In this document: positions 1 to 64,000 of the stretch, in pieces
Position numbering within the stretch: the stretch's first letter is position 1
Layout of the letters: each line of letters opens with the position of its first letter
Assembly: GCA_017544265.1 (NCBI GenBank)
Contig: JAFYEM010000034.1
Coordinates: 25,587-89,586, forward strand
Source of the DNA: Bacteroidales bacterium
GTDB taxonomy: Bacteria > Bacteroidota > Bacteroidia > Bacteroidales > UBA932
DNA: 64,000 nucleotides
Reading direction: 5' to 3'
Position numbers and translations under genes: made by a program
Notes under the pieces: generated by a model
Told to the model about the DNA's origin: nothing
What the model saw: the letters and a program-made list of their open reading frames with translations, nothing else
The model's database searches: none

Positions 1-1
1 G

Positions 2-1741
2 GCAAAAATTCGTTTCTCAACGCCGCAGAGGGCCGAAATTTCATCGCAGGGCCGGAGAATCACGGCCGACGGCTACACCGCCTGGCACTCCTACCCCCGG
101 GACTATATGACCGGGCCCGGCCAGTTCCTGTGGGACCCGGAAAGGGGAATCCATTTCAGGACGGTAATCAGCGCTGACGCAAAGCAGGTCAAGGCCATCG
201 ACGGCGGCCTTGAAATCAGCGGCCGGCGTGCGGAAATCCTTATAGTGAACTCCACCTCCTTCGCAGGCTTCGACCGCGATCCGGTGAAGCAGGGGCTTGA
301 CTATAAGAGCCTGGCGCGCAATAATATAGACCACGCCGAAAAGATGCTTCCGGGCGCTTTGCGAAGGCGTCATGAAAAAGACTACCGCGCCCTTTACGGC
401 CGCTTCAGCATAGACCTTGGGAGGACCCCGGATTCCGTCCGGGCGCTGCCGACGGATGTGCAGCTTCGCCGCTACACCGATCTGAAGGAGAATAATCCTG
501 AACTGGAAGTGCTATACTGCCAGTTCGGCCGCTATCTTCTGATTTCATCCTCCCGCACGCCCGCAGTTCCGGCAAACCTGCAGGGGCTGTGGAATGAAAA
601 CCCGTCCCCTCCCTGGAGCAGCAACTACACCACCAATATCAATCTTGAAGAGAACTACTGGGGCTCGGAACTGACCGGACTCGGCGAACTCCACGCTGTC
701 CTTCTGGATTTCATTAAGGCGCTGAAAGTCAACGGAGAAGCTGCTGCAAGGGATATTTATGGAATAACGCCGGGCTGGTGCCTCGGGCAGAACAGCGACA
801 TCTGGGCCCTTGCGCAGCCGGTGGGTCTTCGCTCAGGGCACCCAAGCTGGGCGAACTGGACCATGGGCGGGGCCTGGCTTTCCACGCATATCTGGGAGCA
901 TTACCTGTTCTCCCGAGACAAAGACCGGCTGAAGGAGGACTATCCTGCTCTGAAAGGGGCGGCCGGATTTCTGCTTGAGTGGCTGGTGGAAAAGGATGGA
1001 GAGCTGATAAGCTCTCCCGGTACTTCCCCGGAGAACCTCTATCTGACTCCGGAAGGTTTCATCGGCTCCACGCTCTACGGCTGTACGGCGGACCTTGCAA
1101 TCGCGAGGGAGTGCCTCATGGACGCCTCGGCAGCTGCAAAACTGCTTGGAGACGAGGAGTTCGCCGCCCGGACGGAGGAGGCTCTGGCAAAGCTGCGGCC
1201 TTTCCGGATCGGAAAAGAAGGCGCCCTGCAGGAATGGTACCATGACTGGAAGGATTATGACCCCTGTCACCGTCACCAGTCGCATCTTTTCGGCCTGTAT
1301 CCCGGCCACCAGATAACTCCGGCCGATCCGGCCCTTGCCGCGGCCTGCGCGAAAACACTGCAGACAAGGGGGTTTGAAACTACCGGCTGGAGCTGCGCGT
1401 GGAGGATAAATCTCTATGCCCGTCTCGGCGACGGGGAAAACGCCTACAGGATGCTCCGCCGCCTGCTCAGATATGTGTCTCCAGATGGCTATTCGGGTGC
1501 TGACGCCCGCCGTGGCGGAGGCACCTATCCCAACCTGATGGACGCCCATTCGCCCTTTCAGATAGACGGAAATTTCGGCGGCAGCGCCGCTATTGTCGAA
1601 ATGCTTGTCCAGTCCTCTCCTGAGGGAACCCAGCTGCTGCCCGCGCTCCCGAAAGCATGGCCTGATGGATATGTACGCGGGGTTCGCACAAGAGAAGGAA
1701 AGAGCATTTCTTTTAAATGGAAAGACTATGAAAGTCAGTAG
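2..1741 (+). CDS. GH95 family alpha-L-fucosidase-like glycoside hydrolase, 5' end outside the window
   Basis: The reading frame is open from the first bases, so the gene begins upstream and only the C-terminal part is seen. GH95 enzymes release alpha-1,2-linked L-fucose (some members L-galactose) by inversion. The family signatures are in order: an N-terminal beta-domain end (RFSTPQRAEI, DYMTGPGQF), an NLQGLWNE segment followed by NINLEENYW with the two Asn that assist the catalytic base, SPGTSPEN with the Glu expected to be the general acid, HRHQSHLFGLYPG, and PFQIDGNFGG with the conserved Asp. No catalytic motif is missing. Such enzymes are normally exported to the periplasm or cell surface, but the signal peptide would lie outside the window. 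It overlaps the next gene by 14 bases, so the two are probably co-transcribed. Confidence 0.93.
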   Translation, partial: AKIRFSTPQRAEISSQGRRITADGYTAWHSYPRDYMTGPGQFLWDPERGIHFRTVISADAKQVKAIDGGLEISGRRAEILIVNSTSFAGFDRDPVKQGLDYKSLARNNIDHAEKMLPGALRRRHEKDYRALYGRFSIDLGRTPDSVRALPTDVQLRRYTDLKENNPELEVLYCQFGRYLLISSSRTPAVPANLQGLWNENPSPPWSSNYTTNINLEENYWGSELTGLGELHAVLLDFIKALKVNGEAAARDIYGITPGWCLGQNSDIWALAQPVGLRSGHPSWANWTMGGAWLSTHIWEHYLFSRDKDRLKEDYPALKGAAGFLLEWLVEKDGELISSPGTSPENLYLTPEGFIGSTLYGCTADLAIARECLMDASAAAKLLGDEEFAARTEEALAKLRPFRIGKEGALQEWYHDWKDYDPCHRHQSHLFGLYPGHQITPADPALAAACAKTLQTRGFETTGWSCAWRINLYARLGDGENAYRMLRRLLRYVSPDGYSGADARRGGGTYPNLMDAHSPFQIDGNFGGSAAIVEMLVQSSPEGTQLLPALPKAWPDGYVRGVRTREGKSISFKWKDYESQ

Positions 1742-3452
1742 ATTAATCGTGCTCGCCGCAGCATTGGCGGCAGTATCATGCGGAAAGAAAATAATTGCCA
1801 CCACCTCTGCTCCCCCGAAAGCAGAGACTCCGGTACAGCAGACTCCGCCGAAGGCTGAACCAACTCCCCGGAATCAGGAACCCGGGAGTATAATACTATC
1901 TTTAGAGTCTCCTTTTGAAACCCTCTGGGAGAGCGGGGAAAAACTGCTTCTGCGCTCTGCTGCGGGCAATCTGGAATTCACCGTCGAGGAAGGCGGCAGC
2001 GAGGTTTCCTTCACCTGCGAGGACCCGGTCTTTGCCGACGGGAACAGTTTTTCCGTGGTCCGCGGCCCGCTGGAACTTGTAGCAGGCGCATCAAATACCT
2101 CGACATTTTTCGGCAGCGGTACAGTTGAGGACAGGCAGCTTATAATAACGCTGCGTCCGGTGTCGTCATTCATACTTCTGCCGAGCAGCTCTGCCGCCGA
2201 AATAGTCCCGCTCGCGGGAGATATCCATACTTCCGCAACCCTCGACCCGACGACTGGAGAGTTGACTCCCGGAGGCGCTGCGGCCAGGATTTCAGTGCCG
2301 GAAGGTTCGAGTGTCCTTTCCCTGCCGTCGCAGAGCGGCGACATTGCAATTCTGTCCCGTGACGGCGAAACCCTGTGGAGCAGTTTCGTGTCCATACCCC
2401 CTGCCGGAGAGGCTGTCCCGGCTCCGCAGCTGACGCCGTACAGCGTTACCGCCGCACCCAGGCTCGGAGTGGAGTATTCCCTTTCCAACCTCGCTGATTA
2501 CACCTCGGGATACACCCCCGGAGAGTTTTCCGGAATCACGAGAATATCTGACGGACGCTATGCCATAGTGCACAACGGCGCCAAGGGAGGAGGAATCTAT
2601 ACCATGGATATAAAGTTCTCAGATACAGGCATTTCAGCAATCTCAGCAGAGCCGGCGCCCGGCACCGAAAGCGCCACGTCGGTCCGAGACCCGGAAGGGA
2701 TTGCATACGTCTCCCAGACCCGCACCCTCTGGGTGTGCGGGGAAAAGAACCAGGATATTCTGGAATATGACCTCAGCGGCAATCCTACGGGCAGGTCCAT
2801 GGAGGTTCCCCAGGATCTCGCCGCGGACAAACTCTCTACCGGAAACGGCTTTGAATCACTTGCCTACGACGGATCCAAATCGCGTCTGTGGACTGTAAGC
2901 GAAGAGCCGCTGAAAAAGGATGCCGACTGGTTCCCCGTCGGGCAGGAGCGCCGAATCGTAAGGCTTCAGAGTTTCGATACGGGCACGAGAAAAGCCGCTC
3001 AGAGACGATTCTACGCAATGGATCCCCCTGCCTTGAAAAAGACGGCCGGGTCCAATTACGTGCATGGGATATCGGATATTGCCGTACTTTCCGGGGGAGA
3101 ATTCCTGGTCATGGAACGCGAGGTCCACGTACCGAAATATGCATCTTCCGACTATGCGTCAATCGTGAATATGCTGGTTGAGGCGAGGACGGTGACAAAG
3201 ATATATCTCATAGACCCCTACTCTTCCGAAGGAATCCTTTCCAAGGTGCTGGTCGCCGGTTTCATCACCCAGTTCCCCGGCGCCTTCAATATGGTACTCG
3301 GCGGCGACCCCACCCTTGCAAACTATGAAGGAATGTGTGAGGGGCCGTTCCTCAACGGCCATCGCACCCTGTTGCTTGTGAACGACTCCGAAAAAGGCAA
3401 GGGAAACAACTACGCCCGGCTTCAGGACTATTTGAAGATTATTGCTTTCTAG
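1728..3452 (+). CDS. lipoprotein with C-terminal phytase-esterase-like domain
   Basis: 574 residues from the ATG at 1728. That start gives a clean lipoprotein signal (MKVSRLIVLAAALAAVSC, lipid Cys at 18); an earlier in-frame ATG at 1593 would bury the signal and overlap the upstream gene heavily. A Pro-rich linker follows, then a beta-rich region to about residue 230 resembling the adhesin-like domains of Bacteroidales lipoproteins. The last 330 residues match the esterase-like activity of phytase family (PF13449): a propeller-like domain with GEFSGITRISDGRY, RDPEGIAY, NGFESLAYD and the closing NYEGMCEGPFL. The substrate cannot be read from sequence. The overlap with the GH95 gene suggests a shared transcript and an exported or surface role. 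Confidence 0.82.
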   Translation: MKVSRLIVLAAALAAVSCGKKIIATTSAPPKAETPVQQTPPKAEPTPRNQEPGSIILSLESPFETLWESGEKLLLRSAAGNLEFTVEEGGSEVSFTCEDPVFADGNSFSVVRGPLELVAGASNTSTFFGSGTVEDRQLIITLRPVSSFILLPSSSAAEIVPLAGDIHTSATLDPTTGELTPGGAAARISVPEGSSVLSLPSQSGDIAILSRDGETLWSSFVSIPPAGEAVPAPQLTPYSVTAAPRLGVEYSLSNLADYTSGYTPGEFSGITRISDGRYAIVHNGAKGGGIYTMDIKFSDTGISAISAEPAPGTESATSVRDPEGIAYVSQTRTLWVCGEKNQDILEYDLSGNPTGRSMEVPQDLAADKLSTGNGFESLAYDGSKSRLWTVSEEPLKKDADWFPVGQERRIVRLQSFDTGTRKAAQRRFYAMDPPALKKTAGSNYVHGISDIAVLSGGEFLVMEREVHVPKYASSDYASIVNMLVEARTVTKIYLIDPYSSEGILSKVLVAGFITQFPGAFNMVLGGDPTLANYEGMCEGPFLNGHRTLLLVNDSEKGKGNNYARLQDYLKIIAF

Positions 3453-3499
3453 GGCCGCAACAAACTTTTTGCCGAACTTCCTTGCAGCAAATACAATGT

Positions 3500-3513
3500 C
3501 GCCTCGCCAGGCG
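3500..3513 (+). terminator. weak hairpin between convergent genes
   Basis: CGCCT-CGCC-AGGCG followed by GATTTT lies 48 bases after the stop of the phytase-like lipoprotein gene and before the oppositely oriented regulator. Position and shape fit a modest intrinsic terminator. The stem is only 5 bp. Confidence 0.4.
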
Positions 3514-3531
3514 GATTTTCCTTAATGGACG

Positions 3532-4458
3532 TTACAGTTTAGACAGGAAGAACTCCGCGTCCGGAGAGGCTTTTATCCTCTCTTTGATGCGGTATAGGCG
3601 GTTATAGATATATGGTTTGTCCTTTTCCAGCAGAGCGGCGATAGTTGTCGTGGAAAAACCGGCTGCGGTGAAGATATAGAGAGAAAAATCCTCTTCTTTC
3701 CACTTGGGAAACGTCTCCCGGAGCCTGGTGATGGTGCCGTCGGAATCCAGCGCGGCTTCAAGCTCCCGCCTTTCCCTGGAGTCAGAACGGTAGGATTCTA
3801 TTATGGACCTGACTTCCCGGAGGATTTTCGGCTGCAGATTATCCGTGCCCTCGTGGATATAATACTGTTCGCAGAGACGGTCCAGCGCAGAATTCCCGGC
3901 CTTCCGGGCCGAGAGTCGTCGCCTCAGGTCCTCAGCCGCGGAAAGCAGTCTTTCGTTTTCCTCCCGTTCCTCTGCCAGGCGCTTCTGGGCCTGCATCTTG
4001 AGTGCATAGAAATAGAGCACCAGCGTAGACAGAACGCCGATTATCAGCAACAGCAGCGCGCCGGTACGGCTACGTCGCTTCTCCTGCTCCAATGCCGCCT
4101 GCCGGGCTTTCATCAGCGCCGCAAGCCCGCCGGTGTACTGATGCGCCGCCGTCCTTGCGGTTCCGAGCAGCTCCCAGGCTGCGACTCGCGACGACAGCGG
4201 GCCGTTTTCTTCGAACCAGTTGCAGGCCGACAGCAGCGCCTCCTCTTCGGCAGGCGTCAGGAAATAATAGCTTCTGTAAAATGACAGTGCGTGAAGATAG
4301 TCATATTCTGCTCCGCGACGCGGAGACATAGACCCTCTGTCCATGCCTTCCAGCACCACCAGGGCGCTGTCCGGCGCCACTTTCTCCACTGCATCAAACT
4401 CTCCACTGCCGGCTCCGAACACCGACAAAAAAACTGCTATTACGACCGTTACTGCCAT
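3532..4458 (-). CDS. membrane-anchored helix-turn-helix-like regulator with short periplasmic part
   Basis: 308 residues. Visible parts: an N-terminal hydrophobic signal or anchor (1-16), about 110 mostly helical residues, a membrane helix near 133-152 (GALLLLIIGVLSTLVLYFYAL), a charged coiled coil (about 155-195), and a C-terminal helical region (about 250-300: FSLYIFTAAGFSTTTIAALL then YIYNRLYRIKERI) that resembles the DNA-binding end of Bacteroidota TPR-TM-HTH regulators. Known relatives usually have a longer TPR sensor; here it is short and shows at most one or two weak repeats. It could sense a periplasmic state and act on nearby DNA, but no target is visible. It is convergent with the GH95/phytase-like pair. 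Confidence 0.6.
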   Translation of the reverse strand: MAVTVVIAVFLSVFGAGSGEFDAVEKVAPDSALVVLEGMDRGSMSPRRGAEYDYLHALSFYRSYYFLTPAEEEALLSACNWFEENGPLSSRVAAWELLGTARTAAHQYTGGLAALMKARQAALEQEKRRSRTGALLLLIIGVLSTLVLYFYALKMQAQKRLAEEREENERLLSAAEDLRRRLSARKAGNSALDRLCEQYYIHEGTDNLQPKILREVRSIIESYRSDSRERRELEAALDSDGTITRLRETFPKWKEEDFSLYIFTAAGFSTTTIAALLEKDKPYIYNRLYRIKERIKASPDAEFFLSKL

Positions 4459-4509
4459 TTGTGGTTCTTGTTGATAAAAAAATTAGCAGCATCTCTTTTA
4501 TCGCCTGCG

Positions 4510-4535
4510 GTGGGAGGGACGAGCCCTTAAAGGGC
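4510..4535. repeat. palindromic repeat, copy A of the CCCTCCCAC family
   Basis: On the minus strand this reads as a GCCCTT-T-AAGGGC hairpin, three bases, then TCCCTCCCAC. The same order of GC hairpin plus CCCTCCCAY occurs at 34437-34470 and inside 37832-37962. Placed just after glyS, the hairpin may also act as its terminator. Confidence 0.45.
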
Positions 4536-4562
4536 GAAGGAGGAAAACGTTGCAGCTTATTT

Positions 4563-6104
4563 CTAAAGATTCCGTAGCAAATTCGTCAGGCTGACCTTCT
4601 TGTCGATAATGGCGCGGAGATCCTCGATCCGGACCCTCTCCTGCGACATGGTGTCGCGGTCGCGCACGGTCACGCAGCCGTCATTGACGGTTTCATGGTC
4701 TATGGTGACGCAGAAAGGCGTGCCGATGGCGTCCTGGCGGCGATAACGCTTGCCGATGGAGTCCTTCTCGTCGTACTGATAGGCAAAATCATACTTGAGT
4801 TCATCCACTACCTTCTGCGCAATCTCCGGCAGGCCGTCTTTCTTGACAAGGGGCATGACTGCCAACTTGATCGGGGCAAGCGGGGCGGGAATCTTCATCA
4901 CAACCCTCTCTTCGCCGCCTTCCAGCTGCTCCACGGTATAGGCATGGCTCAGTACGGCCAGACACATGCGGTCCACGCCGATGGAGGTCTCTACGCAGTA
5001 AGGGACATAGCTTTCGCCGGTCTCGGGATCAAAATACTGAATCTTCTTGCCTGAAAGCTTCTGGTGGTTCCCGAGGTCGAAATCTGTACGGGAATGGATA
5101 CCTTCAAGCTCTTTGAATCCGAAGGGGAAACGGAACTCGATATCGGTGGCGGCATTGGCATAGTGAGCGAGCTTCTCATGATCGTGGAAGCGGTAATTCT
5201 CGGCACCCATACCGATATTGACATGCCATTTCATACGGTTCTCCTTCCACTTGCGGAACCACTCCATTTCAGTTCCGGGGCGTACGAAGAACTCCATTTC
5301 CATCTGCTCGAACTCCCTCATGCGGAAGATGAACTGACGTGCGACAATCTCGTTGCGGAAGGCCTTTCCTATCTGGGCGATACCGAAAGGAATCTTCATA
5401 CGGCCGGTCTTCTGGACATTGAGATATTCCACAAAAATGCCCTGGGCGGTCTCCGGACGCAGATAAATCTTGTCCAGGTCGGGATTGCCGGTGGACCCCA
5501 TAGTGGTGGAGAACATCAGGTTGAACTGACGCACGTCGGTCCAGTTGGCGGTGCCGCTGATGGGGCAGACAATTCCGCAGTCGATGATAATCTGCTTGTA
5601 TTCTTCGAGATTATTCTCGTTCTCCGCCTTCAGATAACGGGCATGGACCTCGTCATATTTGGCTTTTTCGCGCAGCACATTCGGATTGGTCGCGCGGAAC
5701 TGGGCCTCGTCGAAGGCGTCGCCGAAACGTTTGCGGCCCTTGGCGCCCTCCTTCTCGATTTTTTCCTCGATTTTAGCGAGATATTCCTCTATCAGCACAT
5801 CTGCGCGATAGCGTTTCTTCGAATCGCGGTTGTCTATGAGGGGATCGTTGAACGCCGCGACGTGACCGGATGCGACCCAGGTCTTGGGGTGCATGAACAC
5901 GCAGGAGTCGATGCCCACGATATTCTCGTTGAGGCGGGTCATAGCCTGCCACCAGTAGTCCTTAATATTGTTTTTCAGCTGTACGCCCATCTGGCCGTAG
6001 TCATAGACGGCTGCCAGACCATCGTAAATTTCACTTGAAGGGAAAATGAATCCGTACTCTTTGCAATGAGCAACAAGTACCTTGAAAAGTTCTTCCTGTG
6101 TCAT
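4563..6104 (-). CDS. glyS: glycyl-tRNA synthetase, dimeric class II type
   Basis: 513 residues. It charges tRNA-Gly with glycine in the cytoplasm. This is the single-chain eukaryote/Bacteroidota-like alpha2 enzyme, not the alpha2beta2 form. Recognisable motifs are GFIFPSSEIYDG near the N-terminus, WWQAMTR, NLMFSTTMG, the class II motif 2 region FRNEIVARQFIFRMREFEQMEMEFF, GVDRMCLAVL (motif 3) and the C-terminal anticodon-binding domain with FCVTIDHETVNDG and VTVRDRD. Length is normal for the family. The ATG at 6104 follows a TAATTTTG box by 21 bases. Confidence 0.97.
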   Translation of the reverse strand: MTQEELFKVLVAHCKEYGFIFPSSEIYDGLAAVYDYGQMGVQLKNNIKDYWWQAMTRLNENIVGIDSCVFMHPKTWVASGHVAAFNDPLIDNRDSKKRYRADVLIEEYLAKIEEKIEKEGAKGRKRFGDAFDEAQFRATNPNVLREKAKYDEVHARYLKAENENNLEEYKQIIIDCGIVCPISGTANWTDVRQFNLMFSTTMGSTGNPDLDKIYLRPETAQGIFVEYLNVQKTGRMKIPFGIAQIGKAFRNEIVARQFIFRMREFEQMEMEFFVRPGTEMEWFRKWKENRMKWHVNIGMGAENYRFHDHEKLAHYANAATDIEFRFPFGFKELEGIHSRTDFDLGNHQKLSGKKIQYFDPETGESYVPYCVETSIGVDRMCLAVLSHAYTVEQLEGGEERVVMKIPAPLAPIKLAVMPLVKKDGLPEIAQKVVDELKYDFAYQYDEKDSIGKRYRRQDAIGTPFCVTIDHETVNDGCVTVRDRDTMSQERVRIEDLRAIIDKKVSLTNLLRNL

Positions 6105-6125
6105 ACCTTATAAATATTTATCCCA

Positions 6126-6133
6126 CAAAATTA
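6126..6133 (-). promoter_or_regulatory. -7 box of glyS
   Basis: TAATTTTG on the minus strand, matching the Bacteroidota sigma-ABfr -7 consensus TAnnTTTG, 21 bases before the glyS ATG. Confidence 0.6.
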
Positions 6134-6187
6134 CTAATTTTTACCATAAAACAAGTTGACACTGTGGCAGAGCCGTATAAATTTTAG

Positions 6188-6195
6188 TAAATTTG
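6188..6195 (+). promoter_or_regulatory. -7 box of sufS, leaderless arrangement
   Basis: TAAATTTG followed by C, AGGCT and the ATG. With a start site 5-7 bases after the box, the transcript would begin at or next to the start codon. The TTG inside the box is in frame with sufS and could be mistaken for a start. Confidence 0.65.
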
Positions 6196-6201
6196 CAGGC
6201 T

Positions 6202-7428
6202 ATGGACGTAAATGAGCTGAGAAAACTGTTTCCGATACTGTCGATAAAGTCGGCCGGCCGCGATATTGTCTATCTGGACAATGCCGCAACCTCGCAGCGG
6301 CCGGTCCAGGTCAGCGACAAAATTTTGGAAATCAATAATTTCTGCAACGCAAACATACACCGGGCCGTACATAGCCTCGCCTCCGCGGCGACAGGACAAT
6401 ACGAAGCCGCCCGCAAAGCCGTAGCCGAATTTATCGGCGCCGGGGCGGAACGCGAAATTGTTTTCACATCCGGAACAACGGCGTCAGTCAATCTCGTGGC
6501 CTTCTGTTTCGGCGAGAAATTCGTCGGAAATGGAGATGAAATAATTGTCCCGGAGGCCGAGCATCACTCGAACCTGGTTCCATGGCAGATGCTCTGCGAA
6601 AGGAAAGGGGCAATCCTTCGGGTACTGAAGGTGCTTGATAACGGAGAACTGGACCTGGACGGACTTGAGCGCCTGATTTCAGACAGGACAAGACTCATTG
6701 CCGCAGCCCATGTAAGCAATGTCCTCGGGATCGTGAATCCGGTCGGGGAAATAATCCGCATCGCTCACTCCAGGGGTGTTCCCGTCCTTATCGACGGCGC
6801 CCAGGGAATAGTCCATGAAAAAGTGGACGTCCAGGCCCTGGACTGCGATTTCTATGCTTTCTCCGGACACAAGATGTTCGCGTCCACGGGGACTGGTGTG
6901 CTTTACGGAAAGAAGCGCTGGCTGGACTCTCTGCCGCCATTCATGGGCGGAGGCGAAATGATAGGCTCGGTTTCATTCAGCGGAACGACCTATGCCGATG
7001 CTCCATATAAATTTGAAGCGGGAACACAGAATATCTCCGGCGTGCCGACCTTCGTCCCGGCAATTTCGATGACAAAACTCTGCCGCGAGGACGCTTCCCT
7101 CTCGCAGAATCTTGTAAACATACGCGACTTCGTGCTGGAAACCCTTCTGCAGGACGACAGAATCAGACTTTTCGGTGTTCCACGTGAAACATCCGCAAAA
7201 ATTCCGCTATTCTCCTTCGCAGTAAACGGGGCACATCACGAAGATCTGGCCCTGATCCTGGACAAGATGGGCATAGCCGTCCGTTCCGGACAGATGTGCG
7301 CCGAGCCGCTTATGGACCGATTCGGCGTCACTGGCATGCTCAGGGCCTCTTTTGCCGCCTACAACACCATGGAGGAGGCGGAGTATTTCATAAAATCCCT
7401 CGACAGGGCAATCAAAATGCTGATATGA
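6202..7428 (+). CDS. sufS: SufS-type cysteine desulfurase
   Basis: 408 residues. A PLP enzyme that takes sulfur from L-cysteine and carries it as a persulfide for Fe-S cluster assembly. The PLP lysine is Lys224 in FSGHKMFAST, the phosphate-binding TSGTTASVN lies near 89-97, EHHSNLVPWQ near 120-129, IDGAQG near 198-203, and the active-site Cys is 366 in RSGQMCAEPLM. The start is taken at ATG 6202; the in-frame TTG nine bases upstream lies inside the promoter box. The stop overlaps the sufE start (ATGA). The other suf genes (sufBCD) are not in the window. Confidence 0.95.
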   Translation: MDVNELRKLFPILSIKSAGRDIVYLDNAATSQRPVQVSDKILEINNFCNANIHRAVHSLASAATGQYEAARKAVAEFIGAGAEREIVFTSGTTASVNLVAFCFGEKFVGNGDEIIVPEAEHHSNLVPWQMLCERKGAILRVLKVLDNGELDLDGLERLISDRTRLIAAAHVSNVLGIVNPVGEIIRIAHSRGVPVLIDGAQGIVHEKVDVQALDCDFYAFSGHKMFASTGTGVLYGKKRWLDSLPPFMGGGEMIGSVSFSGTTYADAPYKFEAGTQNISGVPTFVPAISMTKLCREDASLSQNLVNIRDFVLETLLQDDRIRLFGVPRETSAKIPLFSFAVNGAHHEDLALILDKMGIAVRSGQMCAEPLMDRFGVTGMLRASFAAYNTMEEAEYFIKSLDRAIKMLI

Positions 7429-7835
7429 CACTTCAGGAAAAGAAAGCAGCCGTGATCGAAGATTTTTCGATGTATGACGAGTGGCTTGACAAATATGAAT
7501 ACCTGATTGAACTCGGGAAAAACCTTGAGCCTTTCCCCGATGAAAAGAAAACCGACGACCGGCTTATAAAAGGCTGCCAGTCAAGGGTATGGCTGGATGT
7601 AAGGGAAGATAAGGGGAAACTTTATTTCAGCGCCGACAGCGACGCCGTCATAACAAAAGGGATAATCTCCCTGCTCGTTTCGGTCTATTCCGGAGAGAGC
7701 GCAGAAGAAATCGCGGAGGATGATTTTGCCTTCCTCGAGTCTATCGGCCTTCGCGAGAACCTGTCCCCCACCCGCGCCGGCGGACTAGTATCGATGGTTG
7801 ACACTATCAGAACTCTTGCAAAAAATGGAAGATAA
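7425..7835 (+). CDS. sufE: SufE sulfur-acceptor protein
   Basis: 136 residues. SufE accepts the persulfide from SufS and stimulates its turnover. The sulfur-accepting Cys is Cys51 in IKGCQSRVW, the same position as in well-studied SufE. The C-terminal LSPTRAGGLVSMV motif is also typical. The start overlaps the sufS stop by 4 bases; earlier in-frame starts lie inside sufS. It overlaps the next gene by 11 bases. Confidence 0.95.
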   Translation: MTLQEKKAAVIEDFSMYDEWLDKYEYLIELGKNLEPFPDEKKTDDRLIKGCQSRVWLDVREDKGKLYFSADSDAVITKGIISLLVSVYSGESAEEIAEDDFAFLESIGLRENLSPTRAGGLVSMVDTIRTLAKNGR

Positions 7836-8202
7836 CATACTGACAAGCGAAGACGCAAAAGAACTGGCGCCCCTGTATTCAGACGTAATCCTGGCGATAA
7901 AGCAGGTCTATGACCCCGAAATCCCGGTGAATGTCTATGACCTCGGCCTGATTTACGAACTTGTCATCAGCAAGACCCGCGAGGTCTATATTCTGATGAC
8001 CTTTACGGCGCCCACCTGCCCCATGGCAGATGAGGTAGTAGCAGAGGTGAAAAAGTCTGTTGAAGAGGTTCCGGGCGTTGTTTCCTGCAAGATAGAACTC
8101 ACTTTCGAGCCACAGTGGGACAAAAGCATGCTCTCGGAAGAAGCGAGGGTCCAGCTCGGAATGGACGACATGGACGACGACTATGGCTCCCTCAACGACT
8201 GA
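7825..8202 (+). CDS. DUF59/MIP18-like protein, SufT-like
   Basis: 125 residues from ATG 7825 (a TTG at 7798 is in frame but lies deeper in sufE). The DUF59 domain spans about residues 18-105, with YDPEIPVNVYDLGLIYEL and the TFTAPTCPMAD segment carrying the conserved Cys. Relatives (SufT, PaaD, the N-terminal domain of some Mrp proteins) help Fe-S cluster maturation. The C-terminus is very acidic (DDMDDDYG). Its place directly after sufSE supports a SufT-like role. It overlaps folK by 20 bases. Confidence 0.88.
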   Translation: MEDNILTSEDAKELAPLYSDVILAIKQVYDPEIPVNVYDLGLIYELVISKTREVYILMTFTAPTCPMADEVVAEVKKSVEEVPGVVSCKIELTFEPQWDKSMLSEEARVQLGMDDMDDDYGSLND

Positions 8203-8638
8203 TGTATGTCTTTCTCTCGGAAGCAATCTGGGCGACAGGGAAAAGAATCTGAAAGAAGCCATCTCGCTGCTTGAAGCGGCCCTGGAGACTCCTGTAGCGG
8301 CAGTTTCCTCACTTATAGAGACGGATGCATACGGATTTGAAAGCGAAAACCGCTTCCTGAATTGCTGCGTCCGCTTCTGCGTCGACGGGAACCTGACTCC
8401 GCACTCTCTCCTTAAAATATGTAAAAGGATTGAACGGGAACTCGGCAGAAAAGACGAGGGAAAGGTCTTCGACAAGCATGGTTCAAGGATTTATCGCGAC
8501 CGCCCCATAGATATAGACATACTTTGTTTCGGCGACGTCCGCATGGACACGCCAGAGCTGACAATCCCCCATCCCGGCATTTCGAAACGCGATTTTGTAA
8601 GAATTCCGCTCGCTGAAATTATGAAAATCAACGAATAA
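8183..8638 (+). CDS. folK: HPPK, folate biosynthesis pyrophosphokinase
   Basis: 151 residues. It transfers pyrophosphate from ATP to 6-hydroxymethyl-7,8-dihydropterin before dihydropteroate synthesis. Signatures are SLGSNLGDREKNL near the start, DAYGFESENRFLNCC, and the metal-binding RDRPIDIDILCFG at about 113-125, followed by IPHPGISKRDFV. It is translationally coupled to the DUF59 gene and 51 bases before ruvA. Folate genes thyA and folA appear elsewhere at 38-39 kb. Confidence 0.95.
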   Translation: MAPSTTDVCLSLGSNLGDREKNLKEAISLLEAALETPVAAVSSLIETDAYGFESENRFLNCCVRFCVDGNLTPHSLLKICKRIERELGRKDEGKVFDKHGSRIYRDRPIDIDILCFGDVRMDTPELTIPHPGISKRDFVRIPLAEIMKINE

Positions 8639-8689
8639 TTATTAAGTTTGAATTTTCAAGGAATAATTTTTCAACATCACAAAAAGACC

Positions 8690-9280
8690 ATGATAGATTA
8701 TATTAAAGGAAAAATTATAGAACTGTCGCCGGCCGAGTTGATTCTGGAATGCGGCGGGATTGGATACAGCATACTTATTTCTCTGCAGACATACGAGGCG
8801 CTGCAGATGAAAACCGACACAGTGATCTATATCCACCATTATCTCCGGGAGGAAGAAGAACTTTTCTTCGGCTTCGCCACCAAGGATGAGAGAGAGCTGT
8901 TCCGGCTGCTGATCAGTGTTTCCGGAATTGGCGTCGCCTCCGCCAGAATGATGTTGTCTTCTTTGAGTTCCGAAGAAATCCGTAATGCAATTATCGCTGA
9001 AGATATTCATAAGATAAAGAGTGTCAAAGGAATAGGCCTTAAAAGCGCTCAACGTCTCATACTTGAACTGAAAGACAAGGTACTCAAGGGCGGCGGTTCT
9101 GAAGCGGCCCAGCTTTTCCCGGCCGGAGGAAATGCGGCTTTGGTTGACGAGGCTACTACGGCTCTTGTAATGCTCGGTTTCTCAAAGGCAAATATCGCGA
9201 AGGTTATGCCTTCAATTCTGAAAGAAAATCCCGGAGCGAAGGTTGAAGAAATTATAAAATCAGCACTTAAGAAGCTGTAA
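8690..9280 (+). CDS. ruvA: Holliday junction helicase subunit RuvA
   Basis: 196 residues from ATG 8690 (MIDYIKGKI). An in-frame start at 8648 would add 14 residues not found in the family. RuvA binds four-way junctions and recruits RuvB (18198-19229, not linked in an operon here). The N-terminal OB domain, the two helix-hairpin-helix motifs (SGIGVASARMML and KGIGLKSAQRLILELKDK) and the C-terminal RuvB-contact domain (ALVMLGFSKANIAK) are all present. A TAAGTTTG box at 8644-8651 may give it its own promoter. Confidence 0.95.
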   Translation: MIDYIKGKIIELSPAELILECGGIGYSILISLQTYEALQMKTDTVIYIHHYLREEEELFFGFATKDERELFRLLISVSGIGVASARMMLSSLSSEEIRNAIIAEDIHKIKSVKGIGLKSAQRLILELKDKVLKGGGSEAAQLFPAGGNAALVDEATTALVMLGFSKANIAKVMPSILKENPGAKVEEIIKSALKKL

Positions 9281-9303
9281 ATCAAATATTTAATAATAAA
9301 CTT

Positions 9304-9852
9304 ATGAAAAAATTACTCACAATTTTCACTAGCATTCTTCTGCTTGCCTCCTGCAACAACAGCATCGAGTTCGGTAATCTTAAATTCGACTGTCCCAGCG
9401 GCTTCAAAATAACTCATCAGGATGTTGATGAAGAAAATCTGACCTGCATGATCGAGGACGGAGACGAAACCATCAACTTCATGATACTGGAAATTCAAAA
9501 AGAGGACTGGGACGGACTTGCCGGAGGAGACGAAAACAAGAAGATGGCGTATATGGCTTACACTGCCTATAATATGCTTGAATCTTTTGCAATCGAAGAG
9601 GACTGTGTCAACCTGAGCGAAAAAATCGACGACTGGACCGACATAGACGTTGATACCATCGATGAAGAAGATGGCTGGTATGAAGCCTGCTACTGGTTTG
9701 ACGGAACTTACAACGGCCAACTGTTCGAAGGCGTCGTTAGAAGCACCAACATTGATGACTACCGAGTCACCGTATATGTTCAGGCAGATACAGAAGAAAA
9801 CGTCCAGAAATTCCTCGACAAGATCTATTACACGGGCGAACTGAAAGATTAG
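9304..9852 (+). CDS. small acidic lipoprotein, unknown function
   Basis: 182 residues. A lipoprotein signal ends in LLLASC (Cys 17). The mature part is rich in Asp and Glu (IDDWTDIDVDTIDEEDGWYEA) and has an alternating pattern suggesting a compact beta-rich fold. I do not recognise a family. It is 23 bases after ruvA and converges on mnmG with an 18-base gap. Its acidity suggests a cation or basic-protein partner, but that is only a guess. Confidence 0.8.
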   Translation: MKKLLTIFTSILLLASCNNSIEFGNLKFDCPSGFKITHQDVDEENLTCMIEDGDETINFMILEIQKEDWDGLAGGDENKKMAYMAYTAYNMLESFAIEEDCVNLSEKIDDWTDIDVDTIDEEDGWYEACYWFDGTYNGQLFEGVVRSTNIDDYRVTVYVQADTEENVQKFLDKIYYTGELKD

Positions 9853-9870
9853 TTCACTGTGAAAGAAAAA

Positions 9871-11874
9871 CTACCTGCCAAAGAATACCAGCAGAACGGA
9901 TATATCGGCGGGGGAGACCCCGGAAATTCTGGAAGCCTGCGCTATCGTCTCCGGACGGTAGCGCTTTAGTTTCTGCCGGCACTCAATCGAAAGGCCATTG
10001 AGAGAATCGAAATCAAAGTCAGCGGGAATCTTCAGATTCTCAAGGCGCGCAATTTTCTCCGCCTGCTTCTCTTCCCTCTCAATATACCCCTTATACTTAA
10101 GTTTGATTTCGACAGACTCCACTACCTCCTTATTATAAATAACATCGAGCAAAGATGACGCATCTGCCTCTGGCCGGGGATAACGGGTATTGAAAAACAG
10201 CACATCTTCGGCTCTGAACAAGGCTGAGCCCCTGGGGGCGACATCCTCACGAGCAGAGTAATTTAAAGAAAAGTTAAGCTTTTCAAATGTTCCACGTGGA
10301 ACAATACTCAGAATTTCCGAAAGAGAAGACTCGGGGCGAGAGGCAATTTCCTCTATAGACTTGGAATCCGTCACACCTGCAGAACCAATAGAATCCAGAT
10401 ATGGATTTAAAACCACAGCCTTCAGTTTAACAGAAGAAACAATGTTCTCGAGAGAAGAGGCACGCTCATACTTACGGCTTGTGAAGGTATAACGATTCTC
10501 ATCAGCAAGACCGATATTATAAGATTTCCCGGTAAGCCGCAAATCGGCATTGTCCTGTCTGAGCAAAATTCGGTATTCCGCACGTGACGTAAACATCCTA
10601 TAGGGTTCATCGACACCCTTGGTGATGAGATCATCAATTAAAACTCCAATATAGGATTCATCTCTGCGAAGCACAAACGGCTCCTTCCCATGAACCTTAA
10701 GATGAGCGTTGATGCCGGCGATGAGCCCCTGGGCGGCTGCCTCCTCATAACCCGTAGTACCGTTTACCTGACCAGCAAGGAAGAGATTCTCTACAATCCT
10801 GGATTCAAGAGTGGAACGAAGATACATCGGGTCGAAATAATCATACTCGACAGCATAGGCCGGCTTGTAAATAACTGCCTTTTCAAGCCCTTCTATACGG
10901 TGAAGAGCCTTCAGCTGAATATCAAGCGGGAGTGATGAAGAAAAACCCTGTAGATAATATTCATCAGAATACCGGCCTTCCGGCTCAAGGAACAACTGGT
11001 GGGAATCTCGTCCCTCGAATGTCCTGATCTTATCCTCGATGCTGGGACAGTATCTTGGTCCCTTGCCATGAATCATCCCGGTGAAAAGAGGGGAGTCCTC
11101 AAAACCTTCGCGAAGTACAGAATGCACCTGATCGGAAGTATGAAGTATATAACATGGCATCTGGGGAGTGCCATTCTGCGTGGTAGAAAGATAAGGAAGA
11201 AAAGAAAACTTATCGGGAGTTTCGTCACCATACTGAAGTTGAAGCTTTTCAGTATCTACAGATTTTATATCGATTCGGGGAGGCGTTCCGGTTTTCATCC
11301 GATCGGTCGGAATTCCGGCTTCTTCAAGTTGACTTGTCAGATTATAAGAAGATTTCTCTCCGATCCTGCCTCCTTCAAAACTCCGGCGACCAATGAACAT
11401 CTTGCCGTTAAGGAAGGTTCCTGCGGTCAGAATAAGCGTCTGAGATTTAAAAATTGCCCCGGTAATCGTACGAACACCGACGATTTTTGAATTCTCAAAG
11501 AGAAAACTTTCCGCAAAATCGGCGTAAATACTTAAATTACAATTACTTGCAAGAATTTTACCCCAAATGAAAGAATACTCCGATTTATCACACTGCGCAC
11601 GGGGACTCCACATGGCGGGACCCTTGGACCTGTTCAGCATCCGGAACTGGAGACTGGAAGCGTCAGTAACTATACCAGTATATCCTCCGAGTGCATCTAT
11701 TTCCCTGACTATCTGTCCTTTAGCAATTCCACCGACAGCTGGATTGCAGGACATTTTTGCAAAATTGTGCATATCGGCGGAAAGCAAAAGTACGGATGAA
11801 CCCATATTAGCAGCCGCCATTGCAGCTTCGCAGCCGGCATGTCCGCCTCCTATGACAATTACATCGTAGATCAT
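9871..11874 (-). CDS. mnmG: tRNA U34 carboxymethylaminomethyl modification enzyme MnmG
   Basis: 667 residues. With MnmE it installs the cmnm5 group on wobble uridine using FAD, NADH and a methylene-folate carbon. The dinucleotide-binding motif [17 protein letters not shown] opens the protein, followed by [36 protein letters not shown], the [19 protein letters not shown] segment and the family ending [17 protein letters not shown]. It is slightly longer than the usual 620-630 residues because of extra sequence in the C-terminal half. Its ATG overlaps the ybeY stop by four bases. Confidence 0.96.
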
Positions 11875-12290
11875 ACAAGTTCCCGGAGAGAAAGATAATA
11901 GTTTTCTTTTTCTCTCATTTGCTTCTTCTGCTTTTCGGTGTGGTCGTCATAACCAATCAGGTGAAGGATGCCATGAACTATAACCCTGTTAAGCTCATCT
12001 GAAAACTTGACCCCGTAATAAGAAGCGTTTTCCTTTACCGAATCCACGCTTATAAACAAATCGCCGGAAAGCGTCTCGCCTTCGCAATAATCGAAAGTGA
12101 TAATATCCGTGTAATAGTCATGCTGCAGATACTCCAGATTTATCTCCAGAATCTTCCTGTCGGAACAGAAAATAATGGAAATGTCCCCAAGTCGGCGGAT
12201 TTCGCTTTCAGCCACCAGCTTCAGCCAACGGTTATTCAATCTCCTGTCCTTGAAGACGAAATTAGTATCTTCCCTGTAATAAGAAACCAT
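11871..12290 (-). CDS. ybeY: endoribonuclease/rRNA maturation factor YbeY
   Basis: 139 residues. YbeY is a metal-dependent RNase for 16S rRNA 3'-end maturation and ribosome quality control. The zinc motif [20 protein letters not shown] (three His) is intact near 109-128, preceded by DIITFDY and the GDLFISVD strand. A TAGATTTG box (minus strand, 12307-12314) lies 16 bases before the ATG. It is the first gene of a ybeY-mnmG pair. Confidence 0.95.
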
Positions 12291-12306
12291 ACCAAAATAT
12301 TTTACG

Positions 12307-12314
12307 CAAATCTA
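12307..12314 (-). promoter_or_regulatory. -7 box of ybeY-mnmG
   Basis: TAGATTTG followed by C on the minus strand, 16 bases before the ybeY ATG. Confidence 0.55.
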
Positions 12315-12362
12315 ATAAGAAATAATGAAATAAAGAGAGTTGTTATTCGTTAGTGATTGTAA

Positions 12363-12388
12363 AAAATTACAAATTAATATGTAATTTT
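12363..12388. promoter_or_regulatory. inverted repeat overlapping the hflX -7 box
   Basis: AAAATTAC (12363-12370) and GTAATTTT (12381-12388) form a perfect 8-bp inverted repeat 18 bp centre to centre. The right arm includes most of the -7 box TAATTTTG (12382-12389). This could be an operator, but such AT-rich repeats also arise by chance. Confidence 0.3.
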
Positions 12389-12389
12389 G
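12382..12389 (+). promoter_or_regulatory. -7 box of hflX, leaderless arrangement
   Basis: TAATTTTG, then C, ATGAT and the ATG at 12396. A TTG at 12357-12359 could be part of a -33 element, with a spacing of 22. Confidence 0.6.
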
Positions 12390-12395
12390 CATGAT

Positions 12396-13586
12396 ATGAG
12401 TATGGAAAATGAGAATTTAGAAAGAGCTGTCCTTGTAGGAGTTGTGCTGGAAAAGGGCGGAGAACGAAAGGTTAAGGAATATCTGGATGAGTTGGAGTTT
12501 CTTGCAGATACCGCCGGAGTGGTTACTGAAAAGAAATTCATGCAGCGTCTGGACAGGCCCGAGAAATCCACATATATAGGAAGCGGAAAACTTAAAGAAA
12601 TTACCGAATACTGCGAGGAAAACTCCATAAATTACATAATTTTCGATGATGAACTGACTGGTATCCAGCAGAGAAATATTGAAAAGGAGGTAAAAGTCTC
12701 CAAAGTGATAGATCGTACCAGCCTGATTCTGGAAATATTCGCGCAGAGGGCCCAGACATCCTATGCAAAAATGCAGGTGGAACTGGCAAGATACCAGTAT
12801 ATGCTGCCGCGACTGGCCGGCATGTGGACTCACCTTGAACGTCAGAGGGGCGGTATGGGAGCCAGGGGAGGTATGGGCGAGACCCAGATAGAAATAGACC
12901 GCCGTATAGTCAAGGAAAGAATCACAAGGCTGAAAGAGCAACTGAAGAAAGTGGACCGCCAGATGGCTACCCAGCGGAGCAACCGCGGCTCCCTTGTAAG
13001 GCTGGCCCTTGTGGGATATACCAATGTGGGGAAGAGCACTATAATGAATCTGCTTTCAAAATCAGACGTTTTTGCGGAAAACAAACTCTTCGCGACCCTG
13101 GACACTACGGTCAGGAAAGTCGTCATAGAAAATGTGCCTTTCCTCTTGAGCGACACCGTGGGTTTTATCCGAAAACTCCCAACACAACTTATAGAAGCCT
13201 TCAAAAGCACTCTCGATGAGGTCAGGGAAGCGGATATCCTTGTCCATGTGGTGGATATCTCACATCCGGACTTTGAAGAGCAGATGACGGTAGTTGAAAA
13301 GACGCTTCGCGACATCGGCGCCGGCGACAAGCCTGTCTATGTCGTATTCAATAAAATAGACGCTTATAGCCCAGAAGAATATGATGAATTTTCCATCACT
13401 CCCAAAGGGCCTGAGCATCAAACACTTGAAGAACTAAAAAACAGCTGGATAGCGAGCGAGAAGGCCCCCTGTATTTTCATATCGGCAATCAATAAGACCG
13501 GAATAGAAAAACTGAGGGCAGATATCTATCGAATGGTATCTGAAATCCACGCCGGACGCTATCCATTCAATAATTTTTTATGGTAG
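12396..13586 (+). CDS. hflX: ribosome-associated GTPase HflX
   Basis: 396 residues from ATG 12396 (a second ATG at 12402 is possible). HflX splits stalled or stress-hibernating 70S ribosomes. The N-terminal domain with YIGSGKLKEI, ELTGIQQRNIE and DRTSLILEIFAQRA is followed by the glycine-rich linker RGGMGARGGMGETQIEIDRR and a coiled coil. The G domain has G1 GYTNVGKST (about 206), G2 TLDTT, G3 DTVGFIRKLP, G4 NKID and G5 SAINKTG. Length is normal for the family. Confidence 0.96.
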   Translation: MSMENENLERAVLVGVVLEKGGERKVKEYLDELEFLADTAGVVTEKKFMQRLDRPEKSTYIGSGKLKEITEYCEENSINYIIFDDELTGIQQRNIEKEVKVSKVIDRTSLILEIFAQRAQTSYAKMQVELARYQYMLPRLAGMWTHLERQRGGMGARGGMGETQIEIDRRIVKERITRLKEQLKKVDRQMATQRSNRGSLVRLALVGYTNVGKSTIMNLLSKSDVFAENKLFATLDTTVRKVVIENVPFLLSDTVGFIRKLPTQLIEAFKSTLDEVREADILVHVVDISHPDFEEQMTVVEKTLRDIGAGDKPVYVVFNKIDAYSPEEYDEFSITPKGPEHQTLEELKNSWIASEKAPCIFISAINKTGIEKLRADIYRMVSEIHAGRYPFNNFLW

Positions 13587-13587
13587 T

Positions 13588-13624
13588 AATAAGTTTATAT
13601 CGTTCAAAAACATATAAACTTATT
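13588..13624. terminator. AT-rich 13-bp perfect inverted repeat after hflX
   Basis: AATAAGTTTATAT (13588-13600) and its exact complement (13612-13624) surround an 11-base loop, 1 base after the hflX stop. Location suits a terminator, though the stem is almost all A-T; an operator for the next gene is the alternative. Confidence 0.45.
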
Positions 13625-13641
13625 TATAATACATATTGACA

Positions 13642-15420
13642 ATGAAAGTAATATTTAGAGTTTTATTAGCAACAATAGCGCTTCTGGTAAGTGTTAAAGC
13701 ATTCTCTTGTACCAATGTAATAATTACAAAAGGGGCGAGCGCAGACGGTTCGGTTATGGTTTCCTATGCAGCAGATTCACACTGGCTGTTCGGAGAACTG
13801 TATTTTCACCCTGCAGCGGACTGGAAGGACGGTGAAAAACTCCGTATAAATGAATGGGATACCAACAGGTATCTCGGAGAAATAGACCAGGTTCCCCATA
13901 CCTACAAAACCATAGGTAATATGAATGAGCACCAGCTCATCATAACTGAAACGACCTGGGGCGGCCGCCATGAACTCATAGACAAGAGAGGTAAAATTGA
14001 CTATGGTTCGCTTATCTACATTACTCTGCAGCGCGCCAAAACTGCACGCGAAGCGATAGATATAATTGTCAATCTTGCAAATACTTACGGCTACGCTTCA
14101 GAAGGGGAGACTTTCTCCATAGCCGACAAGAACGAGGTCTGGATCATGGATCTCGTCGGCAAGGGCATGAACATCAAAAACGGAGTCAATATTCAGAAAG
14201 GAATCCTTTGGGTTGCAAGACGTATTCCCGACGGTGCGATCTGCGCCCATGCAAATCAGGCGCGCATAGACCGTTTTCCTCTCGATGATCCTGACAACTG
14301 CCTGTACGGAAGCGATGTTATAAGCTTTGCCCGCAGGAAGGGGTGGTTCAGCGGAGAAGATTCAGAATTCAGTTTCTGCAGAACTTACTGTCCCGTTGAT
14401 TTCGGAACCGTAAGAGGTTGTGATGCAAGGGTTTGGAGTGCATTCAATATTCTCTGCGACGGCTGGTTCAGCTTCAAGAACGAGAACGGAAAAACCCAGA
14501 CCCGGGACGCCTCATCTTTCCTTGACTACGCTATGGGATATGATCTTGAAGGAAGTCTTCCTCTTTTTGTCTTCCCTACCAGAAAAATCACCCTTAAAAT
14601 GCTTGCCGACGTAATGCGCGACCATTATGAGGACACTCCCATGGATATGACCCAGGATATCGGCGCCGGAGGAAATGCCCTTCCGTACCGCTGGAGGCCT
14701 ATGGAATTTGAAGTGGATGGAAAGACTTATATCAATGAAAGGGCTATTGCAACGCAGCAGACGGGATTCTGGATGATAGGACAATCCAGGGATTATTATC
14801 CTGATGAAATAGGAGGAATACTCTGGTTCGGGACCGACGATGCCGCCACTTCCTATCTCACTCCCATCTATACCAGCACCACAGCTGTTCCGGAATGCTT
14901 CAGGGTGGGGAACGGAAACCTGCTGAAATACAGCCCCACCTCCTCCTTCTGGATTAACAACCGCATATCCAACGCCTGCTATAAAATGTATAATTACATG
15001 GCACCTTTTGTCAGGAAAAGGATAGACGAATTCGAAAATTACCAGATTTTCAGGGGCACGCACACTGCTGATTCCACCGCTGTAGTGATGTACAACAACA
15101 TTGCCCTGAAAATGCAGAAAAAACTGTCTGCAAAGGGCCGTGACGTAATGGTTTCAAAGACCCCTTTCGCCTCCGTCGCCAAATATCTCACAAACTATTC
15201 GGTGAACACTGCCCAAAAACAATTCAAGGCCTGGAGCGCACTGGAAGAAGAACTTCTGGTAAAATTCATAGACGGCAACATAAAGGCTCAGGACAAGGAC
15301 GGAAAATTCATAACCTCCAGCTTTTCAACAGCCATTCCCGACTCACTCTCCCAGCCAGGATACACCCAGCACTGGAAGCAGTGTGTCGCCGACGACAACG
15401 GCTTCCTTGAAGCAAGGTAA
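13642..15420 (+). CDS. secreted C69 family dipeptidase
   Basis: 592 residues from ATG 13642 (a TTG six bases upstream is in frame). Family C69 peptidases are N-terminal nucleophile hydrolases that cleave dipeptides. A signal peptide ends just before Cys23 in KAFSCTNVIITKGAS, and that Cys should become the N-terminal nucleophile after cleavage. Other family features are DGSVMVSYAADSHW, ETTWGGR, GYASEGETFSIADKNEVWIMDL and ARRIPDGAICAHANQARI. The likely site is the periplasm. It works well beside other exported peptidases such as the S46 enzyme at 58240. Confidence 0.92.
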   Translation: MKVIFRVLLATIALLVSVKAFSCTNVIITKGASADGSVMVSYAADSHWLFGELYFHPAADWKDGEKLRINEWDTNRYLGEIDQVPHTYKTIGNMNEHQLIITETTWGGRHELIDKRGKIDYGSLIYITLQRAKTAREAIDIIVNLANTYGYASEGETFSIADKNEVWIMDLVGKGMNIKNGVNIQKGILWVARRIPDGAICAHANQARIDRFPLDDPDNCLYGSDVISFARRKGWFSGEDSEFSFCRTYCPVDFGTVRGCDARVWSAFNILCDGWFSFKNENGKTQTRDASSFLDYAMGYDLEGSLPLFVFPTRKITLKMLADVMRDHYEDTPMDMTQDIGAGGNALPYRWRPMEFEVDGKTYINERAIATQQTGFWMIGQSRDYYPDEIGGILWFGTDDAATSYLTPIYTSTTAVPECFRVGNGNLLKYSPTSSFWINNRISNACYKMYNYMAPFVRKRIDEFENYQIFRGTHTADSTAVVMYNNIALKMQKKLSAKGRDVMVSKTPFASVAKYLTNYSVNTAQKQFKAWSALEEELLVKFIDGNIKAQDKDGKFITSSFSTAIPDSLSQPGYTQHWKQCVADDNGFLEAR

Positions 15421-15436
15421 AAATTCAAACTGACTC

Positions 15437-16180
15437 TTACTCGCTGAAGCGGGCCTTGAGATACTCGCGGTTGAGGCGGGCGATATGGTCTATAGTGACA
15501 TGTTTCGGGCACTCCATCTCGCAGGCGCGGGTGTTGGTACAGTTACCGAATCCAAGTTCATCCATCTTTGCGACCATCGCACGGGCGCGGCGGGCAGCTT
15601 CCGGACGTCCCTGAGGCAGCAGGGCGAGAGAACTCACTCGGGCTGCAACAAAGAGCATCGCTGAACCATTCTTACAGGTGGCTACGCACGCTCCGCAGCC
15701 TACGCAGGCGGCCGCGTCCATAGACAGTTCCGCGTCGTCATGGGGAATAAGAATGGCGTTTGCATCCTGGGCTGCGCCGGTGCGCACCGAAATAAATCCG
15801 CCGGCCTGAAGAATCTTGTCGAAGGCCTGACGGTCCACTACAAGGTCCTTAATGACAGGGAAAGCTGCCGAACGCCATGGTTCGACCGTAATTGTGGCGC
15901 CCGGTTGGAAATGACGCATGAAAAGCTGGCAGGTGGTTACCTGGTCGTCCGGACCATGGGCACGGCCGTCTATATAGAGGGAACATGCTCCGCAGATACC
16001 CTCCCGGCAGTCGTGATCGAAAGCAATCGGGTCTATTCCCTGGCGGATCAGCTGGTCATTGAGTATATCGAGCATTTCAAGGAAGGAAGCATCCTCCTCC
16101 ACGTCGGTGACGTGATAAGTCTCGAAATGACCTTTTGTCTTAGCGTTGCGCTGACGCCATACTTTGATGTTGTATTCCAT
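15437..16180 (-). CDS. fumarate reductase/succinate dehydrogenase iron-sulfur subunit
   Basis: 247 residues. It passes electrons between the flavoprotein and the quinone site. All three clusters have their ligands: [2Fe-2S] Cys58, 63, 66 and 84 (CREGICGAC then C), [4Fe-4S] Cys159, 162, 165 and 169 partner ([11 protein letters not shown]), and [3Fe-4S] Cys214, 220 and 224 region ([13 protein letters not shown]). It is 6 bases after the A subunit. The gene symbol is left blank because frd and sdh cannot be told apart from sequence; fumarate respiration is usual in gut Bacteroidales. Confidence 0.95.
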
Positions 16181-16186
16181 AATCCG

Positions 16187-18136
16187 TCAGTCTTTATAGT
16201 TACGGGTTGCAATCTTGATATTCTCGTACTTGAGCGGTTCTTTGTGAAGTTCAGGTTCTGCTCCTTCACCCTTGTACTCCCAGGCGCCTACATACATGAA
16301 GTTTTCATCGTCACGCTTGGTTTCCCCTTCCTCTGTCTGCATTTCCTCGCGGAAGTGTCCGCCGCAGGATTCTTTGCGGTGAAGTGCGTCGCGGGCCATA
16401 AGTTCACCTATATCGAAGAAGTCCACAAGGCGCAGGGCTTTCTCAAGTTCCTGGTTGAATTCCTCGTTTGAACCGGGGACACGTACGGTTTTCCAGAATT
16501 CCTCGCGCAGTTTGCCTATTTCCTCAATACCTTTCTTCAGTCCTTCCTCATTACGTGCCATACCCACATATTCCCACATTATATGGCCCAGTTTCTTATG
16601 TATGCTGTCAACCGTTTCAGTACCCTTGACGGCAAAAATACGGTCGATCCTTTCACGGACCTTCTTTTCGGCCTCTGCGAATTCAGGAGCGTTGATATCG
16701 GTCTTGGGTTCTGCAAATTTATGGGAAAGATAATCTCCGATAGTATAAGGCAGAATGAAATATCCGTCTGCAAGACCCTGCATGAGGGCTGATGCACCGA
16801 GGCGGTTTCCGCCGTGGTCGGAGAAGTTGGCTTCGCCTATTGCATAAAGTCCGGGGATGGTGGTCTGAAGGTCATAATCGACCCAAAGTCCGCCCATAGT
16901 GTAATGGATTGCAGGATAAATCATCATAGGCTCTTCCCAAGGCGATGAGGAAGTAATCTTCTCATACATCTGGAAGAGGTTTCCGTAGCGTTCTTCAACT
17001 CTCTGGTGGCCGAGGCGTTTGATTGCGTCTGCAAAATCCAGGAACACGGCAAGACCGGTTTCATTGACTCCGAAGCCGGCATCGCAACGCTCTTTGGCAG
17101 CACGCGAAGCAACGTCACGGGGAACCAGGTTGCCGAAAGCAGGATAACGGCGCTCGAGATAGTAGTCACGATCTTCTTCAGGAATCTGGGAAGGTTTTAT
17201 TTCGTGCTTGCGTAGTTTGAGAACATCCTCCATTTTCTTCGGAACCCAGATACGGCCGTCATTACGCAGAGACTCACTCATAAGGGTAAGTTTGCACTGT
17301 TGGTCGCCATGGACTGGAATACAGGTAGGATGAATCTGCGCGAAGCAGGGATTTGCAAAGAAAGCTCCTTTACGGTAGGCCTGCATCGCGGCTGAACCGT
17401 TGGAATTCATAGCGTTGGTTGAAAGGAAATAGGTATTTCCGTATCCTCCGGTTGCAAGCACCACAGCGTGGGCTCCGAAACGCTCGATTTCTCCGGTCAC
17501 GAGGTTGCGGGCTATGATACCTTTCGCCTGACCGTTTATAATCACCAGGTCCAGCATCTCGTGGCGGGGATAACTCTTTACGCTGCCAGCCGCAATTTCC
17601 TTATTCAGAGCAGCGTATGCACCGAGAAGCAGTTGCTGACCGGTTTGTCCGCGGGCATAGAAAGTACGGCTGACCTGAACTCCGCCGAATGAACGGTTCG
17701 CAAGGTATCCGCCATATTCGCGGGCGAACGGAACACCCTGGGCAACGCACTGGTCAATGATTGAGGCACTGACCTCCGCGAGTCTATAGACATTAGCCTC
17801 ACGGGAGCGATAGTCACCGCCCTTGATGGTGTCATAGAAAAGCCTGTAGACGGAGTCATTGTCGTTCTGGTAATTCTTCGCGGCATTTATACCACCCTGA
17901 GCGGCAATGGAGTGCGCGCGGCGTGGAGAATCACTGATACAGAAAATCTTGACATTGTATCCGAGCTCGCCCAGAGAGGCAGCTGCGGACGCTCCGCCAA
18001 GACCTGTACCAACCACTATAACTTCAAGTTTACGCTTGTTGTTGGGACTTACAATTCTGATTTCGGATTTGCGCTTCGACCATTTTTCAGCGAGCGGTCC
18101 TTCCGGAATCTTGGAAACAAGTTTTGTGTCAGCCAT
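16187..18136 (-). CDS. fumarate reductase/succinate dehydrogenase flavoprotein subunit
   Basis: 649 residues. It interconverts fumarate and succinate. It has the FAD-binding [20 protein letters not shown] (about 41-60), [13 protein letters not shown] with His75 as the expected covalent FAD attachment site, [22 protein letters not shown], the [21 protein letters not shown] segment and [15 protein letters not shown]. This is the Bacteroidota-type long A subunit. It has its own promoter box and starts the transcript, so no cytochrome b (C subunit) gene precedes it as is usual in the phylum. Confidence 0.95.
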
Positions 18137-18183
18137 ATTATCCTATATATGTATTACAATCTGCAATTTTAATGATTTTAGCG

Positions 18184-18191
18184 CAAATTTA
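18184..18191 (-). promoter_or_regulatory. -7 box of the fumarate reductase A-B pair
   Basis: TAAATTTG followed by CGC on the minus strand, about 48 bases before the ATG at 18136 and just after the ruvB stop. Confidence 0.6.
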
Positions 18192-18197
18192 CAAGTA

Positions 18198-19229
18198 TCA
18201 GAACAGGGAATCCCCGTCATATTTCCTGTCCGGGAGATATGATTCCATACCGAGATGCTTGTATGTCAGTTCAGTAGCCACCCTTCCTCTCTGTGTACGC
18301 AGCAGAAAACCTTCTTTTATAAGGAAAGGCTCATAGACCTCCTCGAGCGTACCGGCATCCTCGCTGATTGAAGTGGCCAGCGTACCGAGCCCGACAGGAC
18401 CGCCCTTGAAAGTAGTTATAAGTGTTCGCAGAATCTTATTGTCTATAGAGTCAAGTCCGCGCTTGTCTATCTTGAGTTTATTCAGCGCAAAGCGTGTGAT
18501 TTCCAGTTCTATATGGCCGTCGCCCATCACCTGTGCGAAATCCCTGACGCGTTTCAGAAGGGCATTGGCTATACGCGGTGTGCCGCGGCTGCGCAGAGCA
18601 ATCTCCATCGCAGCTTCTTCGTCTATATCCACACCGAGAATACGGGCGCTGCGTATAATAATTCGCTTAAGATCCTCCTTGTCATAGTATTCCAGGGCGC
18701 AGTTTATACCGAAACGCTCACGCAGGGGAGCAGTCAGAAGACCACTGCGGGTAGTCGCACCGACAAGTGTAAAAGGATTCAGAGTAATCCTTACCGAACG
18801 CGCCCCCGGTCCCTTGTCTATCATTATGTCTATGACATAGTCCTCCATCGCGGAGTAAAGATATTCCTCGACCTCGGGCGACAGGCGGTGAATTTCGTCT
18901 ATGAAAAGCACATCCCCTTCTTCGAGCGAAGTCAGAAGTCCCGCCAGGTCTCCCGGCTTGTCCAGCACCGGTCCGGAAGTGATTTTCATATTTACACCCA
19001 TTTCATTGGCTATGATATGCGCGAGAGTTGTTTTTCCCAGTCCGGGAGGCCCGTGGAACAATACATGATCCAGGGCTTCACCTCTCATCTTCGCCGCCCT
19101 TATATAAATATTAAGGTTGGAGACTATTTCCCTCTGTCCTGTGAAATCATCCAACTCTTTAGGGCGGATAATTCCGTCCAATTCATTATCTTTGCCTATG
19201 TTTTTGTCGTGAGGATCGAATTCGCTCAT
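18198..19229 (-). CDS. ruvB: Holliday junction branch-migration ATPase RuvB
   Basis: 343 residues. RuvB is the hexameric motor of the RuvABC complex. It has the N-terminal [12 protein letters not shown], Walker [14 protein letters not shown], Walker [10 protein letters not shown], sensor 1 [18 protein letters not shown], the arginine-finger region [16 protein letters not shown] and the winged-helix end [15 protein letters not shown]. Start ATG 19229 has a TATATTTG box about 25 bases upstream. The intergenic region behind its start is the candidate origin. Confidence 0.97.
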
Positions 19230-19254
19230 ATAAGCCAGCAGTTTTTAAGTCTTA

Positions 19255-19262
19255 CAAATATA
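19255..19262 (-). promoter_or_regulatory. -7 box of ruvB
   Basis: TATATTTG on the minus strand, 25 bases before the ruvB ATG. Confidence 0.55.
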
Positions 19263-19300
19263 ACCTTTTTATTTATTTATATTGTTATTGTTTTTATTGC

Positions 19301-19472
19301 TGTTGAAATGTTAATAACTGTAAAAACTCTTTGAAAACCAATAATTTAAAATTTAAAAACATTGTGTAAAACCTAAATATGGATTGTTTGTAATCTGTTG
19401 GAAACTCAGTCAAAATTCAGCCCAAAAGTTTTCAACAGCGTTATAAACAGGGTTTTCAACAACTTATTAACA
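19301..19472. other. candidate replication origin: facing arrays of DnaA-box-like 9-mers
   Basis: Between ruvB and mfd, which diverge. Left group, one orientation: TGTTGAAAT (19301-19309), TGTTAATAA (19309-19317), TGTGTAAAA (19353-19361) and TGTTGGAAA (19396-19404). Right group, opposite orientation, closely packed: TTTTCAACA (19429), TTATAAACA (19441), TTTTCAACA (19453) and TTATTAACA (19464), with start-to-start steps of 12, 12 and 11 bases. All resemble TTWTNMACA, close to the DnaA box TTATNCACA. The sequence between the groups and 19262-19300 is very AT-rich, as expected for an unwinding element. Genes to the right are mostly on the plus strand. dnaA itself is not in the window. Confidence 0.5.
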
Positions 19473-19474
19473 AT

Positions 19475-22400
19475 ATGCGGCGACAGATTGAGGAAATAAT
19501 AACTTCTTTTGAGAAGAAGAAAGAGATATATCTGGAGGGATTGTTCCTTTCAGCCAGGTGGTTCGTGCTTGAAAAAGCGGCCATGGAAGGTCTGAATGTT
19601 GTCGTGCTGCCTAATTCAGAAGCCGCAGAATATGCTTCATCAGATTTGTACGCCCTGACCGAAGGAGACATAGTATTCTACCTGCCTTCTTCCGGAACAT
19701 CAGTGGAAAGAAGCAATTACAAGTCCTCACTCGGAGTACAGAGGACATCCGCAATAGGAAAAATCCTGTCAAAGCCTGAAGAAAAGACATTTATAGTCAC
19801 TTATCCGGAGGCTCTGGAAGAATTGGTTCCGGCTGAAAATTCAATAAAGAAATCTCTGCTTACCATAAAGAAAGGAGATGAGATAAAGCACGACAGGATA
19901 AAGGAAATACTTTTCAGCGAAGGTTTTGAAAAGGTCGATTTCGTCAGCGCCCCGGGGCAGTTCGCCGTCAGAGGATCAGTAATAGATATATTCTCATATT
20001 CAAACAATTATCCCTACAGACTTTCATTTTTCGGCAGCGAAGTGGACAGGATAAATCTGTTCAATCCCGACACCCAACTCTCTGTCGAAGACGTAGATGC
20101 CGCCGAAATCTATCCCGACATAGTCGCAAACGGGGCCGGTGAGGTATCAATTATAGACATTATAGACACTGAAGCAACCTTCTGGCTGGATTCTGCCGAT
20201 ATGTACCGCGAAAGCGGCTTTTTCCCATCCACAGCTCGTTTCCGCCGCGTTTTTATGGAACCGCCCCTCGGCGAAACAGGTATAGACACAATAAAATTCA
20301 ATATATCCCCGCAGCCGTCATTCAATAAAAATTTCGAACTGCTGGAGGCGGATATAAACGTCAAGACGGAAAACGGATACAAGGTCTATATTTATGGCAG
20401 CAAAGATTCGCAGCTGGAAAGGCTGAGGTCCATAATAATGGAAGACGGCGGCTATATGCCGGAATTCGTGCCGGGGAAGAATATCCATTCCGGTTTTGTC
20501 GATGCAGACGATAAAATATGCTGTTATACCGACCATGAAATTTTCGACCGCTTCCACCGCGTCCGCCTCCGCCGCACGGTTGAAAAGACAGAGCAACTGA
20601 CGCTCAATGACTTGAGCGCATTCAATATTGGTGATTATATAGTCCATATAGACCATGGAGTAGGTATTTTCGGCGGGCTGGTGAAGATGTTCGACGACAA
20701 GGGCCGGCCGAAGGAGGTCGTGAAACTGCTCTACCGCGACAATGACGTGGTTTTCGTCTCTGTCCATGCCCTGCATAAGATTTCCCGCTTCCGCTCGAAG
20801 GAAGGTGAGGCCCCGAGAATTTCGAAACTCGGCTCCAAGACCTGGACAACGCTTAAAAATTCTGCCAAATCCAGGGTTAAGGATATAGCCAAGGACCTTA
20901 TCCAACTCTACGCCAAGCGTAAGGCTTCAAAGGGTTTTGCTTTTTCTGCTGATACTTACCTTCAGGAGGAGTTGGAATCGTCGTTTATGTACGAGGATAC
21001 TCCGGATCAGGAAAAGGCCACCGAGGCGGTCAAGCATGATATGGAGGATGAGTGCCCTATGGACCGCCTTATCTGCGGAGACGTGGGTTTCGGAAAGACG
21101 GAAATAGCCATCAGGGCCGCCTTCAAGGCCGTTACCGACAATAAGCAGGTAGCAGTTCTGGTGCCTACTACGATTCTTGCTCTCCAGCATTTTACTACTT
21201 TCAAGGCACGCCTGGAGAACTTTCCCTGCAATATAGACTATGTCAGCCGGCTGCGCACTCCGAAAGACCTGACGCAGATTAAAAAAGACCTCGCGGACGG
21301 CCGCATAGACATACTTATTGGCACGCATAAAATTCTCGGCGAAGGCTTCATTTTCAAGGATTTAGGTCTATTGATTATCGATGAAGAACAGAAATTCGGC
21401 GTCAGCTCGAAAGAAAAGCTCCGCCAGATGAAGACTTCTGTCGATACCCTCACGCTCACGGCCACTCCGATTCCGCGAACCCTCCAGTTCTCGCTTCTCG
21501 GCGCCCGCGACCTGTCTATAATAAACACCCCTCCGCCCAACCGTATTCCTATTCAGACCGAGATTATTCTTTTCCGCGAAGAAGAAATCCGCAGCATACT
21601 CAACTACGAGCTGAACCGCGGCGGACAGATTTTTTTCCTCCACAACAAGGTCGAGGAACTTCCGTCGATCGAGGAAATACTGCACCGTCTGGTGCCGGAT
21701 ATGAGAATATGCGTGGCCCACGGGCAGATGGAATCACGACAGCTGGAAAACCGGATGCTGGAATTCATGCGCGGGGACTATGACATGCTGCTCTGTACCA
21801 CCATAATAGAAAACGGCCTGGACATACCAAATGCGAACACAATTATAATCAATCAGGCGCAGAATATAGGCCTTAGCGACCTGCACCAGCTTCGCGGCAG
21901 GGTAGGGCGATCCAACAAAAAAGCTTTCTGCTATCTGATAGTGCCTCCGCTGGTGTCGATTACCGACGATGCCCGCCGCCGCCTCAAGGCAATAGAAGAA
22001 TTTTCAGATCTGGGCAGCGGATTCAATATAGCGATGCAGGATCTGGACATACGCGGAGCAGGCAACCTGCTTGGCGCGGAACAGAGCGGATTCATCTCCG
22101 ACATGGGCCTTGAAACCTTCCAGAAGATACTTTACGAGGCGATGGAGGAACTGGGTGTAGAGACAGGTCTGCCGGTGCGTGGCGCCGGGGAGTCTTACAT
22201 AGAAGACTGCGTTATCGACACCGATAAACCGGCATTGATTCCGGACACATATATAGACATGTCCGCGGAAAAGATACGGCTCTATAAAGACCTCGATTCC
22301 ATGACCGACGACAAGCAGATAGAGAGTCTGCGCCGAAGTCTCTGCGACCGTTTCGGACCAGTCCCGGAGGAAGTAGAAAACCTGCTTCTGGTTGTCAGGA

Positions 22401-22648
22401 TACGTAATCTCGGGCAGAAACTCGGATTCGAGAAAATCATTATAAAGAACGGCATGCAGATAATGTTCTTTATTTCAAACCCTCTTTCGCCCTACTACAA
22501 GAGCAAGGTCTTCGAAAAAGTAATGTCCAAAGCCACCGCCCTCCCCGCAGTCTATAAATTCAACCAGGACGGCGGCCGCCTCCGCACCGTTTCCCGCGGC
22601 ATCGACACCCTCCCCGCCGCCCTCGCCACCCTGCGGCAACTGGCGTAG
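19475..22648 (+). CDS. mfd: transcription-repair coupling factor Mfd
   Basis: 1057 residues. Mfd removes RNA polymerase stalled at DNA damage and recruits UvrA. Order of parts: N-terminal UvrB-like module (RGSVIDIFSYS near 170), the RNA polymerase-interaction domain starting at LSAFNIGDYIVHIDHGVGIF (about 380), and the RecG-like motor with Walker A CGDVGFGKTEIAIRAAFKA (about 532), DEEQKFGV (about 635), TLTATPIPRTLQ, TTIIENGLDIPNANT and QLRGRVGRSNKKAF. The C-terminal TRCF domain ends the protein. It is a little shorter than the E. coli protein. The ATG at 19475 lies only 3 bases after the last 9-mer of the candidate origin. Confidence 0.96.
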   Translation: MRRQIEEIITSFEKKKEIYLEGLFLSARWFVLEKAAMEGLNVVVLPNSEAAEYASSDLYALTEGDIVFYLPSSGTSVERSNYKSSLGVQRTSAIGKILSKPEEKTFIVTYPEALEELVPAENSIKKSLLTIKKGDEIKHDRIKEILFSEGFEKVDFVSAPGQFAVRGSVIDIFSYSNNYPYRLSFFGSEVDRINLFNPDTQLSVEDVDAAEIYPDIVANGAGEVSIIDIIDTEATFWLDSADMYRESGFFPSTARFRRVFMEPPLGETGIDTIKFNISPQPSFNKNFELLEADINVKTENGYKVYIYGSKDSQLERLRSIIMEDGGYMPEFVPGKNIHSGFVDADDKICCYTDHEIFDRFHRVRLRRTVEKTEQLTLNDLSAFNIGDYIVHIDHGVGIFGGLVKMFDDKGRPKEVVKLLYRDNDVVFVSVHALHKISRFRSKEGEAPRISKLGSKTWTTLKNSAKSRVKDIAKDLIQLYAKRKASKGFAFSADTYLQEELESSFMYEDTPDQEKATEAVKHDMEDECPMDRLICGDVGFGKTEIAIRAAFKAVTDNKQVAVLVPTTILALQHFTTFKARLENFPCNIDYVSRLRTPKDLTQIKKDLADGRIDILIGTHKILGEGFIFKDLGLLIIDEEQKFGVSSKEKLRQMKTSVDTLTLTATPIPRTLQFSLLGARDLSIINTPPPNRIPIQTEIILFREEEIRSILNYELNRGGQIFFLHNKVEELPSIEEILHRLVPDMRICVAHGQMESRQLENRMLEFMRGDYDMLLCTTIIENGLDIPNANTIIINQAQNIGLSDLHQLRGRVGRSNKKAFCYLIVPPLVSITDDARRRLKAIEEFSDLGSGFNIAMQDLDIRGAGNLLGAEQSGFISDMGLETFQKILYEAMEELGVETGLPVRGAGESYIEDCVIDTDKPALIPDTYIDMSAEKIRLYKDLDSMTDDKQIESLRRSLCDRFGPVPEEVENLLLVVRIRNLGQKLGFEKIIIKNGMQIMFFISNPLSPYYKSKVFEKVMSKATALPAVYKFNQDGGRLRTVSRGIDTLPAALATLRQLA

Positions 22649-22680
22649 TTCATCACGTAGTTTCTCTCGCGTAGTTTCTC
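22644..22680 (+). repeat. short tandem repeat at the mfd stop
   Basis: CGTAGTTCATC at 22644, CGTAGTTTCTC at 22656 and CGTAGTTTCTC at 22670. The first copy includes the mfd stop codon. Nothing suggests a function. Confidence 0.5.
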
Positions 22681-22711
22681 GTTCGAAGCCCGGCGCAGAG
22701 TCCGGTCTGTA

Positions 22712-22739
22712 GCCGCCGGAGGTCGTATATTCCGGCGGC
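22712..22739 (+). terminator. GC-rich hairpin downstream of mfd
   Basis: GCCGCCGGA (22712-22720) pairs with TCCGGCGGC (22731-22739) across a 10-base loop, 63 bases after the mfd stop. There is no strong T-run, so it may be a weak or Rho-assisted terminator. Confidence 0.5.
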
Positions 22740-22815
22740 GGTGCCGTTTACCATCCTACCGAAAACACAGAAAGGCAACTCCCAGCAGGAAAAACAGCGG
22801 GCAAAACTCTGCCCA

Positions 22816-22935
22816 AAAATCACCTTGAGTGAAAAACAGCCACCGACATCGCTCTACCCCTCAAGGTCTGCAAAAAATGGCTCGCCTTGTGCACTTCAGT
22901 GCACTCCAGTCTTGATTTCCCCTCAAGGTGATTTT
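22816..22935. repeat. 120-base element bounded by a 14-bp perfect inverted repeat
   Basis: Arms AAAATCACCTTGAG (22816-22829) and its exact complement (22922-22935). Inside, CCCCTCAAGGT at 22857 is a direct repeat of the right-arm region at 22919, and GTGCAC-TTCA-GTGCAC forms a further small palindrome. It could be a MITE-like relic or a structured RNA. No open frame of note crosses it. Confidence 0.45.
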
Positions 22936-23147
22936 CGACTTCTTATAAAAAATGCTCCGCCGCTTAATCGCCTGTCATGGAATCACACTGGACCTGAAGT
23001 AACGGGTCATAGGGCTCTTAATAGGGCAGGGGAAGAGGTGGCGCCGCCTCGCATTACGCGGCTCGGCGGAAACTGCTGTTTTTGAAAATGGAAAGCCGCC
23101 CAAGAGTTCAAGAGGGTATATAAATGACTCAATTAATGTGCAATAAA

Positions 23148-23179
23148 TTTGGAAAATGTTCACTAATTAGTTAATTTCG
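23148..23179 (+). promoter_or_regulatory. promoter of the dicarboxylate-type symporter gene
   Basis: TTTG (23148-23151), 20 bases, then TAATTTCG (23172-23179), one mismatch from TAnnTTTG. The leader before the ATG at 23242 is about 55 bases. Confidence 0.5.
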
Positions 23180-23200
23180 CAAAAATGGAAAAGTAGTTTG

Positions 23201-23216
23201 TTCCAAGGTCTTGGAA
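23201..23216. promoter_or_regulatory. palindrome in the symporter leader
   Basis: TTCCAAG-GT-CTTGGAA, an almost perfect 16-base palindrome about 20 bases downstream of the -7 box. It may be a repressor site or a small RNA hairpin. Confidence 0.3.
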
Positions 23217-23241
23217 GGCGTGTAAGCGTCATGGTATTATA

Positions 23242-24474
23242 ATGAAACTCACGTCAAAGAATCCCTTTTGGAAGAGTTACGGGGCGACGGTATTGTTGCT
23301 TGCGGGCTTGGTGATTGGCGGAATCCTTGGTGTCGTGCTGAAGGATGGTGCCGGGGTTCTTCGCCCGGTCGGGGCGGTATTCCTCAATCTGGTGTTTGTG
23401 CTGGTGGTGCCGCTGGTGTTTTTCTCCGTGGCCCAGTCGATGATAGTGCTGCACAAGAGCGGGGTAATCGGCAAAGTGCTGGGCGCAGCAATAGGCATAT
23501 TTTTATTTATGTCCATAGTCGCGGGAACCTTCTCATACGGACTTATGTCTATATGGAATCCATTCGCGGACATCGTCCAGAATAACGCAGGCGCCGGCAT
23601 TTCCGGCGGAGGGCTTCTTGGCGAAGGCATAGACATTGGTGACGCTGTCGTTTCGGCCTTTACTGTCGATGATTTTCCGCTGCTTTTTTCGCGCGAGCAC
23701 CTGCTTCCGCTGATTATTATATCCGCGCTGTTCGGCCTTGCAGTCGCTTATATCGGCGAAAAGGCTTCTATGATCAAGACGTTTGTCGATGAAGGCGGCG
23801 CCGTTCTGATGAAGATGATGGAAATAGTCATGAAGCTTGCCCCCCTCGGTATTGGCTGTTATTTTGCCGATATAGTCGGAAATCTGGGTGGTCAAATAGT
23901 GGGGGATTATCTGGAGATTTTCCTGGTGGTTTGTGCCGCCTGCGTAATCTGCTACCTGCTCTTCTATTCCCTCTATGCTCTTTTCTGCAGAATACCACTG
24001 GGCAAGTTCTGGAAAGAAATGATTTCCCCGTCAGTCGCGGCGGTTGGCACCTGCTCATCGGCAGCATGTATTCCCGTCAATATGACCGCGGCGAAGAATC
24101 TCGGCGTCAGCGACAGGATCGTCGACGGAGTAATTCCCCTTGGAACGAATCTCCATAAGGACGGCTCGGTTATAACCTCCGTTGCAAAAGTTCTGTTTGC
24201 GCTCTATTTCTTCGGCGCGGCCCCGCACGGAATCGGCGCCGCGCTACTGGTCATCCTTCTGGCGGTTCTGGAAAGCATTGTTGTCGGCGCCATCCCGGTT
24301 GGCGGAATGACAGGCGAAATACTGATCTGCGCCGTGCTGGGCTTAGATCCATCCTTTGCCGCCACCCTTCTGATCATAGGCACCATCTGTGACATTCCCG
24401 CCACGCTGCTCAATGCAACCGGCAACCTGGTTGCAACTCTTCTGGTACACCGCACCACCTCCGCCGTAAGTTAA
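23242..24474 (+). CDS. dicarboxylate/amino acid:cation symporter (DAACS family)
   Basis: 410 residues with about eight membrane segments and two re-entrant hairpins typical of the glutamate/dicarboxylate symporters (GltP/DctA fold). The conserved serine-rich tip appears as GTCSSAACIPVNM (about 273-285), and HP2/TM7 as GTNLHKDGSVITSV, then AIPVGGMTGE and CDIPATLLNATGN near the end. It takes up dicarboxylates or acidic amino acids with Na+ or H+. The exact substrate cannot be assigned. Monocistronic, with its own promoter and palindromic leader. Confidence 0.9.
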   Translation: MKLTSKNPFWKSYGATVLLLAGLVIGGILGVVLKDGAGVLRPVGAVFLNLVFVLVVPLVFFSVAQSMIVLHKSGVIGKVLGAAIGIFLFMSIVAGTFSYGLMSIWNPFADIVQNNAGAGISGGGLLGEGIDIGDAVVSAFTVDDFPLLFSREHLLPLIIISALFGLAVAYIGEKASMIKTFVDEGGAVLMKMMEIVMKLAPLGIGCYFADIVGNLGGQIVGDYLEIFLVVCAACVICYLLFYSLYALFCRIPLGKFWKEMISPSVAAVGTCSSAACIPVNMTAAKNLGVSDRIVDGVIPLGTNLHKDGSVITSVAKVLFALYFFGAAPHGIGAALLVILLAVLESIVVGAIPVGGMTGEILICAVLGLDPSFAATLLIIGTICDIPATLLNATGNLVATLLVHRTTSAVS

Positions 24475-24495
24475 TAAGCACATCTCCCGGCCAAT

Positions 24496-24526
24496 TTTGA
24501 AATCCCTGCAATAATGCGTATATTTG
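24496..24526 (+). promoter_or_regulatory. promoter of coaX, leaderless arrangement
   Basis: TTTG (24496-24499), 19 bases, then TATATTTG (24519-24526), followed by C, AAGCT and the ATG at 24533. Both boxes and the spacing match the Bacteroidota consensus. Confidence 0.7.
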
Positions 24527-24532
24527 CAAGCT

Positions 24533-25261
24533 ATGGCAAATTTACTGGTCGAGATAGGAAACACAGCCCTGAAAGCGGCCTGGTCGGACGAAATGACGCT
24601 CGGCAAGACCTTCCGTTACCAGGGCGAAAAGTGCATGGACTACATTCTCTCCGTTACCCAGAAGGAAAAACCGGACGTTATGGTGGTCTCCGCCGCCTAT
24701 CCGATTTCACCCTCTGACGAGGCCCTTCTCAGGGCAGAATGCGCCAGTCTGATAATACTGGACAGCGACCACAGGGAGACCCTGGAGCCACGCCGCATCC
24801 CGCAGTATGTTTCCTCCGACCGCGCCGCATCCATAATAGCTGCCCGCTATCTTTTCAAGAACCACGGCTGCACAATAATAGACTTCGGCACAACCCTGAC
24901 CATAGATTTTATCGGCGCCGACGGGGTCTATGAAGGCGGAAACATCTCGCTCGGATGCCGCACCCGCTTCAAGGCGCTCAACCGCTATTCCCGTTCACTG
25001 CCGCTGATAAACACCCCTGACGATCCTCCGGTCAAAGGTAATTCCCTGGACGCGTCAATCAAGGCCGGAGTTGTTTCGGGCATAATGTTTGAAATTGAGG
25101 GATACACGTCCCGTTACAGCGAAAACATGGTGGTTTTCACCGGCGGAGACGCCAATTATTTTGCAAAAAGGATGAAAAGTCCCATCTTTGTGGTTTCCAA
25201 CCTCGTGCTGATGGGGCTTGCGATTATTGCGGATGAATATGTTAAAAATATGGAAAAATAG
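24533..25261 (+). CDS. coaX: type III pantothenate kinase
   Basis: 242 residues. First step of coenzyme A synthesis. Family motifs are the N-terminal phosphate loop MANLLVEIGNTALKAAW, the catalytic DFGTTLTIDFIG (about 121-132), GGNISLGCRTRF and VVFTGGDANYF. The in-frame TTG nine bases upstream is inside the -7 box, so ATG 24533 is chosen. It overlaps the next gene by about 23 bases and opens a six-gene run to ychF. Confidence 0.93.
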   Translation: MANLLVEIGNTALKAAWSDEMTLGKTFRYQGEKCMDYILSVTQKEKPDVMVVSAAYPISPSDEALLRAECASLIILDSDHRETLEPRRIPQYVSSDRAASIIAARYLFKNHGCTIIDFGTTLTIDFIGADGVYEGGNISLGCRTRFKALNRYSRSLPLINTPDDPPVKGNSLDASIKAGVVSGIMFEIEGYTSRYSENMVVFTGGDANYFAKRMKSPIFVVSNLVLMGLAIIADEYVKNMEK

Positions 25262-26558
25262 ACTTTGGGTGCTGTCGGCGCTGATGCTGTCGGCTATTGC
25301 CGCGTCCGGCCAGACGACCGGAACATACAGCGGCTATTCCCCTTATTCAGTCTATGGAATCGGTGATATGGCAAAGCCCGGAAACGCCCGCAATAACGCT
25401 TTGGGCGGAATAGGGATAGCCTCCAGGGACCATCGTTTCATCAACACCATAAATCCCGCCGCGGTGACGGCCCGGGACACGCTCTCATTCATGGCGGACC
25501 TCGGAATGACCGGCAGGACCTCCGTCTTTGCACAGAACGGAGCGAAATCCGCAAAAACTGTCCTCAACATCAGCGAATTCGTAATTTCCTTCCCCATCTG
25601 GCGCTCATCCGCGCTCATGGTCGGTATCGCTCCGTACAGCAACATGGGCTATAACTTCACCAAATCGGAGCAGAGCCTGGATAAAATCGGCCACATGGGC
25701 AGCACCGAGACAATCAATGTCTATGGCAACGGCAGTGTCTATGAAGTTTTCGTCGCAGGCGGCGCGACATTCTGGAAACGTCTTTCCATAGGCGCAGAAT
25801 TCATTTATTATTTCGGCAACCTCGGCAAACACTCGGACGCAACCTTCGGTTCCACATCCATTTCCAGCCACGCCACAGGATATAATCTCCAGGTCCGCTC
25901 CATGACCGGGAAATTCGGCCTCCAGTTCGAACAGCCGATAAGCAAGAGGCTAATCATCGGAGCAGGAGCCACCTACAGGTTGAAGACCAATCTGGACGGG
26001 AACATGATAAAGTACGCCAACAAGACCATCGCTTCCAATACCAGCGAATTCTCAAGGGACACGCTCGGCAGGAACACCGGTCTCCGTCTGGCCTCCGAGT
26101 GGGGAGTGGGCCTTTCCCTCCGCAGCCCGGACAAATTCCTCGTCGAGGTGGACTACGTGCAGTCCGACTGGAGAAAATGCGGTCTTGACGCGGCGGACGG
26201 ATTTTCCAATGTCGGAGTGTCCGCTTTCTCCTCCTGGGTGGCCCGCAGCGTCCGGGCAGGCTTCGAATACACCCCCGCCGCAAACGACATCCGCTACTAT
26301 TTCAAACGCTGCACTTACCGTGTTGGCGCGTATTTTGAAGAATCATACTACCGGGTCGATGGACACCCGGTGACGAACATAGGTGTAACCTTCGGTGCAA
26401 CCCTCCCCGTTTTCAGGGGATACAACGGAATAACCGTAGGGTTCGAAGTCGGTCAGAGAGGCCGCACCGCGTACAACCTGGTCCGCGAAAGATATTTCGG
26501 CTTCAACGTAAGTTTCAATATCTTCGACATTTGGTTCCAGAAACCCAGATATGAATAA
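25239..26558 (+). CDS. outer-membrane beta-barrel protein, FadL/OmpP1-like
   Basis: About 439 residues; starts at ATG 25239 or the ATG six bases earlier are equally possible, both inside coaX. A signal peptide (KNRLWVLSALMLSAIAASG) precedes a plug-like YSVYGIGD-GNARNNALGGIGIA segment typical of FadL-like channels, followed by alternating amphipathic strands and an aromatic-rich end. It is found next to coaX, TPR and LptC-type genes in other Bacteroidales, which suggests an envelope housekeeping role. The cargo, if any, is unknown. Confidence 0.75.
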   Translation: MLKIWKNRLWVLSALMLSAIAASGQTTGTYSGYSPYSVYGIGDMAKPGNARNNALGGIGIASRDHRFINTINPAAVTARDTLSFMADLGMTGRTSVFAQNGAKSAKTVLNISEFVISFPIWRSSALMVGIAPYSNMGYNFTKSEQSLDKIGHMGSTETINVYGNGSVYEVFVAGGATFWKRLSIGAEFIYYFGNLGKHSDATFGSTSISSHATGYNLQVRSMTGKFGLQFEQPISKRLIIGAGATYRLKTNLDGNMIKYANKTIASNTSEFSRDTLGRNTGLRLASEWGVGLSLRSPDKFLVEVDYVQSDWRKCGLDAADGFSNVGVSAFSSWVARSVRAGFEYTPAANDIRYYFKRCTYRVGAYFEESYYRVDGHPVTNIGVTFGATLPVFRGYNGITVGFEVGQRGRTAYNLVRERYFGFNVSFNIFDIWFQKPRYE

Positions 26559-26571
26559 AAACACTATAGTT

Positions 26572-27927
26572 ATGAAAAGATTAGCAAGCCTCGCCCTGGT
26601 AGTTCTTTTATCAGCCGGAAGCGTTTTCGCCCAGGGAAAATTCGGAGCGGACAGCGCCGAATGCGTGAAGTATCTTTCCTTCTACAACGACTACTACAAG
26701 CAGTTCAACAATAAGGCCAGCGCAAACCGCGGGGCCGCCTTCGAGGATGCCATCCGCAACTGGAGGAAGGCCTATGCCATCTGCCCCGGAACAGCATCAC
26801 AGAATATGTTCCAGCACGGTTCGAACCTGCTTCTGGAGCAAATCTCCAGGAGTTCTTCGGACAAGGCATACGTGGCTGCCCTCGCCGACTCCCTGATCAC
26901 CCTTCAGAACCAGCGCCTGCAGTTCTATCCCAAGTCTAAGAACAAGGTGTCCATACTCAACAACAAGGGTAATTATATCGTGCGTTTCAAAGGAGAGGAC
27001 AAGAATTATGTGCTCAACGAACTGGAAGGCATCATAGCACAGCTCGGCGGAAAGACCAATCCCACGCTTCTGGTGTTTTATCTCCAGGCGGCCATAGACC
27101 TTTACCGCGCCGGCGAAATCTCCGCGGACAAGGTGATAGAAATCTATGGAAAGACTGGTGAAGTCCTTGATTCGGCAGAGGCCGCCAACGAGGATGAAGC
27201 TGCTACGAAGAACAAGGTCCGCAGCGATCTGGAATCCCTGTTTGCGGAGAGCAAGGTCGCTGACTGCGAAAACCTTATCAACATCTTCGGTCCCCGCTAC
27301 GAGGCGGATCCCGACAATGTCGCGCTCATCACCAGCATCGTCAAACTTATGTCCGGCGCGGAAGATTGTCTGGACAATGATCTCTACCTGAGGGCCGTCA
27401 CTTCCCTGCACAAGAACGCCCCGTCCTACAACTCGGCGTACTTCCTCTACAAGCTGCACTCTTCAAGGGGCAATACCTCAGAGGCCGTGGCTTATCTCCA
27501 GGAAGCCATAGACAATCCCGAGTCCGGCGACGAACAGGACGCCAAGTTCAACTATGAAATGGCGAACTACTGCCTCCATAACGGTATGAGGGGCAAGGCT
27601 TTCAGTGCAGCCCAGACCGCCGCACAACTCGGTTACGGCTTCACCGGCATGGCTTACTTCCTGATCGGAACTCTCTGGGGCTCGACCCCCTGCGGCGGCA
27701 ACGAAGTCACCAGCCGGGCCCGTTACTGGGTGGCGGTGGATTATCTCCAGAAAGCCAAGAATGTGGATCCGAGCCTGGAGGCCGATGCCAACAAACTCAT
27801 CGGCAGCTACGCTTCCTATTATCCTCAGGCTGCAGAGGCCTTCATGTATGACCTCGCCGCCGGCCAGTCCTACACCGTTTCCTGCGGAGGAATGACTGCA
27901 ACCACGACCGTGAGGGTGTCCAGGTAG
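26572..27927 (+). CDS. exported TPR-repeat protein
   Basis: 451 residues from ATG 26572; an ATG at 26551 overlapping the previous stop would add seven residues before the signal peptide (RLASLALVVLLSAGSVFAQG). The rest is helical with TPR-like pairs, clearest at about 290-400 (SAYFLYKLHSSRGNTSEAVAYLQEAI and similar). Probably a periplasmic scaffold. It sits between an outer-membrane barrel and LptC, so a role in envelope assembly is plausible but not shown. Confidence 0.75.
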   Translation: MKRLASLALVVLLSAGSVFAQGKFGADSAECVKYLSFYNDYYKQFNNKASANRGAAFEDAIRNWRKAYAICPGTASQNMFQHGSNLLLEQISRSSSDKAYVAALADSLITLQNQRLQFYPKSKNKVSILNNKGNYIVRFKGEDKNYVLNELEGIIAQLGGKTNPTLLVFYLQAAIDLYRAGEISADKVIEIYGKTGEVLDSAEAANEDEAATKNKVRSDLESLFAESKVADCENLINIFGPRYEADPDNVALITSIVKLMSGAEDCLDNDLYLRAVTSLHKNAPSYNSAYFLYKLHSSRGNTSEAVAYLQEAIDNPESGDEQDAKFNYEMANYCLHNGMRGKAFSAAQTAAQLGYGFTGMAYFLIGTLWGSTPCGGNEVTSRARYWVAVDYLQKAKNVDPSLEADANKLIGSYASYYPQAAEAFMYDLAAGQSYTVSCGGMTATTTVRVSR

Positions 27928-27930
27928 TAC

Positions 27931-28560
27931 TTGAAACACATAGAGCGAATATCAATGATGATTGCAACCGCTGTGGCGGTTGCTTTCGTCGTTTATTCCT
28001 GCAAGAGCAACCTGTCCGAGGCGGACAAGATAGACCTTAAGGCCGTTCCCTTCCAGACGGTCAGTGAAATGTTCTTCACCCAGACCGAAAACGGGCGGAT
28101 AAAAATGAGGGTTGAGGCTCCCGTGATGGAGAGTTACGACCACGACACCGTGTCGTTCGAACTCTTCCCCGAAGGACTTAATGTCTATGCCTATTCGGAA
28201 AGCGGGCTGCTGGAAACCACGATCCGCAGCGATAACGCCCGCCACGATAAGATCAAGGCCAGCGGAGCGGAGAAGTGGTCTGCATTCGGCAATGTGGTGG
28301 TGAAGAACCAGATCAAGCAGGAGACTATGGAGACGGATACCATTTACTGGGACCAGAAGCAGCAGGAAATCTGGACTGACTGCTACATCAAAATGTACTC
28401 TCCGTCGGGTTTCATGCAGGGTTACGGCATGCGCTCGGATGAAATGGCGCGCAATTCCATAATACTGAAGCCATTCAACAGTTACGGCTACGTCGTCCGG
28501 GACTCCACCGAAGTCATCATAGATACGGCTAATTTCATCGGGCCTTTGATGAAAAAATAA
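27931..28560 (+). CDS. LptC-like LPS export protein
   Basis: 209 residues with a TTG start at 27931, three bases after the previous stop; an ATG at 27955 is the alternative, but the TTG form keeps a basic N-terminus before the hydrophobic segment that ends in VVYSC. The OstA/LptC beta-jellyroll region is seen in VPFQTVSEMFFTQTENGRIKMRVEAP, LNVYAYSESGLLETTIRSDNARHD and YWDQKQQEIWTDCYIKMYSPSGFMQGYGM. LptC passes lipopolysaccharide across the periplasm. The family assignment rests on this pattern and the operon context. Confidence 0.8.
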   Translation: MKHIERISMMIATAVAVAFVVYSCKSNLSEADKIDLKAVPFQTVSEMFFTQTENGRIKMRVEAPVMESYDHDTVSFELFPEGLNVYAYSESGLLETTIRSDNARHDKIKASGAEKWSAFGNVVVKNQIKQETMETDTIYWDQKQQEIWTDCYIKMYSPSGFMQGYGMRSDEMARNSIILKPFNSYGYVVRDSTEVIIDTANFIGPLMKK

Positions 28561-28575
28561 AAATTATTAAATTTG
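28545..28575 (+). promoter_or_regulatory. promoter of the PpiD-like gene
   Basis: TTTG (28545-28548), 19 bases, then TAAATTTG (28568-28575), followed by CGGGCT. The start codon is 33 bases later, so this transcript has a leader. The -33 element lies in the end of the lptC-like gene. Confidence 0.65.
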
Positions 28576-28608
28576 CGGGCTTTATTGGATAATTAAAAAA
28601 AATTAGAT

Positions 28609-30393
28609 ATGGCAGTGCTTGAAAAACTTCGCGGATGGGGAATTGTCCTTTCCATTCTTGTGGCCCTTCCGCTCTTGCTCTTCATCCTGGATCCGAGCCA
28701 GATTGCGCAGACCGTGCAGTCTGTGTCCTCCAAGTACGATGTGGGCAAAATCAATGGTAAGTCCGTGTCCTACACCGACTTCCATGAAAATGTCGAGAAA
28801 TACAACCGTCTCGCCGAAATCATGTACGGAACCTCTTCCAGCGAAGAGATTCAGAGGCAGATGAGGGACGCGGCGTGGCAGGAACTCATAGACAAATACC
28901 TTTTCATCGAGAATGCCCAGGCTGCGGGTATCCGCGTCGGCAAGGAGGAAATGAGGGATTTGACCATCGGTGAGAATCCTTCCTACATCCTCGCATCCAA
29001 CCCTATGTTCGCAGGTGAGAACGGCGCGTTCTCCTCTGACAGGGTAGTGGAGTTCGTGCAGGCGGTGGATGAAGACGAGACCGGCCGTCTCGCCCTCGTA
29101 TGGGACAATATGAAGCAGTCTGTCAACACAGTGCGCTATTACGAGAAGTATAATGCCCTGTTCACTGCGTCCGCTTTCGCAAACAGCCTCATGACCCAGC
29201 GCAATATCGAAGAGAACAACACTACCGCAAATGTGGAATTCGTCATGGCTCCCTTGAGCTATGCGAATGACAGCACCATAGTGGTATCTCCCGCTGAAAT
29301 CAAGAGCTATTACAAGAATCACCAGAAGTCCTTCCGCCAGAAGGCTTCCCGCGAAATTGAGTATGCCGTTTTCCAGGTGGTTCCTTCCCGCAAGGACGTC
29401 GAGGAGGCATCTGACGAGTTCACCCGTCTTTATGACGAGTTCGCCGCCGCCGAGAACCTGCGTGCCTTCCTGCAGCGCAATTCCGACCGCCAGTGGCAGG
29501 AGGAATTCTACCACAAGGGAGACCTTAAGGTCATCAACCCGGACATTGAAGACTTTGTGTTCAATGGCGGAAAGGGCACTTCCCCCATCTATCATTCCGG
29601 TAATGTCCTCTACGCCGCACGCGTAATCAAATCCAATGCAGACTCCGCCCAGGTAGCGATTTTCGAGAAAGAAATCCTTGCCAGCAAGGAGACGTTCAAC
29701 GACTATTACAACCAGGCCAACCGTCTTGCGACCCTCGCTGCCGGCAAACTTTCCGGCTATGAGGCCGCCGTCGATTCCATCGGGATTTACTCCCGCAACC
29801 TCACCATCAACGAGGGAACGGACACCTACGGTTCCATTTCCCGCGCCAAGGAAGTTACCCGCTGGGCCTTCGACAACAAGCCCGGAACCGCTTCCGGCAT
29901 CATTACCGTGGAGAACACTTACTTCTTCGTGGCTGCAGTAAAAGAGGCTCACAAAGAGGGCGTAGCCCCGCTCAGCGAGGTCTCCGAGCGCATCAAGAAT
30001 ATTCTTTATGCCGAGAAAGCCGCAGAGAAGAAGGCTGCCGAGGTGAAGGCTGAAATCGAGGGTCTTGAAACTCTCGAGGCCATCGCTGAGAAACTTGGCA
30101 CATCGGTAAGCACCCAGGATGGCGTCGCGTTTGGCTCAATGTCTTCCCGCAACCTCGATCCGAAGCTCATCGGCGCTGTTTCCGCTGCCCAGGAAGGTGT
30201 CATCACCGGCCCCGTCGCAGGTTCTTACGGTGTCTATGTGTTCAAGGTCACCGGCCGCGAAACCGGTTCCTACTACACCGAGGATGATGCAAAGAACTCC
30301 CTGAAACAGGCTGTCGCCTACGGCTCGAGGATGATTCTCCCCGTGATGATGGACGATGCCGACGTAAAGGATAACCGCGAAAGATTCTTTTAA
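28609..30393 (+). CDS. PpiD/SurA-type periplasmic chaperone lacking the parvulin domain
   Basis: 594 residues. An N-terminal membrane anchor (about 10-27) and a SurA_N-like chaperone domain ([16 protein letters not shown], then [13 protein letters not shown]) match the PpiD proteins of Bacteroidales, which are usually around 700 residues with a central parvulin prolyl isomerase. Here, after [20 protein letters not shown] (about 340), the sequence goes straight to [16 protein letters not shown], which in relatives follows the parvulin domain. The parvulin hallmarks (an RHIL-type strand and a GGDLG-type loop) are absent. It probably folds or escorts outer-membrane proteins without isomerase activity. 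Confidence 0.8.
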
Positions 30394-30398
30394 TTGAC

Positions 30399-31502
30399 AT
30401 GGCACTCAAATGTGGCATAGTGGGACTTCCCAATGTAGGGAAGTCCACTTTGTTTAACTGCGTCAGTTCTTCCAAGGCGCAGAGCGCAAACTTTCCTTTC
30501 TGTACCATCGAGCCGAATGTGGGCTCGGTGAACGTGCCAGACCGCAGGCTTGACACCCTCAGTGAAATCTGCAATCCCAAGCGTACCATTCCCGCTACCG
30601 TAGAAATAGTGGATATCGCCGGGCTTGTCAAGGGCGCCAGCAAGGGCGAAGGTCTAGGGAACCAGTTCCTCGCGAATATACGCGAGACGGATGCCATCCT
30701 GCACGTTCTACGCTGTTTCGACGACGGCAATATCGTCCATGTGGACGGCAGCGTGGACCCTGTCCGTGACAAGGAGGTCGTGGACCTGGAGCTGCAGATA
30801 AAGGATCTGGAAACCGTCGAGGCTCGCATCAAGAAGGTCGAGAAGCAGGCTACCACAGGCGGCGACAAGGATGCCAGGAAACTGCTTTCCCTGCTGCTGC
30901 GCTACCGCGAAGTGCTGCTTGAAGGCAAGTGCTGCCGCGTGGTGGTGCCGGAGAATGCAGAGGAGGAAAAAATGGCCCGCGAGCTGTTCCTTCTCACCAA
31001 CAAGCCCGTCTTGTATGTCTGCAATGTCGATGAGGCCTCTGCCGCAAGCGGCAATGCATACGTCGATGCCGTCCGCGAGGCGGTCAAAGACGAGAATGCG
31101 GGAATCCTTGTAATCGCAGCCCGCACCGAAGCCGAGATAGCTGAAATCGAGGATTATGAAGACCGCAAGATGTTCCTTGAGGAACTCGGCCTTGAGGAAT
31201 CTGGCGTAGTCCGCCTTATCCAGGAGGCCTATCATCTTCTCAATCTGCGCACTTTCTTCACGGCCGGCGCCGACGAGTGCCGAGCCTGGACCATCCATGT
31301 CGGGGACAAGGCTCCCCGGGCCGCCGGAGTGATCCATACGGATTTCGAACGCGGATTTATCCGTGCCGAGGTCATCAAGTATGAGGATTTCGTTAACTAC
31401 CGCACTGAGGCTGCGGTGCGTGCCGCAGGAAAAATGGGTATCGAGGGGAAAGATTACGTCGTCCAGGACGGTGACATAATGCACTTCCTTTTCAACGTTT
31501 AG
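30399..31502 (+). CDS. ychF: redox-regulated ATPase YchF/OLA1
   Basis: 367 residues. An Obg-related P-loop protein that prefers ATP and binds ribosomes or the proteasome-like machinery depending on species. G1 is [12 protein letters not shown] (9-20), then [13 protein letters not shown]3 [20 protein letters not shown], the altered G4 NVDE, and the C-terminal TGS domain with [24 protein letters not shown] and a final [12 protein letters not shown]. It starts 5 bases after the PpiD-like stop and overlaps the convergent lipid-carrier-like gene by 4 bases. Confidence 0.96.
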
Positions 31503-32125
31503 CGTTTGTCTATGACTGTCGCGCCGGCGAACTCGGCGGGATTGTAAGCCACTTTGGATTCAGAAACGCCGATGGCGACGTCTTTGATAACCATGGTTAT
31601 GCCGCTTATTTTGGCAGAAAAGGTCAAAGGCAGATAAGTTTTCTTCGAAACGACGATGTCAATCTTCTTGGGATCGTCCTTGTTGGTGTTGCTTTTCTGC
31701 TTTTTGCAGCTGATATACCATGCAGTATCGGTCTCTTTGGAAAGGGTGCAGTCGTACCCCTCGGTGACCGCGCCCATCATGGCGGCGCCGTCGTCCGCAT
31801 CTGAGGAACCGCTTACGCCAGAGTTCGTGATTGTCAGTTCGTTGGAGTCGGATTTGTAGGACCAGTCCGTTTTTCCGTCACTTATCTCCACGGTCTTGAC
31901 ATCCATTATATTGACTTCCAGCCTCATCTTTTCCCCTTTGGTATAGCACTTTGTCGGAATGGAGCCCAGGATGGGGATTTTCATTTCCATAATCATATAT
32001 AAGCCTTCGGTCTCGCCGCGGTTCAGTTCGGTTACCATCTTTTCAAGTATTTCTTCGGGGGTCTGTGCGAAAAGCGCCGCCATCGCAAGAGTCGCAGCGC
32101 ATAATACAGCAATAATCTTTTTCAT
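31499..32125 (-). CDS. LolA-like periplasmic lipoprotein-carrier fold protein
   Basis: 208 residues with a cleavable signal (MKKIIAVLCAATLAMAALFAQ). The mature protein has a LolA/LolB-type pattern: MIMEMKIPILGSIPTKCYTKG, MRLEVNIMD, DGKTDWSYKSDSNELTI and the closing beta-strands KKTYLPLTFSAKI. Related proteins carry lipoproteins or bind lipids. A TATATTTG box (minus strand) precedes it by 34 bases. Paralogous DUF4412-like proteins cannot be excluded. Confidence 0.65.
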   Translation of the reverse strand: MKKIIAVLCAATLAMAALFAQTPEEILEKMVTELNRGETEGLYMIMEMKIPILGSIPTKCYTKGEKMRLEVNIMDVKTVEISDGKTDWSYKSDSNELTITNSGVSGSSDADDGAAMMGAVTEGYDCTLSKETDTAWYISCKKQKSNTNKDDPKKIDIVVSKKTYLPLTFSAKISGITMVIKDVAIGVSESKVAYNPAEFAGATVIDKR

Positions 32126-32159
32126 TTTTCTTTAAACAGCTTCTTATTATCGTAAAAAG

Positions 32160-32167
32160 CAAATATA
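32160..32167 (-). promoter_or_regulatory. -7 box of the LolA-like gene
   Basis: TATATTTG followed by C on the minus strand, 34 bases before the ATG at 32125. Confidence 0.55.
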
Positions 32168-32255
32168 TGATAAAATGACTGGATTTTTGTTGAAAATTTA
32201 TGTTTTGAGCAATAAAAAATACGTGTTTTCGGTCGTCGGGTATTTGAAAATTGCT

Positions 32256-32263
32256 GATATTTG
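32256..32263 (+). promoter_or_regulatory. -7-like box of the endonuclease-fold gene, leaderless arrangement
   Basis: GATATTTG (one mismatch to TAnnTTTG), then C, GGGT and the ATG at 32269. Confidence 0.45.
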
Positions 32264-32268
32264 CGGGT

Positions 32269-33216
32269 ATGAAGGTGTTGGTGATATATCTGAGTTTGTT
32301 GTTCGCCCCCGGTGATTCGCTGCTGGTGATGTTCTGGAATCTGGAAAATTTCTTCGACCCGGCGGACAGCCTGCAATGTGCGGCGGACCATGAATTTTCC
32401 CCTGAGGGGGAACGGCACTGGACCCGTCGGCGTTTTTACCGCAAATGCGAACTGGTTTCCAAGGCTGTGCTTTGGCTTGCCTCACGTGAGAACCGCATCC
32501 CCGACATAATAGCTGTCGCCGAGATTGAAAACCGCTTTGTAATGCGGAGCATATTGCGCTTAACGGCGCTCGATAAACTGGATTACGGCATAGTCCACTA
32601 TGACTCGCCGGATCCGAGGGGAATCGACGTGGGGCTGTTTTACCGCAAGTCGACACTGCGTAAACTCCGTTCCAAACCCTGTCATATCCCCGGAGTCGCA
32701 AGCCGCGACATACTCCTCGCCGAGTTCCAGCTTCAGTCCCCACCCCTGTCCTCCCGCCCGAGCGCAGCGAGCGGAGAGATCTCCCTCCTCGTAAACCACC
32801 ACCCGTCAAAATACGGCGGAGCCTCTTCCGCCGCTCGCCGCGAAAAGGCCATAGACCGTCTTGCTGAGCTGTCCGACTCTCTCGCGGCGGAGGGCCGCCG
32901 GCGGATAATCGCCATCGGCGACATGAACGACACGCCCGACAATCCCGTCTATTTGCGCCTGCCTATGGTGAACGCCTCCCTGCCCCTTCACCGGCGCGGC
33001 GAAGGCTCAATACGCTTTAACGGCAAATGGGAACTTATAGACCTGGTATTTCTTTCGGAAGACCTCGCCAATTGCCCTGTGGAGGTCGTCAGGATACCCT
33101 TCCTGCTGACAAAGGACACCGTGCACAGTGGGGTAAAACCCTTGCGTACATACTCAGGACCGCGTTATTCCGGCGGCGTTTCCGACCATCTCCCGGTGCT
33201 TGTTAAGATTCCATAA
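32269..33216 (+). CDS. exported endonuclease/exonuclease/phosphatase-fold protein
   Basis: 315 residues from ATG 32269; an in-frame TTG at 32251 lies upstream of the promoter box. A short hydrophobic N-terminus suggests export. The fold's metal and catalytic residues are present: MFWNLENFFDP (Asn, and Glu nearby), AVAEIENR (Glu), VNHHPSKYGG (His), IGDMNDTPDNP (Asp and Asn) and the final SDHLPVLVKI (Asp-His). Substrate could be DNA, a nucleotide or a phospholipid. Between EFQLQ and LLVNHH there is an in-frame insert encoded by a dispersed palindromic repeat (32748-32784). Confidence 0.85.
   Translation: MKVLVIYLSLLFAPGDSLLVMFWNLENFFDPADSLQCAADHEFSPEGERHWTRRRFYRKCELVSKAVLWLASRENRIPDIIAVAEIENRFVMRSILRLTALDKLDYGIVHYDSPDPRGIDVGLFYRKSTLRKLRSKPCHIPGVASRDILLAEFQLQSPPLSSRPSAASGEISLLVNHHPSKYGGASSAARREKAIDRLAELSDSLAAEGRRRIIAIGDMNDTPDNPVYLRLPMVNASLPLHRRGEGSIRFNGKWELIDLVFLSEDLANCPVEVVRIPFLLTKDTVHSGVKPLRTYSGPRYSGGVSDHLPVLVKIP
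32748..32784 (+). repeat. dispersed palindromic repeat inserted in frame
   Basis: The core GAGCGCAGCGAGCGGAG followed by AGATCTC matches a widespread repeat type seen in many Bacteroidota genomes. Here it encodes SSRPSAASGEI between two beta-strands of the endonuclease fold. A related copy in reverse orientation is at 54520-54560. Confidence 0.55.
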
Positions 33217-33230
33217 AATTATTAACTTTG
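33200..33230 (+). promoter_or_regulatory. promoter of galK
   Basis: TTG (33200-33202), 20 bases, then TAACTTTG (33223-33230), followed by C. The boxes overlap the end of the upstream gene. The leader is about 30 bases and A-rich. Confidence 0.6.
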
Positions 33231-33266
33231 CCCAATTCGAAAACTAAAACTAAAAACTAAATAATC

Positions 33267-34409
33267 ATGAAAGAGAAAATCCAGGAAAAATTCAAGACCC
33301 TGTTCGGCGAGGAAGGTATCCTCTATGCATCGGCAGGCCGTATCAATCTCATTGGTGAGCACACTGACTATAACGGCGGTTATGTGTTCCCCGGCGCAAT
33401 CGACAAGGGAATTGTCGCAGCCCTGAGTGTCAACGGGACCCAGAAGGTCAAACTCTTCTCCCTCGACTACGACGAATATGTGGAATTCGGCCTGAATGAA
33501 GAGGACAAGCCGGCACAGCAGTGGGCATGCTATGTTTTCGGAGTATGCCGCGAGACCATCAAGCGCGGCGGCAAGGTCGAAGGTTTCAACGCCGTTTTTG
33601 CCGGCGATGTGCCCCTCGGCGCAGGCCTGTCCTCATCGGCCGCACTTGAAAGCACATTCGCTTTTGCCCTCAACGACATTTTCGGCAATAATATCGACAA
33701 GTTTGAACTTGCCAAAATCGGGCAGAGCACCGAGCATAACTACTGCGGCGTGAAATGCGGCATCATGGACCAATTCGCTTCCGTGTTCGGAAAGAAGGAC
33801 CAGCTTATCCGCCTCAACTGCAAGACCCTGGAATACAAATACTTCCCCTTTGATGCAAAGGGTTACAAACTCGTTCTGATAGACTCCTGCGTCAAGCACG
33901 AACTCGCTTCCAGCGCCTATAACAAGCGCCGCGCTTCCTGCGAAAATGCCGCTGCTGCAATACGCAGGAACCATCCCGAGGTGGAATTCCTCAGCGATGC
34001 CAAACGCGTATGGCTGGACGAGGTCCGTGCGGACATTCCCGAGGAGGATTTCCTCCGTGCGGAATACGTCATAGGTGAGGTCCAGAGGGTTCTGGATGTC
34101 TGCGACGCCCTCGAAAGAGGTGACTTCAAGACCGTCGGCGAGATGATGTATCAGACTCATTTCGGCATGTCGCGTCTATATGAGGTCAGCTGCGAAGAAC
34201 TCGACTTCCTTAACAAGCTCGCCCGCAAGTGCGATGTCACCGGTTCCCGCGTCATGGGCGGCGGCTTCGGCGGCTGCACCATCAACCTCGTTAAGGACGA
34301 GATCTACGACAGCTTTATCGACACCGCCGTGAAGGAATTCACCGCCAAGTTCGGTCACGCCCCGAAGGTCTATCCCGTCGTAATTTCCGACGGCGCAAGA
34401 AGGCTGTAA
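33267..34409 (+). CDS. galK: galactokinase
   Basis: 380 residues. Leloir pathway: phosphorylates alpha-D-galactose with ATP. GHMP kinase motifs are intact: GRINLIGEHTDYNGGYVFPG near the N-terminus, the ATP loop VPLGAGLSSSAALE (about 113-126), CGIMDQFASVFG with the catalytic Asp, and GSRVMGGGFGGCTINLV near the C-terminus. galM (36745-37788) lies 2.3 kb away on the other strand, so galactose genes are near each other but not co-transcribed. Confidence 0.97.
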   Translation: MKEKIQEKFKTLFGEEGILYASAGRINLIGEHTDYNGGYVFPGAIDKGIVAALSVNGTQKVKLFSLDYDEYVEFGLNEEDKPAQQWACYVFGVCRETIKRGGKVEGFNAVFAGDVPLGAGLSSSAALESTFAFALNDIFGNNIDKFELAKIGQSTEHNYCGVKCGIMDQFASVFGKKDQLIRLNCKTLEYKYFPFDAKGYKLVLIDSCVKHELASSAYNKRRASCENAAAAIRRNHPEVEFLSDAKRVWLDEVRADIPEEDFLRAEYVIGEVQRVLDVCDALERGDFKTVGEMMYQTHFGMSRLYEVSCEELDFLNKLARKCDVTGSRVMGGGFGGCTINLVKDEIYDSFIDTAVKEFTAKFGHAPKVYPVVISDGARRL

Positions 34410-34436
34410 TAAAGAAGAATACTGTTATAAAACTAC

Positions 34437-34470
34437 GGGCCTTCGGCCCTATCCCTCCCACCACTTATGA
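34437..34470 (+). repeat. hairpin plus CCCTCCCACC repeat, copy B, also galK terminator
   Basis: GGGCC-TTC-GGCCC (34437-34449) 27 bases after galK, then TAT and CCCTCCCACC (34453-34462), then ACTTATGA. The next gene's ATG is the one in this tail. The same order recurs in 4510-4535 and 37832-37962. Confidence 0.5.
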
Positions 34471-35813
34471 GCAACAAAGAAAAACTATACAAAACCGAAG
34501 ATTGGCTGGCGGTGTGGATAGGCTTTGCGGTGATTGCTGTGGGGTGCCTTGCGGTTTTAACAGGCTGGTTCGACTTTTCAGCAGTTAAATTCAGTACCTG
34601 GACACTTGGCGAAAACCTCACCGAAGCCCAGGCCGCAAAAGTCACAGCTCTCGGAGCACAGCTTGGCTCCTGGGTTTTCTGGCGGAAAACCCTGGTCACC
34701 CTGCTGGTTCTCGGGGTGCTTTTCGCCTGCGGAGTCAAACTTCAGGGAGAGAGCCTCAAAAAGTACATACCGGCCTTCCTCTGCCTTTTTGCAGTAGCCT
34801 TCACAGTGCGCCTGATAAGCGCCGAGTTCACCCTGAACCGCTATCTCGAATGGGCCTTCTGGGCGCTTCTTGTGGGACTTTTGATCTCCAACACCGTGGG
34901 GGTACCCGCCTGGCTCAAGCCCGCAATCCGCACTGAATTCTACATCAAGACCGGACTCGTCATAATGGGCTTTTCGGTGCTGTTTTCGAACATAGCCAAG
35001 TTCGGTCTCTATGGTCTGGGAATCGCCTGGATAGTAACCCCGCTGGTAATAATTTTCATGTACTGGCTTGGTACCAGGGTATTCAAGATGGACAATAAGC
35101 CGCTGGTGATTACCCTTGCCTCGGCGACATCAGTCTGCGGAACATCCGCCGCGATTGCCACCGGAGCGGCAGCCGGCGCGAAGAAAAACGACCTGTCCAT
35201 CGCTGTGTCCATTTCCATCATCTTCACAATTCTCATGATGGTGTTCGAGCCCATGATTATCCGCGCCTGCGGAATGAACCAGATGATGGGCGGCGCCCTT
35301 ATAGGCGGCACTGTGGACTCCACGGGGGCTGTGGTCGTCGCCGGCACCGCGCTCGGTCCGGAGGCCCAGCAGGTGGCCGTGCTGGTAAAGAGTATCCAGA
35401 ATATCCTCATTGGCTTTATCGCTTTCTTCGTGGCTCTGTTCTTTGCGACCAAAGTCAACCGTACAGGCTCGTCAAAGGTCGGCGCCTCGGAAATCTGGGT
35501 CCGGTTCCCTAAGTTCATCATAGGCTTCTTCGCGGCTTCGCTTGTGGCGTCCTTCCTTATCCAGCCTGTTTTCGGCGGGGATTCAGTAAAGGCCATCAAC
35601 GGAGTGCTGGACCAGTATAAGAACTGGGCTTTCGTGCTGGCTTTCACCAGCATAGGCCTGGATACAAACTTCCGCGAAATCGGCCGTCAGATGCAGGGCG
35701 GCAAGGTACTCTGGCTCTATATCATCGGCCAGACCTTCAACATCCTGCTAACCCTATTCGCCGTCTGGCTGCTCCTTTCCGGTGTGGTTTTCCCCATACC
35801 GGTTCTTCAGTAA
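34467..35813 (+). CDS. YeiH/Cons_hypoth698 family membrane transporter
   Basis: 448 residues, about ten or eleven membrane helices. Family marks are LSATSVCGTSAAIATGAAAGAKK-type segment (SATSVCGTSAAIATGAA at about 213-230), MMGGALIGGTVDSTGAVVVAG and NWAFVLAFTSIGLDTNF. Relatives are called putative sulfate exporters; the substrate is not established here. The start codon falls within a repeat tail, and two small genes follow it closely. Confidence 0.88.
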   Translation: MSNKEKLYKTEDWLAVWIGFAVIAVGCLAVLTGWFDFSAVKFSTWTLGENLTEAQAAKVTALGAQLGSWVFWRKTLVTLLVLGVLFACGVKLQGESLKKYIPAFLCLFAVAFTVRLISAEFTLNRYLEWAFWALLVGLLISNTVGVPAWLKPAIRTEFYIKTGLVIMGFSVLFSNIAKFGLYGLGIAWIVTPLVIIFMYWLGTRVFKMDNKPLVITLASATSVCGTSAAIATGAAAGAKKNDLSIAVSISIIFTILMMVFEPMIIRACGMNQMMGGALIGGTVDSTGAVVVAGTALGPEAQQVAVLVKSIQNILIGFIAFFVALFFATKVNRTGSSKVGASEIWVRFPKFIIGFFAASLVASFLIQPVFGGDSVKAINGVLDQYKNWAFVLAFTSIGLDTNFREIGRQMQGGKVLWLYIIGQTFNILLTLFAVWLLLSGVVFPIPVLQ

Positions 35814-35845
35814 ATGATTGATGAAGGGGTAAAACAGTTTTTTAA

Positions 35846-36118
35846 ATGAAAAATTGGAAGAAAGTCGTGACATGGGTCGTCGCAGTGGCGGTGGTCGCTG
35901 CGGCGGTGTATGTCATGGCCCTGAGGCTGGGGCTGGCGGACGGACTGGATTTCGGGGCAGGGGCGTATTATTGGGCGGACATACCCGAGGCGGAAAAGAT
36001 ATTCCGCGACGGCGTTTATTCCCCGTCTCTTCCATATTGGGTCTATGTAGTATTGTTCCTCGCCTGGGGCTGGCTGATGTACCGCCTGTGGGGCTGGGTG
36101 GAGAAGAAAAGCAAATGA
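35846..36118 (+). CDS. small two-helix membrane protein, unknown
   Basis: 90 residues with hydrophobic segments at about 6-27 (VVTWVVAVAVVAAAVYVMAL) and 62-82 (YWVYVVLFLAWGWLMYRLWGW), joined by an acidic loop, and ending in KKSK. It lies 32 bases after the YeiH transporter and its stop overlaps the next start (ATGA). It may be an accessory subunit of the transporter; I do not recognise a family. Confidence 0.75.
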   Translation: MKNWKKVVTWVVAVAVVAAAVYVMALRLGLADGLDFGAGAYYWADIPEAEKIFRDGVYSPSLPYWVYVVLFLAWGWLMYRLWGWVEKKSK

Positions 36119-36744
36119 AAGCAAAGTGCTCCAAATGCGGGCGGGAATATGAGGTCCGCGCTTATCCGCTGATCAATGTCGCCTCGGACCCGGAACTGAA
36201 GGCCCGGGTCCGGGACGGTTCCATATTCGTGGGAGACTGCCCTTACTGCGGCGCCAGGAACCTTCTGAAATACGAATCCCTCTACCACGACCCGGCAGAG
36301 CACCTTATGATATGGCTGCTTCCTGACGGCGCGCCGGCGGAAGAAAAGCTGCAAGCCATTTCAGACGCCCTTCGCGGCGAACTTGGCAATTATACCCTCC
36401 GCCGTGTCCATGAAGCCGGAGAACTGATGGAAAAAATCAACATCTTCAATGCGGGGCTGGACGACGCCGTGATGGAAATGTGCAAATACATCACCCGGAT
36501 GGAACTTTCCACCACGCAGAAAGACGCTTCGCTCAGGGATGTGCCCATGAAATTTTCCGGCGCGGACAGCCCCGACCACGAACTGATTTTCAGCTATTTC
36601 CACAATGGCGGGGCCTTCACCGTGAACGTCGGTTTCAATGTCTATGAAGACTGCCGCGCGATCCTCTCCCGCAACAGCGCACTTCTTCCCGGCACGCCTT
36701 TTCCCTGCATAGACGCTGAATGGGTTACTTCCGTAATCCGCTGA
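36115..36744 (+). CDS. CpXC-type zinc-ribbon protein
   Basis: 209 residues from the ATG that overlaps the previous stop. Two Cys pairs, CSKCG at 5-9 and CPYCG at about 42-46, form the zinc ribbon of the CpXC family. A helical middle (LQAISDALRGELGNYTLRRV) and an alpha/beta C-terminus follow. The function of the family is not known. Its coupling to the small membrane protein suggests one functional unit. It is convergent with galM and its stop directly abuts the galM stop. Confidence 0.75.
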   Translation: MKAKCSKCGREYEVRAYPLINVASDPELKARVRDGSIFVGDCPYCGARNLLKYESLYHDPAEHLMIWLLPDGAPAEEKLQAISDALRGELGNYTLRRVHEAGELMEKINIFNAGLDDAVMEMCKYITRMELSTTQKDASLRDVPMKFSGADSPDHELIFSYFHNGGAFTVNVGFNVYEDCRAILSRNSALLPGTPFPCIDAEWVTSVIR

Positions 36745-37788
36745 TTACACCCCGAAAGCCCAGATTATTCCGGCGGCGTAGACTTCGCCCGGACGAAGGA
36801 CCGGGGACGGGAATTCTGGTTTATTGGGCGCGTCCGGGAAGTTCTGGCACTCTATCGCCACCGCGTCATAATCCTCGTAGCTGCGGCCTCCCTTGCCTAC
36901 CGGGGAGCCGTGGAGCCAGTTGCCGGTATATATCTGCACCCCGGGCTGGGTGGTATAGACCTTCAGCGTGCGTCCGGAAAGGGGTCCGCGGAGTTCGGCC
37001 GCTTCGCTGAGCTGTCCCGGCATGGCGCCGTCTATCACAAAGCAGTTGTCATAACCCTTGCCGTAGTTCAGGGCGGGAAAATCCGCCTTTATGTCCCGGC
37101 CCAGGGCCTTGGGTGTCACAAAGTCCATAGGAGTGCCTGCCACGGGGGCGACCACTCCGGTGGGAACCAGTCCCGGGTCTGTTTCAAGATACTCCGACGC
37201 GTTGAGCCGCAGTTCGTGATTCAGCACCGTGCCGGATGACTCTCCGTCCAGGTTGAAATAGGCATGGTTCGTAAGATTCAACACTGTCGGGGCGTCTGTC
37301 TCCGCAGTAATGCTCAGGCGAAGGTCGTTATCTTCGCTCCACTCATAATGGGCGACGACTTTCAGGTTGCCCGGATAACCGGCCTCCCCGTCTTCGGAAA
37401 AGTACATGAATTCCACCGCATCGCCTTCAATCCGGCTTTCCCACACCTGGTTCTGGAAACCGTCAGGGCCGCCGTGAAGATGATTCCCGCCATTGTTTAT
37501 GGGGAGGTGGTATTCCTTTCCGTCAAGTGAAAAGATGCCCTTGCCGATACGGTTTGCGAAGCGCCCCGGGATTTTACCGGCGCAAGGCCCGTCGGCGAAA
37601 TATGACAGCGGGTCCGGATAGCCGATGACCACGTCCGAAAGCTGCCCTTTTGCATCCGGTACATGTATTCCGACAATGGCCGCCCCGACGCTTCCGAGCT
37701 CCACATAAGCTCCGGAAGAATTCTTCAAAGTGTAGAGGTAAATGTCTTTTCCTTGGGCGCTGCCCCAGAGTCTCTTTGTAATTTCCAT
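36745..37788 (-). CDS. galM: aldose 1-epimerase (galactose mutarotase)
   Basis: 347 residues from ATG 37788 (MEITKRLWG); an in-frame start 99 bases upstream would add residues unlike the family and run into the palindromic element. It interconverts alpha and beta anomers, feeding galactokinase. Key motifs: GRFANRIGKGIFSLDG, NNGGNHLHGG, TNHAYFNLDGESSG (His), the DNCFVIDG segment (Asp) and AIECQNFPDAPN with the catalytic Glu near the C-terminus. Confidence 0.95.
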   Translation of the reverse strand: MEITKRLWGSAQGKDIYLYTLKNSSGAYVELGSVGAAIVGIHVPDAKGQLSDVVIGYPDPLSYFADGPCAGKIPGRFANRIGKGIFSLDGKEYHLPINNGGNHLHGGPDGFQNQVWESRIEGDAVEFMYFSEDGEAGYPGNLKVVAHYEWSEDNDLRLSITAETDAPTVLNLTNHAYFNLDGESSGTVLNHELRLNASEYLETDPGLVPTGVVAPVAGTPMDFVTPKALGRDIKADFPALNYGKGYDNCFVIDGAMPGQLSEAAELRGPLSGRTLKVYTTQPGVQIYTGNWLHGSPVGKGGRSYEDYDAVAIECQNFPDAPNKPEFPSPVLRPGEVYAAGIIWAFGV

Positions 37789-37831
37789 GATATTGTTATT
37801 AGTTCTGAATGGTATGTCATTTAAGTGAGGG

Positions 37832-37962
37832 TGAAAAATTACCTGCATCACTTTCCCTGCCGTCGCCCTCTGGGCGACCCCTCCCATCGCAAGCGACGGG
37901 CCCCTCCCACTTATGATGCCGTGGGTGGCACAGGCGATGAAAGTGATGCAGGTAATTTTTCA
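37832..37962. repeat. 131-base palindromic element with 24-bp perfect arms between galM and thyA
   Basis: Left arm 37832-37855 (starts TGAAAAATTACCTGC) and right arm 37939-37962 are exact reverse complements. The centre holds a perfect GTCGCCC-TCT-GGGCGAC hairpin (37862-37878) and two CCCTCCCAY motifs (copy C of that repeat), the second followed by TTATGATG. Each arm read outward gives GGTAATTTTTC, near the -7 pattern. It lies between divergent genes, so it is not a simple terminator; a MITE-like insertion is the likeliest reading. Confidence 0.6.
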
Positions 37963-38000
37963 TTCTTCCGAAGCATCATACAAATATACCTAAAATTTTG

Positions 38001-38008
38001 TAATTTTG
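38001..38008 (+). promoter_or_regulatory. -7 box of thyA-folA, leaderless arrangement
   Basis: TAATTTTG, then C, GAGCT and the ATG at 38015. The TTG within the box is in frame but is not taken as the start. Confidence 0.6.
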
Positions 38009-38014
38009 CGAGCT

Positions 38015-38809
38015 ATGAGACAATACCTTGACCTGTTAAGACATATCCGCGGGAACGGAGTGATGAAAAGCGACCGTACCGGCACCGGCACCCAGAGCGT
38101 GTTCGGCTACCAGATGCGCTTCGACCTTTCAGAGGGCTTCCCCCTGCTGACCACCAAAAAAGTTCACCTGAAATCCATAATCCACGAACTCCTCTGGTTC
38201 ATTGCCGGCGACACCAATATAAAGTATCTCTGCGACAACGGAGTGACCATCTGGGACGAGTGGGCGGATGAAAACGGCGACCTGGGGCCTGTCTATGGCC
38301 ACCAGTGGCGCTCGTGGCCCGCGCCTGACGGCCGCGCTATAGACCAGCTGTCCGAGGTTATAGACACGATCCGGCGCAATCCGGACAGCCGCCGCATGAT
38401 TGTCTCAGCGTGGAATCCCGCCGAGGTCGATAAAATGGCCCTGCCGCCCTGCCACTGCCTGTTTCAGTTCTATGTCGCCGCGGGGAAACTTTCCTGCCAG
38501 CTCTATCAGCGCAGCGCGGACGTGTTCCTCGGGGTACCGTTCAATATTGCTTCATACGCGCTTCTTACGATGATGATAGCGCAGACCACCGGCCTTCAGC
38601 CCGGCGAGTTCGTCCACACTACCGGCGACACCCACCTGTATGTCAATCATTTCGACCAGGTCGCCCTGCAGCTTTCCCGGGAGCCGCGTCCGCTCCCGAA
38701 GATGGTCTTGAACCCTTCCGTAAAGTCTGTTTTCGACTTCCGCTACGAAGATTTCACCCTCGAAGGCTATGACCCCTGGCCTTCAATCAAAGCCCCTGTC
38801 GCAGTATGA
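38015..38809 (+). CDS. thyA: thymidylate synthase
   Basis: 264 residues, the same length as the E. coli enzyme. It methylates dUMP with methylene-tetrahydrofolate, producing dihydrofolate that the next gene reduces. Motifs are [26 protein letters not shown], the active-site Cys in [12 protein letters not shown] (about 146), [20 protein letters not shown] and [12 protein letters not shown]. The stop overlaps the folA start (ATGA). Confidence 0.98.
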
Positions 38810-39306
38810 TGGAGAAATGTATCATAGTCGCCGTCGCCTCGAACATGGCTATCGGCCGCAGGAACGCCCTTTTGTGGAGCCTTCCGGGGGATATGAAGTA
38901 TTTCCGCGAAACCACCACCGGCTATCCCGTAATCATGGGTTTCATGACTTTCAAGTCCATAGGCCGTCCGCTTCCCCGGAGGCAGAATATCGTGATTTCA
39001 ATCTTTCCCTGGCCGGACGCCCCGGAAGGAATCACCATAGTGGAATCGCTTGCTGAGGCTTATGCCGCCGCAGAGGCGTCGGGCGCAGGGAAATGTTTTG
39101 TCATAGGCGGGGCCTATACCTATGCGGAGGCCATGGAATCAGCTGATACTCTGTATATTACCCATGTGGACGACGCACCCGCGGACGCAGACGTCTTCTT
39201 TCCGGATATTTCGCCGGAAATATGGGCCGAAACATGGCGTTCGGAGCTTCAGAAAGACCCCGGGACAGGCATAGAATTCACATTTGTAAAATATAGACGC
39301 AAGTGA
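38806..39306 (+). CDS. folA: dihydrofolate reductase
   Basis: 166 residues. It reduces dihydrofolate with NADPH and closes the thymidylate cycle with thyA. Seen are the N-terminal [28 protein letters not shown] with the substrate-binding Asp, [18 protein letters not shown] and [14 protein letters not shown]. The first Met could be either of two adjacent ATG codons. The next gene starts with GTG overlapping its stop. Confidence 0.96.
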
Positions 39307-40664
39307 AAGAAAGAGAAAATTTCGGCAGCAGGTTCGCGGTCATTATGGCAATGGCCGGCTCCGCCATAGGCCTCGGCAATATATGGCGCTTTCCATATAT
39401 GGTCGGCGAATACGGCGGCGGCGCGTTCATCATTGTCTATGTTATCGCGGGTATCGTCCTGGCGCTGCCCATTTTCCTCTCCGAGGCCATAATAGGCCGT
39501 CGCAGCCGTTCCAATACCTTCGGGGCCATGCGGAAACTCGCCCCGGGAAGCCGCTGGAAGTGGCTTGGACTGCTGATAGCCGTTACGCCGATGCTGCTTC
39601 TGAGTTACTACAGCGTCGTAGGCGGCTGGGCGGTGGAATACCTTTTCAAGTCCCTGGCTTTCGAATTCACAACCTCTTCACCAGGGGAGATATCCTCCAT
39701 GTTCCAGACTTTCACGTCCAACGGATGGATGTCGGTCATAATGCACACCATCTTCCTTGCCATAGTATCCATAATCATTGCCGGGGGAGTCAAGAAGGGA
39801 ATAGAAGTATTCTCGAACATTACCATGCCGGTGCTATTTGTGATGATAGTCATAATTGCGGTCTATTCCGTAATGCTGCCGGGCGCACGCGCCGGCGTGG
39901 ACTATCTTCTGAGGCCGGATTTTTCGAAGATCAACCTTTCGGTAATTACCGCCGCGATGGGGCAGTCGTTCTACTCCCTTTCGCTCGGCGTGGGAACGAT
40001 ACTGATTTATTCGTCGTATGTCCGCAAGGATGAAAATCTGCTGGTTTCAGGAGTGGGGACGGCTGTTTTCGACCTGTTTTTCGCAATTCTCGCAGGAGTA
40101 GCGGTGATGCCCGCCGTCTTTGCCGCCGGGATTGCGCCAGGCGCCGGACCCGGACTCGTTTTCGAAACCCTGCCCTACATTTTCAGCAAGATGTCGGGGG
40201 AGGTTTCCTGGCTCAGCGGCCTGATAGCGATAATATTCTTCCTGTCTATTCTGGTGGCGGCCCTGTCATCGGCAATATCCATCATGGAGGCCTGTGTGGC
40301 CTATTTCTGCGAAGAACAGAACATGTCCAGGCGCCAGGCCACGGTACTGGTTTTCGCCATATTGTGGGTGCTCGGAGTGTTCTGCGCGCTGTCCTTCGGC
40401 CCGCTTAAGGGAGTAGTGTTCTGGGGCAGGAATATCTTCGATTTGATGGACGGCCTGTGCTCGAATATACTCATGCCCCTGGGCGGTCTTCTGTTCAGCC
40501 TTTTCGTCGGGTGGAAGATGTCTTCCTCCGATGTCCGGGACGAATTCACCAACGGCGGCACGCTCAAGTTCAATTCCGCCATTTTCAGCGTGGTGCTGTT
40601 CCTTATCCGTTTTGTGGCTCCTGTGACGATAATATTGATATACATTACGAACATTCTGGTATGA
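39303..40664 (+). CDS. sodium-dependent transporter of the NSS/SNF family
   Basis: 453 residues with a GTG start overlapping the folA stop. Twelve predicted helices. TM1 reads AMAGSAIGLGNIWRFPYMVGEYGGGAF, the Na+- and substrate-binding signature of LeuT-like proteins. TM6 and TM8 regions (MGQSFYSLSLGVGTILIYSSYV and FLSILVAALSSAISIMEA) also match. It probably imports an amino acid or tryptophan-like amine. There is no metabolic link to thyA-folA visible besides operon position. Confidence 0.92.
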   Translation: MKERENFGSRFAVIMAMAGSAIGLGNIWRFPYMVGEYGGGAFIIVYVIAGIVLALPIFLSEAIIGRRSRSNTFGAMRKLAPGSRWKWLGLLIAVTPMLLLSYYSVVGGWAVEYLFKSLAFEFTTSSPGEISSMFQTFTSNGWMSVIMHTIFLAIVSIIIAGGVKKGIEVFSNITMPVLFVMIVIIAVYSVMLPGARAGVDYLLRPDFSKINLSVITAAMGQSFYSLSLGVGTILIYSSYVRKDENLLVSGVGTAVFDLFFAILAGVAVMPAVFAAGIAPGAGPGLVFETLPYIFSKMSGEVSWLSGLIAIIFFLSILVAALSSAISIMEACVAYFCEEQNMSRRQATVLVFAILWVLGVFCALSFGPLKGVVFWGRNIFDLMDGLCSNILMPLGGLLFSLFVGWKMSSSDVRDEFTNGGTLKFNSAIFSVVLFLIRFVAPVTIILIYITNILV

Positions 40665-41038
40665 GAAGAGTTGCTTTGATATTTGCCTTTGCGGCCGTAC
40701 TCCTGTGCGCCTGCGAAAAAAAACGTCCCAACGGAGATCCCAAGGTGACGTTTCCCGTGGAGAGCATTACGGCCTCGCCCGGCGATGCCGTAAAGGTCGA
40801 AGGAACTGTCAACGACCCCGCCGGAATAGCCCATATAGACCTTTCCATTGCCGCTTTCGGCTTTTCAAAGTCAATGTCACTTGTCGGCTCCTACCCCAAT
40901 GAATACGAATTCTCCGCAGAGTTCACCATCCCCTCGGACGCCGCCTCCGGCGCAGATTTCGTGGTCACGGCGGTAAGTTACGACAACAAGTCCGTCACCG
41001 CCAAACTTCCTATAGAACTGAGGAAAGATAATAGTTAA
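40661..41038 (+). CDS. small lipoprotein with an immunoglobulin-like fold pattern
   Basis: 125 residues. The ATG overlaps the transporter stop, which favours this start over upstream in-frame codons. The lipoprotein signal ends in LLCAC (Cys near 18). The mature part reads like one beta-sandwich domain (ITASPGDAVKVEGTVNDPAGIAHIDLSI). Similar short lipoproteins (DUF4625-like) exist in Bacteroidales. Its last 29 bases overlap the end of the convergent DUF5106 gene. Confidence 0.7.
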   Translation: MRRVALIFAFAAVLLCACEKKRPNGDPKVTFPVESITASPGDAVKVEGTVNDPAGIAHIDLSIAAFGFSKSMSLVGSYPNEYEFSAEFTIPSDAASGADFVVTAVSYDNKSVTAKLPIELRKDNS

Positions 41039-41951
41039 GGTTGGAGAGTTCTATGTCTTTGGCTATGACAGTTTTGTCTATATCGAGAAGGTATATGGAC
41101 GGGACGGCGCGGACGGCATAGAGAGTATTGGAATTGATCAGTCCTTCGGGGTCGTAGCCGCAGAGCCAGTCGGAAGGATAATTGCCGACCCCCGCCTTCC
41201 ACGCCGCGACATCCTCGTCGGTATAGATATCGACAATCGCGATACGGCCGCTGCGGATGGCATCTGAAAGTCCGTCAATCTCTGAAAAATATCCCACCAT
41301 TTCTCTGCAGGCCTCGCAGTCAGGATGACCGAAAATCAGCACGATGAGTTCAGCCTTTATGCCGTAGAGCGTCCTGCGGCGGCCTTTTGTGTCTATGAAG
41401 CCGAAATCGGCGGCCTTGGTCCCGGGGCGGTTCAGCGAGCATATCTTCACGGCGAAACGGTCGGATGCGCTGGCCCTGCCGGAGTCAGTCTTGGCGCTGA
41501 CGAAGGGAAGGTACAGTTCTTCGTCCCGGGCGGGGCTGGAAGGGTTGTAGAGATATTTTTCCGTAAGGCGGCAGAGTTCGTCATAGACATTGTCTCCGCG
41601 CGCAGCGTCATAGACATATATTTTCTCATGGAAACTGCTCATCGCCTCAGCTGCGTTTGCGGCGGTTTTTACCAGTGAAAAGTATGTTCCAGCTGCTTTT
41701 TCAAGTTCCTCTTTCGCGACGCCGTTGAAATGCAGGGAATCCGACAGATACACAGGCTCGCCCGTAAGGAACCTGTCCCAGAAATGCTGCACCGCGTAGT
41801 CCACCCTGTCGTCCGGGTCTTCATACATATCCGGAACCACTATGTACGGAAAATCCCTCTCTGCCTGAGCGGGCGCCTTCTTCTGACCCCGGGGGCCGCA
41901 GGAGAACAACATTGTCGCCGCCAGCACTGCCGCTATGACTCTTCTTCCCAT
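41010..41951 (-). CDS. lipoprotein with DUF5106 and thioredoxin-like domains
   Basis: 313 residues. Lipoprotein signal with lipid Cys18 (AATMLFSC). DUF5106-type helical part (about 40-160, RVDYAVQHFWDRFLTG) then a thioredoxin-like fold (about 180-310) with AELIVLIFGHPDCEACREM, a CxxC-like CEAC site, and AVRAVPSIYLLDIDKTVIAKD with the cis-Pro loop VPS. It probably acts in periplasmic disulfide or thiol chemistry. A TATCTTTG box lies 15 bases upstream, back to back with the box of the next gene. Confidence 0.82.
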   Translation of the reverse strand: MGRRVIAAVLAATMLFSCGPRGQKKAPAQAERDFPYIVVPDMYEDPDDRVDYAVQHFWDRFLTGEPVYLSDSLHFNGVAKEELEKAAGTYFSLVKTAANAAEAMSSFHEKIYVYDAARGDNVYDELCRLTEKYLYNPSSPARDEELYLPFVSAKTDSGRASASDRFAVKICSLNRPGTKAADFGFIDTKGRRRTLYGIKAELIVLIFGHPDCEACREMVGYFSEIDGLSDAIRSGRIAIVDIYTDEDVAAWKAGVGNYPSDWLCGYDPEGLINSNTLYAVRAVPSIYLLDIDKTVIAKDIELSNLNYYLSSVL

Positions 41952-41965
41952 AACTCAATTTTTTA

Positions 41966-41973
41966 CAAAGATA
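41966..41973 (-). promoter_or_regulatory. -7 box of the DUF5106 gene
   Basis: TATCTTTG on the minus strand, 14 bases before the ATG at 41951. It lies within 14 bases of the divergent box at 41987. Confidence 0.55.
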
Positions 41974-41986
41974 AATTAACTTTTCA

Positions 41987-41994
41987 TATCTTTG
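41987..41994 (+). promoter_or_regulatory. -7 box of the metalloprotease-like outer-membrane gene, leaderless arrangement
   Basis: TATCTTTG, then C, ACCG and the ATG at 42000. Confidence 0.6.
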
Positions 41995-41999
41995 CACCG

Positions 42000-44999
42000 A
42001 TGAAAAGGGTTTTGGCAATAATATTCGCCCTGGTGCTGCTGGAAACGGCGGCTTGGTCGCAGTTCTCCGTCCCCGGAGTTGACCGTCCCGGGCGGTGGAT
42101 GCAGATAAAGACGGACCATTACCGTGTGATCTACAAAGCCGGCGCCGATTCCCTCGCCATCGAATATGCCGGGGAACTGGAAAGAGTCCGGCCTTATGTC
42201 GGAGCATCGGCCGGAATGGCCCCTGTGCAGTTCCAGAAGCGGAAACTGCCCGTAATTCTCCATACCGGAAACATCCATTCGAACGGATCGGTGACATGGA
42301 CTCCGAAACGGATGGAACTCTATACCCTGCCCCAGACTTTCGACGCTGAGCCCACCCCGTGGCTCCGGCAGCTTTCCATACACGAGAGCCGGCACGTGGC
42401 CCAGATGCAGCTCGGTTATCGCGGAATAGGCAAGGTCCTGACTCCGCTTATAGGCGAAATGTGGCCGGGAGCGGTGTCCGCACTGTATCCCAACCAGGCC
42501 TTCCTGGAAGGTGACGCCGTGGTAGCAGAGACAGCTCTTACCGAGGCTGGACGGGGCCGTACGGCATCGTTCCTGAATTACTATCAGGCCGCCTTCGACG
42601 AGGGTGACTGGCGCAACTGGTACCGCTGGCGCTACGGCTCTTTCAAATACTTCAGCCCCGACCACTACACCCTCGGCTATATGACAATCGGCGGCGCCAG
42701 GGCCTTCTATTCGGACTCCCTGTTCACAAAGAAGTATTTCGACCACGTCAGCCGCCATCCCTTCAGCATAGGGAACCTTTCAAAACAGATGAAAAAGGCC
42801 TCCGGGATGCCGCTCCGAAAGGCCTGGAGGGATATAGAGGGCAAATTCCAGGAAATCTGGAACGACGAGGCGGCAAAGCGCGGGCCGTTGCAGGAGCCGG
42901 TTCAGATAACTCCTTCACCCTCATACGCCACTTCCTATGGCAACCTGGTGTTCGCGGACGGACTCCTTTACGGCGTGAGAAGCGGCAAGACCTATGCTCC
43001 TGAACTGGTGACAATCAGCAGGGACGGCAGCTGCAGGGCCATCTGTGGGATTCAGTCATCGGCGAGTCCACTGACTTTTGACCATGTCCGACACAGGATT
43101 TACTGGAGTTCCACCAGGCCGGACCTGAGATGGGAGATGGAGGGTAAGACAGCCATAAGCTACTACGAGACCACCAGCGGAAAAACCCGCACCCTGACTC
43201 GCGGAGGGCGTCTTTTCAATCCTGTCCCGTCGGAGGACGGGGAGCGTATCGCGACTGTCTGCTTCCCGGAAAACGGAGGATGCTCCGTGGTGATTCTCAA
43301 TGCCGGAGACGGGAGTGAAATATCATCGGTACCGGCCCCAGAAGCTGTCCAGCTCACGGAAATGGTATGGAGGGGAGAGAAGATATACGCCATAGGGGTT
43401 GCCGACGGCGGAGAGGGTATCTGGTGCCTTTCTGACGGCAGATGGACCTGTGTGAACGAGCCATCCGTTAAAATGATGGGGGGTATCAGCGCCGGAGAAG
43501 ATTACGTGGAATTCGTCTGTGATGTTGACGGCTCCAAGGAACTTTACCGGATGAAGCCTGACGGCAGCGACCCCAGGCGGCTTACCTCCCTGCGCTACGG
43601 CGGCGACGACTATTGCGACGACGGCGAGAACATGTATTTCACCTCCGTCACCAGAAACGGCACGATGGTTTTCAGCCTGCCTCTGGACCAGTTGCATTCC
43701 ACGCCCATAGACATCACCAGGCCGCATTATTATCCCGTCGCGGAAACACTCTCTGCGCAGGAGAAAGACATCACGGAGGGCATAGAGGCTCCGGGCGAAA
43801 TCCGCATGGAGCGCACGCGCTACTGGAAATTTCCGCATATCCTGAAACTGCACTCCTGGGCGCCCGTCTATATCAACACGGACAATATCGAAGACTTTTC
43901 ATTCGACACATATTACCGCACGGCCTCTCTCGGCGTCACCGGATTTTTCCAGAACGACCGTTCAACTGTCTATGGCAGCTTCGGCTATTCCGCGCATCCG
44001 GACCCGGACGGCGGCAAAAAATGGATGCATTCCTTCCACGGAAAATTCACTTACGCGGGCCTCTATCCAGTGCTGGAGGCCGAGTTCGACATAGGCGACC
44101 GCCGCACGCACTGCCTCTTTTTCTCTGTCTATGAGGACGGTTCGCCGCTGTCCCAGGGCTCTCTGGGCAAGAATCTGTATGCCCGCGGCTCGTTCTCGGC
44201 ATATATCCCATTCAACCTTTCCAACGGAGTCGTTTCCGCAGGAATTGTGCCCCGCGTCCGCTATACCGTCACCAACGACCAGCTTTCCACGGCAGTAATG
44301 CATGTAAGGCGCGAGAAGGCCTGGGAGGATGATACCATAATGCCGATAGCGACCGGCATGGACAGCGGAAGGTGGGTGCCCGTGCGCTCTGCGTCTGCGT
44401 CGCTCAGGGGCTATGTGATGCTGCCCAAAGCGGAAAGCCAGATATATCCGCGGCTGGGCATAGGCGCCGAAGCCGGTATGTCGCTGATGCCCTCACTGTC
44501 GCGCCTGTACGGGCCCTCGGCGTATTTTTATGTCTATGGTTACCTCCCCGGCTTCACCCGCACCCAGGGCTTCCGCCTGACGGCCCTTTTGTCCGAAGGC
44601 TTCGGAAACGGACTCTTCGGCCCCGCCGCGACGGCATCGACCCTTCCGCGAGGTATATCGGATGCCGGAATTTCACTTTACCGAACCCAGGCGAAACTGT
44701 CCCTGGACTACGCCATTCCCATTTTTGTGGGGGATATGTGGTGGCTGTCTCCGGTCGCCTACGGCCGGAATTTCGTGCTGACTCCGCATGCGGACCTGAG
44801 TTTTGTTTCGGACAAGACCCTCGGCCGTGCCCTGCTCTGGTCCGCCGGTGCTGATATTACCGTGGCGCTCGCCAACCTGCTGTGGATTCCCTTCGACTTT
44901 TCCATCGGTGTCCGACTGGACTACAACGGCGCCGCAGGCCTCCCGGAACCTCTCCGGAAACCCTTCTCCGCCTCTTTCATCTTCGACTATGATTTCTAG
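42000..44999 (+). CDS. outer-membrane protein: HExxH protease-like domain, beta-propeller and C-terminal barrel
   Basis: 999 residues with a signal peptide (RVLAIIFALVLLETAAWSQ). The N-terminal third resembles peptidase MA-like gluzincins: HESRH at 128-132 and a candidate third ligand Glu170 in FLEGDAV. Residues about 290-560 form WD40/TolB-like propeller blades (RGGRLFNPVPSEDGERIATV, YRMKPDGSDPRRLTSL). The last 400 residues are amphipathic strands ending in SFIFDYDF, with the terminal aromatic residue expected for an outer-membrane barrel. Such proteins are often labelled TolB-like. The start is chosen from the signal peptide and the box four bases upstream. Substrate unknown. Confidence 0.78.
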   Translation: MKRVLAIIFALVLLETAAWSQFSVPGVDRPGRWMQIKTDHYRVIYKAGADSLAIEYAGELERVRPYVGASAGMAPVQFQKRKLPVILHTGNIHSNGSVTWTPKRMELYTLPQTFDAEPTPWLRQLSIHESRHVAQMQLGYRGIGKVLTPLIGEMWPGAVSALYPNQAFLEGDAVVAETALTEAGRGRTASFLNYYQAAFDEGDWRNWYRWRYGSFKYFSPDHYTLGYMTIGGARAFYSDSLFTKKYFDHVSRHPFSIGNLSKQMKKASGMPLRKAWRDIEGKFQEIWNDEAAKRGPLQEPVQITPSPSYATSYGNLVFADGLLYGVRSGKTYAPELVTISRDGSCRAICGIQSSASPLTFDHVRHRIYWSSTRPDLRWEMEGKTAISYYETTSGKTRTLTRGGRLFNPVPSEDGERIATVCFPENGGCSVVILNAGDGSEISSVPAPEAVQLTEMVWRGEKIYAIGVADGGEGIWCLSDGRWTCVNEPSVKMMGGISAGEDYVEFVCDVDGSKELYRMKPDGSDPRRLTSLRYGGDDYCDDGENMYFTSVTRNGTMVFSLPLDQLHSTPIDITRPHYYPVAETLSAQEKDITEGIEAPGEIRMERTRYWKFPHILKLHSWAPVYINTDNIEDFSFDTYYRTASLGVTGFFQNDRSTVYGSFGYSAHPDPDGGKKWMHSFHGKFTYAGLYPVLEAEFDIGDRRTHCLFFSVYEDGSPLSQGSLGKNLYARGSFSAYIPFNLSNGVVSAGIVPRVRYTVTNDQLSTAVMHVRREKAWEDDTIMPIATGMDSGRWVPVRSASASLRGYVMLPKAESQIYPRLGIGAEAGMSLMPSLSRLYGPSAYFYVYGYLPGFTRTQGFRLTALLSEGFGNGLFGPAATASTLPRGISDAGISLYRTQAKLSLDYAIPIFVGDMWWLSPVAYGRNFVLTPHADLSFVSDKTLGRALLWSAGADITVALANLLWIPFDFSIGVRLDYNGAAGLPEPLRKPFSASFIFDYDF

Positions 45000-45041
45000 T
45001 CCGCTACCGTACATGGCATAGTTTTGTCCGGTGGTGAATAA

Positions 45042-45071
45042 TTACCACTCATCCCCCGAATATTACCATTC
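45042..45071 (+). promoter_or_regulatory. pair of 9-base direct repeats, LytTR-like operator layout
   Basis: TTACCACTC (45042-45050) and TTACCATTC (45063-45071), start-to-start 21 bases with a 12-base spacer, both preceded by GAAT-A. The pair lies about 47 bases upstream of the -7 box of the fimbrillin-like operon. Confidence 0.4.
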
Positions 45072-45117
45072 GTACATAAATTTCTCTTGCGCGCGTGAGA
45101 GGTTGAAAAGAAATGGG

Positions 45118-45125
45118 TAAATTTG
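45118..45125 (+). promoter_or_regulatory. -7 box of the fimbrillin-like operon
   Basis: TAAATTTG, 53 bases before the first ATG (45179), leaving an A-rich leader. No good -33 match at the usual distance, which would suit an activator-dependent promoter. Confidence 0.5.
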
Positions 45126-45178
45126 AGAATGCCAAAGAAGCCAAACATAATACTCAAACAACTAAAAACCAATTACTT

Positions 45179-46420
45179 ATGAAAAAACTCCTACTAATCC
45201 TGACCGCTGCAGCGACTCTGTTCTGCGCTTGCAGCAAAGAGAACACCCCTGCTCCCAAGACTGACGGAAGCCGTCTTGTACGCTTCACCGCCAATGTCGG
45301 CGAGTATTCATTCAAGAGCATCGACGCCCTCGACGCTGCTGACGAAGTAGGTATCTTTGCCGGCGCCCCTATCAGCAAAAACAATGTTCCCCTGGTGGTC
45401 GGCGACGCCAATGCCCTCAGCTACAAGAACAACACAAACACTCTCGAATGGAGCGCTTCCCAGATCGCCCAGGGTACTGCAAACAGCTTCTATGCCTATG
45501 CCCCCTACGACGAGAACAGGACCACGACTGATTTTCCATTCTATGTCTATGAAGACCAGAATACCGAGGCCAATTACAAGGCGTCTGACCTTATGCTCGC
45601 CTCTGCCGCTGACGTGGCTCCCGAAACAAATGTGTCCCTCACCTTCGCCCATGCTCTCACGAAAGTGGTCATCAATGTGACCAGCGCGACTCTCCCCATC
45701 GCTTCCGTGAAGATATGCGGCCTTGACAGCAAGGCAAACGTCGATGTGGTCGCCGGCACCGTGGCCGTTGACGACAATCTCCGCGATATCGACATGTTCT
45801 TCGTCGGCAAGAGCGGCAATGTCTATACCTACGCCGCCATCGTCGTTCCTCAGGCAAACGTCTCGCCTTACATCCTCGTGAAGGCCGGCCAGCCTTACAA
45901 CCTCGAATACAAGTATTCCATTTCTGCCGCCTATACTTTCGTTGCCGGCAAGAAGTCCACGGCTGACGTAACCGTTACCTACAATCCCGGACAGGTATCC
46001 GCAAACGCAGTCGGTTTCGCCTCCTTCACCCAGCCTTCCGCATGGACAGAAGCTGACGACGCTGCTGCATTCGGCGGCGACGGCATCCAGGGCGTGAACA
46101 ACTGGAACCTTATCGGCGACATCCTCGGTTCAAGCTGGAGCGTAGATTTCCCCATGATCGAGGATTCCGCAAACAGCCAGTTCATCATCTCCAATATCAC
46201 CATCGCTCCCGGTGCCAAGTTCAAATTCCGTATCGGTGACAGCTGGACTACAAATTTGGGTGCGAATGAAGCTGTCCCTGTGACAGTCGGAGACGGCAAG
46301 AATATAGCTCTTGTCTCCGACGGCGGAGATATTTCCCTCGCCGACGCCGAGCAGGCATACGACATTTATCTGAAACCGGGTGAGAACCAGGTTTGGATTC
46401 AGCCACATTCCAACAATTAA
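45179..46420 (+). CDS. fimbrillin-like lipoprotein with a C-terminal SusE/SusF-like module
   Basis: 413 residues from ATG 45179; an earlier in-frame ATG (45113) lies in the promoter region and before the signal peptide. Lipobox ATLFCAC with Cys18. The fimbrillin-like (Mfa-like) part covers about 30-270: VRFTANVGEYSFKSIDALD, ADEVGIFA, FYAYAPYD, YKASDLMLAS and LTFAHALTKVVINV. From about 305 a second module, WNLIGDILGSSWSVDFPM then FKFRIGDSWTTNLGA, has the SusE/SusF starch-binding pattern. First gene of a five-gene operon. Sorted to the outer surface if it follows other fimbrillin-like lipoproteins. Confidence 0.8.
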   Translation: MKKLLLILTAAATLFCACSKENTPAPKTDGSRLVRFTANVGEYSFKSIDALDAADEVGIFAGAPISKNNVPLVVGDANALSYKNNTNTLEWSASQIAQGTANSFYAYAPYDENRTTTDFPFYVYEDQNTEANYKASDLMLASAADVAPETNVSLTFAHALTKVVINVTSATLPIASVKICGLDSKANVDVVAGTVAVDDNLRDIDMFFVGKSGNVYTYAAIVVPQANVSPYILVKAGQPYNLEYKYSISAAYTFVAGKKSTADVTVTYNPGQVSANAVGFASFTQPSAWTEADDAAAFGGDGIQGVNNWNLIGDILGSSWSVDFPMIEDSANSQFIISNITIAPGAKFKFRIGDSWTTNLGANEAVPVTVGDGKNIALVSDGGDISLADAEQAYDIYLKPGENQVWIQPHSNN

Positions 46421-46432
46421 TAACCAATAAGT

Positions 46433-48352
46433 ATGAAAAAGATTTTCCTTACCGTACTGGCAGCTGCCGCCCTTTGCGCCTGCTCCAATAAAGAGCAGCT
46501 TCCGCAGAGCGTGAATCCTGCCGCAGGAACCGCGGTCCGTTTCGAGACCAGGACCTATACTCTCAAGTCTTCCGATACCGGCCTTGACAACGGTGACAAG
46601 GTGGGTATCTTCGCCCTCGCGCCTATCAACAGGCAGAATGTCGAAGCTACCGTAGCCGGCACCGCCCTCGAAATAGCGGCCGAGAACACCATCTACTGGG
46701 GCAAAGACCAGACTGAGGAGACCCAGTTCATTGCCTACTATCCTTACGCGGAAGGCCTTGCGCTCAACACCCCCGTACCCTTCGCGGTAAAGGCTGACCA
46801 GAGCTCTGCCGCCAACTATCAGGCATCCGACCTCATGGGCGGCGGCGTCAAGTCGGCACCCAAGACCGAGGCTGTTGTGTTCGAACTCGAGCACAAACTT
46901 TCCAAAGTCGTGGTCAAGGTGGACAACAAAGTCGCGACCGAGACCGTGGCAAGCGTTTCCCTGGACAAGATGATCCTCGACGCCACCCTTACCATCGGCG
47001 AGGATGATTTCGCCATCGGCACCACCGAAGGCATTCAGAAAGCCTTCCGTCCGGATGCCGCCAAGGATGAATTCGAACTCATCGTAATCCCCCAGAGCGC
47101 CCAGCCCAAGCTCGTGGTCACCATGGTAAGCGGAAAGACCTACACCTTCTCCCTTGCTGCCGCCGCGACCTTCAAGCCCGGCAAGAAAGCTACCGCCGAG
47201 GTCGAAATCACCGCCGCAGAACCGTCTGCCTCTCCCGCTTCGTTTTCGTTTTCAGTGAAGAACTGGGATGAGGACAGCGACCCTCTCGCATTTGACAACC
47301 CTGTCGAAGGTCAGGAAGACAATGACTACAAGTGGTCCATCATCGGTCTCTACAATGACTGGGACAACGATATCTATCTCACAAAGGTCGAAAATGAAGA
47401 GACCTGGCAGATTCTCAACTTCGAGGTCACCGCAGCATCTTCCTTCAAATTCCGCTTCAACCACAGCTGGGATGAAACAGAATCCCAGTACACCTACAAT
47501 GACGGCCTCGGCAAGGGCAACCTTGGCGGCGTGTTCGCGGCAAATGCGGATATTCCTCTTGAAATAGACGGAGCCAACATCTCCATCGCCGTGGGCAAGT
47601 ACAACATCTACCTGCACCCGATGGAGAAAACCGCTTACATCCAGGTTCTCGAAGGTGGTGAGGATCCCAACGTATGGCGCGTGGTCGGCCTGAACGGTGA
47701 CTGGGATACTGCGAACGGCGTTGTGATGACAAAGGGTACCTCCGCTGTCAGCGGACTTGAAGAATGGGTTGCGACAATCGCCTATGATCCTGCGACTGAC
47801 GGTTATGGATTCAAGTTCGTACTCAACGACTGGGACAACTACTTCGGCTATGACGGCGGAAACCTCGACGTATCCACCGACTACTACCTTGTAGGCAAGG
47901 CTGATAATGACAATCCGGGCAATATCATAGTCAATGTCGCCGAGCCCGTTAACCTCATCCTTTACTTCCAGCCTTCCGACGGTCATCTCTGGATAGCGCC
48001 CGTAGCGGATCCCGTGGATCCCACGGCATCTGCGGACCTTTACGTCGTAAATACCCATGGCTGGGCATCTCCCGCCATCTGGGCCTGGGGCGCAAATATC
48101 GCCATGCCCGGCGCATGGCCCAATGGTCTTGAACCTGAGGCCGGTACAGTCGAAGTCGGCGGCAAGGAATATATCCACTTCGTGCTCGACGGAACCTATA
48201 TGGGTATCGGCATCGGCTTCCTTGTTTTGGATAAGACCACAGGGGTTCAGACTGCTGACGTAACCAATATAACCATCCAGAACGGCGACAAACTCTATTA
48301 TGAGATCGGAGCCGAGAACGGTGGCAAGTATGAAATTGCACCTGTCCAGTAA
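46433..48352 (+). CDS. fimbrillin-like lipoprotein with two SusE/SusF-like modules and a CBM26-like end
   Basis: 639 residues. Lipid Cys17 (ALCACS). Fimbrillin-like N-terminal half (about 30-265: GDKVGIFALAPI, FIAYYPYAEG, YQASDLMGGG, FELEHKLSKVVVKV). Then a SusE/F-like module at about 300-400 (WSIIGLYNDWDNDIYL, FKFRFNHSWDE), a second at about 415-525 (WRVVGLNGDWDTANGV, FKFVLNDWDNYFGYDGG) and a last one at about 530-635 that resembles CBM26 starch-binding modules (LYVVNTHGWASPAIWAWG, PGAWPNG, VQTADVTNITIQNG). Aromatic residues in these loops are the usual glucan contacts. 12 bases after the previous gene. Confidence 0.78.
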   Translation: MKKIFLTVLAAAALCACSNKEQLPQSVNPAAGTAVRFETRTYTLKSSDTGLDNGDKVGIFALAPINRQNVEATVAGTALEIAAENTIYWGKDQTEETQFIAYYPYAEGLALNTPVPFAVKADQSSAANYQASDLMGGGVKSAPKTEAVVFELEHKLSKVVVKVDNKVATETVASVSLDKMILDATLTIGEDDFAIGTTEGIQKAFRPDAAKDEFELIVIPQSAQPKLVVTMVSGKTYTFSLAAAATFKPGKKATAEVEITAAEPSASPASFSFSVKNWDEDSDPLAFDNPVEGQEDNDYKWSIIGLYNDWDNDIYLTKVENEETWQILNFEVTAASSFKFRFNHSWDETESQYTYNDGLGKGNLGGVFAANADIPLEIDGANISIAVGKYNIYLHPMEKTAYIQVLEGGEDPNVWRVVGLNGDWDTANGVVMTKGTSAVSGLEEWVATIAYDPATDGYGFKFVLNDWDNYFGYDGGNLDVSTDYYLVGKADNDNPGNIIVNVAEPVNLILYFQPSDGHLWIAPVADPVDPTASADLYVVNTHGWASPAIWAWGANIAMPGAWPNGLEPEAGTVEVGGKEYIHFVLDGTYMGIGIGFLVLDKTTGVQTADVTNITIQNGDKLYYEIGAENGGKYEIAPVQ

Positions 48353-48361
48353 AGTCTTTCC

Positions 48362-49234
48362 ATGAAGAAATACCTGACATTATTCTTCGCGGCTGCTCTT
48401 TTCCTTCTGGCGTCCTGCCAGAGGGAGAAGAGGAGCTTCGACGAAATCCTGGACGAAAAACGGGCCCCTGTCGAGTTCACCGCGTCTCTCGGCGCGTTCT
48501 CGACCAAGGCTACCGATTCTTCTTTCGGGGACGGCGATGTCATCGGTATTTTTGCTCTCAATCCTATAGACGCATATAACGTAAGAGCTGTCGTTTCGGC
48601 ATCAGGCGCAGTGTCTCCGCAAAGCCCCGTGCGTTGGGAACTTGTGGAAACTGTTGATTTTATGGCCTATCACCCCTACAACGCCAATCTTTCCGAGCCC
48701 GGTTATTCATTCTCCGTGAACACTGACCAGACAAAATACGAGAACTACCGCGCGAGTGACATTTCGACGGCCTCCATGACCGCCGAATACGGCTCAAAGG
48801 TAAATCTCGAATTCTCGCACAGGCTGTCCAGGCTGACTGTTGACGCCGCCTGCGACGACCCCTCCGACGAGGTGGTCGCGGTCACGCTCGGAAAACTCGT
48901 GGTCAATGTTGAGGTGGACATGGAAGCCGCGTCAGCCTCAGCCGGCACTAAAACAGATTTCATTAAAGCCGGGAAGGCCGTATCCGGAAACGGAAACGTC
49001 GGATATGTAGCCATCCTGGTCCCCCAGAAAATCAATCTCCCGATAGAGATCCGGACCCGTAAGGGATATGTCGTAACCGCGACATTGGATACACCTGCAA
49101 ACTTCGAGGGAGGTTTTGCATATAGAACCAGCCTAATAAGAATTCCCGCAGGGGATATCACCAATCCGGTGTCCTTCTCCGTCACGGTCGCCGACTGGGA
49201 CGACGATGGCATATTAGTCTTTAATACACAATAG
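48362..49234 (+). CDS. fimbrillin-like lipoprotein
   Basis: 290 residues. Lipobox LLASC with Cys19. The Mfa-like pattern is clear: VEFTASLGAFSTKA, GDVIGIFALNPID, FMAYHPYNANL, YRASDISTASM, LEFSHRLSRLTVDA and VAILVPQKINLPIEI. Unlike the two preceding proteins it has no carbohydrate-binding module; it ends soon after VSFSVTVADWDDDG. It may be an anchor or shaft component to their tip-like proteins. Nine-base gaps on either side mark the operon. Confidence 0.82.
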   Translation: MKKYLTLFFAAALFLLASCQREKRSFDEILDEKRAPVEFTASLGAFSTKATDSSFGDGDVIGIFALNPIDAYNVRAVVSASGAVSPQSPVRWELVETVDFMAYHPYNANLSEPGYSFSVNTDQTKYENYRASDISTASMTAEYGSKVNLEFSHRLSRLTVDAACDDPSDEVVAVTLGKLVVNVEVDMEAASASAGTKTDFIKAGKAVSGNGNVGYVAILVPQKINLPIEIRTRKGYVVTATLDTPANFEGGFAYRTSLIRIPAGDITNPVSFSVTVADWDDDGILVFNTQ

Positions 49235-49243
49235 TCACAAGTT

Positions 49244-49861
49244 ATGAAAATCAAAAACATTCTCATTGTGGCGGCGCTGCTTATGTCGGCGGGTGTTGCG
49301 AAGGCCCAGCAACATGTGGCCATAAAAACCAACATCCTGCACGATGCGACGCTCTCGCCCAACATTGCAGTGGAGTACGCCTTCCTTCCTAAGTGGTCGT
49401 TCGAACTCCCGTTCAGTTACAACCAGTGGCCTGGGGTCAAGGACATGATCTACAAGCACGCCATCTTCCAGCCGGCAGTCCGCTACTGGTTCTGCGAAAG
49501 GTTCAACGGCTGGTTCGTAGGCATTCATGGAATCGGCGGCATGGCCACCCTCTCCAACGGTCCCGACTTCAGCCAGTACTATCACAAGTTCCCGAACCTC
49601 AACAACTACAAACTGGAGAAAGCGCTTGTCCTCGGTGGTGGTGTTTCGTTCGGTTACGACGTGTCTCTGGCCCGTCACTGGAACCTCGAATTCGAGCTCG
49701 GACTCGGCTATATCTATGCCAACGGCGACCTCTATGAAATGGTTGACAACGGCGCCGGCAGGAAGGTTCCCCAGAAGAACGCCCTCCCTGTCGTGAAGGA
49801 AGCCGAATTCGATTATGTAGGCCCCACCAAAGCCTCTGTTGCAATTGTCTATATCTTCTAA
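49244..49861 (+). CDS. DUF3575 outer-membrane protein
   Basis: 205 residues with a signal peptide (LIVAALLMSAGVAKAQ). DUF3575 signatures are VAIKTNILHDATLSPNIAVE, FQPAVRYWFCERFNGWFVGIH, and strand-like repeats ending in SVAIVYIF with a terminal Phe. It should form an 8-strand-like barrel. DUF3575 proteins are regular members of Bacteroidales fimbrial loci, next to DUF3868 proteins, which supports the reading of this operon as fimbrial. Confidence 0.88.
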   Translation: MKIKNILIVAALLMSAGVAKAQQHVAIKTNILHDATLSPNIAVEYAFLPKWSFELPFSYNQWPGVKDMIYKHAIFQPAVRYWFCERFNGWFVGIHGIGGMATLSNGPDFSQYYHKFPNLNNYKLEKALVLGGGVSFGYDVSLARHWNLEFELGLGYIYANGDLYEMVDNGAGRKVPQKNALPVVKEAEFDYVGPTKASVAIVYIF

Positions 49862-49876
49862 AAAGTACCGCGAAAC

Positions 49877-51343
49877 ATGAAAAACAGAATTACAGCCGTC
49901 GTCGCAGCCCTCATGGTGGGCGCCGTGGCATTTGCTCAGTCTGTAAAAGTCAACGACGCGGTCCTGGAGCATAACGAAGACCGTCTTGACATTGCCTTCA
50001 ACGTGAATATGGAAGACATTGATCCTTCCGGAAACAATGCCGCCATCCTCATTCCCGTACTCTTTAACGGCAGCGACTCCCTTTCCCTCGCCCCTATCGA
50101 GGTCTATGGCCGCCGCCAGTACATTCACATTCAGCGTGCAGTCCGCGACAGCGAACCCTTCGAGAATGAGAACTACAAGTTCTCCGTAAGGGACATGCCG
50201 GAAAACCTGGAGTATAAGGACACTGTAGCATGGGCCGGCTGGATGGACGGTGCATCTCTGCGTCTGGATGCATGGAAATCCAATTGCTGCGGCAAGGGTT
50301 CCCTGAATCTTGTGGACAAGGGCGAACCTTTCGCAACATACGAGGAGCCCATGCCTCCGATCATTGTCTATACCCCGAACTACATCTGGCTCCACCCGAC
50401 CGCCGAGGCCGTCGTGAAAGAGCGCAGCGTATCGGGCGAGGCCTATGTCGTCTTCCCTTCGGGCAAGAGCGCCGTGGACCCTGCCTACCGCAAGAATTCC
50501 GAAGAACTGCAGAAGATTCGCAACACCATCGACTCTGTCCGCGTGGATCCGGATATCACAATCAAGGAAGTTGTGCTGAAAGGCTATTCTTCTCCTGAAG
50601 GAAAATATTCCAGCAACGAGAAACTCTCCGAGCAGAGGACCGAGGCTATCCGTGAATACGTGAGCGGCCTGTTCGAGATGCCCGAAGATGTGTTCCACGC
50701 AGAGAGTGTCGCCGAGAACTGGGACGGCCTCAGGGCGGAAGTCGCAGCCACCGAGTGGAAGAACCGCGACAAACTGCTTGAGATTATCGACTCCGACCTG
50801 GATCCCGACAAGAAGGAAGCCCGCCTGAAATCCAAGTACCCTAAGGACTGGAAGAAACTCTCCAACGAGATATTCCCCCTGCTGAGGCGTACTGACTACA
50901 AGGTTGGTTTCACTGTCCGCAGCTACACCACCGCCGATGAGATTCGCGAAATCATGCGCACCAAGCCTCAGAACCTGAGTATCAACGAGTTCTTCCTCGC
51001 ATCCGAAGGTTATGCCAGCGGCACCGCCGAATTCAACGAGGTGTTCGCCATCGCCGCCGAGGTCTTCCCGGACGATCCCGTCGCCAATGTCAACGCCGCC
51101 AATGCCGCGATGACTGTGGGCGACCTCGATGGTGCAGAGCGCTATCTCGAACTCGCCGGTGACGATGCCAATGTGCGCTACACCCGTGGCGTGCTTGCCG
51201 CCCTGCGCGACGACATGGAAACCGCCCAGAAGTACTTCGCTTCTGCCGAACTCTCCGGAGTCAAACAGGCCAAAGCTGCACGTGAACTCGTGGAGAGCAT
51301 CATCGCCCAGCGCGCTGAACTTGCCGCCAAGGGCCTTCTGTAG
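49877..51343 (+). CDS. DUF3868/OmpA-like protein with TPR end
   Basis: 488 residues with a signal peptide (ITAVVAALMVGAVAFAQ). An N-terminal DUF3868-type region (KVNDAVLEHNEDRLDIAFNVNM, PVLFNGSDSLSLAPIEVYGRR) is followed by an OmpA-like segment (about 230-330: ITIKEVVLKGYSSPEGKY, SEQRTEAIREYV) that in other proteins contacts peptidoglycan, and by helical TPR-like repeats at about 375-480. It likely anchors or helps assemble the fimbria-like structure. Last gene of the operon, followed by a terminator. Confidence 0.85.
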   Translation: MKNRITAVVAALMVGAVAFAQSVKVNDAVLEHNEDRLDIAFNVNMEDIDPSGNNAAILIPVLFNGSDSLSLAPIEVYGRRQYIHIQRAVRDSEPFENENYKFSVRDMPENLEYKDTVAWAGWMDGASLRLDAWKSNCCGKGSLNLVDKGEPFATYEEPMPPIIVYTPNYIWLHPTAEAVVKERSVSGEAYVVFPSGKSAVDPAYRKNSEELQKIRNTIDSVRVDPDITIKEVVLKGYSSPEGKYSSNEKLSEQRTEAIREYVSGLFEMPEDVFHAESVAENWDGLRAEVAATEWKNRDKLLEIIDSDLDPDKKEARLKSKYPKDWKKLSNEIFPLLRRTDYKVGFTVRSYTTADEIREIMRTKPQNLSINEFFLASEGYASGTAEFNEVFAIAAEVFPDDPVANVNAANAAMTVGDLDGAERYLELAGDDANVRYTRGVLAALRDDMETAQKYFASAELSGVKQAKAARELVESIIAQRAELAAKGLL

Positions 51344-51365
51344 TCCTTAAGGCACAATTACTTTC

Positions 51366-51395
51366 AAGGGCGACCTTCCCGGGCCGCCCTTTTTA
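51366..51395 (+). terminator. terminator of the fimbrillin-like operon
   Basis: AAGGGCG (51366-51372) pairs with CGCCCTT (51385-51391), then TTT. It follows the last gene by 22 bases. Confidence 0.7.
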
Positions 51396-51410
51396 TGTAC
51401 CTTCCGGGGC

Positions 51411-54011
51411 TTATATTCCCAGTTCTTCTTTCATGCCCCTGATAAGGTCAAAAGCCTGAAGCGGGGTGAGATTGTTCAGATCGGCCTCGCGGAGACGGTC
51501 CCGGATGGATTCCAGGGCAGGATCGTCCAACTGGAACATAGACAGTTGGATGGTGCCGTCGCCCTGGACGCGGCCGGCTTTGGTATTGTGCGGCTTCACT
51601 GCGGCGGGCACTGGAGTACCTTCCAGTTCCTTCAAGGTCCTTTCGGCGCTTTCCAGCACCTCGCGTGGCATACCGGCCATCCGGGCCACATGGATACCGA
51701 AACTGTGGGCCGTGCCTCCTTCTCGGAGTTTCCTTAAGAAAATGACTTCCTTGCCCGATTCCTTGACCGCCACATGGAAATTCTTCACGCGCGGGAACTC
51801 CTCGGCAAGGTCGTTAAGTTCGTGATAGTGGGTGGCGAAAAGCGTCTTTGCCCCGTGGCCGTGTTCATGGACATACTCCACAATGCCGCGGGCGATGGAC
51901 ATGCCGTCGTAGGTCGATGTGCCCCGGCCGATCTCGTCCAGAAGCACCAGTGAACGCTCCGACAGGTTGTGCAGTATCATCGACGTCTCCAGCATCTCGA
52001 CCATGAAGGTGGATTCCCCGCGGGAGATATTGTCCGATGCTCCGACACGGGTGAAAATTTTATCAAAATATCCGATGGACGCGCTCCTGGCTGGGACGAA
52101 CGAGCCGATTTGCGCGAGCAGCACTATCAGCGCGGTCTGTCGGAGCAGCGCTGATTTACCTGCCATATTCGGGCCGGTGAGAATGATTATCTGCTGTGAC
52201 GAACTGTCCAGATAGACATCATTTGGCACATACTCTTCGCCTGCCGGCATCAATGTCTCTATCACGGGGTGGCGGCCATCCCGTATGTCCAGCACCGTGG
52301 AGCCGTTGACTTCCGGCCGGCAGTATCCCATCGTCACGGCCTGTTCGGCAAAACTCGCGAGCGTGTCCAGGCGGCCGATAATGCGGCAATTGTGCTGGAT
52401 TGTCGATATATGTCCCTGAATAGACAAAATCAATCTGCGGTACAGTTCGGATTCAATCTCATAGATACGCCCTTCGGCGCCCACTATCTTTTCCTCATAG
52501 ACCTTAAGTTCCTCTGTGATATAGCGTTCCGCGCTCACAAGAGTCTGCTTGCGGATCCATTCCGGGGGGACCTTGTCCCGGGCCGAATTTCGCACTTCGA
52601 TGTAGTAGCCGAAAACGTTGTTGAAGCCTATTTTCAGTGAAGTTATGCCCGTACGCTCGATTTCTCGCTGCTGAAGTTCAAGCAGATAGTCTTTCGACCC
52701 CGACGAAATCGCGCGCAGTTCGTCAAGCTCCGTGTCTATGCCGTCTGCGATTACGGGGCCTTTGCCCAAAGCCACAGCAGGCTCGCCCTGCAGCGTACGA
52801 CAGATTTCCGCCTGAACCGCGGAACAGTCTTCAAGTGACTCTCCCAAACTTTCCAGAGCCTCGCAACCTGTGCATAAGTCCTTTATTGGAATGAGCTTTG
52901 ACAGGCCCCGGCCGAGTTGCAGCACCTCCCTGGGGTTGATTTTGCCATTGGCCGCCCGCCCGAGAATCCGCTCCATATCGCCGATTTCGCCGATATTGTG
53001 CTGCATGTTGAGAAGGCGCTCTTCATCCTTTATGAAACATTCCACGACATCGTAGCGGCGGTTCAGTTCATCTATGTCCATGACCGGCATCGCCAGCCAT
53101 GAGCGCAGAGTGCGTGCCCCCATAGGCGAAGAACATTTGTCTATGGTGTCGACCAGCGACTGTCCCTTTTCCGCTGCGGCACGGAAAATTTCCAGGTTGC
53201 GGATGGTGAAAAGATCCATCCAGACGAACTTCCCTTCGTCGATGCGGGAGATGGAGGAAATGTTGCTCAGGCCGGTATGATGGGTCTGTTCCAGATAGAC
53301 AATGACAGCGCCGGCACTGCATATTGCCAGAGGGAAGCCGTCCACCGCAAAACCTTTCAGGGATTCGGTGCCGAGCTGGCGGCAGAGTTTCTTCACCGAA
53401 GAGTCATAGGTGAAGGCCCACTCGTCAAGGCTTGTGATATAGATGTCGCCGAAGCGCTCTCTCACCCCTTTTTCATAGCCTCTTTGCACCAGGAGTTCTT
53501 TTGGGGACAGCGATGAAGCAAGGGTGGCGATGTAGTCGATTTTACCCTGTGCGACTTTGAATTCCCCGGTTGAAACATCCAGGAAGGCAGCTCCGCAAAG
53601 GTCCTTTTCGAAGGTAAGGGCGCATAGGAAATTGTTTTCCTTTACATTCAGCATGCCCTCGCCAAAGGATACTCCGGGGGTGACTATCTCGGTGACACCT
53701 CTTTTTACCAGCTTCTTGGCAAATTTTGGGTCTTCGAGCTGGTCGCAGATAGCCACCTTGAAACCGTTGCGTACCAATTTGTTCAGATAATTCTCAATGG
53801 CATGGTGCGGAAATCCGGCCATGGGCATTGGGTCCTTGTCTCCATTGGATTTCTTTGTAAGCACCAGTCCAAGCACCTTTGAGGCGGTAATCGCATCGTC
53901 AGAATAGGTCTCATAGAAATCTCCGACGCGATACAGCAGCAGCGCTTCGGGATACTGAGACTTCACCTCGAAGAATTGTTTCAGCAGCGGAGTATCTTCT
54001 GATTTTTTCAT
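51411..54011 (-). CDS. mutS: DNA mismatch repair protein MutS
   Basis: 866 residues from ATG 54011; an in-frame TTG nine bases upstream is within the promoter box. The mismatch-reading motif is present near the N-terminus (LLYRVGDFYETYSDDA; this protein has RVGDFYE in place of the usual GDFYE context with the Phe-x-Glu kept). Walker A GPNMAGKSALLRQ lies at about 612-624, followed by GASDNISRGESTFMVEM, Walker B LVLLDEIGRGTSTYDG and the FATHYHELNDL motif. Single gene, with its own leaderless-type promoter. Confidence 0.97.
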   Translation of the reverse strand: MKKSEDTPLLKQFFEVKSQYPEALLLYRVGDFYETYSDDAITASKVLGLVLTKKSNGDKDPMPMAGFPHHAIENYLNKLVRNGFKVAICDQLEDPKFAKKLVKRGVTEIVTPGVSFGEGMLNVKENNFLCALTFEKDLCGAAFLDVSTGEFKVAQGKIDYIATLASSLSPKELLVQRGYEKGVRERFGDIYITSLDEWAFTYDSSVKKLCRQLGTESLKGFAVDGFPLAICSAGAVIVYLEQTHHTGLSNISSISRIDEGKFVWMDLFTIRNLEIFRAAAEKGQSLVDTIDKCSSPMGARTLRSWLAMPVMDIDELNRRYDVVECFIKDEERLLNMQHNIGEIGDMERILGRAANGKINPREVLQLGRGLSKLIPIKDLCTGCEALESLGESLEDCSAVQAEICRTLQGEPAVALGKGPVIADGIDTELDELRAISSGSKDYLLELQQREIERTGITSLKIGFNNVFGYYIEVRNSARDKVPPEWIRKQTLVSAERYITEELKVYEEKIVGAEGRIYEIESELYRRLILSIQGHISTIQHNCRIIGRLDTLASFAEQAVTMGYCRPEVNGSTVLDIRDGRHPVIETLMPAGEEYVPNDVYLDSSSQQIIILTGPNMAGKSALLRQTALIVLLAQIGSFVPARSASIGYFDKIFTRVGASDNISRGESTFMVEMLETSMILHNLSERSLVLLDEIGRGTSTYDGMSIARGIVEYVHEHGHGAKTLFATHYHELNDLAEEFPRVKNFHVAVKESGKEVIFLRKLREGGTAHSFGIHVARMAGMPREVLESAERTLKELEGTPVPAAVKPHNTKAGRVQGDGTIQLSMFQLDDPALESIRDRLREADLNNLTPLQAFDLIRGMKEELGI

Positions 54012-54017
54012 AACCTG

Positions 54018-54049
54018 CAAAAATAAGAATTTTGCGTCAAGTTAGCAAA
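54018..54049 (-). promoter_or_regulatory. promoter of mutS, leaderless arrangement
   Basis: On the minus strand: TTTG (54049-54046), 20 bases, TATTTTTG (54025-54018), then C, AGGTT and the ATG at 54011. Confidence 0.65.
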
Positions 54050-54265
54050 ACGCCCCGCAGGACCCCGGAGGCTATCACCCGAAATGCCCAGGTAATACGT
54101 CAGAGTCCTGTGTTGCTGTGTTGTGCAACACGCTGTGTTTGAGTCAATTAGCAAAAACAGGTGCTGGCTTTCAAGCACCAGGGTATTGGCAATTTTCAGT
54201 GTATCAACCAGTTACGCGGAACGCAACAACAAAGCGGGGCACGCTATTTATTCATATTTTTATTG

Positions 54266-54273
54266 TAATTTTG
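54266..54273 (+). promoter_or_regulatory. -7 box of the glycosyltransferase-YfhO pair
   Basis: TAATTTTG, eight bases before the ATG at 54282. Confidence 0.55.
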
Positions 54274-54281
54274 TAAGGATT

Positions 54282-55595
54282 ATGAAAAGAGTCCTGATTA
54301 TCACATATTACTGGCCGCCGAGCGGGGGATCGGGGGTGCAGAGATGGGTCAAGTTCGCGAAGTACCTGCCCCAGGAGGGGTGGCAGCCGGTCGTATATAC
54401 TCCCGAGAATCCCGACCTGAATACGCGTGACGACAGTCTTGCGGCGGAAATTCCCGCCGGGGCGGAGATTCTCAGAAGACCGATAATTGAGCCGTATGGC
54501 CTTTATAGAAGGTTTTTAGGGATCTCTCCGCGCGCTTCGTTTGGTCGAGATGACAAGGTGACGCCGATTTCTTCGGGGAAGAAGTCCTTCAAGGAAAGGA
54601 TATCGCTGTGGGTAAGAGGCAACCTCTTTGTCCCGGACCCGAAAATACTCTGGGTGAGGCCTTCGGTCCGGTACCTGAAAAAGTATCTGAAAGAGAATCC
54701 CGTGGATGTAATGGTGACGACAGGACCTCCCCAATCCATGCACCTTATAGGTCTGGAAGTTCACAAAGCCACAGGAATCCCCTGGATTGCGGATTTTCGC
54801 GATCCATGGACAAGACACTACGCGATTAAGTACCTTCCGCTGACAAAGTGCAGCTGGCGAAAACTTAAAAAACAAGAGCAGGCAGTGCTGGATAACTGTT
54901 CTGTGGTGCTCACCGTCACGCCGCTTGTCCAGAAGGATTATCAGTCTCAGACCAGCACGCCCGTGGCCATGATAACAAACGGTTTCGACGAAGAGGATTA
55001 TGCGGCGGCGCCTCAGACGGACGGTTTTTTCAATGTCACTCAGACAGGCTCCCTGACCTCTGACGGCAATCCTGTGGTGCTTTGGCAGGAACTTGGGAGG
55101 CTATCGGAAGAAAATGACGCTTTCCGGAAGTCCCTCAGAATCCGCCTTTCCGGCGTGACCGACAAAGAAGTCATAGACGCAATTATTACCGCCGGCCTTG
55201 AAGAAAACCTGGTTAACCTCGGCTACTGCAGCCACCCGGACGCAATACGGGAACAGCAGCGCGCTTCGGTGCTTGTGCTGCCGCTCAGGGACGCTCCTGA
55301 AATGAAAAACATTCTGCCGGGGAAGGTCTTTGAATATCTGGCGGCCCGTAAGCCTGTTCTCGGTTTCGGCCAGAAGGACGGCGCCCAGGCCCAAATACTT
55401 AATGAGACCGGGGCCGGGGTGATGGCGGGATGGAACGACGGGGAAACGGTGCGTTCATTCATAGACAATAATTTCAAACGCTGGCAGAAGGGTGGTATTT
55501 CCGTGCCGGAAGGCGATATAGGCATGTATTCCCGCCGGGCGCTGACAAGTAGGCTCGCCGCTCTTCTGGATAAAGTAAGCAAGAAAAATGAGTAA
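54282..55595 (+). CDS. glycosyltransferase, GT4-like
   Basis: 437 residues from ATG 54282 (MKRVLIITYYWPPSGGSGVQ), eight bases after a promoter box; an open frame extends upstream but starts in unrelated sequence. The N-terminal glycosyltransferase-4-like domain has GGSGVQRWVKFAKYLP and the ATGIPWIADFRDPWTRHYA segment; the C-terminal donor-binding domain has LVNLGYCSHPDAIREQQRASVLVLPL and the E-x7-E-like PGKVFEYLAARKPVLGFG. Likely builds a surface polysaccharide. A dispersed repeat encodes residues near 80-93. It overlaps the next gene by eight bases. Confidence 0.88.
   Translation: MKRVLIITYYWPPSGGSGVQRWVKFAKYLPQEGWQPVVYTPENPDLNTRDDSLAAEIPAGAEILRRPIIEPYGLYRRFLGISPRASFGRDDKVTPISSGKKSFKERISLWVRGNLFVPDPKILWVRPSVRYLKKYLKENPVDVMVTTGPPQSMHLIGLEVHKATGIPWIADFRDPWTRHYAIKYLPLTKCSWRKLKKQEQAVLDNCSVVLTVTPLVQKDYQSQTSTPVAMITNGFDEEDYAAAPQTDGFFNVTQTGSLTSDGNPVVLWQELGRLSEENDAFRKSLRIRLSGVTDKEVIDAIITAGLEENLVNLGYCSHPDAIREQQRASVLVLPLRDAPEMKNILPGKVFEYLAARKPVLGFGQKDGAQAQILNETGAGVMAGWNDGETVRSFIDNNFKRWQKGGISVPEGDIGMYSRRALTSRLAALLDKVSKKNE
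54520..54560 (-). repeat. dispersed palindromic repeat in frame within the glycosyltransferase gene
   Basis: GATCTCTCCGCGCGCTTCG then TTTGGTCGAGATGAC reads, on the minus strand, as a diverged copy of the repeat seen at 32748-32784 (GTCATCTCGACC side, then CGAAGCGCG, then GGAGAGATC). It encodes SPRASFGRDDKV. Confidence 0.5.
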
Positions 55596-58236
55596 GGATA
55601 TACTTAAGAAAATAGGTGTCGCTGCGGCTGCGATTGTGTTTTTCCTGTTACTGAGCTACGCCTTCGTGCCTCAGGTGCTTGACGGAAAAATTGTCAACCA
55701 GAGCGATATATCCGGCTATATGGGTATGGCTCACGAGGCTGATGAATGGGACCGGGCCCATCCGGACGATCCGACAGCATGGACAGATTCGATGTTCGGC
55801 GGAATGCCCACTACTGCGATTTCGCTTCGCAACGGAGGAGACTGGACCCAGCCTCTTTACAATTCCCTGCTTCTTGGAAAACGCCCTGCGACCTATATTT
55901 TCGTGGCTTTACTCGGGGCTTTCCTGCTGCTGCTCTCCTTCGGGATCCATCCTCTGCTGGCGTTGGCCGGAGCCGTCGCAATGGCCTTCTGTTCGTATAA
56001 TTTCCAGATAATCCAGGTAGGTCACAATACCAAAATGCAGGCAATAGCCTTCTTTCCCTGGGTGCTGGCCGCCCTGGTGTGGACCTATCGCGGGCTGAAG
56101 GAGAAAAAATGGCTGACGCGCTCGCTTTTCGGCGCGGCCCTGTTCGCCCTTGCGCTGAGTCTGGAAATCAAGGCAAACCATCAGCAGATAACCTATTATC
56201 TCGCAATAGTGGTGCTTGTCTATGCCCTCGTGGAACTTATCCACGCCATCCGCTCCGGGCTTTTCGGCCGTTTTGCGGCAGCGTCCGTCCTGCTTCTCGC
56301 CCTCGGCGTCGGCGGAATTGCGACGACTGCGAACAAACTGCTGCCTATCCAGGCCTATACCCCCCATACCATGCGCGGAGGCTCTGCCCTCGCATCGGAC
56401 CGGGACGGCGGCGGACTGGACCTGGAATATGCCACGGCCTGGTCATACGGCTGGGAGGAACTGCCGAACCTGATGATTCCGAACTTCAACGGAGGTGCGT
56501 CCGCCCAGGCTATAGACCCGGACAAATCGGCTACCGTGAAGCTGCTCAGAAAGGCCGGACAGAGCGGAACCCGCGAGATTGCGAAGGCGCTTCCGCTTTA
56601 CTGGGGGCCGCAGCCGTTCACCGCAGGACCTATGTATATGGGCGCGGTGACGGTGTTCCTTTTCATTCTGGGACTGCTGCTGTGGAGGGGCAGGGAGAAA
56701 TGGTGGCTGCTTGCGGTGAGCGTCATAGCGGTCCTGATGGCCGTCGGAAACCATTTCATGCCTTTCACACGGCTTTGTTTCAAAGTCCTTCCGCTGTATA
56801 ACAAGTTCCGCACGGTGTCTATGGCGCTGATAGTGCTGCAGTACTCAATGCCGGTACTCGGATTTATCGTTCTCGATAAAATTCTGAAAGGCGGCTACAG
56901 TTTCAAACAGCTTCTCAGGCCTGCGATATGGGCTTTTGCCCTGACTGGCGGTTTCAGCCTCCTGCTCTGGATTTTCCCTTCTCTGGCAGGTACTTTCGAG
57001 GGGCCTTCCGACGCCGGGCAGCAGGATGTCCTTGTGGAGGCCTTCATTGCTGACCGGATTGCTCTGCTCAGGGCTGATGCCTTGCGGGCCTTCCTGCTTA
57101 TTTCGGCAACTTTCGGACTGATCCTCTGGGCGGCGTCGTCAAAATCCGGAAAGAAGTCGCTCATAGCCGGCGCAGCAATAGGGGTGCTGGTGCTTGTGAA
57201 TATGTTCGCCACCGGAAAGCGCTATCTCAACGAAAGTCATTTCGTCACACCCAAAGACTTCCGGAAAGTATTCAACGAGAGGCCTGTGGACAAGATAATA
57301 CTGCAGGACACCGACCCTTCCTACAGGGTTCTGGACCTTACGGTGAATGTGTTCAATTCATCTGTGCCGAGCTACCGCCACAAGAATATCGGCGGATATT
57401 CTCCGGCCAAATTAAGCCGTTACCAGGATTTGATAGACCGTCATCTGAACCGTGAAATCAAGTCTATATACAATGCTCTCAGCAGTGTCGAGACTGTTTC
57501 AGAGGCGGAGGATGCGCTCCCTCGGACTCCAGTGCTCGATGCCCTGAATCTCCGCTATATTATTCTCGGGGCTTCCAATCCGCCTCTCCGCAGTCCCGGG
57601 GCTCTCGGCCCGGCGTGGTTTGTCAGCGATGTCCTGTGCGTTGATTCGCCGGAGCAGGCGGTCAATGCCGTCGGCCAGGTCGATCTCGCCGCGACTGCCG
57701 TCCTGGAAGGCCCCGCCCCCGCGTCATTGACGCCCCGTGGGGCTGAACAGGGGGTCGATGCCTCTGCCGCCCCCGCGTCATTGACGCCCCGTGGGGCTGA
57801 ACGGGGGGACTATGCCCCCCGGAACGTCAATGCCGCTGTCGCTGCACCGTCGTCATCTGGCGGGGTTTCCGCGGCATCGACACTCTTTAAAGCCGCCGAG
57901 GCCCCGTCAGATGACACCATAGACATGGTGGAATACGCGCCGAACAAATTGACCTACAGGTATTCCGCTGCAGAGGAACGCTTCGCTGTTTTCAGCGAAA
58001 TCTGGTATCCCGGCTGGACCGCGCAACTGGAGGACGGTACTCCGATAGACCTGCTTCGTGCTGATTACACGCTTCGCGGGGCTTTGCTTCCAGCCGGGGA
58101 GCATAGCCTTGTCATGCGCTTCGCCCCCGAGTCCTACCGTATAGGCTCAATGATTTCCCGCGTCGCGTCGATTTCATTGATTCTTACATTATTGTTATCT
58201 TTGGCATTATTTATTTTCAAAGGGAAAAATCAATAG
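55588..58236 (+). CDS. YfhO-type multi-spanning membrane protein
   Basis: 882 residues with about twelve membrane helices up to about 565 and a soluble C-terminal part before a last helix. YfhO family relatives are GT-C-like proteins that help glycosylate envelope polymers. Seen are IVNQSDISGYMGMAHE near the N-terminus, NFQIIQVGHNTKMQAIAF, MIPNFNGGASAQ, and the exterior domain with NIGGYSPAKLSRYQDLIDRH and FSEIWYPGWTAQLEDG. About 55 residues at 708-765 are low-complexity sequence encoded by a 54-base repeat. It starts inside the glycosyltransferase gene, so both probably serve one pathway. Confidence 0.85.
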   Translation: MSKDILKKIGVAAAAIVFFLLLSYAFVPQVLDGKIVNQSDISGYMGMAHEADEWDRAHPDDPTAWTDSMFGGMPTTAISLRNGGDWTQPLYNSLLLGKRPATYIFVALLGAFLLLLSFGIHPLLALAGAVAMAFCSYNFQIIQVGHNTKMQAIAFFPWVLAALVWTYRGLKEKKWLTRSLFGAALFALALSLEIKANHQQITYYLAIVVLVYALVELIHAIRSGLFGRFAAASVLLLALGVGGIATTANKLLPIQAYTPHTMRGGSALASDRDGGGLDLEYATAWSYGWEELPNLMIPNFNGGASAQAIDPDKSATVKLLRKAGQSGTREIAKALPLYWGPQPFTAGPMYMGAVTVFLFILGLLLWRGREKWWLLAVSVIAVLMAVGNHFMPFTRLCFKVLPLYNKFRTVSMALIVLQYSMPVLGFIVLDKILKGGYSFKQLLRPAIWAFALTGGFSLLLWIFPSLAGTFEGPSDAGQQDVLVEAFIADRIALLRADALRAFLLISATFGLILWAASSKSGKKSLIAGAAIGVLVLVNMFATGKRYLNESHFVTPKDFRKVFNERPVDKIILQDTDPSYRVLDLTVNVFNSSVPSYRHKNIGGYSPAKLSRYQDLIDRHLNREIKSIYNALSSVETVSEAEDALPRTPVLDALNLRYIILGASNPPLRSPGALGPAWFVSDVLCVDSPEQAVNAVGQVDLAATAVLEGPAPASLTPRGAEQGVDASAAPASLTPRGAERGDYAPRNVNAAVAAPSSSGGVSAASTLFKAAEAPSDDTIDMVEYAPNKLTYRYSAAEERFAVFSEIWYPGWTAQLEDGTPIDLLRADYTLRGALLPAGEHSLVMRFAPESYRIGSMISRVASISLILTLLLSLALFIFKGKNQ
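57713..57808 (+). repeat. 54-base tandem repeat within the YfhO-type gene
   Basis: Two copies (57713-57754 and 57767-57808) share 42 bases with one difference. Each contains the palindrome CCCCGTGGGG and GTCATTGAC, and encodes PASLTPRGAE. A partial inverse (CGTCAATG at 57824) follows. The 54-base step keeps the reading frame. Confidence 0.7.
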
Positions 58237-58239
58237 ACA

Positions 58240-60312
58240 ATGAAAAAAATACTCGTATCTCTGCTTGCGGCGCTGATATGCCTCGGCGCAAGCGCTGATG
58301 AAGGGATGTGGCTGCTGCCGCTCCTGAAACAGATGAACAAGAAAGCCCTGAAGGAAGCTGGCTGCCGTCTGTCTCCCGACGAGATTTACTCCATCAACAA
58401 GTCTTCCCTCAAGGACGCCATCGTCCAGTTCGGCGGAGGCTGCACGGGAGAAATAATTTCCGACCAGGGTCTTCTCGTAACCAACCATCACTGTGGCTAC
58501 AACTCTATCCAGGGACTCAGCACGCCTGAGCACAACTACCTGATGGACGGCTACTGGGCCCTCGATTTCAAAAGCGAAATCCCTGTCCCTGGCCTTTCGG
58601 TGACCTTTATGAAGTCTATGCGCGATGTTACGGACAACATTGCGTCCGTCCGTGCCCAGGCTGATGAATTCATGACAAAGAAGCAGGTGGACTCACTTGT
58701 AAAGGCGGAGTGCGAAATGCTCGAAGCGATAGCCCTGAGCGACAATCCCGGCTGCAAGGCAGAAGTCACCTCGTTCTATAACGACAATATCTATTATCTG
58801 ATTGTCTATAAAGTATTTAATGACATCCGTTTCGTTGGTGCGCCGCCGGCATCGGTGGGAAAATACGGCGGTGAGACGGACAACTGGATGTGGCCACGCC
58901 ACACCGGCGACTTCTCCATGTTCCGTGTCTATGCCGGAGCGGACAACGAGCCTGCGGAATACAGCGAGGAAAACCGCCCCTACAGGCCTGAGCGCGCACT
59001 GAAGATTTCCCTGAAGGGCGTAAAGCAGGGGGACTATACCATGATTCTCGGCTATCCAGGCCGCACCCAGCGTTTCCAGACCGCGGCGGAGCTTCGCCAG
59101 ATGATCAGGCAGAACCGTATCCGGATAGACGCCCGCACAATCCGTCAGGATATCATGTGGGATGAAATGCTCAAGGACAAGGATGTGCAGTTGCAGTATG
59201 CCGCCAAATATGCCGGTTCCGCTAACGGCTGGAAGAAATGGCAGGGTGAAGAACTGGCCTTCGACAAGCTGCAGGTCATAGAGCGCCAGGAAGCGAAAGA
59301 AGACCAGCTGGACCTGTGGATAAATGAAAATCCTTCAAGGGAAAAGGCCTATGCGGGTGCGGTGAAAAAGATAGCAGATGCCGTTGAGGCTATGTCGGAG
59401 CCCGACATGGACATAACCCTTATTACCGAAGCTCCCTTCAGGATAGAGCTTGTCTCGATGGCTGCTGCCTATACCCGCGGGGGAAAAGATGCGGTCAAGG
59501 GCCGTTACCGCGATTATTGTCAGGCCCTGGACAAGAGGGAGGCAGTGGCTCTTCTGGACCATTATGCCCGCAATGCCCGCCCCGGGCGCGAGCTGGAGAT
59601 AGTCAGTGATGGTTTCGCTACCACCGAGGCCTATGTGGACCATCTTTTCACCAGCGCCTTTGCCAGCGAGGAAACTCTTGATGCGGCTCCTGATTCGCTG
59701 CTTGTAAACGATCCCGCCATGCTGCTCTGGAAAGCTGTTCTCGCCGAGGTCTATGAATGTTACGGCGAAGTCGCGCCGGAGGTTGAGGCTGCCATGAAAG
59801 AAGGCAGGACCGCCTATGCGGCAGCTCTTCTGGAATGGAAAAAAGGCGAACCCAGCTATCCTGACGCCAATTTCACCATGCGGCTTACCTACGGAAAAGT
59901 GAAACCCTACAGCCCCGCTGACGGAATTGACTACCGCTATTATACCACCGTGGACGGCGTAATTGAAAAGGCCGATGCGTCAAATCCCGAATTCCAGGTC
60001 CCTGACAAGCTGTGGGAACTGTGCGAAGCGCGTGACTACGGCCGGTGGAAAGATTCGGACGGCACGCTTCACACCTGCTTCCTCACCAATAACGATATCA
60101 CCGGCGGCAACTCCGGCTCGCCGGTGCTGAATGCCAAAGGGGAGTTGATAGGCCTTGCCTTCGACGGCAACTGGGAATCCATGTCCAGCGACGTCATCTT
60201 CGAACCGGCCCTCCAGAGGTGCATCTGCGTCGATATCCGCTATGTCCTCTTCCTCGTGGAGAAGCTCGGCGGATGCAGCCGTATCATCGACGAAGTGACA
60301 TTTGCAAAATAG
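58240..60312 (+). CDS. S46 family dipeptidyl-peptidase, DPP7-like
   Basis: 690 residues with a signal peptide (KILVSLLAALICLGASA). S46 peptidases release dipeptides from peptide N-termini in the periplasm. The catalytic His is in LLVTNHHCGYNSI (83-84), the Ser is 625 in TGGNSGSPVLN, and the chymotrypsin-like Asp lies in the middle helical-domain flank. Eighteen residues after the Ser is Gly643 (LAFDGNWE). In characterised S46 enzymes Gly at this site goes with hydrophobic P1 preference (DPP7) and Arg with acidic (DPP11), so DPP7-type is inferred. Three bases after the YfhO gene. Confidence 0.92.
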   Translation: MKKILVSLLAALICLGASADEGMWLLPLLKQMNKKALKEAGCRLSPDEIYSINKSSLKDAIVQFGGGCTGEIISDQGLLVTNHHCGYNSIQGLSTPEHNYLMDGYWALDFKSEIPVPGLSVTFMKSMRDVTDNIASVRAQADEFMTKKQVDSLVKAECEMLEAIALSDNPGCKAEVTSFYNDNIYYLIVYKVFNDIRFVGAPPASVGKYGGETDNWMWPRHTGDFSMFRVYAGADNEPAEYSEENRPYRPERALKISLKGVKQGDYTMILGYPGRTQRFQTAAELRQMIRQNRIRIDARTIRQDIMWDEMLKDKDVQLQYAAKYAGSANGWKKWQGEELAFDKLQVIERQEAKEDQLDLWINENPSREKAYAGAVKKIADAVEAMSEPDMDITLITEAPFRIELVSMAAAYTRGGKDAVKGRYRDYCQALDKREAVALLDHYARNARPGRELEIVSDGFATTEAYVDHLFTSAFASEETLDAAPDSLLVNDPAMLLWKAVLAEVYECYGEVAPEVEAAMKEGRTAYAAALLEWKKGEPSYPDANFTMRLTYGKVKPYSPADGIDYRYYTTVDGVIEKADASNPEFQVPDKLWELCEARDYGRWKDSDGTLHTCFLTNNDITGGNSGSPVLNAKGELIGLAFDGNWESMSSDVIFEPALQRCICVDIRYVLFLVEKLGGCSRIIDEVTFAK

Positions 60313-60321
60313 GAGCGACAG

Positions 60322-61380
60322 ATGATTCCTAAAGAAGAAATACTCAAGGCCCTCGGCGAGGTGAAACATCCGGGGATGGAGGACAGGAGCATCCTGGAGC
60401 TGGGAATGGTCGATGGAATCGAGCAGGAGGAGGGTAAGATAAGCGTTACCCTCGCCTTCCCCCGCAAGCCGGATCCACTGAAAAACTATCTCACAGGGGC
60501 CGTGAAGGCTTCTCTTTACCGGGCCGTTCCGGGAGGGACCGAGATAGAGGTCAGGACCATAGTCCGGGAAGCCCCGAAGCCGAAAGCTCCGGAACTGACC
60601 CTGGACGAGCTGCGCAATGTGCGCCATATCATAGGCATAGCTTCCGGAAAGGGCGGAGTGGGAAAATCCACCGTGGCGGTGAATCTCGCCATCGCCCTTG
60701 CCCGGCAGGGCTTCCGCGTGGGGCTCGCAGACGCTGATATCTACGGCCCGTCTGTGCCGCTGATGACAGGAACCGTGGGAGCTGTGCTGCCGGCGGAGCA
60801 GCAGGACGGTAAGGAAATAATTATCCCGGCGGAAAAATATGGCGTAAAATGGGTGTCTATCGGTTATTTCGCAGACCCCTCGCAGGCGCTCATCTGGCGG
60901 GGGCCTATGGCCTGCGGAGCCCTCAAGCAGATGATTCTGCAGGTCCGTTGGGGAGAACTTGACTATCTTCTGATAGACATGCCTCCGGGAACGGGCGACA
61001 TCCATATATCCCTCCTGCAGGAGATTCCCATGGAAGGTGCCGTCATTGTCACGACTCCGCAGAAAGTGGCTCTCGCCGATGTGGAGAAAGGCGTCGATAT
61101 GTTCCGGAACAAGAATATAAACCGTCCCGTCTTCGGGCTTGTGGAAAACATGGCCTGGTTCACCCCTGCGGAGCACCCGGACGAAAAGTATTACATTTTC
61201 GGGAAGGACGGCGGCGCTGAGATGGCGAAACATTTCGACATTCCTCTGCTGGCCCGGATTCCGCTTGTCAAAAGCATCTGCGAAGGAGGGGATTCAGGTG
61301 TTCCTCCCGCCCTTGGCTCCGGTCCCGACGGGGAGGCTTTTCTCCAGCTTGCGGCGCAGCTCGCCGCCCGGATGGGTTAG
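60322..61380 (+). CDS. Mrp/ApbC family Fe-S cluster carrier ATPase
   Basis: 352 residues. N-terminal DUF59-like domain (about 1-80, LKALGEVKHPGMEDRSILELGMV) then a deviant Walker A GIASGKGGVGKSTVAVNLA (about 106-124), DADIYGPSVPLM, LLIDMPPGTGDIHISL and GLVENMAWFTPAE. The CxxC found in many Mrp proteins after this last motif is absent (EHPDEKYYIFG); this is usual in the phylum as far as I recall. It loads Fe-S clusters onto target proteins, linking it by function to the suf cluster at 6-8 kb. It ends with a 4-base convergent overlap with rnhB. Confidence 0.93.
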   Translation: MIPKEEILKALGEVKHPGMEDRSILELGMVDGIEQEEGKISVTLAFPRKPDPLKNYLTGAVKASLYRAVPGGTEIEVRTIVREAPKPKAPELTLDELRNVRHIIGIASGKGGVGKSTVAVNLAIALARQGFRVGLADADIYGPSVPLMTGTVGAVLPAEQQDGKEIIIPAEKYGVKWVSIGYFADPSQALIWRGPMACGALKQMILQVRWGELDYLLIDMPPGTGDIHISLLQEIPMEGAVIVTTPQKVALADVEKGVDMFRNKNINRPVFGLVENMAWFTPAEHPDEKYYIFGKDGGAEMAKHFDIPLLARIPLVKSICEGGDSGVPPALGSGPDGEAFLQLAAQLAARMG

Positions 61381-61994
61381 AACAGTGAGGGTTCCAGTTC
61401 TTTGACATGAAATGACTTACGGTGCCACGGGGTGGTACCGTATTTCTTTAGAGCTTCGATATGCTCCGGGGTGGGATATCCCATGTTCCTGTCCCACCCA
61501 TATTCGGGAAAATCGGCGGCAATCTGCCGCATGAACGCGTCCCGGTGGGTTTTGGCCAGCACAGAGGCCGCGGCGATGCTCATGTAGGTGGCGTCTCCGT
61601 GGACCACGGTCTGGTAGTCCTTGAATCCGTAGTGGGCGAAGGGGCGGAATTTGTTTCCATCGATAAGCAGGAACTCCGGTGCGGGGTCGAGCCGTAAAAC
61701 TGCCCGCTGCATGCCCGAAACGGACGCCCAGAGGATATTCAGCCTGTCTATATCCTCCACGCTCACCTCCTCCACTGCCCAGGCTACGGCCTCGGCTTCG
61801 ATAATGGGGCGGAGCATATCCCTCTCTTTTTCGCTCATCTGCTTGGAATCGTTCAGAGCCGGATGATGGAAATCCGGGGGAAGGATCACTGCGGCTGCGA
61901 ATACGGGGCCGGCGAGGGGCCCGCGGCCCGCCTCGTCGCAGCCGGCTTCCAGCCTCCCTTCTTTCAGGAAACTCTTCAGTCTGATATCTTTCAT
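61377..61994 (-). CDS. rnhB: ribonuclease HII
   Basis: 205 residues. It removes ribonucleotides from DNA-RNA hybrids. Catalytic acidic residues are in EAGCDEAGRGPLAGPV (Asp20, Glu21) and in LLIDGNKF, and DGDATYM-type HGDATYMSIAAASVLAKTHRD is intact. Family end HRKSFHV is present. The ATG follows a TATATTTG box with five bases in between. Confidence 0.97.
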   Translation of the reverse strand: MKDIRLKSFLKEGRLEAGCDEAGRGPLAGPVFAAAVILPPDFHHPALNDSKQMSEKERDMLRPIIEAEAVAWAVEEVSVEDIDRLNILWASVSGMQRAVLRLDPAPEFLLIDGNKFRPFAHYGFKDYQTVVHGDATYMSIAAASVLAKTHRDAFMRQIAADFPEYGWDRNMGYPTPEHIEALKKYGTTPWHRKSFHVKELEPSLF

Positions 61995-61999
61995 GCCTG

Positions 62000-62007
62000 C
62001 AAATATA
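62000..62007 (-). promoter_or_regulatory. -7 box of rnhB, leaderless arrangement
   Basis: TATATTTG, then C, AGGC and the ATG at 61994 on the minus strand. Confidence 0.6.
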
Positions 62008-62124
62008 GCACTTTTCCAAACAGGGCGATGTTAACAAAAAATTAACATTTTGTCACAAAAATTAACAAGAACACTGAATAATTGACGAAAACATATATTT
62101 CTGAATCTGAAATGCGCCGGGGTA

Positions 62125-62155
62125 TTGCATTTTACCCGGAGTCGCAGTAAGTTTG
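62125..62155 (+). promoter_or_regulatory. promoter of the 63-residue protein gene
   Basis: TTG (62125-62127), 20 bases, TAAGTTTG (62148-62155), then C. The ATG is 15 bases further. Confidence 0.55.
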
Positions 62156-62170
62156 CAAAAAATCAAACTG

Positions 62171-62362
62171 ATGGACCAGATAATAAAAATTTATGACAAG
62201 TTTTCCGCCATGATGGTGGATACTCCCGTGGAGCAGTGGCCCGGAAGGACCTTCTCCGAAATCTGCCGCAGCCTGGGTGCCGACGAGGCGGCCCTCGACG
62301 CCTATATCAAAGAAGAAACCGGTTTTACCGGGGACGAAATAGTTGCAAGGTGTTGCAAGTAA
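62171..62362 (+). CDS. 63-residue protein, unknown function
   Basis: Starts at ATG 62171; an in-frame TTG at 62153 is inside the promoter box. MDQIIKIYDKFSAMMVDTPV then PGRTFSEICRSLGADEAALDAYI suggests a compact three-helix or helix-turn-helix-like fold, and the end (IVARCCK) has two Cys. No family recognised with certainty. It lies in its own transcription unit before the EF-G paralogue. Confidence 0.7.
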   Translation: MDQIIKIYDKFSAMMVDTPVEQWPGRTFSEICRSLGADEAALDAYIKEETGFTGDEIVARCCK

Positions 62363-62382
62363 GCCAAAAATTCGTAAATTTG
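62353..62382 (+). promoter_or_regulatory. promoter of the EF-G paralogue
   Basis: TTG (62353-62355), 19 bases, TAAATTTG (62375-62382), followed by TAGGCT. The ATG is 39 bases after the box, so a leader is made. Confidence 0.65.
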
Positions 62383-62421
62383 TAGGCTCTATTCATTAGA
62401 ATTAGTTAAACACACATAATA

Positions 62422-64000
62422 ATGAAAACCTACCATACTAAAGACATCCGCAACGTCGCCCTCATCGGCGCGTCCCATTCCGGTAAAACCACCCTCTCCG
62501 AAGCCATGCTCTTCGAGGGAAAGGTGATTGACCGCAGAGGCTCCGTAGAGGACAAGAACACCGTCTCCGACAACACTGAATTCGAGCAGACAAACCAGAA
62601 ATCCATCAACGCCACCCCGCTTTACGCTGAGTTCGGCGGCTGCAAGATCAACTTCATAGACACTCCCGGTTCGGACGATTTCTCCGGCGGAGCCCTTTCT
62701 GCTTTCAAGGTCGTCGAGGCTGCCGTCATGGTTATGAACGGCACTGCCGGCATCGAGGTGGGCACCACCCTGTTCGCCCGCTACGCAGACCAGTACAAGG
62801 TCCCTATGATCATTGCGGTCAACCAGCTGGACCACGACAAGGCCAACTGGGACGGTGTCCGTACCGCCATCAGCGAGGAGTTCGGCAACAAGGCCGTCAT
62901 CTGCCAGTTCCCGGTGGCTCCCGGCCTCGGCCTGGAAGGCTTCGTGGACGTTATCACGATGAAGTTCTACAACCGCAAGGGTGAGGCTCTCGAGATTCCT
63001 GCCGCACATGCGGACGAGGCTGAAGAACTGCGTTCCGCCCTCATGGAGAAGGCTGCCGAAGGTTCCGACGAACTGATGGAGAAATTCTTCGATACCATGG
63101 AGCTTTCCACCGACGAAATCCGCGAAGGACTCCGCCTCGGAATGCTCAAGGGCGAGACCATCCCCGTGTTCTGCGTCGCCGCAAAGGAGAATATCGGTGT
63201 TGCACGTCTCATGGAATTCATTGTCAATGTCGTCCCCTCACCGCTCGGCTCAAAGCAGGCCACGGTGGAAGGCGGCGAGATTGTCTGCAACCCCGCGGCT
63301 CCCGTGAGCCTGTTCATCTACAAGGCTTCCGTGGAGCAGCACCTCGGTGATGTTTCTTACTTCAAGGTGATGAGCGGTACCCTCAACGAAGGCGCCGATC
63401 TCGTGAACCCCGAGACCGGAAACGGCGAGCGTCTCAGCGCCATCTACGCCGTCGCCGGCAGCAAGAAAGAGAAAGTCTCCTCCATCAGCGCCGGTGACAT
63501 CGGCTGCGTCATGAAACTCAAGAACGGCAAGACGGACGTTACTCTTGCCGCCCAGGGTGTGGATGCAATCGCTCACATGGTGTTCCCGGACGCCAAGTAC
63601 CGCTGCGCCGTAAAGGCCCTCGACAAGAACGACGAGGCCAAGGTCGGCGACGCCCTCAACCGCATCGCGGCCCAGGATCCCACCATCGGCGTGGAATACT
63701 CAAAAGAACTCCGCCAGACCATCCTTTCCGGTATGGGCGAGCAGCACATCAACTATGTGAAGTGGAGAGTCACCACCGAGTTCAAGCTCAACATTGAGCT
63801 CTATGCCCCGAAAGTGCCTTACCGCGAGACCATCACCAAGATTGCGACCGCTCAGTACCGTCACAAGAAGCAGTCCGGCGGCGCCGGCCAGTTCGGTGAA
63901 GTTCACCTCCTCGTATGTCCTTACGTCGAGGGTGAGGAAGCTCCGAAGAACTTCAAGATCGACGGCAAAGACACCGTGTTCAATTTCAAGAGCCAGGAAA
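62422..64000 (+). CDS. EF-G paralogue (EF-G2/FusA2 type), 3' end outside the window
   Basis: 526 codons are visible and the frame is open at the window edge. G1 is GASHSGKTT (16-24) in place of the usual AHIDAGKTT, G3 is DTPGSDDF (80-87) with Ser84 where translational GTPases have the catalytic His, and G4 is NQLD (134-137) for NKMD. Domain II (SLFIYKASVEQHLGDVSYFKV) and the start of domains III-IV (KSGGAGQFGEV-type QSGGAGQFGEV) are present. Canonical EF-G is expected elsewhere. In Bacteroides thetaiotaomicron an EF-G paralogue without GTPase activity has been described; this gene looks like the same class. Confidence 0.9.
   Translation, partial: MKTYHTKDIRNVALIGASHSGKTTLSEAMLFEGKVIDRRGSVEDKNTVSDNTEFEQTNQKSINATPLYAEFGGCKINFIDTPGSDDFSGGALSAFKVVEAAVMVMNGTAGIEVGTTLFARYADQYKVPMIIAVNQLDHDKANWDGVRTAISEEFGNKAVICQFPVAPGLGLEGFVDVITMKFYNRKGEALEIPAAHADEAEELRSALMEKAAEGSDELMEKFFDTMELSTDEIREGLRLGMLKGETIPVFCVAAKENIGVARLMEFIVNVVPSPLGSKQATVEGGEIVCNPAAPVSLFIYKASVEQHLGDVSYFKVMSGTLNEGADLVNPETGNGERLSAIYAVAGSKKEKVSSISAGDIGCVMKLKNGKTDVTLAAQGVDAIAHMVFPDAKYRCAVKALDKNDEAKVGDALNRIAAQDPTIGVEYSKELRQTILSGMGEQHINYVKWRVTTEFKLNIELYAPKVPYRETITKIATAQYRHKKQSGGAGQFGEVHLLVCPYVEGEEAPKNFKIDGKDTVFNFKSQE

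Follow-up and report, generated by a model that had tools for sequence, protein, structure and literature searches.

The operon described here combines two known things, the type V fimbria and Sus-type starch capture, in the form of fimbrillins that bear predicted starch-binding modules. Its five genes, P1–P5, span 45179–51343 of the window (the whole stretch of 64,000 nucleotides that was analysed), and we consider it likely that they make a type V-like fimbria, or failing that several fimbrillin lipoproteins on the cell surface, with P1 and P2 displaying α-glucan-binding modules behind their fimbrillin domains. The fimbriae would probably hold starch grains, as the bacterium's starch-digesting enzymes do. 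Our best reading, in which we infer both glucan binding and fibre assembly, is that starch-binding type V-like fimbriae serve Sus-type starch use; the strongest support for the finding comes from relatives.

The preliminary description placed the operon exactly, and the compact layout that it gave, with gaps of 9–15 bases, agrees with the gene coordinates (gaps of 12, 9, 9, and 15 bases; Table 1). P1 begins at the methionine of MKKLLL, within a frame opening at 45113. Three Mfa-like lipoproteins followed by DUF3575 and DUF3868/OmpA-like genes had been proposed, and Pfam finds the same series: PF13149 scores 113.9 bits in P1, 123.0 in P2, and 104.7 in P3 against a cut-off of 27, P4 is above its cut-off, and the two domains of P5 are sub-threshold. 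P5-like genes occupy the same position at relatives' loci L080–L085, L087, L091, and L093. An NCBIfam search of P1–P5 returned no family at its cut-off for any of them. A lipobox is visible in the sequences of P1 (FCAC), P2, and P3; LPAM_1 in Pfam is sub-threshold for P2 and P3, unlisted for P1, and above cut-off for a relative (L083:7069-8997). A K/R-[ASG] pair at residues 35–62, a permissive pattern without a chance rate, occurs in 54 of 54 fimbrillins, one truncated ORF (L089:7754-8890) being left out of the count. The search of the genome for a gingipain-type protease (PF01364) gave zero matches, but its control also matched nowhere. Promoter (9 sites vs. 3.7 expected) and terminator scans (5 sites, all on the minus strand, vs. 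6.7 expected) were put to no use in the conclusions.

Table 1. Genes of the operon and C-terminal modules of P1 and P2 (positions in the window; aa, amino acids).
Feature	Position	Strand	Details
P1, fimbrillin-like lipoprotein with one C-terminal X25-type module	45179..46420	+	413 aa; PF13149 aa 50–269
X25/SusE-F-type module, P1	46100..46399	+	about aa 308–407; HMM A 81 bits; W, K, W present
P2, fimbrillin-like lipoprotein with two X25-type and one CBM26-like module	46433..48352	+	639 aa; PF13149 aa 47–278
First X25/SusE-F-type module, P2	47330..47641	+	aa 300–403; HMM A 68 bits; lysine and two tryptophans
Second X25/SusE-F-type module, P2	47672..47995	+	aa 414–521; HMM A 31 bits
CBM26-like module, P2	48038..48307	+	aa 536–625; HMM C 103 bits
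P3, fimbrillin-like lipoprotein without extension	48362..49234	+	290 aa; PF13149
P4, DUF3575 protein	49244..49861	+	205 aa; PF12099 154.4 bits, above cut-off
P5, DUF3868/OmpA-like protein	49877..51343	+	488 aa; PF12984 20.2 and OmpA 26.2 bits, both sub-threshold

The C-terminal extensions of P1 and P2 are distinct from the fimbrillin domain. Ordinary fimbrillin strands were rejected as an account of them: the Pfam fimbrillin match stops at residue 269 in P1 and 278 in P2, and the modules come after it. By HMMs, P2 has the architecture F-A-A-C (F, fimbrillin; A, X25-type; C, CBM26-like), its CBM26-like module scoring 109.9 bits in a profile search of its own genome. The module motif is W-x-(L/I/V)-(I/V)-G followed by FKF, with the instances WNLIG, WSIIG, and WRVVG; the SusE/SusF motif reported earlier was thus present at all three modules, in a spelling one residue too short. 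A six-frame scan of the window (65,278 residues in stop-free stretches of at least 60) found it three times, precisely at the three X25-type modules of P1 and P2, and a chance motif was rejected on this ground. A conserved tryptophan (W75; D-W in the consensus) closes the fimbrillin part in 30/30 aligned junctions, and PF16411 matches 5 of the 30 junction segments at E up to 1 (best 1.2e-6). Of the domains that had been proposed, direct Pfam hmmscan found PF13149 in P1–P3 but neither SusE/F nor CBM26 (PF16738) in P1 and P2, and phmmer of these two against the PDB gave no match up to E 10. Since hmmscan was silent on the extensions, the claim had to be tested through relatives and profiles.

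Profiles bear out both module assignments of the preliminary description, one SusE/SusF module in P1 and two in P2, and a CBM26-like end to P2. A mixed profile of pilus-fused and Sus-type X25 modules matched SusF (4FE9, E 1.4e-6) and 7RPY (E 7e-4) in the PDB. The fused X25 modules alone gave E-values that are modest: the best match was the Sca5 X25 (7RPY, E 9.5e-4), non-starch chains appear from E 0.012 on, and SusF is not in that list (E up to 1). The fused CBM26-like modules alone led to 6B15 (the CBM26 of Amy13K, E 3.2e-8), then to Amy4, Amy16, and Amy10, the matches down to E 0.056 being amylases and amylopullulanases, after which Fic proteins follow from E 0.067. The fimbrillin-part profile matched 4K4K, a putative cell adhesion protein (E 1.1e-14), as well as the hypothetical proteins 3UFI and 4EPS.

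The fused modules mostly keep the tryptophans of the 7RPY starch site. In the mixed-profile alignment the conserved tryptophan columns fall on tryptophans of 7RPY that lie 41 residues apart, and W620 and W661, the conserved pair named in PMC9112005, are likewise 41 residues apart. The first tryptophan is present in 90/95 fimbrillin-fused modules, the second in 72/95, and both in 67/95. In the window, the lysine and the second tryptophan are retained by each of the three modules. The P1 module and the first P2 module have both tryptophans in both alignments; for the second P2 module, alignment A1 places both, and the HMM alignment places the lysine and the second tryptophan without the first. 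The lone module of P1 may be weak because isolated X25 lobes of Sca5 showed no binding, though single SusE/F modules do bind (PMC9112005, in excerpt).

The same fusion and gene order, for which the preliminary description had suggested a search, do occur in other genomes. Among the matches listed, those that span fimbrillin and module come from at least 28 of the genus's 399 other genomes (at least 29/400 with the window's own), and from none of the 392 other genomes sampled across the order. PF13149 and PF16411 (SusF_SusE) are both above cut-off in one chain in L086:6806-9058 and L163:8769-10730, and X25 (PF22058) exceeds its cut-off on module A of L043. CBM26 (PF16738) is sub-threshold in the fused relatives L080 and L083, and exceeds its cut-off on module C in two other proteins, the L080 amylase (28.5 vs. 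28.1 bits) and a SusE-like protein of the window's own genome (L140:11865-13169; 34.7 bits). The DUF3575 and DUF3868/OmpA partners are present in 9/15 loci L080–L094, eight of these nine also holding an extension-free fimbrillin. A first genome-contig scan and a viral-contig scan with P2 gave no match; the genome-contig scan with alignment A5 gave 48 loci, and of the 16 examined (L184–L199), 14 had fusions and 10 GH13 as well.

A GH13 amylase lies upstream, always on the same strand, at 14/33 fusion loci and 0/27 fimbrillin-only loci, for which the Fisher value of 8.7e-5 is descriptive, since the loci were taken in order of their similarity to P2 and the controls hand-picked. These controls, L164–L183 (20), come from lower in the same list, and the other seven no-fusion loci are L095, L096, L149, L154, L156, L159, and L160. 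In the count, L301 stands in for L089, as it covers a longer stretch of that contig. The count excludes the window, L140, and L142, and also L184–L199, many of which seem to duplicate contigs reached by another route; L298–L300 have no fimbrillin gene. The HMMs for GH13, SusC, and SusD were built from 3–5 seeds each, some of them among the counted loci. By fusion type, the linkage is found at 14/21 loci with short fusions only and at 0/12 long-fusion loci; L155 and L157 show no amylase in the 6.8 and 5.8 kb seen upstream, respectively. The same modules are carried by 11 of the 14 linked amylases. The four that were scanned with Pfam (L080, L089, L093, and L295) have GH13, SusG_CBM58, and BACON above cut-off and X25 modules throughout, three of them CBM26-like ones too.

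Sus genes also stand at some fusion loci: SusC and SusD in L086, SusC in L088, and SusD in L301. The claim that no susC/susD pair lies nearby stands for the window but does not extend to every relative. Our HMMs detected no GH13, SusC, or SusD in the window, and the genome searches no PF07980 (SusD) or PF00128 (GH13) match on its contig; a classical PUL was rejected, there being no susC/susD in the window. The genome itself has a SusG-like amylase with A-C-A modules, on a contig other than the window's. Gene order strengthens the α-glucan proposal, since the operon of relatives is often preceded by a GH13 amylase, SusG-like or other, and at some loci adjoins susC or susD. In a tree of 107 fimbrillin domains, P3 groups with the extension-free fimbrillins of relatives' operons (support 99/87) and is the only one of P1–P3 with a supported place; P1 and P2 form long branches without one, so the tree does not establish descent from an amylase-linked operon.

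We propose that P1–P3, whose sequences show a lipobox, would be exported as lipoproteins to a presumed surface location, and that, by analogy with the type V family, the fibre would be built by strand exchange once the subunits had been trimmed at a basic residue. The X25 modules, present in both P1 and P2, would then project from the subunits together with P2's CBM26-like module, and all would bind α-1,4-glucan chains through aromatic residues, as homology and residue conservation suggest. Many weak sites in a row could anchor the cell to particles of starch or glycogen, which SusG-like amylases with the same X25/CBM26 modules would cut and whose products SusCD systems would import, a cooperation to which the shared modules and the relatives' gene linkage point.

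A fibre may not be involved at all: P1–P3 could be separate lipoproteins at the cell surface, their fimbrillin domain a mere spacer that keeps the starch-binding modules clear of the membrane, like the N-terminal Ig domains of SusE/SusF. We regard this as unlikely, if not negligibly so. It would fit the lipobox in all three proteins and the wide occurrence of the modules without fimbrillin, the junction profile being matched by 134/393 genomes of the order, among the matches listed nearly always through the module half. In 12/13 fetched neighbourhoods of a family search, the modules sit in SusE-like genes next to SusC-, SusD-, and GH13-type genes (in the remaining one, L046, the HMMs detect no Sus-type gene and no module A), and the F-A-A-A-A fimbrillins that occur among relatives by HMM architecture resemble SusE/F with a different N-terminus. 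However, the nine loci of L080–L094 that carry DUF3575 and DUF3868/OmpA genes are arranged like a fimbrial locus and not like a PUL (the other six are without them), and the K/R-[ASG] pair, permissive as it is, is compatible with type V maturation.

That the modules are structural, or that their ligand is another glycan such as mucin or capsule sugars, seems improbable to us. The second-site tryptophan is missing in 23/95 fused modules and P1 has just one module, yet the lysine and second tryptophan are kept in each of the window's three modules, the CBM26 profile reaches starch enzymes alone down to E 0.056, and gene linkage points to GH13; glycogen would suit the same sites, so that only non-glucan ligands conflict with the α-glucan reading. 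An artefact of assembly or prediction, or fimbrillin strands that resemble SusE/F motifs by chance, we hold to be scarcely credible: the genome is a draft (65 contigs, 90.5% completeness) and the extensions have no direct Pfam match, but the fusion recurs across the genus with spanning matches, the motif is confined to its three places in six frames, and the frames of P1 and P2 are open.

Compared with the type V fimbriae of Bacteroidia (FimA/Mfa1 of Porphyromonas gingivalis; Mfa-like proteins of Bacteroides), the operon is alike in its PF13149 lipoproteins and compactness; its P1 and P2 differ by the C-terminal X25 and CBM26-like modules, and the relatives' fusion loci by the amylase gene upstream in 14/33. 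With SusE/SusF, P1 and P2 share the X25 module family, the W...K...W signature, and lipoprotein anchoring, whereas their N-terminus is a fimbrillin and not a SusE domain, and the window is without susC/susD. The amylases heading relatives' operons are SusG-like by Pfam (GH13 and CBM58; four scanned), while P1 and P2 have no catalytic domain. In the amylosome of Ruminococcus bromii (Sas20, Sca5, Amy4/Amy16), as portrayed in excerpts of PMC9112005, X25 and CBM26 modules hold starch on the cell surface; a similar display is predicted here from the genes, through fimbrillins in the Bacteroidales operon in place of the scaffoldins and dockerins given there.

Tentatively, and with somewhat less than even confidence, we suggest a pilus-borne counterpart of the amylosome, in which starch-binding fimbriae would be a standing part of this genus's starch machinery, with fimbrillin genes recruited into a Sus locus in places. 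The fibre would present rows of X25/CBM26 modules away from the cell, and SusG-like amylases would work the same granule. Type V fimbriae and Sus-type starch capture would thus be joined both in single proteins and in relatives' operons, and the sequence itself names a candidate ligand for these fimbriae. A grip on starch grains would matter in the rumen: among the 14 named fusion loci L184–L197, five have titles that mention rumen or reticulum, and six others carry RUG names, which we take to denote rumen genomes.

The five genes P1–P5 are as closely spaced as the preliminary description had them. They lie on contig C15; the draft genome comprises 1.87 Mb in 65 contigs and is 90.5% complete. 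Pfam finds the fimbrillin family PF13149 well over cut-off in the lipoproteins P1, P2, and P3 and assigns P4 to DUF3575, while the DUF3868/OmpA-like matches of P5 are under the cut-off. In P1 (413 aa) the fimbrillin match stops at residue 269 and in P2 (639 aa) at residue 278, which leaves 144 and 361 residues, respectively, without a Pfam family. The motif first proposed for the modules there is present at all three of them (one in P1, two in P2), its pattern needing correction to W-x-(L/I/V)-(I/V)-G...FKF; in this corrected form it has three occurrences over all six frames of the window, every one at these modules.

These modules are of the X25 (SusE/SusF) type, as had been proposed. An HMM grown from P1 and P2 finds 152 modules in 66 proteins among the sequences gathered, near-copies included. 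Searched against the PDB, a profile built from 28 of these modules matches SusF best (4FE9, 1.4e-6) and 7RPY next (7e-4); according to the Sas20 paper the latter is the maltotriose-bound tandem X25 unit of scaffoldin Sca5, and SusE and SusF contain X25 modules too (PMC9112005). Because that profile included Sus-type rows, the search was repeated with 24 fimbrillin-fused modules only: 7RPY again appeared, now first (9.5e-4), SusF was absent from the PDB matches, and what follows, from E 0.012 on, is for the most part unrelated. The module that ends P2 is, judged by its profile, of the CBM26 group, in line with the earlier reading: eight fused CBM26-like modules alone best match the Amy13K CBM26 pair 6B15 (3.2e-8), with Amy4, Amy16, and Amy10 of R. 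bromii next.

Two conserved tryptophan columns of the 28-module profile align with tryptophans of 7RPY that are separated by 41 residues, as are W620 and W661, which the Sas20 paper describes as conserved between both lobes and part of the binding platform (PMC9112005). In fimbrillin-fused modules the first is found in 90/95, the second in 72/95, and both in 67/95; the Sus-type values are 48/72, 68/72, and 47/72. The P1 module and the first P2 module retain both, and for the second P2 module two alignments differ on the first tryptophan. Since the tandem lobes of Sca5 are described as binding only when together (PMC9112005), starch binding would be favored for P2, with two modules in a row, rather than for P1, with one.

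Among 199 genomes of the family (own included), 20 match the C-terminal part of P2. Neighborhoods were taken from 13 of the 19 others, and in 12 of these (L037–L045, L047–L049) SusC-, SusD-, and GH13-type genes surround a module-bearing SusE-like gene by HMMs, four of the family loci having also served as seeds for the SusC and SusD HMMs; in the remaining one (L046) the HMMs found none of these genes. Pfam recognizes SusE (PF14292) in four of the six SusE-like proteins scanned.

The fusion itself recurs, as the preliminary description had suggested looking for. P2 matches 186 of 400 genomes of the genus, mostly via the fimbrillin domain among the matches listed, and with a query across the fimbrillin-to-module junction at least 29 of the 400 have, among the matches listed, one that covers the fimbrillin side and the module side together (own included in both counts). 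Over the order, 134 of 393 genomes match the junction query, own included; among the matches listed, the own genome alone has one that crosses the junction, and the rest are nearly always confined to the module half. Separate modules are thus widespread across the order, and within the genomes sampled the fusion seems confined to this genus. In two relative proteins PF13149 and PF16411 (SusF_SusE) are both over cut-off within one chain. Named records of such loci include three from rumen (L184, L193, L194), with arrangements equal to those of other fusion loci. In a tree of 107 fimbrillin domains P3 groups with extension-free fimbrillins of L080–L085 and L087 and with L155 (99/87), and P1 and P2 have no placement.

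Five loci (L080–L083, L085) have their genes in the same order as the window: fimbrillin with X25 (A), fimbrillin (F) with X25 and CBM26-like (C) modules, plain fimbrillin, DUF3575, DUF3868. Their second protein reads F-A-C or F-A-C-A, in contrast to the F-A-A-C of the window. In L084 there are six fimbrillins, and an extra gene precedes the fimbrillins of L093. All seven have an upstream amylase of about 1,180–1,210 aa with modules A-C-A-GH13; the L084 stretch covers its catalytic end only, and L187, with the same fimbrillin genes, has the whole. In both amylases scanned GH13, SusG_CBM58, and BACON are over the Pfam cut-off, and in that of L080 also SusG_C and CBM26. The same amylase precedes F-A and plain fimbrillins in L295 (confirmed by Pfam) and L296, an A-A-A-GH13 amylase lies upstream in L092 and L301, and a smaller GH13 gene in L086, L088, and L090. 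In L086 and L088 five fusions are flanked by GH13 on one side and by SusE/F-like genes with susC on the other, and those of L301 follow susD, SusE-like, and amylase genes.

GH13 is found in 14 of 33 fusion loci versus none of 27 fimbrillin-only loci, always upstream on the same strand, at most 181 bases away in 11 and 507, 1,788, and 2,304 bases away in the others. All 14 are among the 21 loci whose fusions are all shorter than 780 aa, versus 0/12 with longer ones. As for the other seven, L087, L091, L094, and L297 start close to a contig end (at most about 530 bases away), L163 is covered for only 916 bases upstream, and L155 and L157 genuinely have no GH13 upstream. The genomes of these two (G285, G411) and the own genome have the A-C-A-GH13 amylase elsewhere, beside susD or susC/susD (L300 and L299) and, in the own genome, on contig C32 among other GH13 genes (L140).

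Domain identity, residue conservation, recurrence, and amylase linkage are shown by the sequence comparisons. We believe that the fimbrillin proteins would be exported to the surface and may assemble into a fiber, whose modules would bind glucan and could cooperate with the amylases. That P1–P3 are instead separate lipoproteins, with the fimbrillin as a spacer, we consider less likely; putative starch binding would stand under both the fiber and the separate-lipoprotein readings. Each half is of a known kind, and what appears new is their combination and its position beside starch genes. Among the papers listed by searches of the open full-text literature, no title or abstract opening describes such a fusion; most subscription papers fall outside that search, so novelty is unproven. 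The S24-7 family has Mfa-like fimbrial genes and is enriched in GH13 and CBM26 (PMC4936053), and extracts of that paper do not join them.

The own genome has three more copies of the CBM26-like module: one on C31 and two on C32, carried there by a SusG-like amylase and by a SusE-like protein (the latter with CBM26 over the Pfam cut-off). The starch cluster on C32 includes A-C-A-GH13 (SusG-like by Pfam) and A-GH13 genes and encodes a protein that combines CBM26-like with X25 modules. Stand-alone genes (L035, L097–L099; 151–161 aa) consist mostly of the CBM26-like module, about 60% identical to that of P2 in L097–L099 and 43–44% in L035. The latter adjoins a GH2 beta-galactosidase-type gene (Pfam), and L098 and L099 have a 986-aa gene at the corresponding position.

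Coordinates and records of the features discussed
Feature	Sequence	Position	Strand	Remark
Operon P1–P5	window	45179–51343	+	gaps 12, 9, 9, 15 bases
Stand-alone CBM26-like lipoprotein gene	L035 (own, C31)	8325–8807		160 aa
Stand-alone CBM26-like lipoprotein-like gene	L097	6248–6703		
Stand-alone CBM26-like lipoprotein-like gene	L098	5395–5880		
Stand-alone CBM26-like lipoprotein-like gene	L099	5468–5953		
Fusion locus	JAFZOU010000110.1 (L184)			water buffalo rumen
Fusion locus	JAFXVX010000017.1 (L194)			sheep rumen
Fusion locus	JAFUWX010000038.1 (L193)			roe deer rumen
Starch cluster	L140 (own, C32)	3979–16600		four GH13-type genes
Long fimbrillin-like lipoprotein gene	L149	4735–8121		contains a BspA-type leucine-rich repeat region
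Second fimbrillin locus	L036 (own, C16)	1397–13774		one strand
Fimbrillin and module parts in different frames	L090	12859–14042, 7494–9787, 5663–7484		overlapping, one strand
Fimbrillin and module parts in different frames	L092	8780–10071		overlapping, one strand

Other loci (L144–L153, L158, L161–L163) encode fimbrillin-like lipoproteins of 780–1480 aa whose C-terminal extensions are very long; some have X25 modules and one has leucine-rich repeats, which suggests that fimbrillins of the genus may carry varied binding domains. The second locus of the own genome has seven lipoprotein-like genes of 358–536 aa and one of 1146 aa, with three PF13149 matches over cut-off. The frame splits in L090 and L092 are either assembly indels or broken genes.
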